From Elusimicrobiota bacterium (GTDB taxonomy: Bacteria > Elusimicrobiota > Elusimicrobia > UBA1565 > UBA9628): a stretch of DNA of 57,039 nucleotides. The first letter of the stretch is position 1; each line of letters begins with the position of its first letter. Below, in pieces: positions 1-57,039 of this stretch. The stretch spans positions 1 to 57,039 of the forward strand of contig JAHFCE010000021.1 of assembly GCA_023249675.1 (NCBI GenBank), written 5' to 3'. Below the pieces are notes generated by a model. That model saw only the letters and a program-made list of their open reading frames with translations, was not told the DNA's origin and searched no databases. Position numbers and translations under genes: made by a program.

Positions 1-4
1 CCCA

Positions 5-31
5 ATCCGTCGCGCGACGGATCAGTGGATA
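5..31. repeat. 27-bp repeat with 18-bp palindrome, copy 1
   Basis: ATCCGTCGCGCGACGGAT (5-22) is a perfect palindrome. With the next nine bases it recurs at 37496-37522 with one mismatch. This copy overlaps the stop codon of the minus-strand HNH gene. Read on the plus strand it encodes the same peptide (PSRDGSVD) as the second copy inside the giant gene. Confidence 0.6.
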
Positions 32-918
32 AGTGTTCCCTCTCCCAAAATCCTCCGCCGTTCCGTATCGTTGTGCGGCCGGCATAAGAGGCGTAAATTC
101 TCGACTGAATCTTTGCCGCCGCGCGAACGCGGCTCGCGATGATCGAATTCCAGCACTCGGCGGGATTGACATCGAATTCCATCGGGGCCGACGAAGACGC
201 AGCGCCCTCCGTCCCGAGCCCAAACGGTTCGGCGCACGGCGGCGGCAATGGAGGAGGCGCCCCGGACCGGGGCGGTCCGCCCCAATTTCAGGGTTCCTTG
301 GGGATCGTTCCGCACGAGATAATCTCGAATCACTTCGAGAAGGACGTCATTGAGCCCGCCCAAGGGAAGTTTGTGCGCCAAGAGTTCCTTCACCCGGTCG
401 ATCGCCGCCCGCAGCGCCGGGGAGCCTTGGAACGCGAATTCGACTCTAGCCTCGGCCCGGGCGCCGTCGGGTCCGGGAGCGGTGACGGCGACGGCCCGCA
501 CGGTATCGCGCTTGACGGGGACCGGATTCAACGGCGCAAGGATCGCCTCGAGCTCACGGCTGCTCTTGCCTTCCGCGCGTGCGATGAGCGCCGGCGCGTC
601 GGGACGCCGAACATAGGGAGCGATGCGGGAGACCGCGGTCAACGAGAGTCGTCCCTCCGCTAAGGCCGGGAGCAGCTGCGGCCGGCTCACCGCCGCACGC
701 GCCGCCTGTATCCTTCGGCAGGCCTCATCTTCGCTCAAGCCGAGCCGTCGGACGCAGTAGTCGAACGTCGAGGAGTAGCCGCGCGTCTCGAGCGCCTTGC
801 GCCGGTCGAGCTCGCCGAGACAGGCGATGAACCAAGGAAGCCGCTCGCGTTCCTCTTGAACGAATTCCTCGAGGCGACTCATGAGATCTGCATCTGACAG
901 CGCGCTGACATCATCCAT
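22..918 (-). CDS. HNH endonuclease family protein (copy 1)
   Basis: Predicted nuclease of 298 residues. The helical N-terminal half (about 1-150, SALSDADLMSRLEEF... to the RIQAARAA region) aligns with the N-terminus of the protein at 2776-3930. The C-terminus (about 225-298) is an HNH domain: RDGGRC, a second Cys, LEFDH, then NLRLLCRPHN. This architecture is common in uncharacterised, often multicopy HNH proteins; the DNA target is unknown. The frame stays open far upstream, but that part is antisense to the TadG-like gene, and the ATG at 918 matches where homology to copy 2 begins. An upstream element at 922-953 is shared with copy 2. It could be a homing-type or a defence nuclease. Confidence 0.8.
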   Translation of the reverse strand: MDDVSALSDADLMSRLEEFVQEERERLPWFIACLGELDRRKALETRGYSSTFDYCVRRLGLSEDEACRRIQAARAAVSRPQLLPALAEGRLSLTAVSRIAPYVRRPDAPALIARAEGKSSRELEAILAPLNPVPVKRDTVRAVAVTAPGPDGARAEARVEFAFQGSPALRAAIDRVKELLAHKLPLGGLNDVLLEVIRDYLVRNDPQGTLKLGRTAPVRGASSIAAAVRRTVWARDGGRCVFVGPDGIRCQSRRVLEFDHREPRSRGGKDSVENLRLLCRPHNDTERRRILGEGTLIH

Positions 919-921
919 ACT

Positions 922-953
922 ATTAGACGATCGAGGGCCCGAAAAAGTTGCAT
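922..953 (-). promoter_or_regulatory. Shared 32-bp upstream element (HNH copy 1)
   Basis: On the minus strand this reads ATGCAACTTTTT, a GC-rich segment, CTCGATCG, then the -10-like TCTAAT. Equal-length versions lie at 2734-2765 and 22647-22678. The -10-like hexamer ends three bases before the HNH start codon. Confidence 0.5.
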
Positions 954-1050
954 CCCTTCCGAGTTTCGGGCGGTTGGGCGGCGTCAATAAACAACTGATT
1001 TTTAACCGTTTGGACATTGAATTTTGACCGAAAGCGGTCATAATTCCCCT

Positions 1051-2160
1051 ATGAGGCCCTGGAAGTCCCGGGCGGGGCAGATCGTCATTCCGGCGATGCT
1101 GCTCTTTCCGACGCTTTTCCTGTTCGTCTATCTCATCTACGAGACGGCGAAGCTCTCGCGCGAGAAGATCAAGCACCAGTTCGCGATGGACGCCGCCGCC
1201 TTCGTCGAGGCGACGAACTACTCCGACTTCCTCAACCGCACCGCCTACGTCAACGGCGCTTTCCCGATGCGCATCTTCGAGCAGGGCTACGACGACTTTC
1301 CGGCCGAGTGCGAGGGCAAGTGGACGCAGTGTCCCGAGGCCCCCGCTGCCCATTCCTACGCTGAACTTCTCTACCAGAATGGCATCTTCCCGCGCAGCGC
1401 CAGCGGCAAGAAGCAGTTCGACAAGGAGGACTCCTGGGACATCGAGTACGGCGGCAAGGGTGCTGGACGGAACTCGGCGAATCCGACCCTCGAGGACCCC
1501 GTCGTTCTGTTCTCGATGGACGACACCAATCATTTCTACCATCCCTGGGACCTCGCGACCGAGGTGTACAAGCTTTACGTTCAGGTCTACTCCTTGCTCG
1601 GCTCCGTCGAGGACGCGCAGTGGCAGGTCCTCAAGCGCCTGACCAAGGAGTCGAACCACAGCTTCCTGCAGAAGTCCTACTGGCTCAACACCGGCGACGC
1701 GGACAATTCCGGCCCCGCGCTTGCGCAGAGCTTCGACGCGGCTTTGGGCGCGTTTAAAACCGATGCGCAATGCGTGCGCAAGCTTATCTATCACGGCAAC
1801 AAGTACCTGGGCGGCACCGGCATCCAGCAGTACCGCCCCTTCAGTACCGATCCGCCCGTCGACCTGCCTGCCTCTGCCGGCTGCGGCGGCGGCGGCCTGT
1901 TCCAGATGCAGACCGTCGACAAGACCTCCGTCGACGCCCTGAGCAGGCCCGGGGGCACGGAGTATCCCGGTCTGTCGCTGTCTTTGCGTTGGCAGATTCC
2001 GGGCAAGAACTACTTCAACGTCGACTTCGGCAACCGGCCCCAGGACTTTCGTACCGGCGCTCCCGAGCTGCACACGACTGTGTCGGTCGGCGCCAATAAC
2101 AAGAACGCCAGCGTCTGGCCGCACCCGACGCCCAAATTCCAAGTGAGGCAGTTCCCATGA
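1051..2160 (+). CDS. TadG-like pilus/secretion-associated protein
   Basis: Protein of 369 residues starting RPWKSRAGQIVIPAMLLFPTLF. A short basic N-terminus is followed by one hydrophobic segment (about 10-32) and a long predicted periplasmic domain with KLSREKIKHQFAMDAAAFVEA directly after it. This is the layout of TadE/TadG minor pseudopilins, whose membrane helix is followed by a type-IV-pilin-like stem. The start at 1051 is preferred over the upstream TTG because CATAAT (1039-1044) ends six bases before it, suggesting a leaderless mRNA. The stop overlaps the next start in ATGA, so the two genes are probably translationally coupled. No TadA ATPase or prepilin peptidase lies in the window. 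The exact function is inferred. Confidence 0.65.
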   Translation: MRPWKSRAGQIVIPAMLLFPTLFLFVYLIYETAKLSREKIKHQFAMDAAAFVEATNYSDFLNRTAYVNGAFPMRIFEQGYDDFPAECEGKWTQCPEAPAAHSYAELLYQNGIFPRSASGKKQFDKEDSWDIEYGGKGAGRNSANPTLEDPVVLFSMDDTNHFYHPWDLATEVYKLYVQVYSLLGSVEDAQWQVLKRLTKESNHSFLQKSYWLNTGDADNSGPALAQSFDAALGAFKTDAQCVRKLIYHGNKYLGGTGIQQYRPFSTDPPVDLPASAGCGGGGLFQMQTVDKTSVDALSRPGGTEYPGLSLSLRWQIPGKNYFNVDFGNRPQDFRTGAPELHTTVSVGANNKNASVWPHPTPKFQVRQFP

Positions 2161-2654
2161 GAAGGCTGGGCCGGCGAGGCCAGGCGACGACCGAGGTCGT
2201 GCTCCTTTTCCCGGTCTTCATGTTCTTTCTCTTCGCCTTCGCGAAGGTCTTCGCTCTTCTCATCCTCATGCAGAAGCTCGAGATCTCCTCGTTCTATGCG
2301 GCCCGGCGCTGGCAGCTCGAATCGCACCGCAACGCCAGTTACGAGGGCTGGGACGACAGCACTTTACGCCTGCACATTCAGGAACGCGTCCTGACCTACC
2401 TCGGCTACGGCACTCCCGCCGCCAAGTTCCTCGATCTCACCGCGAGTTGTCGGCCGACGCAGACCTGTCCGGCGACAATGCCCGGCGTTACCGTTCAGCG
2501 GACCCAGGTCTGGAACGTCGTCACCGTGACCGCCTGCACCAAGCCGTTGAAAATGGCGTTCTACGAGACCACCGGCTTCGTCGTCTGCTCGACGAAGTAC
2601 GTGCCCAACCGCGACCGGCCGATCGCCTTCGTCCTGCCCGGCGTCAGCCCGTAA
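2157..2654 (+). CDS. TadE-like pseudopilin
   Basis: Protein of 165 residues beginning MRRLGRRGQATTEVVLLFPVFMFF. The G-Q-A-T-T-E-V-hydrophobic pattern is the TadE signature: a basic N-terminus, a Glu near the start of the membrane helix, then one transmembrane segment (about 14-38). The remainder is a small extracytoplasmic domain with four Cys (CRPTQTC, TACTKP, VVCSTK) that could form disulfides. It overlaps the TadG-like gene by four bases. TadE proteins are processed minor pilins of Tad/Flp systems; processing here is not shown. Confidence 0.75.
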   Translation: MRRLGRRGQATTEVVLLFPVFMFFLFAFAKVFALLILMQKLEISSFYAARRWQLESHRNASYEGWDDSTLRLHIQERVLTYLGYGTPAAKFLDLTASCRPTQTCPATMPGVTVQRTQVWNVVTVTACTKPLKMAFYETTGFVVCSTKYVPNRDRPIAFVLPGVSP

Positions 2655-2695
2655 CCTCGTCACACAGGTGGTGCGCCGCAGGATTATGGGACCGG

Positions 2696-2714
2696 ACTAT
2701 CCTCAAGGATAGTT
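2696..2714. repeat. Direct repeat flanking HNH copy 2, left (also a hairpin)
   Basis: ACTATCC-TCAA-GGATAGT (2696-2713) is a perfect 7-bp inverted repeat with a 4-base loop. It recurs with one mismatch at 3914-3932 around the stop codon of the HNH gene. It may end the TadE-like transcript, although no T-tract follows, or mark the edges of an inserted unit. Confidence 0.6.
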
Positions 2715-2733
2715 GCTCCCGTTGGTGCGGACC

Positions 2734-2765
2734 ATGCAACTTTTTGAGGGCCTCATCCGTATAGA
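2734..2765 (+). promoter_or_regulatory. Shared 32-bp upstream element (HNH copy 2)
   Basis: It begins ATGCAACTTTTT and ends in TATAGA at the -10 position. By my count it matches the element upstream of HNH copy 1 at 23 of 32 positions with no gaps. Confidence 0.5.
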
Positions 2766-2775
2766 GAGTATGCCG

Positions 2776-3930
2776 ATGACAAGCCTGGAGGGAGCAACCG
2801 AGCCTGCGCGGCCTCCCATCGTGGTCGGACATCTCTCCGATGCCGAGCTGGAGGATCGACTCAAGCGGTTGGCGGGAATTGAACGCAAGGCGTTGGTCTT
2901 GCTCCTGGTCCATCTGGGGGAATTCGCCCAAAGGAAGCTCTACGCGGATCGCGGTCACCCCTCGCTGTTCTCCTATTGCATGCGCGTCCTGGGATATTCG
3001 GAGCAGGCCGCCTACAAGCGCATTCAGGCCGCGCGCGCGGCGCGCGCCCATCCGGCGATCCTCGAGCGCCTCGCGGATGGCGAACTAACTTTGACGGCCA
3101 TCGTCATTCTGTCCCCGCATTTGCGTGCCGATAATGTCATGGAACTCCTCGCAGAGGCGCGCGGCAAGCGTACTCGTGAGATCGAAATCATCGCGGCGGG
3201 GTTGGCGCCCCGGCCGGACAGTCCGGACTGTCTGCGGGCTCTTGCGCTTCCGTCGGAATTCAAGAGTCCGCCGCAGGTGGCCCAACAGGTTCCTGGATCT
3301 GCCGGGCAAGACGGTGCTGCGGGAATCGATGGCTCCAGCGGGCGCTCGGCGCCGGTTCGGCTCGGGGGCGCCCCGCGCGAACTCATCGAACCGTTGTCGG
3401 CGCAACGGCATTTGTTCCGTTTCGCGGGAAGTTCCACATTGCGGGCGAAATACGAGCGGGCCCGTGAGTTTCTGGGTGCGGCGAAATCCGGGGGCTCGAT
3501 GGAGTCGGTCATCGAGGCGGGGTTGGACGCGCTTCTCGACAAGCTGGATCCGAAGCGTCGGATTGCGCGGCGCAGGTTGCGGGCGGCGCGCTGGGACGCA
3601 GGCTTTCGGCAAAAAACGGGGGGCGACTCGGATACGTTGGAGGACCACCATCCTGCATCTCGCAAGATCTCCGCGGTTCTGCGCGATAGGGTGTGGGAGC
3701 GTGATGGCGGCCGCTGTACGTTCATGGGGCCTGACGGCGGGCGCTGCCCGTCGACCGCTTGGCTCGAGATCGACCATATTCAGCCGTACGCGTTCGGAGG
3801 ACCGTCGGACGACGCTGCCAACCTGCGCCTCATGTGTCGAGCGCACAATCAACTCCTTGCGCGTCGGGTCTTTGGCGCGGCGGCGACCCGCGTCAGAGAG
3901 ACCCCAAATCCTGACTCTCCTCAAGGATAG
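2776..3930 (+). CDS. HNH endonuclease family protein (copy 2)
   Basis: About 384 residues. The N-terminal helical domain (HLSDAELEDRLKRL..., YCMRVLGYSEQAAYKRIQAARAARAHP) parallels copy 1. A divergent middle follows, then a C-terminal HNH domain: RVWERDGGRC, a second Cys, WLEIDH and NLRLMCRAHN. The frame is open from TTG 2713, with ATGs at 2734, 2770 and 2776. I prefer 2776 because TATAGA (2760-2765) would start transcription only a few bases before it; 2770 is the alternative. The stop codon lies inside the right copy of a 19-bp repeat that also flanks the gene on the left, which hints at past mobility. Target and role are unknown. Confidence 0.8.
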   Translation: MTSLEGATEPARPPIVVGHLSDAELEDRLKRLAGIERKALVLLLVHLGEFAQRKLYADRGHPSLFSYCMRVLGYSEQAAYKRIQAARAARAHPAILERLADGELTLTAIVILSPHLRADNVMELLAEARGKRTREIEIIAAGLAPRPDSPDCLRALALPSEFKSPPQVAQQVPGSAGQDGAAGIDGSSGRSAPVRLGGAPRELIEPLSAQRHLFRFAGSSTLRAKYERAREFLGAAKSGGSMESVIEAGLDALLDKLDPKRRIARRRLRAARWDAGFRQKTGGDSDTLEDHHPASRKISAVLRDRVWERDGGRCTFMGPDGGRCPSTAWLEIDHIQPYAFGGPSDDAANLRLMCRAHNQLLARRVFGAAATRVRETPNPDSPQG

Positions 3931-3932
3931 TT
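3914..3932. repeat. Direct repeat flanking HNH copy 2, right
   Basis: ACTCTCCTCAAGGATAGTT matches 2696-2714 with one mismatch and contains the TAG stop codon of the HNH gene. Confidence 0.6.
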
Positions 3933-3990
3933 ATACGCAGTATTGCTGCAACCTACGTATAAAAAACCGTCAAGGGAGGATTTGGAACAA

Positions 3991-3999
3991 TTGCTATGA
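3991..3999 (+). promoter_or_regulatory. Extended -10 promoter for the FtsH-like gene
   Basis: TGCTATGAT fits the TGn-TATAAT extended -10 pattern; I see no good -35. An AGGGAG ribosome-binding site lies between it and the ATG at 4023. Confidence 0.4.
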
Positions 4000-4022
4000 T
4001 GGGCGGGTCGCAGGGAGACTGA

Positions 4023-5651
4023 ATGAATTGGGCTAAGTTCAAGCTGTGGTGGGAGTTCTACTGGATCCACCTCGTTCTCGCCTTCATCGTGCTTGCCGCC
4101 GTCCTCCTGCCGCTGTGGTATCTGACGCGGCTTGAGGAAAGTGTGGCGCGCTACATCATCGGGTTCAACGTGATCTCGCTGCCGTCAAGCATCATCAACT
4201 CGCTGATTTTCGTCTTCTTCCTCTACACGTTCCAGTACGGCGGCCTTTCCGACATCAGCAAGAAGAAGGTCGATCCGACCAAGATCAACGTCAAGTTCAG
4301 CGACGTCGTCGGCCTGGCCGAGCCCAAGCGCGAGGCCTGGGAGATCGTCCAGCTCATCAAGGACCGCGCTCTTCTGCGCAAAATCGGCGGCAAGATCATT
4401 CGCGGCATGGTGCTGGCGGGGCCTCCCGGCTGCGGCAAGACCTTGCTCGCCAAGGCGATCGCGACCGAGGCCGGCGTGCCGTTTCTGACCACGTCGGCCT
4501 CCGAGTTCATCGAGATTTTCGTGGGCACGGGGGCCGCCCGCGTGCGCAAAATCTTCCGCCGCGCCCGGCTCTACGCCCAGGCGCACGGCGTCTGCATCCT
4601 CTTCATCGACGAGATCGAGGTCATCGGCCAGAAGCGCCGCTTCGGCGGCATGATGGACGGCGGCACGTCCGAGTCCAACAGCACCTTGAACCAGCTTCTC
4701 GTCGAGATGGACGGCCTCAACGAGACCGACGCCGACGTGGTGGTCATCGCCGCGACCAACGCCAACCTCGACATCCTCGATGAGGCCCTGGTCCGCCCCG
4801 GGCGCTTGGACCGCACGATCCGCGTGGACCTCCCGAATCTCAAGGAGCGCCTGGAGATCTTCGAGTACTACGCGAAGAAGCTCAAGTGCGACCCGGCCAT
4901 CGACTTGGCCCGCTTGGCGCGCAAGACCGTGCGCTACTCGCCGGCGTCCATTGAGAACGTTCTTAAGGAGGCCGCCCTGATCTCCACCCGCGAGCGCCGC
5001 GAGCTGATCTCCTACAAAGACTGCGTGGCCGCGCTTGACCGCATTGAGCTCGGCATCGCGCATCGCGTCAGCATGACGTCCAAAGAGCGCGAGATGACGG
5101 CCTTCCATGAGGCCGGCCATCTCGTGCAGATGTACCTCGAGCACCCGACGCGCGACGTGTTCAAGGCGTCGATCATCGAGCGCGGCGGCGTGCTCGGCGT
5201 GGTTCACTCCGTGCCGCGCGGCGAGATCATCCTCGACGACTCGGCGTCCCTCTACGCCAACATCAAGGTCTCTCTCGGCGGCTATCTGGCTGAGAAGATC
5301 AAGTATGGCGTGACGACCGAGGGCGTGGGCTCCGACTTCTCCAATGCGATGCGCCACGCGCACTGGATGGTCTGGTCCATCGGCATGGGCGAAAGCGGCT
5401 ACATCGGCAACTACGCGACGTTGCCGGCGGAGCATATCTCCGAGGACGTCAAGCGCAGCCTAAATGCCGACACCAACAAGATCCTGCGCAACGCCATCGC
5501 CGAGGTCGAGAAGACTTTGCGCGCCGAGTGGCGCCTCGTCGAGCGCTTCGCCGGCGAACTGCTCAAGCGCGAGGAGCTCGACTACGACGAGATCGTGGAG
5601 ATCTTCAAGGAGTACGGCAAGCCGCCGCGCCCCTTGCTCGAGTCCGTCTGA
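4023..5651 (+). CDS. FtsH-like membrane AAA+ zinc metalloprotease with minimal periplasmic loop
   Basis: Protein of 542 residues. Two transmembrane segments (about 12-34 and 44-66) are separated by only some ten residues, unlike typical FtsH with a periplasmic domain of roughly 75-100 residues. The AAA+ domain has Walker A GPPGCGKT (about 133-140), Walker B ILFIDEIE (about 190-197) and a second region of homology with ATNANLDILDEALVRPGRLDR. The M41 peptidase part carries HEAGH (about 362-366) and a plausible third zinc ligand, the Asp in GVGSDFSNA. All key residues for ATP-driven proteolysis of membrane proteins therefore appear intact. It lies between the TadG/E-like pair and the linker-protein cluster, so a dedicated quality-control or processing role is possible (inference). 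A housekeeping FtsH would be expected elsewhere in the genome. Confidence 0.88.
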   Translation: MNWAKFKLWWEFYWIHLVLAFIVLAAVLLPLWYLTRLEESVARYIIGFNVISLPSSIINSLIFVFFLYTFQYGGLSDISKKKVDPTKINVKFSDVVGLAEPKREAWEIVQLIKDRALLRKIGGKIIRGMVLAGPPGCGKTLLAKAIATEAGVPFLTTSASEFIEIFVGTGAARVRKIFRRARLYAQAHGVCILFIDEIEVIGQKRRFGGMMDGGTSESNSTLNQLLVEMDGLNETDADVVVIAATNANLDILDEALVRPGRLDRTIRVDLPNLKERLEIFEYYAKKLKCDPAIDLARLARKTVRYSPASIENVLKEAALISTRERRELISYKDCVAALDRIELGIAHRVSMTSKEREMTAFHEAGHLVQMYLEHPTRDVFKASIIERGGVLGVVHSVPRGEIILDDSASLYANIKVSLGGYLAEKIKYGVTTEGVGSDFSNAMRHAHWMVWSIGMGESGYIGNYATLPAEHISEDVKRSLNADTNKILRNAIAEVEKTLRAEWRLVERFAGELLKREELDYDEIVEIFKEYGKPPRPLLESV

Positions 5652-5678
5652 GGGAACAGGCGACGCCGGCCGATTCCC

Positions 5679-5738
5679 GGTAAAAATTAGGTAACGAAAA
5701 CCCCGTTCCTTGACAAAAAATCAGGGGAGGGCTACACT
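5679..5738 (+). promoter_or_regulatory. Promoter module A (TTGACA-N17-TACACT with upstream element)
   Basis: The -35 TTGACA is at 5710-5715 and the -10 TACACT at 5733-5738, with a 17-base spacer. GGTAAAAATTAGGTAACG begins 31 bases before the -35. The module at 11639-11698 has the same elements at the same distances, including the AAAAAT tail after TTGACA. The ATG at 5751 follows after a very short leader. Confidence 0.7.
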
Positions 5739-5750
5739 CGAATCAAGCCT

Positions 5751-6845
5751 ATGAGCGTTACCTTGACTCCTCTCGCGCCGCGGTATGCGGTTTCAGCTGC
5801 GGACGATCCTTTCAAGAAGTACTGGTGGGCGATCCTCCTGGGGATCGTCTTCACGGCTCTGTGGCTGTTGGCCCCCATGCTGGGCGAGAAATCCGTCGGT
5901 TCGACCGCGGTCGAGAGCGCCCAGCCCAAGGGCGATTCCGGCGTCGAACAAACCTTGGTCCCGGACGCGGGCGGCGGCATGAATGTGGCGATGGACGGCA
6001 CGGGCCAACAGAAAAAAGAAGTCCTTTCCGGCTCCGGCCTTTATCAGGCCCCCGCCGAGGAAGCGGCCGCGGCGGGGGCCGCGCCGGCGGGCCCTGCGGC
6101 GCCCGGCCTTGCTTCAGGATCGACCTTGGCGGGCGCGCTCAAGAAGGTCAGCGAAAGCGGCGGCTGGGGTGAAAAGGCCCAGAAGGGCTTTAACGCCCTG
6201 AAGCTCGCGGGCAGTTCTTTGTCGGGCATGGGCGCGGCGAGCGGGGGGCGCTCCGGTTCCGCCGCGTCGGGCACGAGCGCCTTCGGTTCGAGCAACGCCA
6301 AGATCGGGTTTGCCGACACCTCGGGCCTGTCCAGCGGCGGCTCCGCCGCGGCGGGCTCGAATTCCAAGGGCGTGGCGGCACTCAAGGCCGCCGCCGCGCA
6401 GGCGCTGAGCGCGGCGGCCAACACGAGCAACGACGCAGCGCGCAGTTCCCTGACCCAGGCTTTCGACGGCGCCAAAGGCGGAAGCAACATCGGCGGCAAC
6501 ACCGCGGCGCTGCCGGGCAATTATGCGGCGCTCGACGCCGCCCCCGTCAATCTCAAGCTTTCCGATCCGAAGCTCAACGAGAAGAAGCCCGCGGCCCCGC
6601 CCGCGGCCGATGTCGGGGGCAGCAACAATATGCAGGACAGCGACATGGCCAAGCAAATCGCCATGCAATTGGCCGCCAGCGTCATCGGCGGCGCGATCGG
6701 CGGGCCGTTTGGCGGGATCGTCACCGATGTGATCATGAAGGCGGCCGAACGGCAGGAAACTCAGGCCCGGAAGGTGCGCGAACTCGAGGAAAAGCAGGCG
6801 CAGGGTCGGGCCTCCCAGCGCATGGGTCTCGCGACGGGAGGCTAG
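5751..6845 (+). CDS. Membrane-anchored Ala/Gly/Ser-rich protein (linker family member 1)
   Basis: Protein of 364 residues with no known function. A cytoplasmic N-terminus (1-23) precedes one transmembrane helix (about 24-44, YWWAILLGIVFTALWLLAPML). A long low-complexity linker contains GSSLSGMGAASGGRSGSAAS, a motif echoed in the proteins at 6882, 11763 and 14786/17355. Near the C-terminus is a Gly/Ala hydrophobic stretch (AASVIGGAIGGPFGGIVTDVIMKAA), then a charged helix (ERQETQARKVRELEEKQ). It starts 12 bases after a strong promoter and precedes 6882-8438 by 36 bases, so the two probably form an operon. It could be part of an envelope complex; nothing in it looks catalytic. Confidence 0.75.
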   Translation: MSVTLTPLAPRYAVSAADDPFKKYWWAILLGIVFTALWLLAPMLGEKSVGSTAVESAQPKGDSGVEQTLVPDAGGGMNVAMDGTGQQKKEVLSGSGLYQAPAEEAAAAGAAPAGPAAPGLASGSTLAGALKKVSESGGWGEKAQKGFNALKLAGSSLSGMGAASGGRSGSAASGTSAFGSSNAKIGFADTSGLSSGGSAAAGSNSKGVAALKAAAAQALSAAANTSNDAARSSLTQAFDGAKGGSNIGGNTAALPGNYAALDAAPVNLKLSDPKLNEKKPAAPPAADVGGSNNMQDSDMAKQIAMQLAASVIGGAIGGPFGGIVTDVIMKAAERQETQARKVRELEEKQAQGRASQRMGLATGG

Positions 6846-6881
6846 TCATCGTTTTCGTCAAGACTTACCGGAGGAGTTTTT

Positions 6882-8438
6882 ATGGATCCCAAGATGCCCG
6901 ACATCAAGTCCGACGTCAACAAGGTTGACGACGGCAAGAAGAAAGCCTCAGGCCTTCTTGGCTTGTTCGGAGGCGGCGGCGCAAGCGGAGCTGGAGGTCT
7001 GGGCGGCTTGGGCGCGGGCGCCGCGGGCGGCGGCGGCCTGCTCGCCACCAAGGCCGGGATGCTCGCGCTGGTCCTGATGGGTTCGGCCGTGGCGGGCGGA
7101 ATCGGCCTGGCCGGCTACAAGATCTTCGGGCCCGGCGACGCGGACAAAACCGGCGGCAACCTCTCGCTGTTCGCGCCCAAGCCTCAGCCGGCGGCCGATC
7201 CCAACGCGGTGGCCCCCGTCAATGCCGACGGCACCTCGGCCTCTTTAAACTACATGGCGGCCGCCGCGGCCAAGGACAAAGCCGCCGAAGCTCCCGCTGT
7301 TTCGGCGTCCGCGGCCGCGCCCGAGAGCGCCGCCGCTGATCCAGCGCAGGCCGCGGCGGATGCCGCGCGCCACGAGATCGAGGCCAAGGCCGCCGCCGGC
7401 GGGGCCATCAACTCGGGGGGCGGGGCGGGCGCCGTGGGTTCGATGGGCAAGGGCCTGGCCAACGTGAAGAAGCTCGGCGCGCTGTCCGGCGCGGCGACCG
7501 GGGGATCTTCGTCCGCGAGCGCGGGTGTTGGCGCCCGGCCCGGCGAGAATCCGGCCGCAGCCAGGAGCGGCGCGTTGAGCGCGTTTTCAAGAAGCGGCCC
7601 TGGAGCCAGGAGCTCGGCCGGCTCCACTCGCGGCGCGGTCGCCGGGCGCGGACGCAGCGCGATGACCGACTTGAGGGGAGTGATGGGCGATTATAAAGCC
7701 GCCGGCCGCCCCGGAGCGGGTTACGGCCCCGGAGGAAAGTCTCGTTACGACGGCGCAACCGGTAACAGTGGAGAGGCCATCGGTCCCGACGGCAGCGCGA
7801 TCAGCATGGGTGGTCCCGGCGACGCCGCGGCAGGCGCCCAGTCGAAGACGCTCGCGGCGAACGCGACTACCGGAAAAAATGATTATACGCCTCCGACCCC
7901 GAAAGCCGTGCGCACGGTCGTGCCGTGGGAGAAGGCCGTGGAGCGGGCTACGATGCTGATCATGCTGGCCGGGCTCCTCGCCTACGGGGCGAGCAAGATT
8001 CCGCCGAGCCCGTACACGAAGCTTCTGCTGTACGCCATCGGCGCCGCGATTTGCGCGCTCGGCGCTTACCTCGGGGTGCTCGCCGGCCAGATCATGAGCG
8101 GCCCCTACGGCCAGAAGATGCAGGGCATGGTCGTCGCCGCGGCCGCCCTCGGCGTCATCGCCACGGGTGTCGGCGTCATTATGGGAGGGTCTCAGTCGAA
8201 GAATAACACTCCTGGCCCATGGGCGGAGGGTCCCATGGGGGGCGGAAGCAATGCTCTCAGCGGCACATCCGGCTTGATGGCCAATCCCATGGTCGCCATC
8301 GGCGGCGGAGTCGCCATCGTCGCCGGCATCGCCATGATGTTCGGGCCCAAGCCGAAACCAATCGAGCTCAAGGACGGGGAAAGGAAGCCCGACGTCCGTT
8401 ATGAGCGTCGGGCCAACCCGGCGCGATACATGGTTTAG
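6882..8438 (+). CDS. Polytopic membrane protein with Ala/Gly/Ser-rich linker (linker family member 2)
   Basis: Protein of 518 residues. GGAGGAG lies six bases before ATG 6882. The N-terminus is Gly-rich, with a hydrophobic segment at about 55-80 (LLATKAGMLALVLMGSAVAGGIGLAGYKIF). A disordered linker follows (about 90-330), including KKLGALSGAATGGSSSASAG, close to KKFGALSSSAGGSSASSGG in the protein at 11763. The C-terminal part has about four hydrophobic segments (RATMLIMLAGLLAYGA, YAIGAAICALGAYLGVLAG, MVVAAAALGVIATGVGVIMG, AIGGGVAIVAGIAMMFG) and a charged tail. The protein at 11763 has the same overall layout, so the two are probably paralogues. Role unknown. Confidence 0.75.
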   Translation: MDPKMPDIKSDVNKVDDGKKKASGLLGLFGGGGASGAGGLGGLGAGAAGGGGLLATKAGMLALVLMGSAVAGGIGLAGYKIFGPGDADKTGGNLSLFAPKPQPAADPNAVAPVNADGTSASLNYMAAAAAKDKAAEAPAVSASAAAPESAAADPAQAAADAARHEIEAKAAAGGAINSGGGAGAVGSMGKGLANVKKLGALSGAATGGSSSASAGVGARPGENPAAARSGALSAFSRSGPGARSSAGSTRGAVAGRGRSAMTDLRGVMGDYKAAGRPGAGYGPGGKSRYDGATGNSGEAIGPDGSAISMGGPGDAAAGAQSKTLAANATTGKNDYTPPTPKAVRTVVPWEKAVERATMLIMLAGLLAYGASKIPPSPYTKLLLYAIGAAICALGAYLGVLAGQIMSGPYGQKMQGMVVAAAALGVIATGVGVIMGGSQSKNNTPGPWAEGPMGGGSNALSGTSGLMANPMVAIGGGVAIVAGIAMMFGPKPKPIELKDGERKPDVRYERRANPARYMV

Positions 8439-8473
8439 GTTTAGCTCGCGCGAAGAGCCCCGAGGAGGGGCCA

Positions 8474-8489
8474 GCACCGTCCCCGGTGC
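8474..8489. terminator. Hairpin between convergent genes
   Basis: GCACCG-TCCC-CGGTGC is a perfect 6-bp stem between the plus-strand gene ending at 8438 and the minus-strand gene ending at 8497. There is no T-tract, so a bidirectional terminator is only a guess. Confidence 0.3.
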
Positions 8490-8496
8490 CCTGAGG

Positions 8497-8946
8497 CTAG
8501 GCGCGACGGGCCTTCTCTCCGCCATCTGAGGCGCGCCCAGGAAGGCCGCGACAGCTTTGGGTCGGCGCGTCGAGCAGCGGGATGGTGAGGCGGATCGAAT
8601 CGTAGTGCACGCGCGGCTCGAGGGGGCTGCGCTTCTCTCGGGCGCGCTTGAGCTCAACGAGGTCGAGCCGGGCCAGCATGGCGACGTCGTCCTGCGTGTT
8701 CTTGAGTGGTCGCCCCGTGGCTTTGGCCAGCGCGTAGACGGACTTTGGGCGGCCCTCCCGGATGGCCTTGAGCAGCCCGAGGCGCTTGGGTGTCAGCACG
8801 TTCCGGACGGCGTCGATGCTCTCGAACGACAGCCCGACCCGAGGCGCCCTGATCTTTCCCGCCTGCGCATCGCGCACGACCGAGGCGAACTCGCTCATGA
8901 CCTCGCTCAGCGATTGGACCTTAATGATGATGTTCTTCCGCGTCAT
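8497..8946 (-). CDS. Antitoxin-like DNA-binding protein (HVO_A0114-like)
   Basis: Protein of 149 residues. The middle (about 45-105: VLTPKRLGLLKAIREGRPKSVYALAKATGRPLKNTQDDVAMLARLDLVEL) reads as a winged helix-turn-helix of the type seen in the HVO_A0114 family, often found next to TumE-type toxins. The C-terminus is less conserved and ends in a basic tail. Its start overlaps the stop of the upstream gene in ATGA, typical of translational coupling in toxin-antitoxin operons. Expected role: neutralise the toxin and autoregulate the operon. The family assignment is from memory of motif and context. Confidence 0.65.
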   Translation of the reverse strand: MTRKNIIIKVQSLSEVMSEFASVVRDAQAGKIRAPRVGLSFESIDAVRNVLTPKRLGLLKAIREGRPKSVYALAKATGRPLKNTQDDVAMLARLDLVELKRAREKRSPLEPRVHYDSIRLTIPLLDAPTQSCRGLPGRASDGGEKARRA

Positions 8947-9200
8947 GTCATCCTCCGTCTGAGATGGGCCACTTCTTGAGTGAATCGTTCGGTCAACTGC
9001 TCAATACTCGTGAACTCGCATGGTAATTCCCGGGCGCCCAGATGCTTGTGATGTCCCTTCCCTTCCGCATTGTCATAACCGAGGATGCGGGTTCCGTCTT
9101 TCCCCACATAAACGAGCGAATATTTTATTCCCTCGGGCTTGGCGGGCGAGGGTGTGACGGCCCATGCTTTTACCTCGATGATCTCCCCTATATGAGTCAT
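8943..9200 (-). CDS. TumE-like toxin (DUF6516)
   Basis: About 85 residues. The core KYSLVYVGKDGTRILGYDNAEGKGHHKHLG matches the hallmark of TumE/DUF6516 proteins: a beta-strand ending in LGYDNA.GKG.H.H followed by a C-terminal helix. Characterised TumE toxins act as ribonucleases paired with an HTH antitoxin. I chose ATG 9200 because TGAGG lies six bases upstream of it; ATG 9212 is an alternative in the same frame. It is followed with a four-base overlap by the DNA-binding partner. The toxin-first gene order is normal for this type. Confidence 0.7.
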   Translation of the reverse strand: MTHIGEIIEVKAWAVTPSPAKPEGIKYSLVYVGKDGTRILGYDNAEGKGHHKHLGARELPCEFTSIEQLTERFTQEVAHLRRRMT

Positions 9201-9250
9201 AGTATACCTCATACATGGGTGATATTCAAGAGGCGCTCACGGCCTCCACC

Positions 9251-9280
9251 TAACAGACGATCGAGCCCCCCGAATTGTTC
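9251..9280 (-). promoter_or_regulatory. Degenerate copy of the HNH-type upstream element
   Basis: On the minus strand CTCGATCGTCTGTTAG (ending near 9251) resembles CTCGATCGTCTAATAG upstream of HNH copy 1. It sits about 40 bases before the TumE start. The 5' half is poorly conserved. Confidence 0.3.
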
Positions 9281-9404
9281 CCTAATGTTGTCAGTCCTTC
9301 GGTTGGGACCTCAACTGAGAAGAATCGTGCCTCGGGAGGCTCCTGGGGCCAAAGACCGCGGGTTTCTTCCCTTTCGGCCCTGGGAGAGGAGGCCCTCACC
9401 GCGA

Positions 9405-9410
9405 CATAAT
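9405..9410 (+). promoter_or_regulatory. Putative -10 of a leaderless promoter
   Basis: CATAAT ends five bases before the ATG at 9416. The only Shine-Dalgarno-like run (GAGAGGAGG, 9385-9393) is too far from that start. Confidence 0.35.
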
Positions 9411-9415
9411 GGCCC

Positions 9416-11209
9416 ATGCGGTTTCTGCTTGCCTTCGGTCTGCTGGTTGCGTTTTCGCCGGCCTCCGCCTTTGCCGCGTCGGAGGGCCGGGCTGCGCTCG
9501 GTTCGCGCGGAACCGGGATGGCGCTGCCGTTATCGTCTTTACCGTCGCCCTTGTTTTCTCCGTCGTCGTTGCCATTGCCGCCGTCTGATTTGGGGGTGAT
9601 GCCGTCGCTGTCAGGTCCAGCGCCGATCGCGGCTCTCACCGGGGCGCCGACGTTGGGACCGGCGCCGATCGTCGCCGGAGCGAACGCGCGTCCGGCGGCG
9701 CAGTTGACGACGCTCGGAGGTCGTATGGCCCAGCCGGGAGCGGATCGGCCGGCGGTGCTCGATCTTGCCTTTGATCGCAAACTCTCCGGCTTCTTGGTAG
9801 ACCCAGCGCCGGTTTCGGGCGCGCCGGCCGCGCCGCCGCGCTCCGGCCTTTCGCCTGTCTCGGCGAGCGGGCGGTCCGCTCCTCCGGCGACCCCGCCTCG
9901 CTCGAAGCCCCCGCGCAAGGCCGGAAAGGCGGTCTCCTTTCTGCCGCATCTGATGACGAGCTTGAACCTGGTCAGCGGATTGGGCGCGCTGGCGTTGGCG
10001 TCATCGGGCCTGCTGCTGCCCGCGGCCGGCTTGATTCTCTTGGCGAATCTCTTTGACGCTCTCGATGGGAAAGCGGCGCGGGCTTTGGGCGTGTCCGGGC
10101 CTCTGGGCCTGCAGCTCGATTCGCTGGCGGACGTCGTCTCCTTCGGCGCGGCTCCGGCGCTGCTGATCGGCAAAGCGAGCTTGTTCGCTTTGGGGCCGGC
10201 GGGCTTCGTGCCGGCGGCGGTGTTTGCTTGCGCCGGGATGTACCGCCTGGCGCGCTTCAATCTGGGGGCGCTGGCGCCGGATGAGGGCAAGCCGCACTCG
10301 GACTCCTTCACCGGACTTCCGATCCCGGGGGGCGCGGGCGTGATCGTCGCGCTCTGGTCGGTTTTGCCGCTATTGCCCGCGGCCCTGGCGCCCGAGATCG
10401 CCGCCGGCGTGACGTTGACGGCGGCGGGGGCGATGGTCTCGACTTTTCCGTATCCGGCCTTCAAGCAAGGCGGACTGCGCGCCTTGACGCTCCCTCTGAT
10501 CGCCGCGGCCGCCCTCTCCGGCGCGCTGGCCGCCGTCGGTTTGCCGCGACTGATCCCGGCCGCCCTTTTCGGCGCGTATCTCCTGAGCGGTCCGCTGATC
10601 CGGCTCTACAAAGGTGGAAGCGAGGTCTGGAAAACCGAGGTCAAGCGCAAGGCCTTCCATCAACTGATCCTCGGCTACCTGGCGCTGGGGCTGTGCGTGT
10701 CGTACCCGCTCAATGCCGTGCTGGCCTGCGCTTGGTGCGGCGTCGTGGCGGCGGTCGAGCTCATCCGCCTGCGTGCCGACTGGGCGAAGCCCTTCTTCGA
10801 CCGCTGGTTCAAGCGCATCCTTCGCGCCAAAGAGACAGAGAAGTTCTCGGGCTCGTTCTACGTGGCTCTGGGCTTGGCGATCGCGCTGTTGCTGTTCGGC
10901 TGGAGCCCGGCCTTGTCGGCAGGGGCGGTCCTGGCTCTGGCTTGGGGCGACGCCGTTTCTCCGTTGGTGGGGATGCGCTTCGGTTGGCGCCCCTACACGG
11001 CGATGGGCACTGTGCGCTCCGTTGACGGCACGGCGGCGGGCTTCCTGATGGCGTTTGCGATCGGTGTGCTCTGCGGCTTTTCGCCCTGGGTGGCGCTGGG
11101 TGCTGCGGCGGCGTTTAGCGTCGTTGATATCTTTCCGGTCAAGCCGAACGACAACTTCTGGATCCCGATCGCCTTCCCGGCCGCCCTGTACCTCTTGAGC
11201 CTGTTCTGA
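9416..11209 (+). CDS. CDP-alcohol phosphatidyltransferase (PssA-like) fused to a Dgk1/phytol-kinase-like domain
   Basis: Protein of 597 residues in three parts. Residues 1-21 are a signal peptide, followed by a Pro/Ala-rich segment to about 170. Residues about 175-390 are a multispan CDP-alcohol phosphatidyltransferase with the full motif DALDGKAAR, eight residues, then GLQLDSLAD (Asp214 is the first Asp). The local sequence (PHLMTSLNLVSGLGAL) fits phosphatidylserine synthase. From about 400 the sequence VKRKAFHQLILGYL..., GDAVSPLVGMRFG, RSVDGTAAGF and PVKPNDNFWIPIA matches CTP-dependent lipid kinases (dolichol/phytol kinase, yeast Dgk1) and CdsA relatives. One chain may thus carry two successive phospholipid steps. 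The exported-type leader in front of an integral enzyme is odd. Confidence 0.82.
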   Translation: MRFLLAFGLLVAFSPASAFAASEGRAALGSRGTGMALPLSSLPSPLFSPSSLPLPPSDLGVMPSLSGPAPIAALTGAPTLGPAPIVAGANARPAAQLTTLGGRMAQPGADRPAVLDLAFDRKLSGFLVDPAPVSGAPAAPPRSGLSPVSASGRSAPPATPPRSKPPRKAGKAVSFLPHLMTSLNLVSGLGALALASSGLLLPAAGLILLANLFDALDGKAARALGVSGPLGLQLDSLADVVSFGAAPALLIGKASLFALGPAGFVPAAVFACAGMYRLARFNLGALAPDEGKPHSDSFTGLPIPGGAGVIVALWSVLPLLPAALAPEIAAGVTLTAAGAMVSTFPYPAFKQGGLRALTLPLIAAAALSGALAAVGLPRLIPAALFGAYLLSGPLIRLYKGGSEVWKTEVKRKAFHQLILGYLALGLCVSYPLNAVLACAWCGVVAAVELIRLRADWAKPFFDRWFKRILRAKETEKFSGSFYVALGLAIALLLFGWSPALSAGAVLALAWGDAVSPLVGMRFGWRPYTAMGTVRSVDGTAAGFLMAFAIGVLCGFSPWVALGAAAAFSVVDIFPVKPNDNFWIPIAFPAALYLLSLF

Positions 11210-11240
11210 GTACCGGACTCGTCCGGCCCCAACCCGCATA

Positions 11241-11252
11241 GGTCTTCGGACC
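11241..11252. repeat. Intergenic hairpin GGTC-TTCG-GACC
   Basis: Member of the AGGTCTTTRGGCCC family (see findings), here a perfect stem closed by a TTCG loop, 32 bases after the lipid-enzyme stop codon. Confidence 0.5.
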
Positions 11253-11288
11253 CTTCTCGTCTCCCGGCGAATACGCTATCATCACTCC

Positions 11289-11606
11289 GTGCCCGACGAT
11301 AACGAAAAACCTGCGACAAAAGCCGACGTCGCCGTCATTAAAACCGACGTTACCCGTATGGACCAAAAGATCGACCGTGTGGCCGTAGCACTTGTCAACA
11401 TCCGGGCGGATCTCCAAAGAATCGAGCAGTCCATGGCGACGAAAAAGGACGTGGAGCGCATCCTCGGCGCGATCGACGCTTTCGCCAAGAAGTCGGAAAA
11501 CAATGACAAAGCTGTCGCCCTTCACGGTCATGTCTTGACGGAAGTCCAAGTCGGCCTGAAGGACCACGAGGGTCGCATCAAGACGCTCGAATCCGCCCGC
11601 CCTTAA
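11289..11606 (+). CDS. Small coiled-coil protein
   Basis: Protein of 105 residues with a GTG start. TATCAT (11277-11282) ends six bases before it, suggesting a leaderless mRNA. It is predicted to be almost entirely helical: ADVAVIKTDVTRMDQKIDRVAVALVNIRADLQRIEQSM..., with heptad spacing of I/V/L. The C-terminus VGLKDHEGRIKTLESARP resembles KVRLDEHEKRITILEAKRA at the end of the repeat protein at 22725, and both contain KTDV units, so the two are probably homologues of different length. No signal peptide. Function unknown; oligomerisation through the coiled coil is likely. Confidence 0.6.
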   Translation: MPDDNEKPATKADVAVIKTDVTRMDQKIDRVAVALVNIRADLQRIEQSMATKKDVERILGAIDAFAKKSENNDKAVALHGHVLTEVQVGLKDHEGRIKTLESARP

Positions 11607-11638
11607 TCTCGGAAGCGTTTAAAGCGCTTTCCCTCCAC

Positions 11639-11698
11639 GGTAAAAAAACAGTAACGGGGGGCGATTTCCTTGACAAAAAATGGAGCCGAGGCTACACT
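11639..11698 (+). promoter_or_regulatory. Promoter module B (TTGACA-N17-TACACT with upstream element)
   Basis: TTGACA 11670-11675, TACACT 11693-11698, and GGTAAAAAAACAGTAACG starting 31 bases before the -35. Spacing is identical to module A at 5679-5738. Confidence 0.7.
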
Positions 11699-11762
11699 GC
11701 CTCAGGCGCAGAAAGACCTGTTTTTCGGCGGTTTGAGGACCCCTATTCGGACGGAGCCACTC

Positions 11763-13277
11763 ATGGACACGAAGAAAGATTCCGCGGTCGGCGATGCCCC
11801 GACTTTCAAGCTCGCGCGAGTCGGCAAGGACCGCAAACGCAAGGGCGGTGGTTTCTCTTTTCTCCGCGGCGCAGGCCGGCGCGGCGCCTGGGTCGGGGCC
11901 GTCGGCGCGTCCGGCGCCCCGGTGAACGCCCTTGGCCTGACTTTCTCCAAGGCGATGCTGTCGGTCATGCTGACCGGGGGAATCGGCTCCGGCGCCATCT
12001 ATATGGGAGCTTCGAGCGTGCCGCCGGTGAAGCCCGCTCTCGCCAAGCCGGCGATTTTCTCCCCTGAGAAAGAGCACAAGGACAAGATCACTCTCGAAGG
12101 GGACACCTCCAATCTGCCGGCCACCCCCAACACCATCCCAAATTCGCTCGGCTATCTGTCCGGAAGCGCGGACGGCCTCACGCCCGAGGAGCGCGCCAAG
12201 CAGGCGGCCGACGCGGCCGCGGCGGCGGAAGCCGCGCGCAAGGCCGACGAGGAGGCGGCCAAGAAGGCCGAAGCGGCCGACGCGACGGAGACCCCCGCGG
12301 TGGACCCGGCAGCTTTGCTGGCGTCGGCTCAGGCCGACGGCGCGAAGGCCGACAAGCCCAGCGCGTTCGGCAAGAAATTCGGCGCGCTCAGCTCGAGCGC
12401 GGGCGGCAGTTCGGCTTCGTCGGGCGGCGCGTCTTTATCCGGTCGCTCGGGCCTGTCGGGCGGCCTGAACCGCTCGTTTGGTTCGTTGGAGTCCGGCAGC
12501 AAGGGTTTCAGCGCACGGTTGTCGGCGCCAGGAAGGCAGTCCCGGCCGACTTCTTCCAAAGCGGGACGTGCGGCCGTCAGGGCCGGCAAAATGAAGGGTT
12601 TTGCTCGCGGGCAGCTGGACAAGTGGGCCCAGCGTTCGGTGTACGCGAAGTTGGCGAAAAAGAATGAGACAAGTTCTGAGCTTGCGCGGCCCGAGGACAT
12701 GCAAGTCGACAATGTGATCGGCGGCGCTGGGCTCCAGAAGGGGGAGGTCGCCAAAGCGGGCACCCCGGATCAACTCGGGACGACCAACAGCGGCGGGCCG
12801 ATCGGCGACAAGCCAATGGTTACCTGCGGCGGGGGCGAATACCAGAATGCCAATGGCGGATGCTCGCCGATCCCCACCCCGAAAGGCAAGGACGCGACAC
12901 CCTATAAGTGGATGTACCATGTGGCCGAGGGCCTCATGATCACGATGACCGCTTTGGCGGCCCTTGCTCTCTTTTCTCACAGCATGGACTGGATGGGCGC
13001 GGGCGAAGCCGTCCGCTTCTATGTCCAGCTCGCCATGGGAGTCATCGGCGGCATTTTGCTCGCTCTTGGCGCCGCCATGCTCGCGCTGACGGGCGACAAG
13101 ATTGCCGGCGGGATCATCGCGGCCCTCGGTGCCTACACTGTCCATTTGAGCCTTACCATGCCGGAGATGCTGTCGGGCCAGCAGGTGAAGAGCTTGGCGC
13201 TCAAGATGTTTATTGGGAACATCGTCGGCGGCTTCGGAGCTGCGATGGCGCACAAGCCGGCTGCGGCCGCGCAATAA
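11763..13277 (+). CDS. Polytopic membrane protein with Ala/Gly/Ser-rich linker (linker family member 3)
   Basis: About 504 residues from ATG 11763, which has GGAG seven bases upstream. The frame is open further 5' but runs into the promoter. A basic N-terminus precedes one hydrophobic segment (LTFSKAMLSVMLTGGIGSGAIYMG). A charged Ala-rich helix (AAAAAEAARKADEEAAKKAEAADA) leads to KKFGALSSSAGGSSASSGGASLSGRSGLSGG, the shared family motif, and then a basic stretch. A short Cys-containing segment (VTCGGGEYQNANGGCSPIP) precedes about three or four C-terminal membrane helices. The layout matches the protein at 6882. The leader of about 58 bases is long for this window. Role unknown. Confidence 0.75.
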   Translation: MDTKKDSAVGDAPTFKLARVGKDRKRKGGGFSFLRGAGRRGAWVGAVGASGAPVNALGLTFSKAMLSVMLTGGIGSGAIYMGASSVPPVKPALAKPAIFSPEKEHKDKITLEGDTSNLPATPNTIPNSLGYLSGSADGLTPEERAKQAADAAAAAEAARKADEEAAKKAEAADATETPAVDPAALLASAQADGAKADKPSAFGKKFGALSSSAGGSSASSGGASLSGRSGLSGGLNRSFGSLESGSKGFSARLSAPGRQSRPTSSKAGRAAVRAGKMKGFARGQLDKWAQRSVYAKLAKKNETSSELARPEDMQVDNVIGGAGLQKGEVAKAGTPDQLGTTNSGGPIGDKPMVTCGGGEYQNANGGCSPIPTPKGKDATPYKWMYHVAEGLMITMTALAALALFSHSMDWMGAGEAVRFYVQLAMGVIGGILLALGAAMLALTGDKIAGGIIAALGAYTVHLSLTMPEMLSGQQVKSLALKMFIGNIVGGFGAAMAHKPAAAAQ

Positions 13278-13282
13278 ATTTG

Positions 13283-13332
13283 GGTAAAAGAGAGCCGGTT
13301 GCATTGACAGTCTAGAGGGCGCGCACTACACT
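13283..13332 (+). promoter_or_regulatory. Promoter module C (TTGACA-N17-TACACT)
   Basis: TTGACA 13304-13309 and TACACT 13327-13332 have the same 17-base spacer. GGTAAAA begins 21 bases before the -35, one helical turn (10 bp) closer than in modules A and B. Confidence 0.65.
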
Positions 13333-13359
13333 ATCGAGACGCAAGAAAAAGCGAAAAAT

Positions 13360-14766
13360 ATGTCAACTTTTCTCGAAAAGAACAAGAAAAAGGGCGCGCT
13401 GGCGGCGCTCCTTTTCTTCCTTAGGACGCGCAAGAGCGCGGCCGCTTTGCTCCTGGTGGCGGCGCTCGTCTCGTTCTTGTTCGCGGGCCCCTCCAACCTC
13501 CTGCTCAGCGTTCCGGGCGGGGTCCGGATGGCCGCCGGAGCGGCGTGGCTGGCGGGGAAGGCGGGCGTGGATATTTCGAAGTGGGGCCTGGCCGGCGGCA
13601 AGCGCGGCTACAGTGAGCTGCTGGCGGCGTTTCGCGAGGCCAAGGACGGCAGCGGGAAGGCCGGCTGGACCGCGTTCATGGGCGCTCCCGGCGCCGGGGG
13701 CGTGGGCTCGGTTGATTTTGTGAAGGGCGACCGCAAGGACCTTGAGGTAGCACTCGGCGGCGCGAAGCTGCCCAAGCCCGGCTCGGTCGCGGGAGTCCTC
13801 AACTCCGACGACGCCCAGAACCTCGGCGAGGGCGAAGGCGTGGCCCTGTCGGAAAGCGACGTGTCCGGCGAGCGCGAGGGCCTGGTCAAGAGCGCGTTCG
13901 CGGGCGGCTTCGTTTCCAAATCGGGCGGCGGCGGCGCGGAGGAGACGCTCTCCGGGGGCGCGTTCGCGAGTTCCGGTTTCTTCAGCGGCGGCAAAAGCGC
14001 GACGAGCGGCAAGCTCGGCGACGTCCTGAAGGCTGGGCTGGAGGGGATTGCGGCCTCGCCCGGCAAAGGCGTGGCGATCGCGGGCGGAGCCAGGGGCCGC
14101 CTGTCGGCCTCGAAGGCGGCCGCGATGCAGGGCCGCATCACGAAGGGTTTGATCGGTTCGCACACGATCAGCGGCCAGCGCGCCATCGTCCAGCTCGCCG
14201 CCGGGCGCGCCCGGGCTTCCGTGGCGGTCGCGTCGGCCAGCAGCTGCCCGGGCGAGTGCGCCGCTACGGCGACCGGCGTGATCTACACCGGCAAGGTCGC
14301 CGGGGCCGGCGTCTTGGCGACGGACAACGAGTCGGCCCCGGCCGTGTCTCCCGCCGCGAACATCCCCTCGATGGCGGACCCGGCGAAGCTGATCGAGTGC
14401 ATGGACACGGTCATGAAGTGCGAGACAAACAAGCAGCCCGACACCCGGCATCTCGGGGAAATCAACACACGCCTCACCGGCCTGGTGGGCCAGATGCTGG
14501 GCGCCTGCGGCGACCCGTGCCATTGCGGCACGTGCAACGGTTTGAAAGGCCAGATCAAGAGCCTCTGTGATGGAGATCTCAAGAACACGCTCAAGACGAT
14601 TGACGAGCCTTGCGCTCGCCCGTCTTTCTGCTCAGCGATCGACGCGAAAACGCCGTCTTCTTCGTCTTCGAGCTCCGGACGCGATCTCTGCACGACGGAT
14701 ATGGGAAAATGCGGCTGCAACGAATTATGGTGCGACACGAAGTGCTTTTTCAAAAAGCTGTTTTGA
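13360..14766 (+). CDS. Membrane-anchored protein with Cys-rich C-terminal domain
   Basis: Protein of 468 residues. A lysine-rich N-terminus precedes one membrane helix (about 26-43, AAALLLVAALVSFLFAG). The long Gly/Ala/Ser region (about 90-290) includes ASKAAAMQGRITKGLIGSHTISGQ. The last 170 residues are rich in cysteine (SSCPGEC, IECMDTVMKCE, GACGDPCHCGTCNGL, SLCDGD, EPCARPSFCSA, LCTTDMGKCGCNELWCDTKCFF), suggesting a disulfide-stabilised extracytoplasmic domain. The leader contains GCAAGAAAAAG as a weak ribosome-binding site. It is followed after 19 bases by the tandem mosaic genes. No known family recognised. Confidence 0.7.
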   Translation: MSTFLEKNKKKGALAALLFFLRTRKSAAALLLVAALVSFLFAGPSNLLLSVPGGVRMAAGAAWLAGKAGVDISKWGLAGGKRGYSELLAAFREAKDGSGKAGWTAFMGAPGAGGVGSVDFVKGDRKDLEVALGGAKLPKPGSVAGVLNSDDAQNLGEGEGVALSESDVSGEREGLVKSAFAGGFVSKSGGGGAEETLSGGAFASSGFFSGGKSATSGKLGDVLKAGLEGIAASPGKGVAIAGGARGRLSASKAAAMQGRITKGLIGSHTISGQRAIVQLAAGRARASVAVASASSCPGECAATATGVIYTGKVAGAGVLATDNESAPAVSPAANIPSMADPAKLIECMDTVMKCETNKQPDTRHLGEINTRLTGLVGQMLGACGDPCHCGTCNGLKGQIKSLCDGDLKNTLKTIDEPCARPSFCSAIDAKTPSSSSSSSGRDLCTTDMGKCGCNELWCDTKCFFKKLF

Positions 14767-14785
14767 AGATGAACAGGAGAATGAT

Positions 14786-16132
14786 ATGGATCAGCAACCG
14801 AAGATCCCGACGTTGAAGGACGCGTCGAAGCCCCAGGTGAAAATCAAGGGCTTGGGTGCTGGCCTGACCCTCTTTGAGCGCCTCAAGCAGTTCAAGAAGA
14901 AGGACCTGGCCTTCATCCTTGCGGGCCTGGGGACCTTATTCATGGCCCCGCTGGCGGAGCACTTCATGATGGCCCCCGAGGGTGGTGACGCCGCACTTCA
15001 GCAGGGGTGGGGTGGGGGTGCCGGCGCTGGACGCGGCAACAATCTCTTCGGCGGCGGCAGCAGCCCCTATGAGAGCGGCAACAACAGCATCGCCTCGGGC
15101 GGCGCCATCGGCGGATCGAGCGATATCATTACTCCCTTGAACGCCCGCGACCCCAGCGCGCTTGTGATGGGACCGGGTGCGGCCCAGCAGCCCCCGGCCG
15201 GCTCGGCGGCACCGGCGACCCCTCCGCCCGGTGCTGGCCGCAGTGAGACTGATTACAAAGATGCCCTCGCGGGTGCCGCGGGCCGAGCGGCCTCGGCGGC
15301 CGTCAAGCGTTCGCCTCTTCCGGTTCCCAAGGTCGCTCTTGGCGGCTCGGGCCTGCGCGGGCTGGGCGCGGCCGGAGGCGGCAGCAGCGCTTCAAGCAGC
15401 CTGGCTCCCATCAACAGCGGCAACCTCGGCCAGGCGGGCACGGGCGGCGGCGGCCTGAATCTGGTCCGCTCAGCTCCCAATTTCCGCAGCGCGGTCGGAC
15501 CGCGCGGCCCGAACAACCCAGAAGGTCTTGACGGCACGAAGAAGGCGGCGGCCAACGCCGGCGACGCGTTCTCCCGCTCGGGCAGCGCCTTGGGCGGCTT
15601 AAACGCGGCGGCCAATGAGCAGATACCGACCGGCGGTTCTGGTTTTGGCGGCGGCGGGCAGGGAGGTGCTGGCGCCAACGACAAGGCCCCCGGCGGCAGC
15701 GGCCCCGGCGGCAACAAGAGCGTGGGCGAGTCCTTGGCTTTTCTGGCGATGAAGCAGCGCCAGGAGGAGGCTCTCAAGCTCGAGTTCGAGAAGAAGAAGC
15801 TCAAGGACAAGGATCTTCTGCTGTACGCCATCCGTAACGATGTACTCAAGGCCATGGCGGGCGAGATAGGAAGCAAGGCTTTGACGCCGGCCCTTTTGGC
15901 CCTGATGAATCCCAAAACCTACGGCATCGGAGACACCTCAATTCCGGGTTTCTTTTGCGCGGATGGTGCGTTCTATCCTGACAGCAGCACAAGTTTCTGC
16001 CTAGCCGACGGCAAGTATTTGGGACAGCCGACCGGTAAAGACGGAGCCTGTATGGCGCGGACTCCGACCATTACATGCACGCCGGGCAGTAAGACTGGCG
16101 CGGCCGAGGACAAGGCGAAGTCCAAGACCGAG
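14786..16132 (+). repeat. 1347-bp tandem duplication, copy 1
   Basis: It begins exactly at the start codon and ends at a codon boundary (449 codons). It matches 17355-18701; the only difference I found is C16058 versus A18627, a synonymous Arg change. The ribosome-binding region is not included. Confidence 0.9.
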
Positions 16133-17323
16133 ACCGCTCCTTCGAGCGCGGGCAACGTGATGGCGGGCCTGGCTCCGGAGCCGGGGGCTTCCGCGGCGGC
16201 CGGGTTGAAGCAATTCTGCACGGATCTTGAGAGCGAGATCAAAGAGCAAAGGAGCGCCCTGGGGAGCAGCCGTGGGGCCAATACGAGCGCCCAGTCTAAG
16301 ATTAATGCGGCCACAGCGATGAAGGAAGAGGTCGCCAAGATGATCTCGGCACGCGATGCCTTGTACGGGGTGTCTACGGATAATTCGTGCGGTGCCGAGG
16401 GGTTGCGTAGCGATAAGTCCTCCTACGAGCACCACGGGACCGCCATCGCGGTGCTCTTGGGGGAGGGCAGCCTGCTTGGCAGCTTGTTCCATAATGTTGG
16501 CGCCGGGATTCCCGGCTTGATCAAGCTCGTGGATAAACCCGAGGGCGAGGTCGACGACAGGGCGATCAAGGAGGCGCGCGAGCAGTACACAAAGGCGGGG
16601 GAGATGCTCGCGAAGGCGAAAGCCAAGATCGCAACCTTTAACTCAAACGGTGACGCTCCGTTCAATACCTCGGAGTTTACCGCCGCGGATGTCAAGTTCA
16701 AGAATCTTGTCAGCGGCGCCATCGCGGCGAGGAAAGGGATCATCCAGTACGCCAAGGATGAGGAGACCCTATTGACTCAGTTGGAGCCCCTCATCGTGGG
16801 CGCCGAATTTGCGGGCGACAAGGATCACTTCCCGACTGTTCCAGCGGTGATTACTATCAACGGTCACTTTGCGGCCATGGCGAAGCGTGCGGAGGCCGTG
16901 ACGGGCGAGAAGGTGGGTGCGGGCGTTGTGAATGAAGCTGATTCCAGCGTGGCGTCAGTCGTGCAAACGCCTGAGGCTGTCAAGCAGGAGGTCTGGGATA
17001 AGAACCGTGCGGCCCAGGACGCCATTGGGAAAGCCGGGCAAGCTGTTGCCCTGATGGAGCGGAGTAAGACAGAGGCGGCAGCCATGACCCCTCCAGCATC
17101 CTATGTTCCGACTGCGGCAGAAAAGGGGCCGCTCAATGCTGCCTGGATTGCCCTTGGCGAGATGCAGAAGAAGCAGATCGCTGTCCTGAGCGATCTGAGC
17201 GGCCGCCTCACGGAGTTGAAGAATGGCACGACGCCGGCAACGTCGGTGGCGGCGGCGGCTCCTGCGGGTGCGACACCGGCGGTGGCGCCGGCTACTGCGA
17301 CACAGGACACTGTAACACCGTGA
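14786..17323 (+). CDS. Mosaic linker-family protein, tandem copy 1
   Basis: Protein of 845 residues. AGGAG at 14775-14779 sets the start at 14786; the open frame upstream is antigenically irrelevant overlap with the previous gene. A basic N-terminus is followed by a membrane helix (about 38-60, KKDLAFILAGLGTLFMAPLAEHF). A Gly/Ser/Ala linker contains the family motif (GSGLRGLGAAGGGSSASSS). A charged helix (KQRQEEALKLEFEKKKLKDKD) and a four-Cys segment (FFCADG...SFCLADG...GACMART...ITCTPG) follow. The first 449 residues are identical to those of the next gene. The C-terminal 396 residues are helical and only distantly similar to its counterpart (CTDLESEIKE, ISARDALYGVSTDNSCGAE). This suggests a constant anchor with a variable outer domain. 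Confidence 0.75.
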   Translation: MDQQPKIPTLKDASKPQVKIKGLGAGLTLFERLKQFKKKDLAFILAGLGTLFMAPLAEHFMMAPEGGDAALQQGWGGGAGAGRGNNLFGGGSSPYESGNNSIASGGAIGGSSDIITPLNARDPSALVMGPGAAQQPPAGSAAPATPPPGAGRSETDYKDALAGAAGRAASAAVKRSPLPVPKVALGGSGLRGLGAAGGGSSASSSLAPINSGNLGQAGTGGGGLNLVRSAPNFRSAVGPRGPNNPEGLDGTKKAAANAGDAFSRSGSALGGLNAAANEQIPTGGSGFGGGGQGGAGANDKAPGGSGPGGNKSVGESLAFLAMKQRQEEALKLEFEKKKLKDKDLLLYAIRNDVLKAMAGEIGSKALTPALLALMNPKTYGIGDTSIPGFFCADGAFYPDSSTSFCLADGKYLGQPTGKDGACMARTPTITCTPGSKTGAAEDKAKSKTETAPSSAGNVMAGLAPEPGASAAAGLKQFCTDLESEIKEQRSALGSSRGANTSAQSKINAATAMKEEVAKMISARDALYGVSTDNSCGAEGLRSDKSSYEHHGTAIAVLLGEGSLLGSLFHNVGAGIPGLIKLVDKPEGEVDDRAIKEAREQYTKAGEMLAKAKAKIATFNSNGDAPFNTSEFTAADVKFKNLVSGAIAARKGIIQYAKDEETLLTQLEPLIVGAEFAGDKDHFPTVPAVITINGHFAAMAKRAEAVTGEKVGAGVVNEADSSVASVVQTPEAVKQEVWDKNRAAQDAIGKAGQAVALMERSKTEAAAMTPPASYVPTAAEKGPLNAAWIALGEMQKKQIAVLSDLSGRLTELKNGTTPATSVAAAAPAGATPAVAPATATQDTVTP

Positions 17324-17325
17324 GA

Positions 17326-17337
17326 GGTCTTTAGATC
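17326..17337. repeat. Intergenic hairpin GGTC-TTTA-GATC
   Basis: Member of the AGGTCTTTRGGCCC family, two bases after the stop codon of mosaic copy 1. The stem includes one G-T pair. Confidence 0.4.
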
Positions 17338-17354
17338 TAGGCGCAGTATTGACC

Positions 17355-18701
17355 ATGGATCAGCAACCGAAGATCCCGACGTTGAAGGACGCGTCGAAGC
17401 CCCAGGTGAAAATCAAGGGCTTGGGTGCTGGCCTGACCCTCTTTGAGCGCCTCAAGCAGTTCAAGAAGAAGGACCTGGCCTTCATCCTTGCGGGCCTGGG
17501 GACCTTATTCATGGCCCCGCTGGCGGAGCACTTCATGATGGCCCCCGAGGGTGGTGACGCCGCACTTCAGCAGGGGTGGGGTGGGGGTGCCGGCGCTGGA
17601 CGCGGCAACAATCTCTTCGGCGGCGGCAGCAGCCCCTATGAGAGCGGCAACAACAGCATCGCCTCGGGCGGCGCCATCGGCGGATCGAGCGATATCATTA
17701 CTCCCTTGAACGCCCGCGACCCCAGCGCGCTTGTGATGGGACCGGGTGCGGCCCAGCAGCCCCCGGCCGGCTCGGCGGCACCGGCGACCCCTCCGCCCGG
17801 TGCTGGCCGCAGTGAGACTGATTACAAAGATGCCCTCGCGGGTGCCGCGGGCCGAGCGGCCTCGGCGGCCGTCAAGCGTTCGCCTCTTCCGGTTCCCAAG
17901 GTCGCTCTTGGCGGCTCGGGCCTGCGCGGGCTGGGCGCGGCCGGAGGCGGCAGCAGCGCTTCAAGCAGCCTGGCTCCCATCAACAGCGGCAACCTCGGCC
18001 AGGCGGGCACGGGCGGCGGCGGCCTGAATCTGGTCCGCTCAGCTCCCAATTTCCGCAGCGCGGTCGGACCGCGCGGCCCGAACAACCCAGAAGGTCTTGA
18101 CGGCACGAAGAAGGCGGCGGCCAACGCCGGCGACGCGTTCTCCCGCTCGGGCAGCGCCTTGGGCGGCTTAAACGCGGCGGCCAATGAGCAGATACCGACC
18201 GGCGGTTCTGGTTTTGGCGGCGGCGGGCAGGGAGGTGCTGGCGCCAACGACAAGGCCCCCGGCGGCAGCGGCCCCGGCGGCAACAAGAGCGTGGGCGAGT
18301 CCTTGGCTTTTCTGGCGATGAAGCAGCGCCAGGAGGAGGCTCTCAAGCTCGAGTTCGAGAAGAAGAAGCTCAAGGACAAGGATCTTCTGCTGTACGCCAT
18401 CCGTAACGATGTACTCAAGGCCATGGCGGGCGAGATAGGAAGCAAGGCTTTGACGCCGGCCCTTTTGGCCCTGATGAATCCCAAAACCTACGGCATCGGA
18501 GACACCTCAATTCCGGGTTTCTTTTGCGCGGATGGTGCGTTCTATCCTGACAGCAGCACAAGTTTCTGCCTAGCCGACGGCAAGTATTTGGGACAGCCGA
18601 CCGGTAAAGACGGAGCCTGTATGGCGAGGACTCCGACCATTACATGCACGCCGGGCAGTAAGACTGGCGCGGCCGAGGACAAGGCGAAGTCCAAGACCGA
18701 G
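17355..18701 (+). repeat. 1347-bp tandem duplication, copy 2
   Basis: Counterpart of 14786-16132 at a constant offset of 2569 bases. It begins at the start codon and ends in codon 449. Confidence 0.9.
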
Positions 18702-19823
18702 GGATCCGTCGCATCAACCGCTCCCGCGGCGGTTGCCGGGGAAACAAAGAATTCTCCCTCTCCGGCGGCCGCCGGGGAGACCGCGAGCTCTCCCGCGGCG
18801 GTGGCCGTCAAGGGGCTCTGCACGACTTTGGACGAAACGATCAAGGCGTTCGATGCGTCCGCGGCCCCGGGAGGCGGAGTGGCGGCGGGCGGCGTGGACG
18901 CCAAGGCCGCCTACGTGGCCATGAGGGAGAAGGCCAAAAGTCTGATCCAAGCGCGCAACAGTCTTGTGGGCGGCGAGGCGGACGCCGATTGCGGTCATGA
19001 GAGCGAGCTTGCCAGCGTCAAGAGCTATCACCAGTTGATCGCTCAGGGGTTGGTCTACCCCAGGCCGCCCGAGTTGGGCGTGGTGGCGCGACTTGAGGCG
19101 CTTGTGGTTAAGACCTCTGAAGAGGGCGGCTTAGCGCTACAGTCGATCAACGGCAAGATTCATGATGTCGAGGCTCTGTTGGGCCAGTCCCAGGAGCAGT
19201 GCAATAGGGGGGAAGCGGCCTTGAACGCGCTCGACGGCTATTCATTTGCGTTGCCGCCCAGCGATCAGAAAATCTCGTCGCTTGGCGCCTTGAAGGCCGC
19301 CTTGGACAACGCGAATACCTTGAAGGGCGAACTGGGCGCCTACGTCCCGGAGGGAAAGAAGCGCCAGGGCGTCTTGACGCAGGCTGCGGCCGACGCGGGC
19401 CGGACCGCGGGGAGCTGGTCGGACCAAAGCCATGCCTCTCAGGGTAGCGCCGCTTGGATCATGGATACGAATGGATATTTCAATGAGATGATGCAGCGAG
19501 CGAATTCGACCATCTCAATTCCAGATGTTGCCGACACGGCCGCGACCGCGACGGACGGAGCTCCCAGTCTCGGAGAGGTCGGTCTGGCCACGAATCGAGC
19601 GCATAATGCTATTAGCCGAGCCGGCGGCGCGGTCAATGCGCAGGCCGCAGACGCGGACGTCGCCATCCAGGAGGCCGTCGCCGCCATGCAGGAAATGCGC
19701 AAGGTTCAGCGTAGTTATCTGGGAGCCATTCAGAGGAAGGTCGAACCCCCGGCCGCGCCGCCGGCGGCGGCGCGGGATCAGGCCGGATCGGCTGCTACGC
19801 CGTCGCCAATTCATATTTACTAG
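17355..19823 (+). CDS. Mosaic linker-family protein, tandem copy 2
   Basis: Protein of 822 residues, started at ATG 17355 by analogy with copy 1. Residues 1-449 are the same as in copy 1: membrane helix, GGSSASSS linker, charged helix and four-Cys segment. From residue 450 the sequence differs: a Pro/Ala/Ser connector, then a helical domain with CTTLDETIKAF..., LIQARNSLVGGEADADCGHE and a terminal helix (VAAMQEMRKVQRSYLGAIQRKV). The spacing of Cys and of the AR..L.G motif matches copy 1, so the C-terminal domains are homologous but highly diverged. Only 31 bases separate it from copy 1, and no good ribosome-binding site is visible (AGTATTGACC before ATG), so coupling to copy 1 is possible. Confidence 0.75.
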   Translation: MDQQPKIPTLKDASKPQVKIKGLGAGLTLFERLKQFKKKDLAFILAGLGTLFMAPLAEHFMMAPEGGDAALQQGWGGGAGAGRGNNLFGGGSSPYESGNNSIASGGAIGGSSDIITPLNARDPSALVMGPGAAQQPPAGSAAPATPPPGAGRSETDYKDALAGAAGRAASAAVKRSPLPVPKVALGGSGLRGLGAAGGGSSASSSLAPINSGNLGQAGTGGGGLNLVRSAPNFRSAVGPRGPNNPEGLDGTKKAAANAGDAFSRSGSALGGLNAAANEQIPTGGSGFGGGGQGGAGANDKAPGGSGPGGNKSVGESLAFLAMKQRQEEALKLEFEKKKLKDKDLLLYAIRNDVLKAMAGEIGSKALTPALLALMNPKTYGIGDTSIPGFFCADGAFYPDSSTSFCLADGKYLGQPTGKDGACMARTPTITCTPGSKTGAAEDKAKSKTEGSVASTAPAAVAGETKNSPSPAAAGETASSPAAVAVKGLCTTLDETIKAFDASAAPGGGVAAGGVDAKAAYVAMREKAKSLIQARNSLVGGEADADCGHESELASVKSYHQLIAQGLVYPRPPELGVVARLEALVVKTSEEGGLALQSINGKIHDVEALLGQSQEQCNRGEAALNALDGYSFALPPSDQKISSLGALKAALDNANTLKGELGAYVPEGKKRQGVLTQAAADAGRTAGSWSDQSHASQGSAAWIMDTNGYFNEMMQRANSTISIPDVADTAATATDGAPSLGEVGLATNRAHNAISRAGGAVNAQAADADVAIQEAVAAMQEMRKVQRSYLGAIQRKVEPPAAPPAAARDQAGSAATPSPIHIY

Positions 19824-19837
19824 AAGCTACCGTCATA

Positions 19838-19849
19838 GGTCTTTGGGCC
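19838..19849. repeat. Intergenic hairpin GGTC-TTTG-GGCC
   Basis: Member of the AGGTCTTTRGGCCC family, preceded by CATA, 14 bases after the stop codon of mosaic copy 2. Confidence 0.5.
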
Positions 19850-19911
19850 CAGGCGCGGAGCTGCGCGTGGAGTTAAAATAGGAACAGCTTTGTTATCGGA
19901 ATGGAGAAGCC

Positions 19912-22611
19912 ATGAACCCCTTGAATCCCGTTATGGCCGTCCTGGTCGCCGCGTTCGTCGGGGCCTTGCCCTTGCGCGCGCGCGCCGCTGACGGCGGCAA
20001 AATTGACGACCCCGCCGCGGCGGCCGTGGCGGAGGAGGACACGAACCAGGTCAACGTTCTCGCCAAAATTCTAGCCGAGAACTCCGCGGCGCGCGCGGAT
20101 GCCGGCCAGCGCATCGAGAGATTCCTGCTTGACGCCGACTCCGAGGGGAAGAGCTTCGTTGCCGCCGACGTGGACGCTGCGGCCCTCGGCGCCGTCGCGC
20201 GCGCATGGGGGGAATCCGCCGCGGCCCCGGGAAAAGTCGCTTTACTTTATTTCGTCGCGGGTCCCGGGCCGACCGTACCCGGGTGGGCGCTGGCGGATCC
20301 GGTCCTCTCGAAAACGTTTCGTCCCGGGATGAAGTGGGAGGGCCGCCTGCGCACGGCGCTCGCAGACTGGACCGGCAGAAGCCGGATTGACAGGACCAAG
20401 GAGAAATCCTCGGTCACGGCTTTTCTCAATGATGCTGCCGCGAAAGCCGACAGCGTGTTCCGCGACGCGCGCGTGCGGCATGAGCTCGATCTGAGCGTCG
20501 ATCAAAACAACGCCCCCCCGCTGGTGCTAGGCTCGGGCGGCGGCGCCGGGTCGCGCCTGAACGCTCCGGCGCGCCCGTACACCTTGGGCGATCTTTACGT
20601 GGACGGGGCGGTGGTCGGGGAGGTCTACGGTCCCAGGGACCCGAACTCGCGCAAGATCTCGATGAAGATCTACACGAAGCAGCTGGAAGACGGCTCGATG
20701 GTCAACGAGATCGGCATTTTCGACATCACCGACACCAACGACATTTTCGGCCAGCGCTTCCCGATCGACAGCGGCACGCAATCGTTCGTGCTGGACGACC
20801 GCACGCCGGGGCACAAGAGGTACGAGCTCAGTTTCGGTCCGGCCGACGCGGACGGCGACCGCAGCATCACCTTCGCGCGGCCCGGAGGGGGCCAGGCGCT
20901 TCCGCCGACGTCGGTCTCGAAACTGTTCCGTAGGCGCGCCGATCAGGTGGCCGCGCTCGCGCAGGCCAATCAAGCGGGCACGAAAGACCATGTCGTCATG
21001 GTCGGAGATCAGAAGTTCTACGCGCTTCCCCAAGGAGGGGCGAGGAGCGTCTTGGCGTTGTTTCCCAAGGACTTGATTGACGGCCGTAATGACCTCCGCG
21101 ACCCGAGCCCTCTCGGCCCCAACGATCCGCGTCCCCGCGATCCCCGCCCTCGCGACCCTCGCGACCTCGTTCCGACCTTGTACGCCGAGGTCGGTCGGCG
21201 CGGCATCGACGGTCGCAACGAGAACGTTCCTTCCGGCGCGGCCGGCGGGCCGCAGCTGGGGAAGGTCGGCGACAAGGACTACCATCTCGTGTTCAACAAG
21301 GCGATCGGGTCCTGGGAGGTCGAGGAGGGTGCTGGCAACCCGCCGGAGAAGCCGGCCGCGAAGGCGGCGGCGACGGGCGATGAGTCCATCGGTTCCGGCT
21401 CCAGCTCGAGCGACGCCGATGTGACGGCTTCCGAGGGCGGCATGTCTCTCGACGCACTGAAATCGCTTCCGCTTCTCGCGGGCTGCAAGGAAAACCCGGA
21501 GGACACGGCACTCCTCGCTCCGAAGTTGAAGGGACAATATGGGGTCGTCTACTGCACGGATGCGATCGATGGCCGGCATGGGATCGTTCTCGTTCCGAAG
21601 AGCGCGCAGGCCCCTAACCAGCAGTTGACGTTCAAGGACTCGACGATCCGGCGCGCCCGGTTCGTGGATCATTACGTGGCCATCGAGTTCGACAAGATGG
21701 TGCAGTACATGGATCTGCTCAAACAGGAGGATGGCGGCTTCGCCGTGTCCGGCCTCTTTCAGCTCGCGTCGAAGAGCGCGTCGGAATTCTCCAGCCCGAC
21801 CCTGCTCGTGGACGCCCTCAGGCATTACATGGGCATTGAGCCGGGAAGCTCGGATGCCGAGGCCTTCACCGCGGTGCCTGAGCGGGTGGCCGCGAAGCTG
21901 GGCGGCAAACCCTGCCGCCTGACCGGGACGCTCACGAACGGCGGGCTTGTCGTCATGGTGAAAGCCGGCGGCGAGCCTCTCGAGGCTTGGCCCCAGAACA
22001 TGGTGGCGTCGGGAGTCCCGACCGACTCGACGCCGTACACGGGCCTCAACGGGTCGACCAACGCGATGGACAGATGGGCCGGTTTGGTCGCCTCGGCGGA
22101 CGTGGACTCCGCGCCGTTTGCCGCGCAGATCACGATGCCCGGTTCGCGCCTGGCGCGGCGGATGCCGGGCCAGGCGCAAACGGATATCGCTCTCTACGAG
22201 AGCGTGGACTTGGCGGATAAGTCCGAACCGAAGCAGTATTCCGTGACGTTCAAGTACTACGTGCTCGATCCTGTGGGCCCGGCCAGTTCCGACGGCGAGA
22301 AGAAAAAGACGATCTTGCGTCAGAAGCCGTTTGAGGTCTTCAATTCGACGAGCCCGCTTCCGGCGGGCCTCGAGATGCAAGGCTTGACGGGCGCGGGCGC
22401 GGCGGTCGTCAGGGATCCGCTGACCGCGGGCTACCGCTTCCTCTCGGACTCAAACAAGGAGAGGGGAGTGCTGGCTCTGTTCCAAAACAAGCAGGTCAGC
22501 GGGGAAGGCCAGAAGGCGAAGGCCGACAATTGCGTGGGTCCCCTCGTCTGGTGGGGTCTCGATCGCGACGCGGCCCTCAAGGCCTGCCGGGAAGACGCTC
22601 TGAGCGACTGA
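19912..22611 (+). CDS. Large exported protein of unknown function
   Basis: Protein of 899 residues. GGAG lies seven bases before the ATG. A signal peptide (MNPLNPVMAVLVAAFVGALPLRARA) is followed by a mature region without further membrane helices, so it is probably periplasmic or secreted. A beta-rich middle (about 215-330: YTLGDLYVDGAVVGEVYGPRDPNSRKISMKIYTKQLEDGSMVNEIGIFDITDTNDIFG) precedes an Arg-Asp-Pro repeat region (PRPRDPRPRDPRDL, about 405-420) and a Ser-rich linker (about 500). The C-terminal half has several Cys (AGCKEN, VVYCTD, KPCRLTG, DNCVGP, KACRED). It closes the linker-family block on the same strand and may be its soluble partner. No known domain recognised. Confidence 0.75.
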   Translation: MNPLNPVMAVLVAAFVGALPLRARAADGGKIDDPAAAAVAEEDTNQVNVLAKILAENSAARADAGQRIERFLLDADSEGKSFVAADVDAAALGAVARAWGESAAAPGKVALLYFVAGPGPTVPGWALADPVLSKTFRPGMKWEGRLRTALADWTGRSRIDRTKEKSSVTAFLNDAAAKADSVFRDARVRHELDLSVDQNNAPPLVLGSGGGAGSRLNAPARPYTLGDLYVDGAVVGEVYGPRDPNSRKISMKIYTKQLEDGSMVNEIGIFDITDTNDIFGQRFPIDSGTQSFVLDDRTPGHKRYELSFGPADADGDRSITFARPGGGQALPPTSVSKLFRRRADQVAALAQANQAGTKDHVVMVGDQKFYALPQGGARSVLALFPKDLIDGRNDLRDPSPLGPNDPRPRDPRPRDPRDLVPTLYAEVGRRGIDGRNENVPSGAAGGPQLGKVGDKDYHLVFNKAIGSWEVEEGAGNPPEKPAAKAAATGDESIGSGSSSSDADVTASEGGMSLDALKSLPLLAGCKENPEDTALLAPKLKGQYGVVYCTDAIDGRHGIVLVPKSAQAPNQQLTFKDSTIRRARFVDHYVAIEFDKMVQYMDLLKQEDGGFAVSGLFQLASKSASEFSSPTLLVDALRHYMGIEPGSSDAEAFTAVPERVAAKLGGKPCRLTGTLTNGGLVVMVKAGGEPLEAWPQNMVASGVPTDSTPYTGLNGSTNAMDRWAGLVASADVDSAPFAAQITMPGSRLARRMPGQAQTDIALYESVDLADKSEPKQYSVTFKYYVLDPVGPASSDGEKKKTILRQKPFEVFNSTSPLPAGLEMQGLTGAGAAVVRDPLTAGYRFLSDSNKERGVLALFQNKQVSGEGQKAKADNCVGPLVWWGLDRDAALKACREDALSD

Positions 22612-22646
22612 ACGGCCCGTGACCTGTTGCCGCCAGGCTCCGGGCC

Positions 22647-22678
22647 ATGGAACTTTTTTGACCCCTCGATCGTATAAT
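22647..22678 (+). promoter_or_regulatory. Shared 32-bp upstream element (repeat-protein gene)
   Basis: It begins ATGGAACTTTTTT, includes CTCGATCG and ends in a perfect TATAAT. By my count it matches the HNH copy 1 element at 27 of 32 positions without gaps. Confidence 0.6.
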
Positions 22679-22724
22679 GGGTAGGACTTCGGGCCCTTGT
22701 GGCTTGATGGCCAAGGGGGTTATA

Positions 22725-23228
22725 ATGAGCGAAGAGATGAAACGGGAACTGAGCAGCCTCAAGGATGACGTGAGCGTCCTGAGGACCGACGTCAGCGTCC
22801 TGAAGACCGACGTCAGCGTCCTGAAGACCGATGTCAGCGTCCTGAAGACCGATGTCAGCGTCCTGAAGACCGATGTCAGCGTCCTGAAGACCGACGTCAG
22901 CGTCCTGAAGACCGACGTCAACGTCCTGAAGACCGACGTCAGCGTCCTGAAGACTGACGTCGGCGGCATCAAGAGCGACGTTGGGAATCTGACGAGTTTG
23001 GCGCGAAATACGGCGAAGGCCCTCTCATGCCTGATCGGTGATATCGCCGAGATGAAACGCGACATGAAGCGCGACATGTGCACGAAGGCGGACTTTTCCA
23101 CGCTTGTGACGCGGATGGATGGCTTTGCCGACATGCTCCAAGATTCGCGCTGGGATTGGGGCAAGCAGAAAGTCCGTCTCGACGAGCACGAGAAACGAAT
23201 CACCATTCTCGAAGCCAAGCGCGCGTGA
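22725..23228 (+). CDS. Coiled-coil protein with heptad DVSVLKT repeats
   Basis: Protein of 167 residues. AGGGGG six bases upstream supports the ATG at 22725 rather than 22677. After a short charged start, nine consecutive 7-residue units (DVSVLKT with minor changes) are followed by the related DVGGIKS. V and L alternate at core positions, predicting a long regular coiled coil. The C-terminal part (MKRDMKRDMCTKADFSTLVTRMDGFADMLQ...KVRLDEHEKRITILEAKRA) resembles the small protein at 11289. No signal peptide or membrane helix. Function unknown; perfect heptads suggest a rigid oligomeric rod. Confidence 0.65.
   Translation: MSEEMKRELSSLKDDVSVLRTDVSVLKTDVSVLKTDVSVLKTDVSVLKTDVSVLKTDVSVLKTDVNVLKTDVSVLKTDVGGIKSDVGNLTSLARNTAKALSCLIGDIAEMKRDMKRDMCTKADFSTLVTRMDGFADMLQDSRWDWGKQKVRLDEHEKRITILEAKRA
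22767..22955 (+). repeat. 21-bp in-frame tandem repeat, nine units
   Basis: Units encode DV(S/N)VL(K/R)T. They differ mostly by GAC/GAT and by single changes at the ends, so the array is young. Gain or loss of units keeps the frame and changes rod length by one heptad. Confidence 0.85.
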
Positions 23229-23253
23229 GCCGACTGGCAGGAATGGGAATCCC

Positions 23254-23421
23254 TTGGCGCAGGGGGCGCGTTTCAACGACGATTTGCGCGGCTTGCCGAC
23301 CGGCGACGCGGCTTTCATCCCGAAAGGCCTTTATCGCTTCCAGAGCCACGAGGAAGCCGCCGCGCATGCTCTGAAGTTTCTGGCCGAGCGCATGGCGCGG
23401 ATTGCAGCACGGCGCTCGTGA
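23254..23421 (+). CDS. Possible small protein, perhaps a remnant
   Basis: A 55-residue frame from TTG 23254. RFNDDLRGLPTGDAAFIPKGLYRFQSHEEAAAHALKFLAERMARIA has the regular charge and hydrophobic pattern of a real protein and recalls small conserved proteins with a G(V/L)YRF.SHEEA motif. The frame is open further upstream, but there it overlaps the coiled-coil gene in another register. It may be the 3' end of a longer gene whose 5' part was replaced. Confidence 0.35.
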   Translation: MAQGARFNDDLRGLPTGDAAFIPKGLYRFQSHEEAAAHALKFLAERMARIAARRS

Positions 23422-23458
23422 CTGACGAGTACAGCCGCCCCGCCACGCTTTAGGCCCT

Positions 23459-23529
23459 ATCGGGTATAATAAGTCCCTTGTATTGACAAAATAGGCTTCA
23501 TCGGGTATAATTTATTATATTTTATACCC
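23459..23529 (+). promoter_or_regulatory. hipBST promoter with candidate HipB operators
   Basis: TTGACA (23483-23488), 17 bases, TATAAT (23506-23511) is a consensus sigma70 promoter. ATCGGGTATAAT occurs at 23459-23470 and again over the -10 at 23500-23511, 41 bases apart. An inverted half-site TTATACCC lies at 23522-23529, so GGGTATAA and TTATACCC form a dyad across the start region. This fits autorepression by the HTH protein encoded just downstream. Confidence 0.65.
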
Positions 23530-23547
23530 TATAACGCCTTTCTTCTT

Positions 23548-23757
23548 ATGAAAAAAAACACCATTTCCGCATTCGTGAAGGAACACCGTCGCGCGGCCGG
23601 GCTCACGCAGGCCGAGCTCGCGGCCAAGGCGGGCGTCGGCCTGCGCTTCATCCGCGATCTTGAGCAAGGCAAAACTTCCCTGCGCACCGACACGGTCAAC
23701 AAGGCGCTCTTCCTTTTCGGCAAACGGCTGGGGCCGGTGGATCTGTCGCGGGACTAA
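23548..23757 (+). CDS. hipB: HipB-like antitoxin component (HTH regulator)
   Basis: Protein of 69 residues. A Cro/C1-type helix-turn-helix spans about 8-62: VKEHRRAAGLTQAELAAKAGVGLRFIRDLEQGKTSLRTDTVNKALFLFG, with the expected LTQ.ELA..AGV pattern. HipB proteins bind operators upstream of their own operon and repress it, usually together with their kinase partner. No Shine-Dalgarno sequence is visible before the ATG (TTTCTTCTTATG). It is the first gene of a three-gene operon with three bases to the next. Confidence 0.85.
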   Translation: MKKNTISAFVKEHRRAAGLTQAELAAKAGVGLRFIRDLEQGKTSLRTDTVNKALFLFGKRLGPVDLSRD

Positions 23758-23760
23758 TTC

Positions 23761-24087
23761 ATGAGCGCCAACCGCGCCGAAGTCTTTTATGGGGACAAGC
23801 GGGCAGGCGCGCTCCGCAAGACCGACAAGGGGTTCGAGTTTGCCTATGACAGCGCCTATTTGGCCGAGGCCGAGGCGCGGCCGATCAGCCTCTCCATGCC
23901 CTTGCGCGCGGAAAAATACGAATCGCAGGAGCTCTTTGCGTTCTTCGACGGCCTTCTGCCGGAAGGCTGGCTGTTGGAATTGATCTGCGCTTCGGCCAAG
24001 ATCGACAAGAACGACAAGTTCCGCCTGCTCCTGCACACCGGGCAAGACCCGATCGGAGCCGTCAGCCTCCAGGCGATCGAGGATTGA
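23761..24087 (+). CDS. hipS: HipS-like protein (HipA N-terminal subdomain as separate gene)
   Basis: Protein of 108 residues. It matches the N-terminal subdomain of HipA kinases: EVFYGDKRAGALRKTDKGFEFAYDSAYLAEAEARPISLSMPLR, then LFAFFDGLLPEGWLLELI and a terminal DPIGAVSL segment. In the HipBST system of E. coli this domain is a separate protein, HipS, that acts as the antitoxin while HipB assists. Gene order and size here match that system. It is separated by one base from the kinase gene. Confidence 0.85.
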   Translation: MSANRAEVFYGDKRAGALRKTDKGFEFAYDSAYLAEAEARPISLSMPLRAEKYESQELFAFFDGLLPEGWLLELICASAKIDKNDKFRLLLHTGQDPIGAVSLQAIED

Positions 24088-24088
24088 T

Positions 24089-25006
24089 ATGGCGAGCCGA
24101 TGCCTCTGCTGTCAGCGGTCCCTGAAAGCGGAGGGACTCTACCACCCGCGCTGCCTGAGCCGTCTTTTCGGCGGTCCGCGACCGCCGACGATCCCATTCA
24201 AAGCGGCGGACCTGCCGGCGATGGTGACGAAGGACAAGAACCGCATGTCGATCTCCGGCGTCCAGCCGAAGGTTTTCGTTCGGTTGAACAAGGAGAACGG
24301 GACGCTGGAAGCTGTGGCGACCGGCGGGACGCATATCCTGAAACCCGAGCCCGAGCAATTCCCGCAGATTCCGCAAAACGAAAACCTTTGCATGAACATG
24401 GCTGAGGAGCTGGGCCTGCGCGTTGCGCCCCATGGGCTTTTTAAGATGGCCGATGGGAAGCTCTGCTACATCATCAGACGCTTCGACAGGACCGAGGACG
24501 GGCAGCGGATCGCGAAAGAGACCATGTTTCAGGTTCTTGGATCAACGGACAAGTACTCGGGGTCGCTTGAAAAAGTCGGCAAGGCGATACGTTCTCACGC
24601 CGCCAACGTCGGCTTGGACACCGTCGACTTCTTTGAGCGGGTTTTATTTTGCTTTTTGACCGGCAACGGAGACATGCATCTGAAGAATTGGGCTTTGCTC
24701 GGCGCGGGACGGGAGATCGCGTTGGCGCCCTGCTACGACCTCGTTTGCTCCCGGCTTTATATCAAGAACGAGGCGGACACGGCGCTGACGCTCAATGCCA
24801 AGCAGAACAAGTTGAAGAGGACGGATTTTGAGGCGTTCGCCGACCATTTGGAGATCGACTCAAAAGCGGCCGCGCATATCCTCGATCGCTTCCGAAGCGC
24901 GCAAGAGAAGCTGAGTCAGATGATCATCAGCTCGGAGCTGCGATCGGGTCCGTGCCAAGAACTGCTGAAGATACTTTCCTCGCGTTACAGGCGTCTGTAC
25001 GGCTGA
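24089..25006 (+). CDS. hipT: HipT-like Ser/Thr kinase toxin
   Basis: Protein of 305 residues. A four-Cys/His N-terminus (CLCC...HPRC, residues 5-22) suggests a small zinc site. The Gly-rich loop carries SISGVQPK, with Ser54 and Ser56 in the places of the autophosphorylated serines of HipT. TGNGDMHLKN puts the catalytic Asp near 195, and APCYDL the metal-binding Asp near 217. E. coli HipT phosphorylates tryptophanyl-tRNA synthetase; the target here is unknown. All key residues are present, so an active toxin is expected. Confidence 0.88.
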   Translation: MASRCLCCQRSLKAEGLYHPRCLSRLFGGPRPPTIPFKAADLPAMVTKDKNRMSISGVQPKVFVRLNKENGTLEAVATGGTHILKPEPEQFPQIPQNENLCMNMAEELGLRVAPHGLFKMADGKLCYIIRRFDRTEDGQRIAKETMFQVLGSTDKYSGSLEKVGKAIRSHAANVGLDTVDFFERVLFCFLTGNGDMHLKNWALLGAGREIALAPCYDLVCSRLYIKNEADTALTLNAKQNKLKRTDFEAFADHLEIDSKAAAHILDRFRSAQEKLSQMIISSELRSGPCQELLKILSSRYRRLYG

Positions 25007-25037
25007 TCCGATGGGAGCCCTTGGGCCTACGTGGCCT

Positions 25038-25060
25038 GGGTCTCGGGCCCTCATTTTTAT
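25038..25060 (+). terminator. Possible terminator of hipBST
   Basis: GGGT-CTCGG-GCCC (25038-25050, one G-T pair) is followed by TCATTTTTAT. The stem is short, and its sequence resembles the intergenic hairpin family. Confidence 0.35.
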
Positions 25061-25061
25061 A

Positions 25062-25073
25062 GGTCTTTAGGCC
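25062..25073. repeat. Intergenic hairpin GGTC-TTTA-GGCC
   Basis: Member of the AGGTCTTTRGGCCC family, preceded by ATA and directly abutting the -35 box of the next promoter. Confidence 0.5.
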
Positions 25074-25102
25074 CTGACAGGAGGACCTCCTCCTGCTACA
25101 CT
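25074..25102 (+). promoter_or_regulatory. Promoter CTGACA-N17-TACACT
   Basis: -35 CTGACA 25074-25079 and -10 TACACT 25097-25102, with the same -10 and spacer as modules A-C but without their upstream element. Confidence 0.6.
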
Positions 25103-25122
25103 GGGGACAGGTCGCGCCCCTC

Positions 25123-28100
25123 ATGAAACTCCTCGCGCGTCGCAGCATCGCCGTCCTCGTGACCGCCGCGATCCTCGCGGCGCAGTGGCCCGCGTCGGCG
25201 TGGGCGGCCGCGGCGCCGGTCGCCGAACCCAATCCCGTCGAGGCGATGACGTATCTGCGTTCCCTGGGCGTGTACAAGGACGACGCGGACCCCCTCAAGA
25301 CCTACCTGGGTTCCAACGACAAGCTCACTCCGATTGGCCGCACGTTGTACCTCTCCCTGAAGGCGCGCTACAACCCGGCCGAGGAGGTCGAGTCGCTGCA
25401 GCCGGTCTTCGAGCGCCTGCGCGGCAACGGTGCTTACACCGAGGCGCGCCAGGACGGCGCGGCGCGGGCCATGAAGATCTTCGAGAGGCAGTTCGGGGAG
25501 CTGGCCGCGGCCCCGGCCGGCAGTGTCGAGGAGTCTTTCCACACCGGCGCGCTGCGCGAGGCGCTGATGACCGGGGCCGCGGTCGCCGATTCGCCTCAGG
25601 GCAGCGCCTACGCGCAGGTGCCGATCAAGGACGGCTACGAGTTCTGGGACAAGGACGGGCTCGCCTTCCGGATGTTTAAGAGCACCGCAAGCCAGGTGAC
25701 GACCTACAACCGCGAGCTGAAAAAAAACCAGAAGCTGATGAACTTAAGCCGGCCGCCCCAGGTGAACTTCGTCCCCGAGACCGGGCGGTACAACTACGAG
25801 ATGCTCCAGGAGACGGAGTACGCCAAGGCCACGCGCACCGACCGCATGATCGCGATCGCCGAGCTTCTGGGCGAGCAGCACACGCTCGACTCCTGGTTCA
25901 ACGATGAGACCCTTGAGCCGGACTTGCTTCGCAAGGCCAAGGCGAAGACCTACACGGACAGCGACGGCGAGTCTCACAGCGTCTTCGACATCGTTGAGGC
26001 CAAGCTCACCCAGCGGCGCGCCTACCTTGAAGGGGCGCACGCGGCGGTGCTGCGCTACGAGACGGACATGAACCGCTTCAAGGGGGCAAGCACCATCACC
26101 GACTCGCAGGTGGCGACGATGTCGCTCGACGAGCAGAACGCCCTGCGCTGGCTCAGCCTGAGCGTGCTTGAGATCCAGATGTTCTACGTTAAGAACCAGC
26201 GCGAGCGCGTGGACCCAACCGCGCCCGACGCGCAGGCGATCATGAAGACCGTCGATGAGTCGGACCTGACGCAGGAGCAGAAGGTCGACTACAAGGAGCA
26301 GGGGCGGGCGATGAAGGATCGCCTCGATGAGCTCCGGCGCATCCTTGACCTCACGCGCAAAGCGCTCAACAAGGCGGACTACGCGGGCAGCCTTGACGCG
26401 GTGCAGGCGGCGCTTTCCTCCACGCAGAAGGAGCTCGGCGAGCTCTCCGTCGACTACTCGATCTACCTGGAAGCGCCCTCGACGGCATTCCTCGCGAAGG
26501 AGCAAACCTTGAGCAGCTTCCGTTGGTACAACCCCCACATGCTGGACAACGGCGCCCGCTGGGTCTGCAATCTGACGCCGTGGGGCGACCAGTACGCTGA
26601 GAACATGAAGGCGATCGAGGGCGACGGCAAGACGCCCGCGATGGCAAAGGAGCTCACCGGCATTTCGGCGCTGATCGCCTCGGGCGGCCGCGAGAACTGG
26701 CTCGAGGCGCGCCGCCGGGTCGTGGCGATGAACCCGCAGGCGGCCGCCTACGCGATGAGCGGATCGGCCGGGGGAGAGGCCTCGAAGGTCAACGACGCGC
26801 TGCGCATCAGCTCGTCGCTGAAGGCCAATCACGAGCACATCAACGCGGTGACCGAGATCAACAAGACGCTCGACGCCGCGTCGTCGTTTTTGACCTGGAC
26901 GGTCAGCATCGCGCTGCTGGCTCCGGTCACGCGCGCCTCTCTCAACCTGGTCGGCAAGGTCAGCGGCGTCGGCGCTGAGTGGATCAATACCGGCCGCGCG
27001 ATGAGCGGGGTTCCGGGTAAGTTCGTTAAAGGGTGGTCGCTGCGTGTTGCCGGCCGCTCGGCGATGCTCCTCGGTGAGACCGCCAAGCACACGGCGGCGC
27101 GCCTCGAGTCGCTTGAGCCGAGCCCGGCCCGCGTCAGGGCCGCCGCGGGCGAGAACGCGGCCGCGCAGTATGCCGTCGCCAGCGGTGTTCGCGCGCTCAG
27201 CGTGGCGACGCGCCAGGCGACTTTCACGGGGCTGTCGGGTGCGATCTCGGGCGGGTTCACGGTCGGTACCCATCTCTGGGATATCGGGGCCAACCGGATT
27301 GGCGGCGTGAACATCGGCGGCTGGCAGGCCATCGAGCCGGGACACACGATGTTCTCCGAGGATTTGGCTGGCCTCGGCAAAGCCGCCAAGATGGGTTTCC
27401 TGGGCGGCGCCTGGTGGGCCAACGAGTCCTTCCATCCCGCGCTCGGTTACATAGGCCTGCCCTCGACCATATTCGGCGGCACGAGGCTGGCCGGGACCAT
27501 GGAGACCATCGGCACGCGCGGCGTGGTCGGCTCGGCGTCGCGGGGTGGGCGCGTCCTGTGGAATAGCTTGTTGGCCGCGAAGACCGAGCTGAAGACTTTG
27601 GGCATTCGCGGCGCGGTCGGCTCGCCGTTGCAGGTCCTGGGCCGCAGCCTGAAGATCGGCGGGGCGGTCGTTGAGGCCGCGGAGACCGCGGCGGCGACCG
27701 CGGGCCGCACGGGATTCCTCCAGAGGTGGAGCGAGGAGAAGGTGTTCACGGGCAAGCCCCTGGCCGCTTTCGGCCTGAGCATGGCCGACAACGTCTGGAA
27801 GTACACGTTGTTCAGCAGTGCTGCGAGTTGGGTCGGCCGGAACTACTCCTGGTGGACCAGCGGGCCGGTCGCAGTGCCTTTCGTCGGCGTGGTCAATCAT
27901 CCCGAGCAGGACCTCGAGCGCCGCATCAAGTTTCAAAACCAGACCGGCCAGGCCTGGCTCGCATCTCCCGCGTGGCTTCTGATCCCGACCTACGGCGCCC
28001 ACAGCATACGCGACGCGGGCCCTTACATGATGACGAGGGAGGGCATGAAGCAGTACGACGCGACCGGGCGCACGAAGGAGTACGCGAACGCCCCCGAGGG

Positions 28101-31100
28101 CAAGGTCCTCAAGATGACGCCCGTGAAGCCTCCGGTGTCCCAGCTCCTGTTCGAGAGCCGCGTTTGGGGCGAGGCGCCGCCCGCCGAGTGGATCGTGACC
28201 AAGCAGGCGAAGGAGGCGGGCCAGTTGAAGGAAGTCCGGCGCCTTGCCGGCGAGGGCGGCCTCGTCAATCCCATCGAGCTCATGGCCGTGCGCGACATGG
28301 TGGCCGGCCAAGACACTTTCCGCACCTTGCACGTCACCGAGGAAGTCCAGGAGTTCGCCTACGAGGTCGCCACGGAGGGGCTTGTCGCCCAGACGGAGAA
28401 TTCCTTGCAGGCCCTGTCGATCAAGCCCGGCGAGAGCGTCAAGGGCTGGGGCGAGATCACGCCGGACATCCAGATCGACATCGCCAAGGCCCTGTACCGC
28501 GCCGAGGTCAACCTCGGCCGCAAGCTGACGCCCGAGCTGCACGGCAAGGTTCGGGAAGTCCTCAAGGACCATCTCCTGGCCAATCTTCCGATCGGAGAGG
28601 CCGGCAAGGTCCTGCGCGCCGCGGTCGTGGGCCTCGCGGCGGATCATCCCCATCTCGACCAGGCGCAGAAAGAGGCGATCGAGACCGTTCTGTCGTGGGA
28701 GGAGGCGCTGAGCCGGCGGGGCGGCCTTGCGGCGAAGGAGAAGGCGGGCGGGCTGTCGGCCAAGGAAGCCAAGACCTTCGCCCTGAGCAAGCTGAGCTAT
28801 CTCGAGCTGACTCAGTCGTTGAGGCAAAACGCCGAGGCGAGGCTCAAGGCGGGCGAGCTGTCGGCCAAGGAGGGCAAGGCCCTGACCGCCCTCTACGACT
28901 ACATCATCGCCGGAGATGCGCGCTTCAACAGCTTCAACCGCCCGGAGGTGGTCAAAGCGCGCGCCGATGTGATTTTCGACTCTCTGCTCATCAAGTTTAA
29001 GGGGCGCAGCGAGATGCTGCGCCTGGTCGAGGGCTACCGCGAGAAGGTCAACACATGGGCCGAAGGCCAGGTCCGCAAAGGCCTGCCCGCCGACGGCGCG
29101 TCGATTCCGGAGGCGGAAAAGGCAACGAAGCTGGAGACGTTCATCGGACGATTGGAGGAGGAGCTCAAAGCGAAGCTCGAGACTTCTCCCGTCGAGATCG
29201 GACCCTCCGAGCGCGCAGCGCTCGAGAAAGCCCTGGGGTCCATCAAGACCTCGGCTTGGGTCGTGCGCGACGCCAAGGGCGGGGCGATCCCCGGCTGGCG
29301 AGCGAAGCAGTACGTCCGCCTGATGCAGGCGTTTCTCGGAGAGGGCAGGCGCTCCCAATCCGTCAAGTCCGTCACGGAAGAGCGCCTCGAGGGCATGCGC
29401 GCCGAGCACAAGGCCAGCCCCGGGATGCTCCGCGCTCTCGACGGCATCGAGCTCGACTTGAATGCCTGGGTCAAAAGCCGCGAGGCGGCGCCGGGGGACC
29501 AGGAACCCGTGATGTCCGCGTTGGTCGAGCGGCTCGACAAAGATCTCAAGACCTTCTCCAAGGGATTGGCGCCCGAGGAGACCGAGGCGCTTCAGGATGT
29601 GGTGTCGTCCATCTCGAATCTCGACCGAGAGGGGCTGCACAAGGGCATTCTGAGCTCCGGGCGCAATGGCAAGAATGTCCGGCTGTTCGTCAAGGCGCCC
29701 ACAAGCCTGGGCAAAACGCTGCTCGCTTACGAAGGCCTGCTGCCGTACCTTGAGGCCGAGGCGGCCGCAAGCAAGCGCAAGGTGATGTTCCTGACCTTCA
29801 ACACCAAGCTCCAGGCGCAGGCGGAGTTCGACTTCCTCGCCTTCAACAAGCTCGGCTCCGAGGTCAAGTTCGAGACCTACGAGGGCCTCAAGACCATGAT
29901 CGCCGAGGGCAAGACCAAGGGCCGCAACGTGGCCGAAGACTACCTGATGCTTCAAGACGAGATGGACGCCGCCGGCCAGCAGCCCGCGCTCACCATCGGC
30001 ATGGTGTCGGGCCGCGTTTCGCGCTTGAGCGGGCAGACGACCGCGCTCAACGACAGCAACGCGGGCCTGGCGTGGGGCATGCGCGGCCTCAACACGGCTC
30101 GCGTCGAGGCCGCCGAGGTCCAGGCGCAGCGGATCAAGGCGGTGACGGAGGGCATCTCCGACGCCCACGTCGAGCGCGGCCGCCTGGGCGCGATCAGGAC
30201 CGCCGCCGAGGACGTCCTCGAGACGGTCGGCCAGCTTAAGAGGGCCAAGGGCGCTGTCGAGGTGGACTTGGCCGAGGCGGCCGGCGAGAAGGCCCGGGAG
30301 AACCTGCTTGAGCTCATCGACTCGGACCTCGGCCTGCCGAGGTCCGAGTCGGAGGCGGCGAACACGATCCACGCCGCGCTTGAGCGCATGAAGGAGGCGC
30401 TGGCCCTGCGCCCCACGGCCGATCAAGCGGTCCGCGAGCGGCTTGCGGTCGAGCAGGAGAGCGCGTTCCTCAGCCAGAACCGCCTGATGAACCTGACCGA
30501 CACGGTGGCGGGCCTTGAGCGCCTGCCCGCCGAGGCGCAAAAAGCGCGTTGGGCGCTTGAGTCCAAGATCGAGAACCTTCAGAAGGATCTGGCGCAGGCC
30601 GAGGCCAAGGCCAACAACCCCGAGGCGCGTACGGCCCTCGAGTCGAAGATCGCGGGTCTCGAGAAGGACTTGTCGGCGGCCGGCCCCGAGGCGCGCCCGG
30701 CTCTGGAGACCAAAATCAAGAATCTCCGGAATAATCTGACGGGGACCAAAGCCTCCGACGCCGCGACCGCGCGCCGTGCGATGCTCCTGCGCGAGCAGAT
30801 CGAGCGTGCGCGCGTCGAGAAGACGATGGTCGAGCGCTTCGACGGCGTCGACGCCTCGACGCGCCTGCTCAGCCTCGATGAGCAGATCGCGGCCATCCGC
30901 GTTGGGGAGGCGCGCTCGGAACGCTTGACGGTCAATCCCAAGTCGTCCCGGCTGGCGCGCCAGTCCGCGGAAGTGGACGCCCAAATCGAGCCGCTGGGCG
31001 CGGCGGATCCGGGCGCTTTGAAGTCTTATCGGACCGAGACCCGGCGCGCGATGAAGCTCGAGCGCTCGATCGCCGAAACGGAGGGTCTGATCAAGGCCGC

Positions 31101-33759
31101 GGACAAGCGCAATGAGCCCACCGAAGCTTTCACGGAGCGCCTGACGGAGTTGAACGCGGACTCTGTGACGTCGCAGAAGGCGCTGCGCAAGCTCGAGGCG
31201 TCCTTGGGCGGAGAGGAGACCGCGCCCAAGCTGGCCCGGCTCATGCGGCAGTCTCTCGCGCTTGAAGCCCGCATCGAGGAGGCCGCTTCATCGCCGAATG
31301 CGGCGGCTAAATCCACGCCGAAGCTCGATGCGCTTGTCTCCGAGGCGCGGGCGCTCGAGGCGGACATGGCGCCGGAGCGCCGTGCGATGCATCAGGAGTA
31401 CCGGACCTTGCTCGATCGCGTGCGCACGTTGAGCTCTGACATGGGCGAGGCGGACGCGGCAAGCCGAGCGTCGCTCGAGTCGCAGCGCGCGACCGTCCGC
31501 GGGCGCCTGCGCGCCATCGAGCTCGACCTGAGCGCCGCTCCCGCCGAGGGCGACCTCGGCGGCATGCTGCGCCGCATTCGGATGCTGTCCTCGGAGAAGG
31601 GCTCCCAGGCGCGCAAGGAGGAAACGGCGCTGCGCCGCCAGGCGCGCACCGAGATCATCAAGCGCTTCGACGAGGCGGGCGCTCACATCGTCAAGCTGAC
31701 GCGCGAGGGCGCCCCCGGGTGGGACGCCCGGGTGAACCGCCTGCTTGAGCGGCGCCGGGCCCTCCAAGAGGCCTACGCGGGCGATGAGAGCGCGCTGTAC
31801 GTCGCCTACCGCGAGATGAAGGAGAGCGCGCGGCCGCTCGGCGAGGATCCGCGCCTGACACGGAAGCCTTACGAGATCGCGGGCGACGACGGGAGCATGG
31901 AGCCCGCGATGGTGCTCAAGCGCGCCGATTTCTTCATCGACCGCGCCCGCCAAGTCGAGGCGAAGCCGAAGGGCGGCGGCATCGGCCCGATCGAAGCGGA
32001 GCTGATGATTGCGCGCGAGAAGCTCAAGTCTCTCGCGGACAAGCCCGAGTCGCGCAAGGAGTACAACGCCGCGGTCGACCCCTTGCGCCAGCTTGAGGTC
32101 AGGCTGCTGGACGTCGACGCCTTCCACGCGTCTGACCTCGTGAACAAGAGAATCGCCGGCGATTCGTTTCTGGGCTTCCTGCCGAGCCTGCCCAAGTTCC
32201 TCTTCCAGGCGGCCGCGGGCACGCTTCCCTCCGCCGCCACGGAGAGCATGGGCCTGACGCGCTATCACGCCGCGAAGATGCTCGAAGCTCTCTTCAAGGA
32301 TCCGATGCTGCCGTCCCACCAGCGCGACAATCTGATGTGGTCGTACCTCAATTCTCTCCTGTTTCCGAATGGCCTCGCCGGCCGCGGCTCGTACGTCCGC
32401 TCCGAGATCGTCAACATGGTTCAGGGCTTCCACGACAATCCCGCGGGCGTGCGCATGGACAACCGGGCCGACCGCTTCAACGTGGTGCACAACGGCCAGT
32501 GGTTCGAGTCCATGGACAACGCCCCGCGCCGCTATTGGGAGCTCGAGTACGGCACGGACCTGACCTTACCCTACACCCACAACTCGATGAGCACGATCAA
32601 GGACGTCACCACGAACAAGAGGTCCTACTTCATCTCGCTGTCGGGCACCTCGGGCGTTCAGTTCGAGGCCCATCTGCGCGCCAACGAGATTTCGCTCGTC
32701 GGCGAAGGCTCGGCGATGCCCAAGAACGTCCGGCTTGAGATGATCGGAACGCCCGAGCAGAGGCTGGAGGCCGTCGTGGCGTCTGCGCCGAAGTTGTCGG
32801 CTGCGTCTCGGGACTATGTTGCTCTGCGCGGGAGCGATGACATCCCCGCCGAAGGGAAGATGGAGATCGAGAAGAGCATCAAGGCGTACATGGCCGATCA
32901 CGGAATGAAGCCTGGCGAACCCCAGGTCTTTGAGATCAGCAAAGTCGACAGCCCGGCGGCGCGGCTGTGGCTGCAGGGCATCCGAGCGACGCAGAGGAAC
33001 ACCGTCCTGACCGTGCTCAGCGTCTCGGACACGCGTGCGCTCAAGGCGGTTGAGAAACGGCTGAAGAAATCAGGCATCAAGCAGGATGAGATCGCCAAGG
33101 TCTTCGCCGACACCGAGTACCTGCGCCAGAACGTGCCTGAGGCGAACGTCCTGCGCCAGATGAACATCGAGGGCCTAAACACCGGCAAAGTGAAGGTCTT
33201 GATCCTCGACACGCGCGTCGGCGGCCGCGGCCTCGACCTCAACTTCAAGGGCGAGCGCAATTCGACGCGTCCCGGCGCCTTCCGCGGCTATACGAATTTC
33301 GAGATGCTCGTGCTCGGTCCGGAGGAGATGTCGGGCGTGCACATGGTCCAGGCCATGGGCCGCATCGATACCGGCCGCACGTTGAACCAGGCGCCGCGCC
33401 GGTTCAAGCTGCTCATGGACATCGAGACCGCGAAGGGGGAGGCGGTGTTTCGCGATATGTTCGAGACCAATGAGTTCTTCGTTGAAATGCGCAAGGACCC
33501 GTCATTCCAGGAGTACGCGCGGACCCGCGGCGGCCGGATCGACTGGAGCGCGGTCAACGATTACGTCTTGGCCCGCCGCGACGGCGAGGAGACGCCGGGG
33601 GAGGGCGCGCTCTTGTACCAGCGTTATGAGAAGGCCGTGCGCAAGAATCTCGCCGACCGGAATCTGGAAGTCGAGGAGAACCTGCTGCGCCAGTCCCAAG
33701 TGCTTAATGACAGGCCCACGACGCAGGGCAAGAACCCCGCCCTCGAACGCATCCGCTAG
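25123..33759 (+). CDS. Giant SecA-like ATPase with a Sec signal peptide
   Basis: Protein of 2878 residues. The N-terminus is a classic signal peptide ([28 protein letters not shown]). Residues about 30-1500 are mainly helical, with hydrophobic Gly/Ala-rich parts near 590-930. The ATPase core starts with [22 protein letters not shown] (Walker A near 1529) and a DExD-like LMLQDEMDA (near 1610). About 900 residues of coiled coil and other sequence intervene before [10 protein letters not shown], which resembles SecA motif III. Motifs V-VI follow: [19 protein letters not shown] and [24 protein letters not shown]...RFKLLMDIE, aligning with the AGRGTDI and [25 protein letters not shown]...RFYLS regions of SecA. 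SecA likewise has an insertion between DEVD and the GTA motif, but a far smaller one. ATPase activity, substrate and location are unproven. Confidence 0.7.
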
Positions 33760-33799
33760 AATCGTCTTTCGGAGGGCCGGGCCGTGCGAAAGCATCCAA

Positions 33800-33822
33800 C
33801 TGTTTCCGGAAACAGCTAGAAT
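33800..33822 (+). promoter_or_regulatory. 16-bp palindrome overlapping a -10 promoter region
   Basis: CTGTTTCCGGAAACAG (33800-33815) is a perfect palindrome one base before TAGAAT (33817-33822). That -10 ends five bases before the ATG of the next gene. The position suits a repressor operator. Confidence 0.45.
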
Positions 33823-33827
33823 CAGGG

Positions 33828-34223
33828 ATGCTTTCTTGGTCGCATCTCGAAGCGCGCTTAGCCAAGCTCGGCGTGCGCCCGGGGGATATCGAGGAGACCT
33901 TCACGCGCTCCGGCGGCGCGGGCGGCCAGAACGTCAACAAGGTGGAGACCGCGGTCCTGCTCGTGCACCGCCCCTCGGGCATCGCGGTGCGCTGCTCGGA
34001 CGAGCGCTCCCAGGGCCAAAACCGGCTGATCGCGCGGGCGCGGCTGGCGGACCGGCTTGAGGGCGCTGAGCGCGAGCGCGCCGCTCGGCTGCGGCACGAG
34101 GCCGAGCGCATTCGTCGCGCCAAGCGCGGCCGCTCGAAGAATTCCAAGGCGCGCATGCTCGACAACAAGCGTCGCCGCTCCGCAGTCAAGGTCCGGCGTG
34201 GTCGTGTCCGCGGAGAGGAATAG
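33828..34223 (+). CDS. Release-factor-like peptidyl-tRNA hydrolase (GGQ domain)
   Basis: Protein of 131 residues. A single RF-1 type domain has the catalytic GGQ in [20 protein letters not shown] (about 26-45), then the typical [19 protein letters not shown] segment and a basic helical tail rich in Lys and Arg. It lacks the codon-recognition domain of RF1/RF2, as in ArfB/YaeJ, ICT1 and other stand-alone GGQ proteins that rescue stalled ribosomes. Which of these subfamilies it belongs to cannot be settled by eye. Its stop overlaps the GTG of engB by one base. Confidence 0.85.
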
Positions 34224-34831
34224 TGGCCCACGCGCTCGACGCCGTTGCGTTTCTTCTCAGCGAGACCGATCCCGGAAAACTGGGGCCGAGTGCGGCCGAG
34301 GTCGCCTTTGTCGGGCGCTCGAACTCGGGCAAGAGCACGATGATCAATGCGTTGTGCCGCAAGGAGCTGGCGCGCGCATCGAGCACTCCCGGACGCACGC
34401 GCACGATCAACGTCTATCAGGCCGCCCCGCAGCGCCGCATCGTCGACCTCCCGGGCTACGGCTTCGCGAGCGGCCCGGCCCAGTCGCGCGAAGGCTGGGG
34501 GGCGATGATCGAGGGCTATCTCACGAGCAGCAGGACCTTGGCCGCGATCTTCGTGCTCGTGGACGCGAAGCTGGGGCCGACCAAGCTTGATCTCGAGATG
34601 CTGAACTGGCTGCAGGCTGAGGGCCTGCCCTGGCGCGTCGTCGCGACGAAGACCGACCAGGTCAAGTCCTCGCGCGCGTTCGTCCGCCGCCGGGAGGTGG
34701 CGCAGGCGGTCGGCCTGGCGCCTGAGGCTCTCGCTTGGGTCAGCTCCCAGGAGGGCACGGGCATCGGCGAACTGCGCAACGAGGTGGCCAAGCTCCTCGG
34801 CATCGCCGGCAAAAAAAGCCAGACGGCTTAG
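34223..34831 (+). CDS. engB: Ribosome biogenesis GTP-binding protein EngB/YsxC
   Basis: Protein of 202 residues, GTG start. GTPase motifs: G1 GRSNSGKS (about 31-38), the switch region SSTPGRTRTINVYQ, G3 DLPGYGFA, G4 TKTDQVK (usually TKxDK) and G5 SSQEGTG. The family binds the assembling large ribosomal subunit and is usually essential. Length and motif order are normal. It is translationally coupled to the GGQ protein upstream, giving a small translation-related operon. Confidence 0.93.
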   Translation: MAHALDAVAFLLSETDPGKLGPSAAEVAFVGRSNSGKSTMINALCRKELARASSTPGRTRTINVYQAAPQRRIVDLPGYGFASGPAQSREGWGAMIEGYLTSSRTLAAIFVLVDAKLGPTKLDLEMLNWLQAEGLPWRVVATKTDQVKSSRAFVRRREVAQAVGLAPEALAWVSSQEGTGIGELRNEVAKLLGIAGKKSQTA

Positions 34832-34833
34832 GC

Positions 34834-34839
34834 TATAAT
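34834..34839 (+). promoter_or_regulatory. -10 box upstream of the channel gene
   Basis: A perfect TATAAT directly after the engB stop. Transcription would begin about 20 bases before the ATG at 34865. Confidence 0.45.
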
Positions 34840-34864
34840 CTCGGCTGGACATGGTCATGAAGAG

Positions 34865-35887
34865 ATGAACCACCTCGCCGAGGTCCGCGACCGTCTTCTC
34901 GGCGTCGTCGGCCTGCTGCTCGCCTGCACCGTGGCGGGCACGCTCGGCTACCACTTCATCGAGGGCTGGCCCCTGTTCGACGCCCTCTACATGACCGTGG
35001 TGACGCTCGCCACCGTGGGCTACGGGGAGACGCATCCGCTCTCGACTTCCGGGCGGGTCTTCACGATCCTGCTCATCATGGGCGGCATCGGGCTTGTGAC
35101 CTACGGCTTTTCGACTCTCACGTCCGTCTTGATCGACGGCCAGTTGTCGGACGCTCTCCGGAGGAGACGCATGGACAAGGACATCGCCAAACTGACGGGA
35201 CACTTCGTGGTTTGCGGCGCGGGGCACACCGGCGGCGTCGTCTGCGCCGAACTCAAGAAGACCGGCCGGGACTTCGTGGTCGTTGATCGGGACATCGAGG
35301 CCTTGGCTCAGCTTGAGGAACGGCTCGGCTTTTCCCCGCTGCGCGTCGTCGGCGACGGCTCCGAGGACGCGGTCCTGCTGCGCGCGGGGATCGAGCGCGC
35401 GGCCGGCGTGTTCGCCGTGCTCGCCACCGACCAGGACAACGCCTTCGTCGTGCTGTCCGCCAAGGGCCTCAACCCGAAGGCCAAGGTGCTCGCCTGCCAG
35501 AAGTCCCTCGGCGTGCGCGAGAAGCTCCTGCGCAGCGGCGCCGACGGCGTGGTCGACCCCGAGTTCATCGGGGGACTTCGGCTCGCCTCCGAAATGATCC
35601 GGCCGGTCACGGTGGGCTTTCTTGACTCGATGCTTCGCGCCACGGACGCGCACTTCCGCTTCGACGAGATCGCCGTGCCCGCGAATTCGTCGCTGGTCGG
35701 CAAGCCGGTCGGCGCGATCAAGGGCGGGGAAGGCGGAGCGCCGCTTGTCGTGGCCATCGTCGCGGCGGGTTCGGAATCGTACGAGCTCAATCCGCCCGTC
35801 TCACGCCCCATTCGCGCCGGCGACCGCCTCGTGATTCTCGGCGAGACCGAGGCGCTCGGCGGCCTGCGTCAGCGCGTTTTGTCCTAG
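34865..35887 (+). CDS. Potassium channel with RCK (TrkA-N/TrkA-C) domains
   Basis: Protein of 340 residues. Two transmembrane helices (about 11-29 and 66-88) surround a pore loop with the selectivity filter TVGYGE (about 56-61). After a basic linker comes a TrkA-N/RCK Rossmann domain (about 108-230; HFVVCGAGHTGGVVCAEL, VVDRD), then a TrkA-C domain (about 255-335; FDEIAVPANSSLVGKPVGAI ... IRAGDRLVILGE). This is the architecture of MthK-type channels, gated by ligand binding to an RCK ring. The GHTG variant of the usual GxGxxG loop keeps the glycines. The role is presumably K+ homeostasis or osmotic response. Confidence 0.9.
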   Translation: MNHLAEVRDRLLGVVGLLLACTVAGTLGYHFIEGWPLFDALYMTVVTLATVGYGETHPLSTSGRVFTILLIMGGIGLVTYGFSTLTSVLIDGQLSDALRRRRMDKDIAKLTGHFVVCGAGHTGGVVCAELKKTGRDFVVVDRDIEALAQLEERLGFSPLRVVGDGSEDAVLLRAGIERAAGVFAVLATDQDNAFVVLSAKGLNPKAKVLACQKSLGVREKLLRSGADGVVDPEFIGGLRLASEMIRPVTVGFLDSMLRATDAHFRFDEIAVPANSSLVGKPVGAIKGGEGGAPLVVAIVAAGSESYELNPPVSRPIRAGDRLVILGETEALGGLRQRVLS

Positions 35888-35897
35888 CCTTATCATC

Positions 35898-35910
35898 TAA
35901 AGCCTGGCAC
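35898..35910. repeat. 13-bp repeat flanking the RAYT-like gene, left
   Basis: TAAAGCCTGGCAC matches TAAAGCCTGACAC at 36834-36846 with one mismatch. Together they bracket the transposase-like gene. Confidence 0.5.
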
Positions 35911-35942
35911 CGAGGCGCGCGATAAGCTAGAATAGTCTCATC

Positions 35943-36836
35943 ATGGGACGCCCGCAAAGAATCCAGTACGCCGGCGCTTGCTACCTCGTCGTCTTGCAGG
36001 GCAATAATCGCCAAGATTTGTTCCTGTCGAATCAGGACCGCCGCCAGTTCCTCGCGCAGCTGAAGCAGTACAAGGAACGCCACGGCCTCAAGGTGTTCGC
36101 CTACAGCCTTCTTGGCAGCTCGGTCAACCTCCTTATCGAGACCGCCCTGCCCAATTTGTCCGCCGTGATGCAAGGCTTCAACACCCAATACACGAAATAT
36201 TTCAACGCCGCTCACAAGACCGTCGGCCATGTCTTTCAGGGCCGTTATCGGGCGTACATCGTCGACAAAGAAACCCACCTCGAGGAGATGACGCGCTATG
36301 TCCACCTCGCCTGCGCGCGCGACGCCCTCCAGGACAAGCCTTGGCGCTATCAGTGGTCCTCCTGCGCGGCCTACGTCGAGGCCGAGCGCAAGGAGCCGCT
36401 CGTGGATTCCGACGTCGTCCTGCGCAAGTTCGGCAATGGGCGCCTGAAGCAGTCGGTGGGCTACCTTCGTTCCATCGAGGAGCGTCTGAAAACCGTCGGC
36501 GAGCAGATTCTGCCGGTCATCGGCGGGGTGGCCATCGGGGGGGAGGCGTTTCTCGAGAAGCTTGCGGCCCACCGCGAGGCGCCGTCTCTGCCCCGGCCGG
36601 TTCCCGTCGCCGCCGCCCGTCAGATCATCGCCGAGGTGGCCGACCGCCACGGCCTCACCGAGGAGACCGTTCTCGGCCGGGTGCAATGGCGCGAGGTTTC
36701 CGCGGTCCGCCGCGAGGCGATCCATCGGGTTTGGAAGGAAACCCGCATGGGCGTGTCCGAGTTGGCCCGTCTTTTCCGGCGCACCCCCAGCGCGATCAGC
36801 CAGGTGATTCGCTCTTTGGAAACCGAAACGACTTAA
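35943..36836 (+). CDS. REP-associated tyrosine transposase homologue lacking HUH, fused to a DnaA-like domain
   Basis: Protein of 297 residues. Residues 1-140 match Y1/RAYT transposases (RIQYAGACYLVVLQGNNRQDLF, VFAYSLLGSSVNLLIE, LSAVMQGFNTQYTKYFNAAHK, GHVFQGRYRAYIVD, YVHLACARDAL, YQWSSCAAY). Where the family has N-H-V-H-L-L, this protein reads S59-S60-V61-N62-L-L, so both metal-binding His are lost; the candidate catalytic Tyr region (Y83/Y86) remains. The C-terminus (about 210-295: IAEVADRHGLTEETVLGRV...RREAIHRVWKETRMGVSELARLFRRTPSAISQVIRSLE) resembles the DnaA C-terminal DNA-binding domain. I infer a domesticated DNA-binding protein rather than an active transposase. TAGAAT lies nine bases before the start. 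Confidence 0.85.
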   Translation: MGRPQRIQYAGACYLVVLQGNNRQDLFLSNQDRRQFLAQLKQYKERHGLKVFAYSLLGSSVNLLIETALPNLSAVMQGFNTQYTKYFNAAHKTVGHVFQGRYRAYIVDKETHLEEMTRYVHLACARDALQDKPWRYQWSSCAAYVEAERKEPLVDSDVVLRKFGNGRLKQSVGYLRSIEERLKTVGEQILPVIGGVAIGGEAFLEKLAAHREAPSLPRPVPVAAARQIIAEVADRHGLTEETVLGRVQWREVSAVRREAIHRVWKETRMGVSELARLFRRTPSAISQVIRSLETETT

Positions 36837-36846
36837 AGCCTGACAC
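36834..36846. repeat. 13-bp repeat flanking the RAYT-like gene, right
   Basis: TAAAGCCTGACAC begins with the TAA stop codon of the RAYT-like gene and pairs with 35898-35910. Confidence 0.5.
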
Positions 36847-36874
36847 TGCAGGGGTCCTTAGTCCCAAGGCACCC

Positions 36875-36898
36875 TGGGCCATTTAATGGGCGTTTTTT
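36875..36898 (+). terminator. Possible intrinsic terminator of the RAYT-like gene
   Basis: GCCATT-T-AATGGGC forms a stem with one bulge and is followed by GTTTTTT. Confidence 0.4.
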
Positions 36899-36912
36899 AG
36901 GCCCGCCAGGGG

Positions 36913-36941
36913 CTGACAAAGGCGAGAAGTGGGTATATGCT
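36913..36941 (+). promoter_or_regulatory. Promoter CTGACA-N17-TATGCT for the giant gene
   Basis: -35 CTGACA 36913-36918 and -10 TATGCT 36936-36941. It would start transcription near 36948, which argues for GTG 36949 over ATG 36937 as the start codon. Confidence 0.5.
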
Positions 36942-36948
36942 ATGGGAA

Positions 36949-39900
36949 GTGACCCCTCGCTCCCTGAGCCTGCTGGGACGCAAAACGGTTGCGGCCGCGC
37001 TCGCGGCCGCTCTTGCGCTGTCCGGATCCGGCCCGATCTACGCTCAAGAAATCCGCGCGATCGCGGGGCGCGGCGAATTGGGCGGCCGGGCCGGCGAAGC
37101 CGGCGTGCCGGCCTTGCCGAACGTCCTGTCTCCGTTGTCGCCGCCGGCGTTCAATGGCGCGCTGACGCCGACCTCCTCCGCGCTGCCGGGGCCCTCGATT
37201 TCGCCGTCGGCCGCGGTGCTGGGAGGCCACGCGCGCGCCTTGCCGGCTTTGGCGGCCCCGTCGTTGCTTCCGGCTGTCGCCGTTGCGGAGCCTGTGCCCG
37301 CGCCGGGAGCGGCGAAGACGCCGGTCAAGTCCGGCGAGGCCGCGGTCCTTCCCGCCGAGACCGCGGACGGCGACGCGAAGGATTTCGCCGACGCCGAGTT
37401 CCACCGCCTCAATGGCGAGGTCGACGCCGCGGTCTCGGGCGAGGCCGCGCCGGTCGCCGCGGCGCCCGCACCGGTTCCGGCCGAGTCATCCTCAGATCCG
37501 TCGCGCGACGGATCGGTGGATATCCTGTCGGTCCCGCCGGCGCCCGAGATCGACAAGCCCGAGCCGCCGGCAGCCGAACCCGACTTTTTCTCTCCCCGAG
37601 AGCCGATCAAGTACGTTTACGAAGATTTTCTCGGTTTCCGCGCCGTCAGGGGCGTGCGCCACGACCCGACGCTCAAGCCGCTTCTCAGGATCGAGAGCAT
37701 CGATCAGGTCATTGACCATATCTCCCGCCAGTTCGACATTCCCCGAGCGCGCATTCTTGAGCTGGGCGCGAAGTACCGCCTCAACGAGTACAGCCCGCTC
37801 GCGTCGTGGGTCAGCGTCTACGATCGCCTCCAAGCCTCCAACCGCGACCAGTTCAAGCGCCTCGACGCGAAGAAGTACCACACGTGGATAGACGAGGAGC
37901 CTGTCCGTTACCCCGCCGGCTGGGACGGCGTCAAGGCGCGCTTCGGCGCGCTGCGCGACGGCCTGCGTCCCGCGTCGATCGCGCGCCGCGTGGGCGAGCA
38001 CCTCGCGCGCGAGAAGGCGACTTTCCGAATGCTCGCGAACAAGACGTACAAACCGGGCTGGCGCGGGACGATGCAGAGGGCTTCCCGGCTCCACGTCCAT
38101 TTCATCGGCGCGGCGTTTCGCTTCCCGTACCACCTGTTCGACATGTTCATCTTCGGCTACTTCCGTCAGGCGATCTCTTTCGAGCATCGGCATTCGGGCG
38201 AGGACTTCTTCGCGCTGTCGGACCGCGAGAAGTTCGCCGAACAGTGGCTTGAGGCCGCGATGCACCAGGACTGGGTCAAGGGCGCCGGCGCGTTCTCCGG
38301 GATTCGCGCCAATCGCTGGTACCGCGGGGCCAACCACTGGTTCATCGTTCCCTTCGCAGCACCCCTGACGACCTTCGTCGCGCGGCGCCTGACGCTCGCG
38401 GTCATGAGCATGATCGCGATGGGGTTTCTCGGCGCGCTCTCCCCCTTCCTGCCCCTGTCGTTTGCGATCACCCCGATCCCTGTGGTCGGCCCCGCGATCG
38501 TCGCCGTGCTCAACGGCCTGCCGGTGGCCGTCGCCGTCGTGCCCTGGCTGGGCCCCGTCCTGGCGCCCGTCGTCGCGGCCGCGACCACGGCTTTGGCTCG
38601 GGACCTGATCTTGGGCCCCCTGATGAACACCTTGATCCTCTCGACCTTGCTGACCTACCCGGCCGCGGCCCGGGAGGCCGTGGCACGCCTGCGCGACGAG
38701 GCGCCGCTCGCGCACATGCCGATGGGGGGGATGGTCATGGCCGTTTTGGGCGCGGCCGTGTCGTGGCAATTCTGGAGCTCGAATCTGAAGTCCTTCCTCG
38801 GCCTGGCCACGGTTGGCGCCGAGATCCAGGCCATCATGACCTACGCGGGCTCGATCGACGCGGGGATCGATCCCGGCTTTAAAGCCGTCTTTGGCCGCGA
38901 GATACACCTCTTCCACGGGGTCGCGGGCGCGGTCGAACTCCCCGCGGGCGAGAGCGTGATTCGGTTCGGCGGCGCCATCACGTGGGGCAACGTCCTTCTT
39001 TACAAGATGCAGACGCTCGCCGGCTTTAACATCTCGAATGCGGTCATGAACTCCACTTTGCTGGTCAAGGGCATGATCTTCGGCGAGAGCGCCACGGACC
39101 TGCCGATGGCCAAGAGCTCGGCGCAGGAGCTGATCGCCGCCTCGAGCGCGCGGACCAAGGACCAGGGCTTGCCTTTCGACCCGAACCTATGGATGAAGCC
39201 GTTGTCGGAGGCCAAGGCGCGCATCGTGGAGTTGGCGGGCAAGGCGGGGCATCTCGACGCCGAGATCGCGGCGGTCAAGGAGCATCGCACGAAGCTTTGG
39301 GCCGAGCTCGGCGACAAGAGAGCCCAGATCGAACGCCTTCAGGCGCTGAGCCGCCCGGTCACCGACGCGGAGCGCGCGGAGCAGGCGCGCCTGATCGCCG
39401 CGCTCGCGGCCAAGTCCGACGAGGTCGGCGTGCGCGAGAAGCTGGCCGAGCGCCGCGACCTTCTGCAGCCGCCGAGCGACGCGGACGCCTTGGCCCGCCT
39501 CAAGGCCCTGCAGAAGGAGTTTACGGGCAAGATGCCGCCGCCTCCGCCCGACCGCAACGGCTACTGGGAGGACCTCGCGGCGCAAGACGCCTCGATGAAG
39601 GCCTTATCGCAGCGGCTGGAGACTTATGCCGAGGGCAAGGTCCCTTCGCCGCCGGGGGGTGAAGTCGCTCCCGCGTTGACCGCCGGCGCGCGCGACCAGA
39701 TCGCCAGGCTTGTCGCCGACATCGAGGCCCTGCGCGCCGAGGCCAAGGGCGAGCTCGCCGAGCGCGACGCGGCGTCCGCTTTGCTCTCCGCCTCGAGCCG
39801 TCTGCGCAACGCCGCCTTGCGCGCGCGCAACCCGTCCGTGATGATTCCCTTCCACACCGACAAGGCCAAGCTTTCAAGCGTGATGGCGCTGGCGCTGTCC

Positions 39901-42900
39901 CTCAACGAGATCAATGCCGCCCAGACCGCGATTGCGCAGATGACGGACCTGGTCGAGAGCAAGCGCGCGAAGATATCGGCGTCAAGGGCGGAAAACCAGC
40001 GCAGCCAGAACTCCGCCGATCAGAATGCCGGCCTGAATGCGACCTGGAAGGGCGAAGTCGATCAAGATATCGCCGATGACGACTCGACGCTCAAGGACAT
40101 CGCCGAATCCAAGACCAAGGTGAGCCTAGTCGTCGAGCGCCTGGGCGCTTTTAAGACCGACCTGCGCGCCTTCATCGACTCGGTCAACGCCGAGGACCGC
40201 GGGGAAAGTGCTGACGCCGCCACGGAGTACCAGCGCCGCATCGAACTTCTGCCTCAGATCAAGGCCTGGCGCGAGAACGGGGGCAACCCGAACGATCCTG
40301 ACGCGTTCTCGCTGAAGAAGTTTACCGATGACCTGGCCGAGATCGACGACAACATCACGAAGGCCGCGGACGGCCTCGTTCGCCTGCCGACCTCGCCGGA
40401 TGAGCTGGCAGGCACGGTCATGGCCAAGGTTCCGGGTCCGGAAGTGTCTCTGTCTAATCCCAGCCAGGAGCGAATGCGGCAGGTCCTGGCTGAGCGCAAG
40501 GTTTACTGGCAGGGCAAGCGCGCTGACTTCGGCAAGTCCCTCGACACGGTCAACCGCATGCTCGACGCGGGCAACGGCCGCACGGTGCTCGACGAATTCG
40601 GCGACCCGCACCCCGAATCCCTCCCGTTGTGGCGAGAGCGGTCGCAATCCGAGATGGCGGCGGCGCAGGCCGCGGCGCGCTCGGATCTCAGCCAACTCGA
40701 CGCGCTCGCGGCCAATATCAACCGGGCCTCGGGCTCAAGCCTGCCGATGCTCGCGGGCCTCGGGCTCAAGGAGCTTCAGGACGCGATCAAGACCTACGGC
40801 GACAACCTCAAAGCCGTGACGTTCTCCGAAACCGAGAGCCTCCAGTCGCACACGGCGATGATGGACCTGGTGTCCTCGGCGCGGCTCGTGCCCCAGGCCG
40901 CGCGGGAGATCATCCGCTGGTCGAAGGCTGACGCGACGGTGACCGCGATCGACGACGCGGCCCTCAACATACTGCCCAAGGCAAAGACCGGTTTGGAAGG
41001 CATCGCGCACATGCTCGACGTCGTTCTCAGCGACGTGATCCTCGACGAGGCCTGGAACCAAAATCCGCCCCCGCGCGGCGAGCCGGGGAAGGCGCAACGG
41101 CAGGGGCTGATTGACCGCAAGACCGCCCTTCTGCGCGACACGATCCTGCCCGCGCTGCGGGGCGCGCGTGCGATGTTGGTGGACACCTTGATCCCGTACC
41201 AGCGCAAGTCGATTGAGGACATGAACGCCGCGAGCAGCGACTACTTCAAGCTGTATGACTCGAAGAAGACCTTGATCGAAGAGGCCGACAAGCTCTACAA
41301 CCACACCATGCCGTGGACGTTCGCGACGTTCGGCGCGGCCGATGGCGACCAGGCGGAGGCGAGGCAGAAGATCGGCGAGTGGCGCCACAGGCTTCAGAAG
41401 CGTCTGGACGGTTATGACGACGCGAAGGGCCATCACAAGGGGGTTCACGAGTATCAGGTCGAAGCGGCCAACCGCAAGGATCCGAACTTCTCCGGCACCG
41501 AGGACCTCTACGGCGAGACCCAGCCCTTCAGCCTGCCCAAGAAGATCGAGCAGTACACCGCCGAGCGGAAGCTGCGCGCGGAGCAGGTCAACGCGCAGGA
41601 CGCGCAGATCAACGAGATTATCGGCAAGATCGAGACGATCTCGAAGGGCAAGTACGCGATGTCGAGTTTTCGCCTGCCGGTCGGCGTGACGCCGGACGCC
41701 GCGGGCGTTTCGCGCGCGCAGGCGGCCGTCGACGGCCGGGCCGTCCAGAATCTCGTGGACCGGCTCAAGGCCGTGGCCGACGAAAGTCAGGCGGGGGTGG
41801 CGGCCATCAGCATCGGCGGCGACGGCACGGTTCCATCGGGGCCGCAGCCCGCGATCGCGATTTCAGAGAATCAGCAGATCTCGCTCTTGGCGCTCGACGC
41901 GGCCAAGCGCCTCGTGCCGACCAGCCTCAATCAGCCCGAGACCGCGCCGGCGGCGTTTGCGCTCGCGCGGCTGCTGTACTCGGACGCGGTGATCGCGGCC
42001 GCCCAAGACGGCCTCCACGTCCAGCTTCCGGAGGCCGAACGTTTCCTCGGCCGCGTTTCGACGGTGCTGGGCGAAGCGATCGCCGACATCTCCAACGATG
42101 AGGACTATGCGGCCAAAAACGGCGCGAGTGAGACCGCGGAGCAGGTTTTTGCGCGCAAGATCCGCGTGTACTCGTCGCTTGACGGAGTGCTTCTTGAGGC
42201 CGCGGACTTCTTCCGCCTCAAGCAAGGTTGGAGCCGCGACAAGTTCGCCACGCTCGACCGCGTGCGCGACTACTACGATGCGCTCCACGACATCTACAGC
42301 GGAGGCCAGACGGCCAACGACAACGAGGTCGAAGCGCTCGATAAGATGCAGGACGCTCTGCGCCTGACGATGAGCGACCTCGAGCAAAAGCGCGTCAAGG
42401 TCTCCTCGTGGCTCAACCAGCTGAATCCGAGGCAGAAAAGCGCGCTCAACAGCGCGAGCGAGGACGTCTCGCAGATCATGGACAAGACGCGCGACGCCCT
42501 TGAGACGAACATCGACTGGCACGTTCTTGAGGATCGCCTTGGCCGTTCGCGCGAGATCCTCCAGTCGCAGTTGACCCAGATCGAAGACAAGCAAAACGAG
42601 CTCGCCGCGATCTTGGCCAAGCCCGAGGCGCAGGGCCGGCTGCCGGCCGATCTCGCGCGCCGCGTCGAGGCCTTGCGCCTGGGCCGCTCCGGCTGGGTCA
42701 ACGAGGGATCTTCGGCGGCTCCGGCGTCCTTGGTCATTCGCAAGGCCGAGTACGGAGCCTTCGTCGACTCCTTGCTCGGCCTGGTCGCCTCGGGCGCGCC
42801 GCGCTCGGCGGCGGAGATGTCCGCGCTCAAGGCCGACTTGCTCAAGAACCCCCAAAGCTTGGCCTCCTTGGTCCCGAACTCCAAGGTGCTCGAACTCGGC

Positions 42901-45900
42901 GACGCGGCCGACGGCTTCTATCTCGTCTACCAGTCGGGGTTCGCGGTCCCGCACGGCCTCAACACGAACTCGTGGGCGACATTGGGCAACATCGGCAAGG
43001 TGTTCGGAAGCAATGTCAGCGTGTCCGGCTACAAGATCTCAAGCCCGCCCAGCAAAGACGGTGAAAACGCGCCGTATGGCGACAAGGGCGTGGACATACA
43101 AGTGGAGAGCCTGCAGGGCAAGAACAGCGTGAATTATCTCAACGTCGACCTGCACCGCTTCGCCTTCGACATTCCGGCCGACAACAGCGTCAAGGCCGGC
43201 GCGGGTGAAAGCCGCCTGATGATCTTCAACGATCACGCGTACATGTCGGACGGCAAGGACCTCTACGTCGGCCTCGCGGGCTTCGCCGACGGCGCGCTCC
43301 AGGACACAAAAGACAAGCCGTACTACTACGGCGGCAACGCCAAGACCTCGGTCAAGATGACGAAGGTGATGACCCTCGACGCCGAGCAGCGCGCGCTGTG
43401 GGCCACGGATCCGCGCAAGTTCCTCCAGGACGTTCCCCTCAACTTCACGGGTTACGACCCGGACCTCCGCAATTTCACCATCACGGCCAGTGGCGAGAAG
43501 AAGGATTATTTCCGCACCCAGGTCGGCCCGAAGTTCGACCTCAACCGCCTGATGAACCCCGACGGCGGAGGGGAGGCGTTCACGCTCGACCTGTACTGGG
43601 CGAAGACCGCGGGCACCGACGACGTCAATCAACAAGCCGCTGGAGTCAGTCTCTTAAAGGGATTCTCGCTGAAGAATTCGGAAGGAAAGACCTGGATGCG
43701 CATCGACAATCGCGCGACCGTCGAGGCCGGCCCGAAGCAGACCGAGACCTTCGACCGCCTCGCGGTCTCCTTTCCCGACTCGGGCCTGGTCGTCAGCGGC
43801 GAAGGCAGGATCATCGGCGGTGCGCGGACCTACTTCGGGCAGATCGCGAAGAAGATGGGCGATCATTCGGACATCTCGCTCAGTTACGGCTCGCAGTACA
43901 TGGGCATGAACGACCGGCTCTCGATCGGGATGAACAACTCGTTCACGCTCGCCGAGCTCTGGCAGAAGGTCAGCGACGACACGGCCTTAAACCTGAGCGG
44001 CGGCGAGACGCTCAAGGGCTACAATCGCGAGTTCGGCGACTTCTTCTCGGGCGACGAGGCCAAGTCCTCGCGCACGGCGATGGAACTGCTGAAGGTCTAT
44101 GAGCGGGACATCGGGCTCAAGCTCGTCTCGCAGGACATCGGCGGCATGACGAGCGAAATCCAGCAGTGGCGCAAGGCCGGCGCGTTCATGGAGAACTCGC
44201 GCGTGCGAGGCATGGTCGGCTTCACCTCGCGCCCGGTGTCCAACGACCTGACCGAGCGCGCGGTCGGCGGCGGCTTGACGGTCGGAAGCTACAGCGAGAT
44301 GTCGATGAGCAAGACCCAGAAGCAGTTCATCGAGACCCACGTCCAGGCGCTGTCGCGCGAAGGCCTGCGCCTGCAGGATCGCATGCTGTCCCTGACGATC
44401 GACTGGCAGGCCGCGATCGTGGAGCTCGCCCAGGCGCAGTGGGCGCTTAAGATGGCCGACTTCTCGGTCCAAAACGCGCCGTCCGAGGCCTCGCGCCGCG
44501 AGGCGGCCGTGAGCCGGGTCGAGGCCGAGTCGCGCCTGCACCAAGCGGCGCTGCGCTACAACGGGTTGACCGGCCGCGACCCGCAGGCGCCGCCGCCTTT
44601 TGCGGACCTCAATGCCGAGGACCTGCGCCAGATGCTCGGCAGCATCAGCCGCCTGCTCGCCTCGCCCGATCGCCTTGGCGCGATTCTGGGCGGCCTTGAT
44701 GGGGAGGCGCTAAAGAAGTCCATCGGGGAGAATCCCTTCAACCTCGTCGACTGGATCCCGTGGGTGGATCGCCTGACGATCGGTTTCGGCGTGCAGTTCC
44801 AGGACATGATGGCCAACCAAGTGCTCACCGTCGGCGGCTCCCTGCGGGTGCCGATTTATGACCCGGCCTCGAAGAGAACCGATAAGGCGTACGCGCTCGA
44901 GGCGCAGGCGGTGAAGGAGGAGATGAAGCAGGCTTATGCCGAGCGCACGTCGGCGAGCCGGGCCGCCGCCGAGCAGGCCGTCCTCTGGGAGGCGAGCGCG
45001 CGCGCCATTGAGCCGAACGCCCCGGCCGCCGCGCGGGCCCTCTCCGACGCGATCCGCGCCTCCCGCAACGGCCTGATCGGTCCGGAGAAGCTGCGTGCGG
45101 CCTTCGCGGCCTGGAACTGGTACCTGTCGACGTCTCTCGATGCGCTCTCTCGCGCGGCCCTGCTCCGGGCCTCGGCCAGCGTTCAGGTGCCGTTTGAACG
45201 CCCCGCGCGCAACGACGGTTCGCCGCTGCGCCTTTCTTCCATCGATGACGCCTTCGCCGCGGCATCGGCGAACTCGCACAACCTCGGCGAGATCGCCAAG
45301 CATCAAGAGGCCGCCGAGGAGATGGCCCGCGCGGCCGACCGCCGCATTCAAAAGGCGTGGGTCGATGTCGGCGTGGGTGTCGGCCTGACGGCCCAAGGCG
45401 TGGGCTGGCTGCCCTCGCTCGGCGCCACGGGCATCTCGGTGATCCCCACGCTCGGCTTCGAGCTCAAGCCCGAGGAAATGCGCGAGCTGCAAGTGACGGA
45501 TCACGAACGGCAGACCGACTATTACGGGGCCCTCAAGAACCGCGTCGAGTCCGGGCTTGCCGTGCAGTTCTACCAGAACATGGCGGCATTGCGTTCGGCG
45601 CAGTCTCGTCTTGCCATCTACGACGATCGTCTGCTTCCGGAACTGGGATCCGCGGCGGCCGCGGGCGGAGCCGACGCGGTGCGCCGCTATGACGAGGCCA
45701 AGCTCGCCCGCGAGGCGACGAGCCTTGAGTTCGCGAAGGCGCGCGAGACGATCAACTTTCTGCTCGGCCGGCCGGCCGAGGCGACGATCACGGTGGAGAT
45801 CGACGAGCGCCAGGCGCTTGTCGCCCTGTCGCGCCTGCTCGCCGCGAAGGACCCCGTCGCCACCCAGCGCCGCATCTTGGACGCGCGCGTGTCCGTCGCG

Positions 45901-48900
45901 AAAGCGGTCGAGGAGATGATCGATAAGAATATGAAGGTCGAGACGCTTCAGATGGACCTGAACATCGTCGTGCGCGCGTTCGGCCGTCTGCTGGCGGGCC
46001 AGTCGAACGGCCCGATTTACAATAATCCCGAAATGGCCGCCGCCGCCCGCATTCAGACCTTGACCGAGGAGCGCGAGCGCGATGCTTACGACGCTCGCCG
46101 CGAGACCGAAGCCGCCCAACTCGGCCTCCGACTCAACGCCGTGCGCGACGCGTGGGATCGAGTCCGGGCCACGGATCCGGAGTCTCTGATCGAGAAGAGC
46201 CGCCTCGCGTCGGAGATGTTCACGCTTCAGGCGGGGCTTCTGGCTCTCGGCGCCAACCCCGACGCCGCGATCGCGGTGAATCACGGGACGCTGCCGAAAA
46301 GCTGGGCGGAGCTCAAGGGCCGCCTTGCCGCCTCCGAGCAATCTCGGATGACGGCGGCGTCCGAGGACAGGCTCGACTGGATCGCTCCCGAAAATCTCAA
46401 GAACCGCTCCGGGGTCTTCGCCCGCTACGATTTCGCGCATCAGACCATGGGCCACGAGCCGATCGGCCGGAGCTTCATCGAGAGCTGGATCGAGCTGCGC
46501 CTCAACGACCCGGGAACGCCTCCCGAGGCCCTGTTGGCGCTTGCGAAGCTGCGCACCGACAAGGCCGACCGCCTCCATCGCGACGCGCTCGCCGGCGCCG
46601 CGGCGCGCGCCGACATCGCGGCCGCCCGGTTCGAGGGCGACGCGCGCCTGCTGCGCTACCTCGAGGGCGAGATCGCCGGCCGCAACGCCGCCCAGTCTCC
46701 GAAGCCGCTCGACGACGCGAAGCTGTCCTTGAAGAAGCGCCTGGAAGTTGAGCGGCAAGAACTTGTCGCGCGCCTGGGACTGTCGCCGCAGACCACGCTC
46801 GACGACTTGCTGCGCCTCGTCGGCAACGACGCGGAGTCGGCCAGGAACTTGCCCGAGCTCTCCTCTCGCCTGATCGAGGACATTCGCGCCCGCCAGATCG
46901 ACTCGATTCGGCGCACCCTCTTCGACGGGGGCGCGCCCGCGGGCTGGGGCGGCGAACAAGATCTCATGGGCCGGATCAAGGCGGATGCGATCGCCGAGCG
47001 CATGCGCTACAACGGCTTCACGCCGGTGGCGACCTTCGGCTATTTCCGGGGCACTCCGATCGCCGGCGGCTTCATCGAGGCCCCGGATCCACGGGAGGTC
47101 GAGGTCGGCCTCGAGAAGGCCATGGGCGAGGTCTTGCGTAAGCAGATGCAGTCCTCAGGTCAGTTTCAGGCCGTGACCTTGCGCATCCATTCGCTGCTGG
47201 TCGGCGTCGCGGACGGCACGAAGAGCATTGAGGCCCGCCGCAAGCTCATCGAGGCCGCGGAGAACGACCTGCGCGCCCGGGCCGAAACGTCCGGACCGGG
47301 GTCCGTCGAATACGCCGCCGCGCAGGACGCCCTCCTTTCGGCCTGGGACGGCTTTGCCCGGGTGATGACGAGCACGAAGGCCGATTTCATTGCTTTGGTC
47401 ACGGAGCTCGAGGCGTTCGGCGAGGGCTCGGCCGGCGCCTTCACCTTGCGTCCCGTCTCGGCGTCCGACCGTTCGGAGGCGCCCCTCTCCAGCGACCCGA
47501 AGGGTCAGCTCCTCGACTACTGGGCCGGCCGCTATGGCGACCCGTCCTTTGAGGCGGGTCTCGACGCGCTGTTTGCGCGCATGGGAACGGCGGTGCCTCC
47601 CGAGGTGCGCGCGCGCATCGCTTCGAGCGCGGCCTCCTACCGGACTGCCGTGCGCGACGCGGACGCGATGAACACCAACGATTACACGCCGGCCGAAAAG
47701 TTCGACCGGCTGATCAAGATCGACGTCGAGGGCAAGCGCCTCAACTTGCGCGCCGAGCTGGAGGCGGCCCTGCGCGGCGTGGGCCTGCTCGACCGCGACT
47801 CGAACCCGGTCGCGGCCGAATTCCTGGCCTTCATGCGCGCCGACCTCGCGGCCGCCTCGAAGGCTTTCGCGCTCGACCGCGGCGAGAAGGTCCGCATCGA
47901 CCGGGCGCTTAGCGAGACCTATTGGCGCGCGCACCAGCCGACGCAGGCCGAGGCCGCGACGTTCGCCCGCCTCGACGGGCTCAACGCCGAGCTCGAGGAC
48001 GCTCGCGACCGCCTGATGGCAAGTTATCTCGCCGATTCGGGCGGCAGTGCCGTGTCCTTCGTCCTCAAGGACCGTGAGCTCGACACATATTTAAAGGCCC
48101 AGAGCGCTTTCGACGCCGAGCTGACGCGCGCGCTTGGAGACAAGCCTTCGCCGGCGGTCGTCCGCGCGCTCGACGGCCTCTACGGTCTGCGCGAGGCGCT
48201 GGACCGCGCCGTCGCGCGCGCCGAGCATGGCCGCGGCATGGGAGCGCTTGACGCCTTGATCATGCTCGAGCAGGCCCGCCTGCGCGCCGCGCGTTGGACG
48301 CACGCGACCCCGGCTCGCATCGATCCGATCGCTGCGGCGCTGTCGCGGCTGAAGGAGACGCGCGAACGCTGGGCCTCGGGCAAGGTGGGTCCAAGCCTTG
48401 AGCCGCTGTACGCGGTGACGAGCCTTGACGGCGAGGGCCGGCGCACGTGGGCCGTCAAGGAGTGGCTGAGCGCGGGGCAGTTCGACGCCATGGTCAAAGA
48501 CGGCGTGGAGCGTCCCGGCGCGCCGGGTGCGATCATCGCGCGCGGCGGCGGCTATTTCATCGATTATCCCGCGCAAGGCAGCGGGAAATATGAGGTGGTC
48601 GGCGGCGCCGACGCCGCCGACGCCGCGCATGCGTTGGCCGACAGCAAATTCAACGACAACCGCGTGCGGGCCAGCCTGCAGGCGAAGATGGCGAGCTCGG
48701 ATTTTGTGGCGCCGGGCGAGCCCGGCCAGGAAGCCATGGGCTGGCAGTTCGCGCAGGTCTTCGGCTCCGGCGGCCTGCACGCGCAGGGCCGAGTCCTTTT
48801 CTTCGAGGCGTCCGTCGGCAGCAAGCCCGCGCGCGCACTCCACCCGCTCACAGCGCTTTCACGGCCGCCCGAGGAAGTGGTCATGAAGCTCTACCTGGGC

Positions 48901-50898
48901 GACAAGGCGTTGGGCCGTGACCGCTTCCTGACCCTGCACAGTCTCGAGGACTCCGAGGAAAGCGCCGCATTTAAGACCTTGACGGTCTCGCCGAAGGGCG
49001 CTTCCGAGCTCATCAAGCATGCGCGCGACCGAGAAGCCTATTCGCTTCGCCGCGGCTGGATCGAGGTCAAGCTGAACAGCTTCGGCTTCGCGCGAGACGG
49101 GAACGGCCAGGTGTCCCAGCTTTACCGCACGAAGGACGACTTCGAGGCGCAGTGGAAAGCCTACGATCATGCTGAGCGCGATCTCGGTATCGCGCGCCGC
49201 GATCTCAAGGCCGCGCAGGCCGAGGTGGCCGCGCGCAAGGAGGAGACCGACGATTCCGCGAAGCTCAAGGCTGCGCGCGCGCGCGCGATCAACGCGAGCC
49301 AAACGGTCCGCGATGCCGAGCTCACCCTTGCGCGTTCCCGGACCGAGACCTTGCACCGCAGCGCCGACCTGACGCTCGGCCTCGGCTCGGACTATGCTCT
49401 CGTCCACGTCGCCGCTCCGGGCGCGCGCGGGCCTGCCAGGACCAAGGACCTCGATGAGCCCGTGGCCGGCGGCGGTTCTCAGGTCCACACTATCTCCGGG
49501 TCCCTGTTGGCCGCCGTCGTCGATCAGGAGGGCAAGCTTGTTCACGCTTACACCAGCGAGCGGGAGGTGGACAAGGGCTTCAAGGACTGGACCTTGCGTT
49601 TTGACCAAGCGGGCGGAGATGTCGTGGGCGGCGACGCCTACGGAGCCTTGACCAAGGTCCGTTTCAGCCATTACGAGGAAACGGTTGGCGTCCAGGCGCT
49701 GCCGGTGCTTTTGGGCGCGACCTACCTGACCTCGCGCCTGGAGGGCGCGCAGTCGGCCCTGTGGACGGCGAAACGTTGGTCCTACCTCCCGTTCAACTGG
49801 GGCAATATCGCACTCGAGATCCCGCGCGGCGTCGCGGGCCTCCCAGCCGAGTTTGCCGGCCGCGATCCGCTTTGGCACCACTACCTCGGCCGCGCCTCTC
49901 TATACAAGACCGAGGGCGGCATGACCGAGCATAACGGTTTCTTCCGGTCCGTCCTCGGCGCCATAGATGTCCTGAATCTCCTGCCGGACCCGGCCGAGCC
50001 TTTCTACGATCCGAGCCAGTTCCCCGATAGGGTGCATACCGGCTCGGCGCTGCGCCCCGGCGAGGGTCTGTGGAGCAAGGATTTGAGCGCGAAGATCGGC
50101 GGCCGGGAGAAGGACATCCACCTCGGCCGTCAGTCCCTGCAGCGCGAGGTGATCCATGCGGCCGAGGATCTTGACGCCGCGCGCGTGCGCACGCTCTCTC
50201 GTTTCCGCGGCGGCGTGGAGCAGCTGACCCTGGAGACCCGCCGCGGCCGCGCTGGACGGTATCAGGAGTCCACCCGCACCGCCGAACTGGGTCCCGAGGC
50301 GATTCGCCGCCGCCTCGCCGATGGGACGATCGCCGCGGACCCGCTCTCCGGCGGCTTCGCCGAGGCGGACGTCGTGACTGCCGAGACACCGGGCCGCCTC
50401 TCCGTCGACTCCGTCGAACGCCGCGTGCGGGTGCGTCCGGGCGCTGACGCCTATGCGCGCCAGGCCGCGGCGCTTGACGGCTACGATGGGCGCGCGGTCG
50501 AGCGGGACCGGGCGATCGAGCCGGAGCGCGCCGCACTCGAGGCGGTCCGGGCGCTCGCGGAGAAGAAGGTCGCGGGAACCGTGGCCGAGCGCGACCAGGC
50601 GCGCAGTGAGGAAGGGCGGCTGCGTGTGGAGTGGCATCAGCTGGCTCAGCGCATCGGCGAACAGGATGAGCTCGAGAAGCGCGTCGCGTTCCTGAAGGCC
50701 GACATCCAGGCCCTGGAGAGCCGCATCGCCTTCTGGGAGCGCTACCGAGGCCTGCTCGAAGGGGCCCGCCGCCCGCTCCCGCCGTTCGCCCCGAACCCGA
50801 TGTTCTGGGTCTGGATGCTGTTCCTGTCCCTTCTGGGCGCGGCCGCTTTGGCCTTGCGGCGTTGGCGCCGTCGCCCGCCGCCGCCGAATCCTGCCTGA
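36949..50898 (+). CDS. Giant envelope protein with TolC-like region and C-terminal membrane anchor
   Basis: About 4649 residues from GTG 36949; four more if ATG 36937 is used. A signal peptide ends near SGSGPIYAQ and is followed by a Pro/Ala-rich segment to about 210. Residues about 465-620 hold several membrane helices (TLAVMSMIAMGFLGALSPFLPL, VVGPAIVAVLNGLPVAVAVV). About 740-1950 is largely coiled coil. About 1980-2460 is beta-rich (LGLAVSFPDSGLVVSGEG-like strands, DISLSYGSQYMGMNDRLSIGMNNSF). About 2490-2970 looks like TolC-family outer-membrane factor repeats (ILTVGGSLRVPIYD-type strand, paired long helices, LNSVESGLAVQFYQNMAAL..., INFLLGRP). More helical domains follow, and the protein ends in PNPMFWVWMLFLSLLGAAALALRRWRRR, a membrane segment with an Arg-rich tail. 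The frame is uninterrupted. It may span both membranes; function unknown. Confidence 0.75.
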   Translation: MTPRSLSLLGRKTVAAALAAALALSGSGPIYAQEIRAIAGRGELGGRAGEAGVPALPNVLSPLSPPAFNGALTPTSSALPGPSISPSAAVLGGHARALPALAAPSLLPAVAVAEPVPAPGAAKTPVKSGEAAVLPAETADGDAKDFADAEFHRLNGEVDAAVSGEAAPVAAAPAPVPAESSSDPSRDGSVDILSVPPAPEIDKPEPPAAEPDFFSPREPIKYVYEDFLGFRAVRGVRHDPTLKPLLRIESIDQVIDHISRQFDIPRARILELGAKYRLNEYSPLASWVSVYDRLQASNRDQFKRLDAKKYHTWIDEEPVRYPAGWDGVKARFGALRDGLRPASIARRVGEHLAREKATFRMLANKTYKPGWRGTMQRASRLHVHFIGAAFRFPYHLFDMFIFGYFRQAISFEHRHSGEDFFALSDREKFAEQWLEAAMHQDWVKGAGAFSGIRANRWYRGANHWFIVPFAAPLTTFVARRLTLAVMSMIAMGFLGALSPFLPLSFAITPIPVVGPAIVAVLNGLPVAVAVVPWLGPVLAPVVAAATTALARDLILGPLMNTLILSTLLTYPAAAREAVARLRDEAPLAHMPMGGMVMAVLGAAVSWQFWSSNLKSFLGLATVGAEIQAIMTYAGSIDAGIDPGFKAVFGREIHLFHGVAGAVELPAGESVIRFGGAITWGNVLLYKMQTLAGFNISNAVMNSTLLVKGMIFGESATDLPMAKSSAQELIAASSARTKDQGLPFDPNLWMKPLSEAKARIVELAGKAGHLDAEIAAVKEHRTKLWAELGDKRAQIERLQALSRPVTDAERAEQARLIAALAAKSDEVGVREKLAERRDLLQPPSDADALARLKALQKEFTGKMPPPPPDRNGYWEDLAAQDASMKALSQRLETYAEGKVPSPPGGEVAPALTAGARDQIARLVADIEALRAEAKGELAERDAASALLSASSRLRNAALRARNPSVMIPFHTDKAKLSSVMALALSLNEINAAQTAIAQMTDLVESKRAKISASRAENQRSQNSADQNAGLNATWKGEVDQDIADDDSTLKDIAESKTKVSLVVERLGAFKTDLRAFIDSVNAEDRGESADAATEYQRRIELLPQIKAWRENGGNPNDPDAFSLKKFTDDLAEIDDNITKAADGLVRLPTSPDELAGTVMAKVPGPEVSLSNPSQERMRQVLAERKVYWQGKRADFGKSLDTVNRMLDAGNGRTVLDEFGDPHPESLPLWRERSQSEMAAAQAAARSDLSQLDALAANINRASGSSLPMLAGLGLKELQDAIKTYGDNLKAVTFSETESLQSHTAMMDLVSSARLVPQAAREIIRWSKADATVTAIDDAALNILPKAKTGLEGIAHMLDVVLSDVILDEAWNQNPPPRGEPGKAQRQGLIDRKTALLRDTILPALRGARAMLVDTLIPYQRKSIEDMNAASSDYFKLYDSKKTLIEEADKLYNHTMPWTFATFGAADGDQAEARQKIGEWRHRLQKRLDGYDDAKGHHKGVHEYQVEAANRKDPNFSGTEDLYGETQPFSLPKKIEQYTAERKLRAEQVNAQDAQINEIIGKIETISKGKYAMSSFRLPVGVTPDAAGVSRAQAAVDGRAVQNLVDRLKAVADESQAGVAAISIGGDGTVPSGPQPAIAISENQQISLLALDAAKRLVPTSLNQPETAPAAFALARLLYSDAVIAAAQDGLHVQLPEAERFLGRVSTVLGEAIADISNDEDYAAKNGASETAEQVFARKIRVYSSLDGVLLEAADFFRLKQGWSRDKFATLDRVRDYYDALHDIYSGGQTANDNEVEALDKMQDALRLTMSDLEQKRVKVSSWLNQLNPRQKSALNSASEDVSQIMDKTRDALETNIDWHVLEDRLGRSREILQSQLTQIEDKQNELAAILAKPEAQGRLPADLARRVEALRLGRSGWVNEGSSAAPASLVIRKAEYGAFVDSLLGLVASGAPRSAAEMSALKADLLKNPQSLASLVPNSKVLELGDAADGFYLVYQSGFAVPHGLNTNSWATLGNIGKVFGSNVSVSGYKISSPPSKDGENAPYGDKGVDIQVESLQGKNSVNYLNVDLHRFAFDIPADNSVKAGAGESRLMIFNDHAYMSDGKDLYVGLAGFADGALQDTKDKPYYYGGNAKTSVKMTKVMTLDAEQRALWATDPRKFLQDVPLNFTGYDPDLRNFTITASGEKKDYFRTQVGPKFDLNRLMNPDGGGEAFTLDLYWAKTAGTDDVNQQAAGVSLLKGFSLKNSEGKTWMRIDNRATVEAGPKQTETFDRLAVSFPDSGLVVSGEGRIIGGARTYFGQIAKKMGDHSDISLSYGSQYMGMNDRLSIGMNNSFTLAELWQKVSDDTALNLSGGETLKGYNREFGDFFSGDEAKSSRTAMELLKVYERDIGLKLVSQDIGGMTSEIQQWRKAGAFMENSRVRGMVGFTSRPVSNDLTERAVGGGLTVGSYSEMSMSKTQKQFIETHVQALSREGLRLQDRMLSLTIDWQAAIVELAQAQWALKMADFSVQNAPSEASRREAAVSRVEAESRLHQAALRYNGLTGRDPQAPPPFADLNAEDLRQMLGSISRLLASPDRLGAILGGLDGEALKKSIGENPFNLVDWIPWVDRLTIGFGVQFQDMMANQVLTVGGSLRVPIYDPASKRTDKAYALEAQAVKEEMKQAYAERTSASRAAAEQAVLWEASARAIEPNAPAAARALSDAIRASRNGLIGPEKLRAAFAAWNWYLSTSLDALSRAALLRASASVQVPFERPARNDGSPLRLSSIDDAFAAASANSHNLGEIAKHQEAAEEMARAADRRIQKAWVDVGVGVGLTAQGVGWLPSLGATGISVIPTLGFELKPEEMRELQVTDHERQTDYYGALKNRVESGLAVQFYQNMAALRSAQSRLAIYDDRLLPELGSAAAAGGADAVRRYDEAKLAREATSLEFAKARETINFLLGRPAEATITVEIDERQALVALSRLLAAKDPVATQRRILDARVSVAKAVEEMIDKNMKVETLQMDLNIVVRAFGRLLAGQSNGPIYNNPEMAAAARIQTLTEERERDAYDARRETEAAQLGLRLNAVRDAWDRVRATDPESLIEKSRLASEMFTLQAGLLALGANPDAAIAVNHGTLPKSWAELKGRLAASEQSRMTAASEDRLDWIAPENLKNRSGVFARYDFAHQTMGHEPIGRSFIESWIELRLNDPGTPPEALLALAKLRTDKADRLHRDALAGAAARADIAAARFEGDARLLRYLEGEIAGRNAAQSPKPLDDAKLSLKKRLEVERQELVARLGLSPQTTLDDLLRLVGNDAESARNLPELSSRLIEDIRARQIDSIRRTLFDGGAPAGWGGEQDLMGRIKADAIAERMRYNGFTPVATFGYFRGTPIAGGFIEAPDPREVEVGLEKAMGEVLRKQMQSSGQFQAVTLRIHSLLVGVADGTKSIEARRKLIEAAENDLRARAETSGPGSVEYAAAQDALLSAWDGFARVMTSTKADFIALVTELEAFGEGSAGAFTLRPVSASDRSEAPLSSDPKGQLLDYWAGRYGDPSFEAGLDALFARMGTAVPPEVRARIASSAASYRTAVRDADAMNTNDYTPAEKFDRLIKIDVEGKRLNLRAELEAALRGVGLLDRDSNPVAAEFLAFMRADLAAASKAFALDRGEKVRIDRALSETYWRAHQPTQAEAATFARLDGLNAELEDARDRLMASYLADSGGSAVSFVLKDRELDTYLKAQSAFDAELTRALGDKPSPAVVRALDGLYGLREALDRAVARAEHGRGMGALDALIMLEQARLRAARWTHATPARIDPIAAALSRLKETRERWASGKVGPSLEPLYAVTSLDGEGRRTWAVKEWLSAGQFDAMVKDGVERPGAPGAIIARGGGYFIDYPAQGSGKYEVVGGADAADAAHALADSKFNDNRVRASLQAKMASSDFVAPGEPGQEAMGWQFAQVFGSGGLHAQGRVLFFEASVGSKPARALHPLTALSRPPEEVVMKLYLGDKALGRDRFLTLHSLEDSEESAAFKTLTVSPKGASELIKHARDREAYSLRRGWIEVKLNSFGFARDGNGQVSQLYRTKDDFEAQWKAYDHAERDLGIARRDLKAAQAEVAARKEETDDSAKLKAARARAINASQTVRDAELTLARSRTETLHRSADLTLGLGSDYALVHVAAPGARGPARTKDLDEPVAGGGSQVHTISGSLLAAVVDQEGKLVHAYTSEREVDKGFKDWTLRFDQAGGDVVGGDAYGALTKVRFSHYEETVGVQALPVLLGATYLTSRLEGAQSALWTAKRWSYLPFNWGNIALEIPRGVAGLPAEFAGRDPLWHHYLGRASLYKTEGGMTEHNGFFRSVLGAIDVLNLLPDPAEPFYDPSQFPDRVHTGSALRPGEGLWSKDLSAKIGGREKDIHLGRQSLQREVIHAAEDLDAARVRTLSRFRGGVEQLTLETRRGRAGRYQESTRTAELGPEAIRRRLADGTIAADPLSGGFAEADVVTAETPGRLSVDSVERRVRVRPGADAYARQAAALDGYDGRAVERDRAIEPERAALEAVRALAEKKVAGTVAERDQARSEEGRLRVEWHQLAQRIGEQDELEKRVAFLKADIQALESRIAFWERYRGLLEGARRPLPPFAPNPMFWVWMLFLSLLGAAALALRRWRRRPPPPNPA
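37496..37522. repeat. 27-bp repeat with 18-bp palindrome, copy 2
   Basis: Same palindrome as at 5-22, here inside the giant gene and encoding DPSRDGSVDI in its Pro/Ala-rich leader. One mismatch in 27 positions. Confidence 0.6.
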
Positions 50899-51001
50899 TT
50901 ATATTTTGGGCCTTTTGGGCCATATCATACAGGTCTAAAGTCCTAGATAAGAATAGGCCAAAAAATCTATTTTTCCCAGCTGAATTCTGCGAGCAGTGTG
51001 C

Positions 51002-51007
51002 TAGACT
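51002..51007 (+). promoter_or_regulatory. Extended -10 of a leaderless promoter
   Basis: TG-C-TAGACT (50999-51007) is an extended -10. The GTG start codon at 51014 follows after six bases, with no ribosome-binding site. Confidence 0.45.
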
Positions 51008-51013
51008 GCGGCC

Positions 51014-52213
51014 GTGAACGCCTTCTTCGCGTTGGCGCTTCTGGTTTCGCCGTCTCAGGCGGGTGTCGTCGCGCCCATTGAGGTGGGCGTCGCCCCGGCG
51101 GGTCCTTCCGTGACGGCCGTTCCGGTCGGCGCTTCTGCCCGGGGATTGGGCGTCGCGCCGTTGTTCGGCGCCGGCCTTGACCTCCTTGGCGGCTTGCCCC
51201 TGCTGCCCTTGCCGGCGCCCGGCCTTGTCGGGCCGGCGCTTCATTTCGTCGGCAATAGTCCGGAAGCGGCCGAGGTTCAGCCCGTTTTCGGCGCGGCACG
51301 GGCACAGTCGGCGCCCGCGCCCGCGTCGGCCCGGCAGGGCCGCGCCAGCGACAAGACGCCGACGTTGCCCGCCCAGTCCACCCCCGGCGGTCCTTCCCTG
51401 AAGATCTCCCGCGACCGTCAAACGCTCACCGCGACGCTCGAGAATGGGTCGGCGCAGGCGCAATCTGAAAAGGCCGCCGGCCTCGGCCGTTTCTTCTTCG
51501 ATCAGAGCGCGGACAAGGACCAGGTTGCTTTCACCGGCGCCGCCGCGGAGCGTCCGTCTCTGTTCGTCGCGGCGACGATCCTCGATGGGGGGGCTTTCGG
51601 GCCCCGCCTCGGCGGCGCTGGCCGCCTCGAGCCGCCGGACGCGGAAGCCGCTCTTGGCGCCGGTCACGGGCCGAGTCGCGATGCCGTGTTCGACGCGCCG
51701 AAAGGGGAAATCCTCCGCGACGCCGTCGCGTCCGCGCCGGGCGCTGCTGCACCGGGAGGCGCGGGCATGTTCTTTCGTTCTGCGGCGCCCAACGGAGACC
51801 TTGCCGCGCCGAGCGGAGCGCCCAGAGCCGCCGTCCTTACAGCGTCCAGCGCCCCGCGCCCGCTCGCTCTCGATCTGTCGCGCTCGGGCCTGGTCGTGCG
51901 CGTGCGTTCGGCCCTGCGTGGGATGATTGTTCCGGCGCAATCCGAGGTCCGTGCGTTCCCGTTCGCCGGATCGGGAGCCTCCACCGCTTTGCTCGAGCGG
52001 GGTGCGATGTTCGAGGCCTTCTCCGTCGCCCACGCTTATGCGGACAGCGCGGCTGCGCGCTCCGCCCCCGTCCAGCCGCTGATGGCGGCCGTCTCACGTG
52101 CCGCAGCGCCCGCCGTCGCCTCGATGCCCGCCTCTAAGTCTGCGCCCGCGCCGTTGTGGTGGGCGTGGCTTGTCCTGCCGGCGCTCGCCGCGGCGGCGTA
52201 CCGCGCGTTTTAG
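51014..52213 (+). CDS. Exported Pro/Ala-rich protein with C-terminal anchor
   Basis: Protein of 399 residues, GTG start. A short signal peptide (NAFFALALLVSPSQA) precedes a Pro/Ala/Gly-rich segment (about 17-120). The middle has a possible beta-rich part (SLKISRDRQTLTATLENGS, VAFTGAAAERPSLFVAATIL) and more low-complexity sequence. The C-terminus PAPLWWAWLVLPALAAAAYRAF is a membrane helix ending in Arg. It resembles the last residues of the adjacent giant protein (PNPMFWVWMLFLSLL...RR), as expected for a shared sorting or anchoring signal. It ends four bases into the opposite-strand gene, so the two converge. No known domain recognised. Confidence 0.65.
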   Translation: MNAFFALALLVSPSQAGVVAPIEVGVAPAGPSVTAVPVGASARGLGVAPLFGAGLDLLGGLPLLPLPAPGLVGPALHFVGNSPEAAEVQPVFGAARAQSAPAPASARQGRASDKTPTLPAQSTPGGPSLKISRDRQTLTATLENGSAQAQSEKAAGLGRFFFDQSADKDQVAFTGAAAERPSLFVAATILDGGAFGPRLGGAGRLEPPDAEAALGAGHGPSRDAVFDAPKGEILRDAVASAPGAAAPGGAGMFFRSAAPNGDLAAPSGAPRAAVLTASSAPRPLALDLSRSGLVVRVRSALRGMIVPAQSEVRAFPFAGSGASTALLERGAMFEAFSVAHAYADSAAARSAPVQPLMAAVSRAAAPAVASMPASKSAPAPLWWAWLVLPALAAAAYRAF

Positions 52214-53826
52214 GGTTCGAGCCGCGCCGCGGGGATGCGGGAATTCTTTCGCGATAAAATCGCTTTCTGTCGATCCGCGGGCGCGAGCGCGCCGAGAAGG
52301 ATCATCCCGTCGGGGCCGACGAGCGCGGCCGCGGGATGGCGGCCTGCGCGCGCAGGATCTTCGGCGAGCGCGACCACGGCCCACCCCCAGCGCGCGGGGT
52401 TGCCGCGCATGTAGGAGCGCGGTACTGAGACAACGACCTCGTCCTCCGGCGAAGTCCCGCCGGGTTGCAAGGACCACTGCGCCTTGAACGTCGCGGTTTC
52501 CTCGGGCTCCCCGCCGCCGCGGGCGCGGTAGAGGCGAGCCTCGTCGCCGACGATGGACAGTGCTAGCTCCCACGCGTCGCGCGCGGAGACGACGGCGCCG
52601 CGGCCCTCCAGCAGCGGCATGCGGCCCGCGCCGAGGACGTGGTTGAAGTCGGTGTAGATCTCGTAGAGGGGGCGGGGGGCGACGCTGGGGGCGCTGCTGA
52701 CGCGCAGGATCAAGCGCACGGACACCTCGTTCCATTCTGCGCGCAGGCTCCGGATGCGCCACGGATCGGAGCCCAGCGGAGCGCGGAACTCGAGCCAGAA
52801 CGGGCCGGACAGCGCTTGCACGCCCGTCGGCCTGTCCTCGGCGGACGGCGCGGCGGCGGTATCGGAGGAGATGCCGTACAGCGCATCGGGCGCGGGAAGT
52901 CCTAGCTTCTTATAGACAGCAAGCAGGGCGGCGCGCAGTTCGGGCGGCGGGCCTTGCGATTGGCCGGTCCGGTAGAAGCGAGCGGCCTGCGCGCGGCGCA
53001 GAAGCTCAACGGCCGCATCGAGAGTTTTGAGGTCGGCCGAGCCTGAGTTCTGATAGCGGTCCACCTCCCTTGCCGCTGCGCCGTAGGCGTCCCAGGCGGC
53101 CGCAGCGCCCGCGTTGGCGGGGGGAATCCGGGCGGCCTGCGGATCCCATGCGGGCCAAGCCGCGAGCGAGGAGAGCTCATTGGGAGTCTTGGATTTCGTG
53201 CGGACCAGCTCGCTGAGCGTCATCCAGCCCGAAACGGGGCGCGGCAGGTCTGCCGCGGCGGCGAGGAAGACGGAGGCCGTCGAGGCGCTTTCGTCATAGA
53301 GCTGCGCGGCGCTCGATGGCACGAGGATTGCCCGGCCCGCGGCCCAGGGCGCGTCGGGAGCGGCGTAAGGGCCGGTCAGGATCCAGCCGGCGCCGCTCGA
53401 CCCGAGGGCGGCGGCCACGGCCGCGTCCACGGCGCCAGCACCCGGGAGGATGCCCGCCGGCGTGAGGCCCAGGCGCTTCTGCAGGAGCTCGCGCGTCTCG
53501 ACCGCGAGTTCAAGCGCGTCCTGTGGCCGCGGGGCGGCGGGATGGCCGGCGGCCAAGGTCAGCACGGGATCGCCGTCGATGCGCGCGGCGAGCTCGATGC
53601 GGCCTCGTTCGATCCACGGCGTCAGCGCCGCTTTGACCAGAGGCGTTGCCATGGTCGGCGTCACTCCGATCGTGAGCTTGATGCCGTCCTGGGCGCGCAT
53701 GAGCGCGTCCACTTCGCTCCAACGGGAGAAGTTTTCGGGCGGAAGCCAAACGAGCGCGCCGGGGAGCGTCTGGGCCGGGGCGGCCACGGCCCAGAGCAGC
53801 GGCGCCAACAGGAGGAAGAGCTTCAT
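52210..53826 (-). CDS. Exported GH57-like protein with glucodextranase/DOMON-like C-terminus
   Basis: Protein of 538 residues with a signal peptide (MKLFLLLAPLLWAVAAPAQT). The N-terminal half (LVWLPPENFSRWSEVDALMRAQDGIKLTIGVTPTMATPLVKAALTPWIERGRIELAARIDGDPVL..., then GLTPAGILPGAGAVDAAVAAALGSSGAGWILTG) follows the fold pattern of GH57/polysaccharide-deacetylase-like barrels. It lacks the usual HxH and E/D motifs that I can identify, so it may be non-catalytic. The C-terminal part (about 330-520: PFWLEFRAPLGSDPW, SVRLILRVSSAP, LYEIYTDFNHVLGAGRMPLLEG, VVVSVPRSYM) resembles the sugar-binding-type domain that follows GH57 or glucodextranase modules. Its start overlaps the CBM48 gene stop in ATGA, so the two form an operon. 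Confidence 0.55.
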   Translation of the reverse strand: MKLFLLLAPLLWAVAAPAQTLPGALVWLPPENFSRWSEVDALMRAQDGIKLTIGVTPTMATPLVKAALTPWIERGRIELAARIDGDPVLTLAAGHPAAPRPQDALELAVETRELLQKRLGLTPAGILPGAGAVDAAVAAALGSSGAGWILTGPYAAPDAPWAAGRAILVPSSAAQLYDESASTASVFLAAAADLPRPVSGWMTLSELVRTKSKTPNELSSLAAWPAWDPQAARIPPANAGAAAAWDAYGAAAREVDRYQNSGSADLKTLDAAVELLRRAQAARFYRTGQSQGPPPELRAALLAVYKKLGLPAPDALYGISSDTAAAPSAEDRPTGVQALSGPFWLEFRAPLGSDPWRIRSLRAEWNEVSVRLILRVSSAPSVAPRPLYEIYTDFNHVLGAGRMPLLEGRGAVVSARDAWELALSIVGDEARLYRARGGGEPEETATFKAQWSLQPGGTSPEDEVVVSVPRSYMRGNPARWGWAVVALAEDPARAGRHPAAALVGPDGMILLGALAPADRQKAILSRKNSRIPAARLEP

Positions 53827-54275
53827 TTGACGTTCTTCACCGAGACGCGGCGCCCCTGCGGGCCGTCGGCGGTGTCCGCGCGCGGATCGACGGTGGGCTC
53901 GCCGTCAACGAGGAAAAGGTATTTGTTTCGGCCTTCGAGCACCGGGATCGAGACGGTCCACACGCCGTCGACGCCGCGGGTCATCTTCAGGAGGCCCGGC
54001 TTCCAGGCGTTGAAATCGCCGACGAGTTCGACCGACTTGGCCTTCGGGGCTTTATGCCGGAATTCGACCGAGGTGAGCGTTGGTTCGTAGCGCCCGCCGC
54101 CATGCGGTGTGAAGCTCGTGCTGGTGGCTTTGAGCGGTGCGGGCGTCCAGCCCGACAGGAAGCGGCGGTAGTCGTTGAGCGCGGACACCCACGTGATGGA
54201 GGGCACGCAGACCAGGGCCAGCACCGCTAGGACCATCGCCCAGAAGGCTGCCTTGCCTTGCTTATGCTCGGTCAT
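53823..54275 (-). CDS. Membrane-anchored CBM48 (glycogen-binding-like) protein
   Basis: Protein of 150 residues. One N-terminal membrane helix (about 10-30, AAFWAMVLAVLALVCVPSITWV) is followed by a short stalk. An AMPK/CBM48 early-set domain (about 66-150) reads VEFRHKAPKAKSVELVGDFNAWKPGLLKMTRGVDGVWTVSIPVLEGRNKYLFLVDGEPTVDP. GDFNAW, the Trp of GVWT, and YLFLVDGE are hallmarks of this alpha-glucan binding family. It is the first gene of a two-gene operon with the GH57-like protein. It may hold that partner or a glucan at the membrane. Confidence 0.8.
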   Translation of the reverse strand: MTEHKQGKAAFWAMVLAVLALVCVPSITWVSALNDYRRFLSGWTPAPLKATSTSFTPHGGGRYEPTLTSVEFRHKAPKAKSVELVGDFNAWKPGLLKMTRGVDGVWTVSIPVLEGRNKYLFLVDGEPTVDPRADTADGPQGRRVSVKNVK

Positions 54276-54316
54276 GCGGAGCGCATTCTATCATTTGACG
54301 CAGGAACGAATTTAGG

Positions 54317-54322
54317 TAGAAT
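54317..54322 (+). promoter_or_regulatory. -10 of a leaderless promoter for glutamate dehydrogenase
   Basis: TAGAAT ends six bases before ATG 54329. No Shine-Dalgarno sequence lies between. Confidence 0.45.
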
Positions 54323-54328
54323 CGGCCC

Positions 54329-55648
54329 ATGGACACGAAAATCTCCTCGCAACCGTCTCCCGTGCTGAAACCCATCGTGAAACCTGCCGCGCAAGCCGAA
54401 GCCTACGAGGACAATCCCTGGCGTCAGGCCATGGAGCAGCTCGACCGCGCCGGCATGGCGATGAAGCTCGAGCCTTTCGCGCTCGAGCGCCTGCGCCATT
54501 GCAAGCGCATCCTGACGGTGTCCGTACCGGTCAAGATGGACGATGGGACGGTGAAGGTGTTCGAAGGCTACCGCATCCAGCACAACATGGACCGCGGTCC
54601 GGCCAAGGGCGGCATCCGCTACCATCCGTCGGTCTCTCTCAACGAGGTGAAGGCGCTTGCTTTCTGGATGACGATGAAGTGCGCGGTCGTGAACCTTCCC
54701 TATGGAGGCGCTAAGGGCGGCATCATCTGCGATCCAAAGAAGATGTCCCGCGGCGAGATCGAGCGCATGACTCGCCGCTACACCGCGGAAATCTCCATCA
54801 TCATCGGCCCCGACAAGGACATCCCCGCCCCCGACGTGAACACGAACGCGGAAGTCATGGCGTGGATCATGGACACTTATTCCATGACGATCGGCTATTC
54901 GTGCCCGGGCGTCGTGACGGGAAAGCCCATTGAGATCGGCGGCTCCCTCGGCCGCAACGAGGCGACCGGCCGCGGCGTGTTCTACGTGACGCGCGAGCTG
55001 GCGAGCCGCGAGGGCTTCGACCTGCGCAAGTCCGCGGTCGTCGTCCAGGGCTTTGGCAATGTCGGCTCGAATGCCGCGAACATCTTCGCCGAGCACGGCA
55101 CGAAAGTCGTCGGCGTCTCTGACGTTGGCGGCGGCCTGTACGATCCGAAGGGGCTTGACCTCCACGACATATTGGAGTACCGAAAGACGCACGACTCGAT
55201 TGCCGATTACCCGAAAGCCGAACACGTCGCCGTCGATAAGTTCCTGGAGCTGCCCTGCGACATCCTGATCCCGGCCGCGATGGAAGGCACGCTCACCAAG
55301 GCCAACGCGGACAAGATCAAGGCCAAGTACATCATCGAGGGCGCCAACGGCCCGACCACGAACGACGCCGACGCGATCTTCCACAAGAAAGGCATCATCG
55401 TCGTTCCCGACATCCTGGCCAACGCCGGTGGCGTGACCGTCTCCTACTTCGAGTGGGTGCAGGACATGCAGGCTTACTTCTGGAGCGAGAAGGACATCAA
55501 TGCCCGCCTCCAGGAGATCATCGTCGGCGCCTTCACCGAGGTCTACGACGTGTCGAAGAAGGAAAAGATCGACATGCGCATGGCCGCCTTCATGGTCGGC
55601 CTGCGCCGCCTGGGCAAGGCCGCCACGATTCGGGGCATGTATCCCTGA
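54329..55648 (+). CDS. gdhA: Glutamate dehydrogenase (Glu/Leu/Phe/Val family)
   Basis: Protein of 439 residues, normal for a hexameric catabolic-type GDH. It carries GYRIQHNMDRGPAKGGIRYHP, then MTMKCAVVNLPYGGAKGGI with the catalytic Lys, and DIPAPDVNTNAEVMAWIMD. The Rossmann domain has VVVQGFGNVGSNAA and GVSDVGGG, followed by PAAMEGTLT, IIEGANGPTT, VPDILANAGGVTVSYFEWVQ. It interconverts glutamate and 2-oxoglutarate with ammonia; the cofactor (NAD or NADP) cannot be told by eye. An N-terminal extension of about 25 residues (SSQPSPVLKPIVKPAAQAEA) precedes the conserved part. A hairpin overlaps the stop codon before the next gene. Confidence 0.93.
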   Translation: MDTKISSQPSPVLKPIVKPAAQAEAYEDNPWRQAMEQLDRAGMAMKLEPFALERLRHCKRILTVSVPVKMDDGTVKVFEGYRIQHNMDRGPAKGGIRYHPSVSLNEVKALAFWMTMKCAVVNLPYGGAKGGIICDPKKMSRGEIERMTRRYTAEISIIIGPDKDIPAPDVNTNAEVMAWIMDTYSMTIGYSCPGVVTGKPIEIGGSLGRNEATGRGVFYVTRELASREGFDLRKSAVVVQGFGNVGSNAANIFAEHGTKVVGVSDVGGGLYDPKGLDLHDILEYRKTHDSIADYPKAEHVAVDKFLELPCDILIPAAMEGTLTKANADKIKAKYIIEGANGPTTNDADAIFHKKGIIVVPDILANAGGVTVSYFEWVQDMQAYFWSEKDINARLQEIIVGAFTEVYDVSKKEKIDMRMAAFMVGLRRLGKAATIRGMYP

Positions 55649-55664
55649 TCGCTTCGCGATCAGG
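55644..55664 (+). other. 9-bp hairpin over the gdhA stop codon
   Basis: CCTGATCGC-TTC-GCGATCAGG contains the TGA stop and ends five bases before ATG 55670. There is no T-tract. It may block the start region of the downstream gene or mark an mRNA processing site. Confidence 0.5.
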
Positions 55665-55669
55665 AATTC

Positions 55670-57039
55670 ATGAGAATCCTCGTCGCCCCGAACGCTTTTA
55701 AGGGGACTTTGTCGTGCGTGGACGCCGCACGGGCCCTGGCCCGCGGCGTCCGCGCCGTTGATAAGACCGCGCGCGTGCGCGCGGTCCCGATTGCCGACGG
55801 CGGCGACGGACTCATCGACGCCCTGCGCGCCGCTCTGGGCGGGGGAACGATCATCTCGGCCTCCGTGCGCGGCCCGCGCGGCGAGCGCCGCCGCGCGGCC
55901 TATCTGTGGATCGCGGGTCGGAAGACCGCGGTGATCGAGATGGCGCGCGCCTCCGGCCTCGCCTTAGTCCCTGCGGCGCGACGGCGCGTGATGGCCGCGA
56001 CGACACGCGGCACCGGAGACCTCATGCGCGACGCGGTGCGTCGGGGCGCGCGCACGCTCATCGTCGGCATGGGCGGTAGCGCGTCGAACGACGGCGGCGC
56101 GGGCATGGCGCGGGCTCTCGGCGCGCGCCTGCTCGACCAGGAGGGCCGCGAGCTCCCCGACGGGGCCCAGGCGCTGGCGTTCCTGGCCCGAGTGGACGCG
56201 CGCGCGGTCCGGGCCCAACTTGCGGGGGTGAAGGTGATCGCCCTCTCGGATGTGACGAACCCGCTTCTCGGCCCCCAGGGTTCGGCGCGCGTGTTCGGTC
56301 CGCAGAAGGGCGCCTCGCCTGCGCAGGTGCGGCGCTTGGAGCGGGCGCTGGCCGTCTGGGCGCGTGCGCTCAACCGCGATCTGGGCGTTTCCGTCGCCGC
56401 CGTGCCCGGCGCGGGCGCTGCCGGCGGCCTCGGTGCGGGGCTTCTTGCCTTCGCGGGCGCTCAGATCGTGCCCGGGGCTGATTGGGTCTTGGAGAAGACG
56501 GGGGCGCTGAAGGCTTTGAAGAGCGCGGATCTGGTCATTACGGCCGAAGGCCGCCTGGACAAGACGAGCCTGTACGGAAAGGCCCCGGTGGCTCTGGCCC
56601 GGGCCGCAAAAAAGGCGGGCGTGCCCTGCGTCGCGATCGGTGGCCAAGTGGAGTCCGGCGCGCTGCGCGCGCTGCACGCCGCCGGAATTGTGAAAATCGT
56701 CTCATTCTCCGATGCCGGAGCGGCCTCCAGGAACGACGCGATGAAGCACGCGGCCAAGTGGGCGGCCAAGGCGGCCGCCGTCGCGGTGTCGGGCCTCGCC
56801 GTTTTCATGTTGTTGAGCGTGCCCGTTCGTGCGAATGAGCTCGCGGCCCCCGAGTCGTTCGACGCCCAGTATTATCAGCGCCATCTCGGGGATAATCTCG
56901 AAAAAAACATCGTCGCACTCGAGGACGTCCTCAAGAGCGAAGCCGTCGGCGCAGACGCCTGGAAGGCCGGCTATCTGTGGCGGCTGTGCCGTGCGACAGT
57001 TCGTCGCGGCGAGACCCTCAAAAAAAAGTCCGCCAAGCT
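55670..57039 (+). CDS. Glycerate kinase running into a signal-peptide-like segment (3' end outside window)
   Basis: The frame is open from ATG 55670 to the window end (456 codons). Residues 1 to about 360 match glycerate kinases of the GarK/GlxK type: MRILVAPNAFKGTLS, PIADGGDGLIDAL, KTAVIEMARASGLALV, GTGDLMRDAV, VGMGGSASNDGGAGMARALG, GPQKGAS, PGAGAAGGLGAGLLAF, ITAEGRLDKTSLYGKAPVALA. They phosphorylate glycerate. Instead of ending near residue 375, the chain continues MKHAAKWAAKAAAVAVSGLAVFMLLSVPVRANELAAP..., a textbook signal peptide starting at Met358 (56741), followed by a helical region (ENIVALEDVLKSEA-like). Either this is a true fusion or a second gene starts inside the kinase's last helix in the same frame. 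Confidence 0.8.
   Translation, partial: MRILVAPNAFKGTLSCVDAARALARGVRAVDKTARVRAVPIADGGDGLIDALRAALGGGTIISASVRGPRGERRRAAYLWIAGRKTAVIEMARASGLALVPAARRRVMAATTRGTGDLMRDAVRRGARTLIVGMGGSASNDGGAGMARALGARLLDQEGRELPDGAQALAFLARVDARAVRAQLAGVKVIALSDVTNPLLGPQGSARVFGPQKGASPAQVRRLERALAVWARALNRDLGVSVAAVPGAGAAGGLGAGLLAFAGAQIVPGADWVLEKTGALKALKSADLVITAEGRLDKTSLYGKAPVALARAAKKAGVPCVAIGGQVESGALRALHAAGIVKIVSFSDAGAASRNDAMKHAAKWAAKAAAVAVSGLAVFMLLSVPVRANELAAPESFDAQYYQRHLGDNLEKNIVALEDVLKSEAVGADAWKAGYLWRLCRATVRRGETLKKKSAK

Follow-up and report, generated by a model that had tools for sequence, protein, structure and literature searches.

Does a transposase gene that has lost its active site represent a mobile element in decay, or a gene that the host has kept? 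The question is raised by a single-copy gene on the forward strand of the window (35943..36836, ATG start), the window being the whole 57,039-nucleotide stretch of Elusimicrobiota DNA that was analysed. The gene encodes a 297 aa descendant of the RAYT/TIRYT transposases that appears to be nuclease-dead. Domestication of RAYTs is an old proposal, and their host function is debated, since the domesticated RAYTs described so far, to our knowledge, keep their nuclease.

A Y1 fold without its metal site

The protein is recognizably a RAYT. The NCBIfam model REP_Tyr_transpos matches residues 5–139 (E 2.3e-13, with a score of 50 bits, short of the cut-off of 80), and a Y1 fold is present, the nearest predicted-fold match being the Escherichia coli RAYT structure 4er8 (Foldseek E 2.1e-5; VIA Z 13.2, rmsd 3.4 over 155 residues). 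The structure model was built with 10 aligned sequences and has a mean pLDDT of 60, the core and the helix-turn-helix lying mostly at 65–87 and residues 128–220 being unreliable; as the model is shallow, it was used for the core and the C-terminal domain alone. A PDB sequence search with the single protein returned only a mitoribosomal protein, matched weakly and regarded as noise.

Both metal-binding histidines of the HUH motif are missing. Direct reading of the DNA and alignment with 39 paralogues bear out what the earlier note had read, namely S-S-V-N for N-H-V-H: residues S59-S60-V61-N62 (AGC TCG GTC AAC; 36117..36128, +) stand in place of N-H-x-H. In TnpAREP the third metal ligand is an Asn four residues after the catalytic tyrosine (PMC6006769); alignment places Ala123 at this Tyr+4 position and keeps Tyr119 at that of the nucleophile (36297..36311, +). 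The neighbouring conserved residues are intact, as had also been claimed (GNNRQD, FN..YTKYFN..H...GHVFQGRY and W..SS).

The same loss runs through an entire clade. A search of 58 relatives recovered full-length orthologues of 48–86% identity, at one place per genome and well apart from a large group of weaker paralogues. In a profile search that covered 235 genomes of the class, 32 proved to carry the gene, with exactly one copy apiece; all 32 belong to the window's order, and none was found outside it. The genomes that bear an orthologue span three families (f1, f2 and f3), and the open frame is full-length in more than 30 of them. HxH was found in none of 31 aligned orthologues. Counted by column over 30 of these, the first histidine and the Tyr+4 asparagine are retained in 0/30, the second histidine in 11/30 and the tyrosine in 19/30 (lost in 11); the thirty-first, L083, likewise lacks HxH and the asparagine. 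Among 39 paralogues, drawn from these genomes and from the class, each active-site position is retained in 37–38. The dead clade is monophyletic with 100/100 support, the window's genus forming one sub-clade within it.

Pairwise dN/dS over all codons is 0.06–0.29, and the Y1 core and the helix-turn-helix have the lowest values, so the selection analysis that the earlier note had proposed points to purifying selection. The two histidine columns are the fourth and eighth most variable of 150 core columns in the dead clade. As judged from these sequence comparisons, selection has let go of the active site yet holds the remainder of the protein. The suggestion that S-x-N might itself be conserved within a clade did not survive: the site drifts, S-V-N is one of many states, and a constraint specific to S-x-N is ruled out.

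Two readings of the gene can be weighed on this evidence. That it is a transposase copy decaying without function finds some encouragement in the loss of the gene from some genomes of the genus, one of which (G007) holds a remnant, but is scarcely credible given full-length frames across three families, the low dN/dS and a partly conserved locus; the selection evidence already contradicts it. The earlier note had held that close relatives with an intact HUH motif would mark the window copy as merely decaying, and none occurs among the 31 orthologues. A single degraded copy or a sequencing error is ruled out, the loss being common to all 31 and dN/dS below 0.3. It is also very improbable that the protein is still an enzyme, with other residues binding metal or with a different chemistry. 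Retention of the tyrosine in the window copy and in most orthologues speaks for it, but both histidines and the asparagine are gone from the window protein, about a third of the orthologues have lost the tyrosine as well, and the active-site columns drift freely, with no alternative set of conserved ligands at those places.

The clade shows the features expected of a domesticated transposase (single copy, vertical inheritance, a partly conserved locus and purifying selection). With 31 orthologues free of HxH and loci that are largely syntenic, domestication combined with loss of the nuclease site, as the earlier note proposed, appears well supported. Two sister RAYTs from another family, L089 (G057) and L091 (G048), also have degenerate active sites, reading DHYY with Phe/Gly and NQYH with Tyr/Gln, respectively; possibly these represent a second, independent loss.

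The C-terminal domain and its kinship with TIRYTs

Residues 223–297 (36609..36833, +) form a helix-turn-helix like that of DnaA domain IV. The resemblance, which the earlier note had seen, is borne out by profile comparison (2hcb/1l8q, E 1.6e-4) and by the predicted fold (3pvp, Z 10.6, rmsd 1.9 Å over 75 residues), the Pfam match being sub-threshold (E 0.0026). The recognition helix RTPSAISQ (residues 280–287) is nearly invariant within the clade as RTPSA-SQ. The likeness to DnaA lies in this predicted fold and in weak sequence similarity. Unlike DnaA, the window protein has no Pfam match to an AAA+ ATPase domain, its N-terminal half being the Y1 fold; RTPSAISQ replaces the DnaA signature, and the target proposed below is no DnaA box.

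Contrary to what the earlier note had supposed, the domain was not added to the dead protein. Helix-turn-helix C-termini matching Bac_DnaA_C, HTH_23 or HTH_28 mark TnpAREP subclass 2.1 (Quentin et al. 2018, PMC6006769), which these authors treat as identical to the TIRYTs (PMC6006769; De Nocera et al. 2013, PMC3733652). Among the Elusimicrobiota, Bac_DnaA_C is matched at E<0.01 by 8 of 40 proteins of the paralogue set (which includes L083, afterwards reassigned to the dead clade), others matching HTH_23, HTH_38 or HTH_28, and a profile of the dead-clade C-terminus picks up 7/39 paralogues at E <0.01. Since intact relatives carry the helix-turn-helix, the idea of an added domain is rejected.

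With its Y1 core, helix-turn-helix C-terminus and flanking repeats, the window protein resembles the TIRYTs of subclass 2.1. An intact HUH motif and tyrosine are stated for all TIRYTs (De Nocera et al. 2013, PMC3733652), whereas the dead clade lacks HUH and the asparagine and is single-copy at a partly conserved locus. The survey of Quentin et al. removed sequences without HuH/Y as probably non-functional (PMC6006769), a step at which a dead clade, even a conserved one, would have been discarded.

The domesticated RAYT groups of Bertels, Gallie and Rainey (2017) are reportedly single-copy and vertically inherited, with their catalytic residues kept; the dead clade shares the first two properties and differs in having lost the catalytic residues.

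Locus, flanking motif and dispersed copies

Upstream of the gene lies a potassium-channel/TrkA-N protein (34865..35887, +), the neighbour at many orthologous loci, and downstream a giant protein of 4653 aa (36937..50898, +) with a signal-peptide-like start (by eye), relatives of which stand beside many orthologues. A second giant protein (25123–33759, 2878 aa) has a signal-peptide-like start and a Walker-A-like stretch, APTSLGKT; neither giant has a Pfam match at 1e-3, and in other families relatives of the giants are found alongside the dead RAYT. Within 1.5 kb of 21/30 orthologues lies a TrkA-type channel protein or a relative of either giant, a count that is weaker than strict synteny because the giant-protein relatives may be a multigene family. 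Elsewhere in the window, pattern matches at about 14923–15497 and 17492–18066 share an identical context 2569 bp apart, which suggests a tandem duplication; an Rfam search of the window gave no match.

Some genomes of the genus lack the gene. In G007 the TrkA gene is followed by a remnant of the gene, its final 14 codons (LIRSLEAGSAALN-stop), after which come a perfect copy of the downstream motif described below and the giant gene. The remaining codons mark a secondary deletion and rule out an empty insertion site; the gene is thus dispensable in G007, and the motif, kept after the deletion, may have another reader. No orthologue was found in G008, where the contig stops just past TrkA, and neither orthologue nor TrkA neighbour in G005 and G011, so the missing orthologues are partly a matter of assembly.

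The search for binding repeats that the earlier note had proposed led to a candidate which that note had not noticed. The gene is bracketed by AAAGCCTGRCAC, the sole intergenic exact copies in a genome of 2.6 Mb. The upstream copy, AAAGCCTGGCAC (35899..35910, +), ends 32 bp before the ATG and is proposed to be an operator that derives from the left transposon end; the downstream copy, AAAGCCTGACAC (36835..36846, +), has the same orientation, overlaps the stop codon and lies about 90 bp ahead of the ATG of the next gene. With its final pyrimidine, exact AAAGCCTGRCACY occurs in the window's genome at these two flanking places only; when that base is dropped, a third exact copy appears, within a coding region.

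The core of the motif, GCCTGRCAC, lies in exact form within 100 bp upstream of 23/31 orthologues and within 100 bp downstream of 15/31, against about 0 in shuffled flanks and 0/248 coding windows. In most orthologues the upstream motif is some 20–35 bp from the start codon, its orientation and distance varying between them; where the motif flanks both sides, the copies are direct in the window's genus and inverted in several f2 and f3 orthologues. A candidate -10 element, TAGAAT (35928..35933, +), was found by inspection downstream of the upstream motif, and similar AT-rich hexamers occupy this position in orthologues. That the motif is a plain -35 element is ruled out, its spacing to the putative -10 varying from roughly 12 to 19 bp by eye. 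Directly past the downstream motif lies a GC-rich self-complementary element (36850–36881; AGGGGTCCTTAGTCCCAAGG...CCTGGGCC), which is found also at L003–L008 and L055, and related GGTCC/GGGCC elements recur near other motif copies.

Intact paralogues, among them L001 of the window's own genome, bear GCCTGRCAC as terminal inverted repeats, which indicates that the flanking motif descends from transposon ends. GCCTGACACC, the complement of GGTGTCAGGC, is near the published consensus for TIRYT terminal inverted repeats, GGGGWSAS (PMC6006769; PMC3733652), and several paralogues carry CCTGACCCC, the complement of which fits that consensus exactly. Unlike the inverted repeats of TIRYTs, the motif of the dead clade is often direct.

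Copies of the motif also recur at conserved intergenic positions in genomes of the genus. One class of site is present in 13 genus genomes, the window's included (G000:C21:24193, L182; one mismatch), where it adjoins a ClpS-like gene cluster and a divergent gene. Some 40 bp from the motif lie two DnaA-box-like sequences that overlap each other, and the region holds few other boxes of this type. The site, with 0–2 mismatches, is present in each of the ten genus genomes that bear an orthologue and could be examined; an eleventh, G009, gave no ClpS match and stands outside the ten. The site is retained in G005, G008 and G011, in which no orthologue was detected, and this is evidence against a strict dependence of the site on the gene. 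A copy upstream of a short-chain dehydrogenase occurs within a sub-clade only, and G005 has it in inverted form. REPIN-like inverted pairs, GTGTCAGGCTTT ... AAAGCCTGACAC about 50–65 bp apart, were seen at L075 (G013), L076 (G018) and L077 (G025), with at least eight such pairs in G013.

A putative regulator acting at former transposon ends

Our data are best accommodated by a model, which we consider probable, in which a nuclease-dead, domesticated TIRYT acts as an autoregulating DNA-binding regulator with operators derived from its old transposon ends. A TIR-associated RAYT (TnpAREP subclass 2.1/TIRYT, a Y1 nuclease with a C-terminal helix-turn-helix) would have been fixed in the lineage ancestral to one order of Elusimicrobiota, would have lost its metal site and would then have been passed on vertically as a host gene. 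The dead protein would bind GCCTGRCAC in duplex form, using its DnaA-domain-IV-like helix-turn-helix and perhaps also the intact Y1 fold. Sitting on the upstream motif, over the promoter, it would repress its own transcription; the downstream copy and the few conserved intergenic copies would bring neighbours under its control, including the genes for giant exported-looking proteins. Binding and regulation alike are inferred here from sequence. Several observations sit uneasily with this model: in G007 a perfect downstream motif has outlasted the gene, the upstream motif varies in orientation and distance, some dispersed sites are limited to sub-clades, the motif stands in inverted pairs in some genomes, and the DnaA-box-linked site persists in the three genomes with no detected orthologue. 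Of the new regulatory or chromosomal role that the earlier note envisaged, the regulatory part is plausible, the flanking motif lending it support.

The main rival is that the dead protein restrains transposition, competing with active RAYTs in its own genome for the shared terminal-repeat motif and so limiting their spread, its binding to its own flanks being a by-product. The use of GCCTGRCAC as inverted terminal repeats by intact paralogues is what this reading would expect, as is the presence of at least one intact copy in most tested genomes, the window's own (L001) among them. We nevertheless regard it as unlikely: it is weakened by G012, G029 and G041, where the gene persists without any other detectable Y1 transposase (in G041 the dead copy is alone), and conserved single sites near ordinary genes are unlike elements in need of restraint. 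Less likely again is a structural or replication role, in which the Y1 fold would hold a single-stranded hairpin and the DnaA-like domain would bring it to DnaA boxes or the fork. The predicted domain-IV fold, the motif copy conserved across the genus some 40 bp from a DnaA-box-like pair, and the fork targeting that Quentin et al. suggested for subclass 2.1 (PMC6006769) all lean this way. Against it, the flanking motif is no DnaA box, and in the closed genome (G010) the conserved site lies at 2.19 Mb, far from dnaA at 3.60 Mb, and coarse GC-skew sampling gave no clear origin signal at the site; a role at the origin of replication was set aside on these grounds.

The autoregulator model has a parallel in TldR, nuclease-dead, TnpB-derived proteins described as RNA-guided transcription factors (PMC13418256). 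In both cases the nuclease of a protein from the IS200/IS605 world has been lost, and the protein has taken on, or is proposed to have taken on, a regulatory role; TldR derives from TnpB and is guided by RNA, whereas the dead RAYT belongs to the TnpA side and would read DNA with a protein helix-turn-helix. More tentatively, the clade may be a case of an HUH transposase that, having lost its nuclease, serves a bacterial order as a dedicated transcription factor, with its former terminal repeats as operators, copies of which link it to a small regulon, giant exported-looking proteins among its members.

Taken at the level of sequence, the dead clade is a domesticated RAYT minus its nuclease. A clade without catalysis but with the fold, the DNA-binding domain and the end motif sets DNA recognition apart from cutting, and it allows the DnaA-like tail of TIRYTs to be tested as a reader of terminal repeats, a question raised by Quentin et al. 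(PMC6006769). If the proposed regulation is true, the clade would add a case in which the ends of a selfish element were turned into regulatory circuitry of the host, and this in a phylum that has seen hardly any genetics, and the dead RAYT would represent the TnpA-side counterpart to the nuclease-dead TnpB regulators.

Follow-up and report, generated by a model that had tools for sequence, protein, structure and literature searches.

In-frame fusion of a class II glycerate kinase, through a signal-peptide-like segment, to a predicted exported TPR protein in one order of Elusimicrobiota

Signal peptides are normally found at the N-termini of proteins. In rhizobia, FbcH is a cytochrome b/c1 polyprotein, encoded by one ORF with an internal signal sequence and cut by signal peptidase; both of its parts are membrane subunits and belong to the same complex. 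A related arrangement is found in the PASTA Ser/Thr kinases and the anti-sigma factors. These are signalling proteins with an N-terminal cytoplasmic part, one membrane segment and a C-terminal domain outside, in which the segment is a permanent anchor; they are not defined by a site for signal peptidase.

The fusion described here, between a class II glycerate kinase and a TPR protein, is a new form of this known kind, which takes in polyproteins and bitopic proteins that carry a signal segment in their interior. As in FbcH, a single frame encodes two proteins and an internal signal segment (21 loci), and a small-x-small site is present in each (21/21), although in the fusion cleavage is a prediction. 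Unlike FbcH, it begins with a soluble enzyme of metabolism that has no known link to the second part. With the PASTA kinases and anti-sigma factors it shares the order of cytoplasmic part, single membrane segment and outer domain, as predicted from its sequence. No description of a kinase–TPR fusion was found in the titles and abstracts searched, a set that covers few subscription papers.

A glycerate kinase frame that continues into a TPR protein

The window, the whole stretch of 57,039 nucleotides that was analysed, is the entire contig C6 of its source genome, the Elusimicrobiota assembly G000, and its end is the contig end. An ORF on the forward strand (55670–57037) runs to this end without a stop codon. 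The features of the locus are:

54329–55648, + strand: Glu/Leu-type dehydrogenase (GDH), the upstream neighbour (ORF; PF00208 and PF02812)
55670–56779, + strand: class II glycerate kinase, residues 1–370 of the fusion, the predicted cytoplasmic half (PF02595, TIGR00045, 3cwc, 1to6)
56741–56770, + strand: last kinase helix, which is also the basic n-region MKHAAKWAAK and includes the ATG of the proposed nested gene (alignment of unfused kinases; AlphaFold2 model of the G001 fusion)
56771–56815, + strand: h-region AAAVAVSGLAVFMLL, 15 residues, mean Kyte-Doolittle 2.43 (hydrophobicity)
56816–56833, + strand: c-region SVPVRA, which contains V-x-A; signal peptidase I is predicted to cut after A388 (56833/56834) (sequence)
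56834–57039, + strand: beginning of the TatT/RMDN-like TPR protein, predicted to be exported; the contig stops within it, and the rest is on contig C16 (42-base overlap, Pfam)

An initial annotation of the window had claimed that the kinase frame runs into a signal peptide without a stop, and this is borne out by the open frame and by the end of the kinase match (PF02595) at the last residue of MKHAAKWAAKAAA, the Met of which is residue 358 (56741–56743). The 15-residue hydrophobic stretch AAAVAVSGLAVFMLL starts inside the last three residues of MKHAAKWAAKAAA and is followed by SVPVRA|NE, with no stop codon between kinase and signal sequence and no linker after the last kinase helix. The same annotation had pointed to the sequence beyond 57039 as a check. 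This is supplied by contig C16: the last 42 bases of the window are identical to its first 42 (reverse complement), the sole fit among overlap lengths of 20 to 119 bases. In the joined ORF the frame is kept for 161 codons beyond the window and closes with TAG after 617 codons, giving the order glycerate kinase, signal-peptide-like segment, TatT/RMDN-like TPR protein. The joined protein is 76% identical, over 617 residues, to a homologue in genome G001 that is encoded on one contig.

The kinase half is matched at almost full length by Gly_kinase PF02595 (residues 3–370, profile positions 1–365 of 372, E 1.6e-122), at 409.5 bits against a family cut-off of 23.3, and by TIGR00045 (residues 2–368, E 3.4e-116). 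Its solved relatives are 3cwc, which is the nearest and also the best match of its model, and 1to6. The glycine-rich and DGG motifs are invariant across the 17 fused rows of the alignment; phosphorylation of glycerate by this half, in the cytoplasm, is a prediction. The full-length kinase domain is common to the fusion and the class II glycerate kinases, whereas the 11 aligned unfused kinases stop at or shortly past the last helix, which in the fusion continues into the signal-like segment and the predicted exported domain. In G010, a single-contig chromosome (L018 / L044), the kinase frame is broken and the junction and TPR are in frame, which could reflect a sequencing error or a decaying kinase.

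The joined TPR part, of 230 residues, matches two Pfam models above their cut-offs, RMD1-3 (RMDN/PTPIP51, PF21033; E 1.6e-9) and TAtT (TatT, PF16811; E 1.3e-8). Across the 31 members of the TPR family, TAtT is matched in 26 and RMD1-3 in 23. An AlphaFold2 model of the G001 TPR, built from 31 sequences (pLDDT 94.6, pTM 0.90), gave as its top matches 7cc7 (the PTPIP51 TPR domain), 7t1s (BstC, a bacterial sterol transporter) and 8g52 (a TPAT protein). Passages of a report on TatT describe a hydrophobic pore and suggest uptake of hydrophobic molecules (PMC5812351), and passages of another liken BstC to the T-component Tp0956 (PMC10942540). The fused TPR resembles these carriers of hydrophobic ligands and the PTPIP51 TPR domain, and from this likeness of fold a role in periplasmic ligand handling, as carrier or scaffold, might tentatively be proposed.

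The likeness to TatT has its limits: the match, at 34.9 bits against a cut-off of 26.5, is weak and partial (profile positions 83–238 of 263 only), the predicted cut lacks a lipobox, and TRAP genes are not adjacent. TPAT proteins are encoded together with DctP, DctQ and DctM, while the fused gene follows a dehydrogenase on C6. The genome has a separate TPAT-type TRAP set, DctM, DctQ, DctP and TatT, on contig C21 (L137 3643–7315), where its sole DctM match lies and the adjoining TatT is matched with E 5.1e-79. A TRAP partnership of the fused TPR is ruled out by this set, which has its own T-component. The N-terminus of the C21 TatT resembles a lipoprotein signal.

Recurrence within one order

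The initial annotation had also asked for homologues of each half. Each was searched for in 97 genomes, with the window ORF, including the start of the TPR, as first query, and the complete G001 protein was compared with 340 genomes of the phylum. The order-level tally covers 56 genomes (G000–G055) in three families (f1, f2, f3), several of them incomplete MAGs. In 21 of the 56 the kinase frame passes through the junction into the TPR, and all three families are represented. The gene is complete on one contig in 16 of these 21 loci and complete after the contig join in G000; in G005, G015 and G024 the kinase is cut by contig ends and the frame is kept across the junction, and the remaining locus is that of G010, with its broken kinase frame. 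The 17 complete fusions show 47–76% identity to the first aligned row.

Five genomes have both genes unfused, adjacent in G050 and on different contigs in G026, G032, G036 and G051. Among the remaining genomes, with the incompleteness of some MAGs bearing on both counts, 21 have a TPR without a detected kinase and two have a kinase without a TPR (G019, and G012 with a partial kinase match). Neither half was found in seven, including G054, where the TPR match is weak (E 5.7e-4). Wherever the halves lie side by side, in 22 genomes of the order, they are in one frame in 21 and in different frames in one (G050). Outside the order, none of the matches listed in the 340-genome search spans both halves.

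When named genomes were scanned with the TPR as query, 32 loci came up, of which 23 are from Elusimicrobia or Elusimicrobiota, three are labelled only "bacterium", five are from Stahlbacteria or WOR-3, and one is from Acidobacteriota. The kinase motif is in frame with the TPR in nine (L067, L069, L070, L071, L072, L079, L080, L090 and L092), and L068, L073, L074 and L083 are fused loci with a cut or broken kinase; in L093–L098 the TPR frame contains no kinase motif. In the fused loci, the last 70 codons before the TPR are also free of stops in the +1 frame (5/17) and the +2 frame (14/17). Since 70 codons without a stop are nothing unusual in the GC-rich DNA of these loci, the weight rests on the homology of both halves and on their recurrence, by which the fusion is confirmed as real and recurrent in one order. 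In G029, a second copy of the TPR, 38% identical to the query, lies directly downstream of the fused gene (C38:51717–52349).

Polyprotein, anchor or nested gene at the junction

The reading that we favour, with a probability of roughly 0.6, is that one gene encodes a two-compartment polyprotein, with the kinase inside, the TPR exported, and signal peptidase I probably separating them. Translation would begin at 55670 with the glycerate kinase, and this would fold in the cytoplasm, its last helix leading without a linker into a Sec-signal-like segment of basic n-region, h-region and V-x-A c-region. The hydrophobic segment would then enter the membrane N-in/C-out and carry the TPR to the periplasmic side. 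Signal peptidase I would most likely cut after VPVRA (A388) to release a soluble periplasmic TPR, and leave the kinase with a short, membrane-embedded hydrophobic tail at its C-terminus. The initial annotation had offered, as one of two options, an enzyme fused to an exported domain; the 21 loci in three families uphold this, while the placing of the two ends on opposite sides of the membrane, like insertion, cleavage and enzyme activity, is deduced from the sequence.

Across the 21 fused loci, the composition of the segment is that of a signal peptide. The 15 residues that precede the hydrophobic segment hold 2–5 Lys/Arg and 0–2 Asp/Glu, the mean Kyte-Doolittle value of the segment is 1.79–2.70, and in 21/21 an A/V-x-A lies between 4 residues ahead of the segment's end and 8 past it. 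The same motif follows 27 of 41 N-terminal and 40 of 112 internal hydrophobic segments in a control set, which comprised the ORFs of the window and of 200 kb of contig C25 at a hydrophobicity cut-off of 1.9. In the fused loci the best hydrophobic window near the TPR was picked, and that of G025, at 1.79, lies below this cut-off. The contrast favours cleavage and is suggestive only, a contrast rather than a probability, on account of this choice of window and of the kinship and alanine-richness of the 21 loci.

At the predicted cut, VPVRA|NEL in the window, A/V-x-A is found in place of a lipobox. Inspection by eye of the 17 complete fusions located Cys only inside the hydrophobic region (G003, G020, G021, G022 and G030), and none at A/V-x-A. 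When the G001 fusion was modelled with AlphaFold2 from 10 sequences (pLDDT 77.9, pTM 0.52), a result from which the relative placing of the halves is not readable, a single helix (354–375) took in both the final helix of the kinase and the hydrophobic segment. The pLDDT falls below 50 at 372–382, around the predicted cut. This dip is not unique, because stretches within the kinase (136–148, parts of 195–213, and 244–255) are also below 50.

The strongest alternative, rather unlikely though far from negligible, is an uncleaved bitopic protein, in which a plain anchor tethers the kinase permanently and the TPR forms a periplasmic arm, possibly a sensor or carrier. Its anatomy would be the same, the hydrophobicity of the segment is of membrane quality, the fusion is present in all three families, and the A/V-x-A that follows 40 of the 112 ordinary internal segments shows that such a motif also accompanies segments of that class. 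It accounts less well for the presence of A/V-x-A in every fused locus despite a neighbouring c-region that varies in length and sequence. Some unfused TPR relatives (e.g. G002, G009, G011 and G017) start, judged by eye, with apparent free signal peptides, and the occurrence of the TPR without a detected kinase in 21/56 genomes indicates that its role does not require a tether; both argue against an anchor, and the apparent free signal peptides also fit the cleaved polyprotein.

The other option in the initial annotation was an overlapping gene starting at 56741, which would give a separate secreted TPR from codons shared by the kinase C-terminus and the signal peptide. We consider this improbable. 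The G000 ATG does yield a textbook signal peptide, with AGGA 8 bases upstream as a 4-base SD-like match; ATG occupies this column in 11 of the 17 complete fusions, and SD-like matches stand at the same spacing in G018 (GGAGG) and G010 (GAGG). In the other six, however, the codon is ATC (two), CTG (two), TTT (one) or TAT (one), and in G047 and G005 no ATG, GTG or TTG, the only start codons sought, is placed to give a signal peptide with an n-region; the G005 contig begins about 60 codons upstream. As the 11 unfused kinases also have ATG here in four cases (and TTG in one), the Met belongs to the kinase family.

The AGGA says little, because SD matches of this strength are near background: in the window and 200 kb of C25, with ORFs called by length alone, a match of at least 4 bases precedes 174 of the 1069 ATGs that lie internally and in frame, and of the 170 ORF starts only 48 have one. 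In the G000 genome, SD strength was discarded as uninformative for telling the two apart. With neither start codon nor ribosome-binding site conserved, a nested gene at 56741 is not supported as the conserved mechanism; an extra product from 56741 in this one species is possible. The two options are in any case not exclusive, since without a stop a ribosome starting at 55670 makes the fusion regardless of 56741.

The weakest alternative, that a frameshift, lost stop or misassembly joined two genes, derives from the gene straddling a contig break in the G000 MAG, bridged by the 42-base overlap, and is scarcely credible: the junction (56741–56833) lies within the contig, the joined protein aligns with that of G001 throughout, and the frameshift near 56740 that the initial annotation had named as its refutation is excluded by the in-frame junction in 20 other genomes, 16 with the whole ORF on one contig and four more.

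Persistence, neighbourhood and origin of the fusion

The kinase and the TPR do not need each other, as is clear from the 21 TPR-only, two kinase-only and five unfused cases among the 56 genomes, some of them incomplete MAGs; this counts against the favoured reading. The fusion may persist without benefit, by a ratchet: after loss of its own start, the TPR would be silenced by any stop that arose at the junction, and selection on the TPR alone would keep the frame open. Given the TPR-only and kinase-only genomes, the ratchet is no poorer a fit than a functional partnership. A bolder version of the polyprotein reading, possible but on the doubtful side, is that in much of the order the protein is split across the membrane by signal peptidase into a soluble metabolic kinase and a periplasmic TPR that binds ligands, with the kinase helix doubling as n-region, and that the kinase stays tail-anchored beside the export site and couples glycerate metabolism to an envelope process.

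Where the last helix of a cytoplasmic enzyme has been drawn into the signal peptide of the protein that follows, the stop between a cytosolic gene and an exported neighbour could be lost without harm. The fusion also offers a clean test case for whether signal peptidase can process a polyprotein that contains a soluble enzyme. For annotation, one name given to both halves would place one of them in the wrong location.

The dehydrogenase upstream of the kinase (54329–55648; ELFV_dehydrog PF00208, E 8e-83; PF02812, E 1.9e-60) has a homologue in the same position in all 17 complete fused loci. It also adjoins four of the six unfused kinases of the order (G019, G026, G032 and G036), is about 1.7 kb off in G050, and was not seen within the flank examined in G051. 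Among 12 kinase-less TPR loci of Elusimicrobiota type, a dehydrogenase lies directly before the TPR in four (L075–L078), at 73–81 bases from match to match. L088 has a weak match on the opposite strand, and none was seen in the other seven, some of which have little upstream sequence.

In G050, the TGA of the kinase overlaps a GTG that can start the TPR (GTGA), an arrangement that is one small frame change from fusion. In a tree built from 28 kinase rows, the 23 from the order fall together with a support of 80/83. On this tree the fused or separate label needs five changes, 9 of the 25 inner branches being open, and both one gain of the fusion with several losses and several gains are possible.

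Two further loci lie near the fused gene in G000. On C16, 3' of the TPR stop, is a type II toxin-antitoxin pair (L002 409–663 and 660–965) with matches to ParE_toxin PF05016 (E 1.4e-11) and PhdYeFM_antitox PF02604 (E 2.9e-11). Upstream of the dehydrogenase, on the reverse strand of the window (53823–54275), is a gene of 150 amino acids with a glycogen-binding module (CBM_48 PF02922, E 1.3e-9; AMPK1_CBM PF16561, E 2.3e-8), homologues of which occur in 13 of the 62 loci searched.
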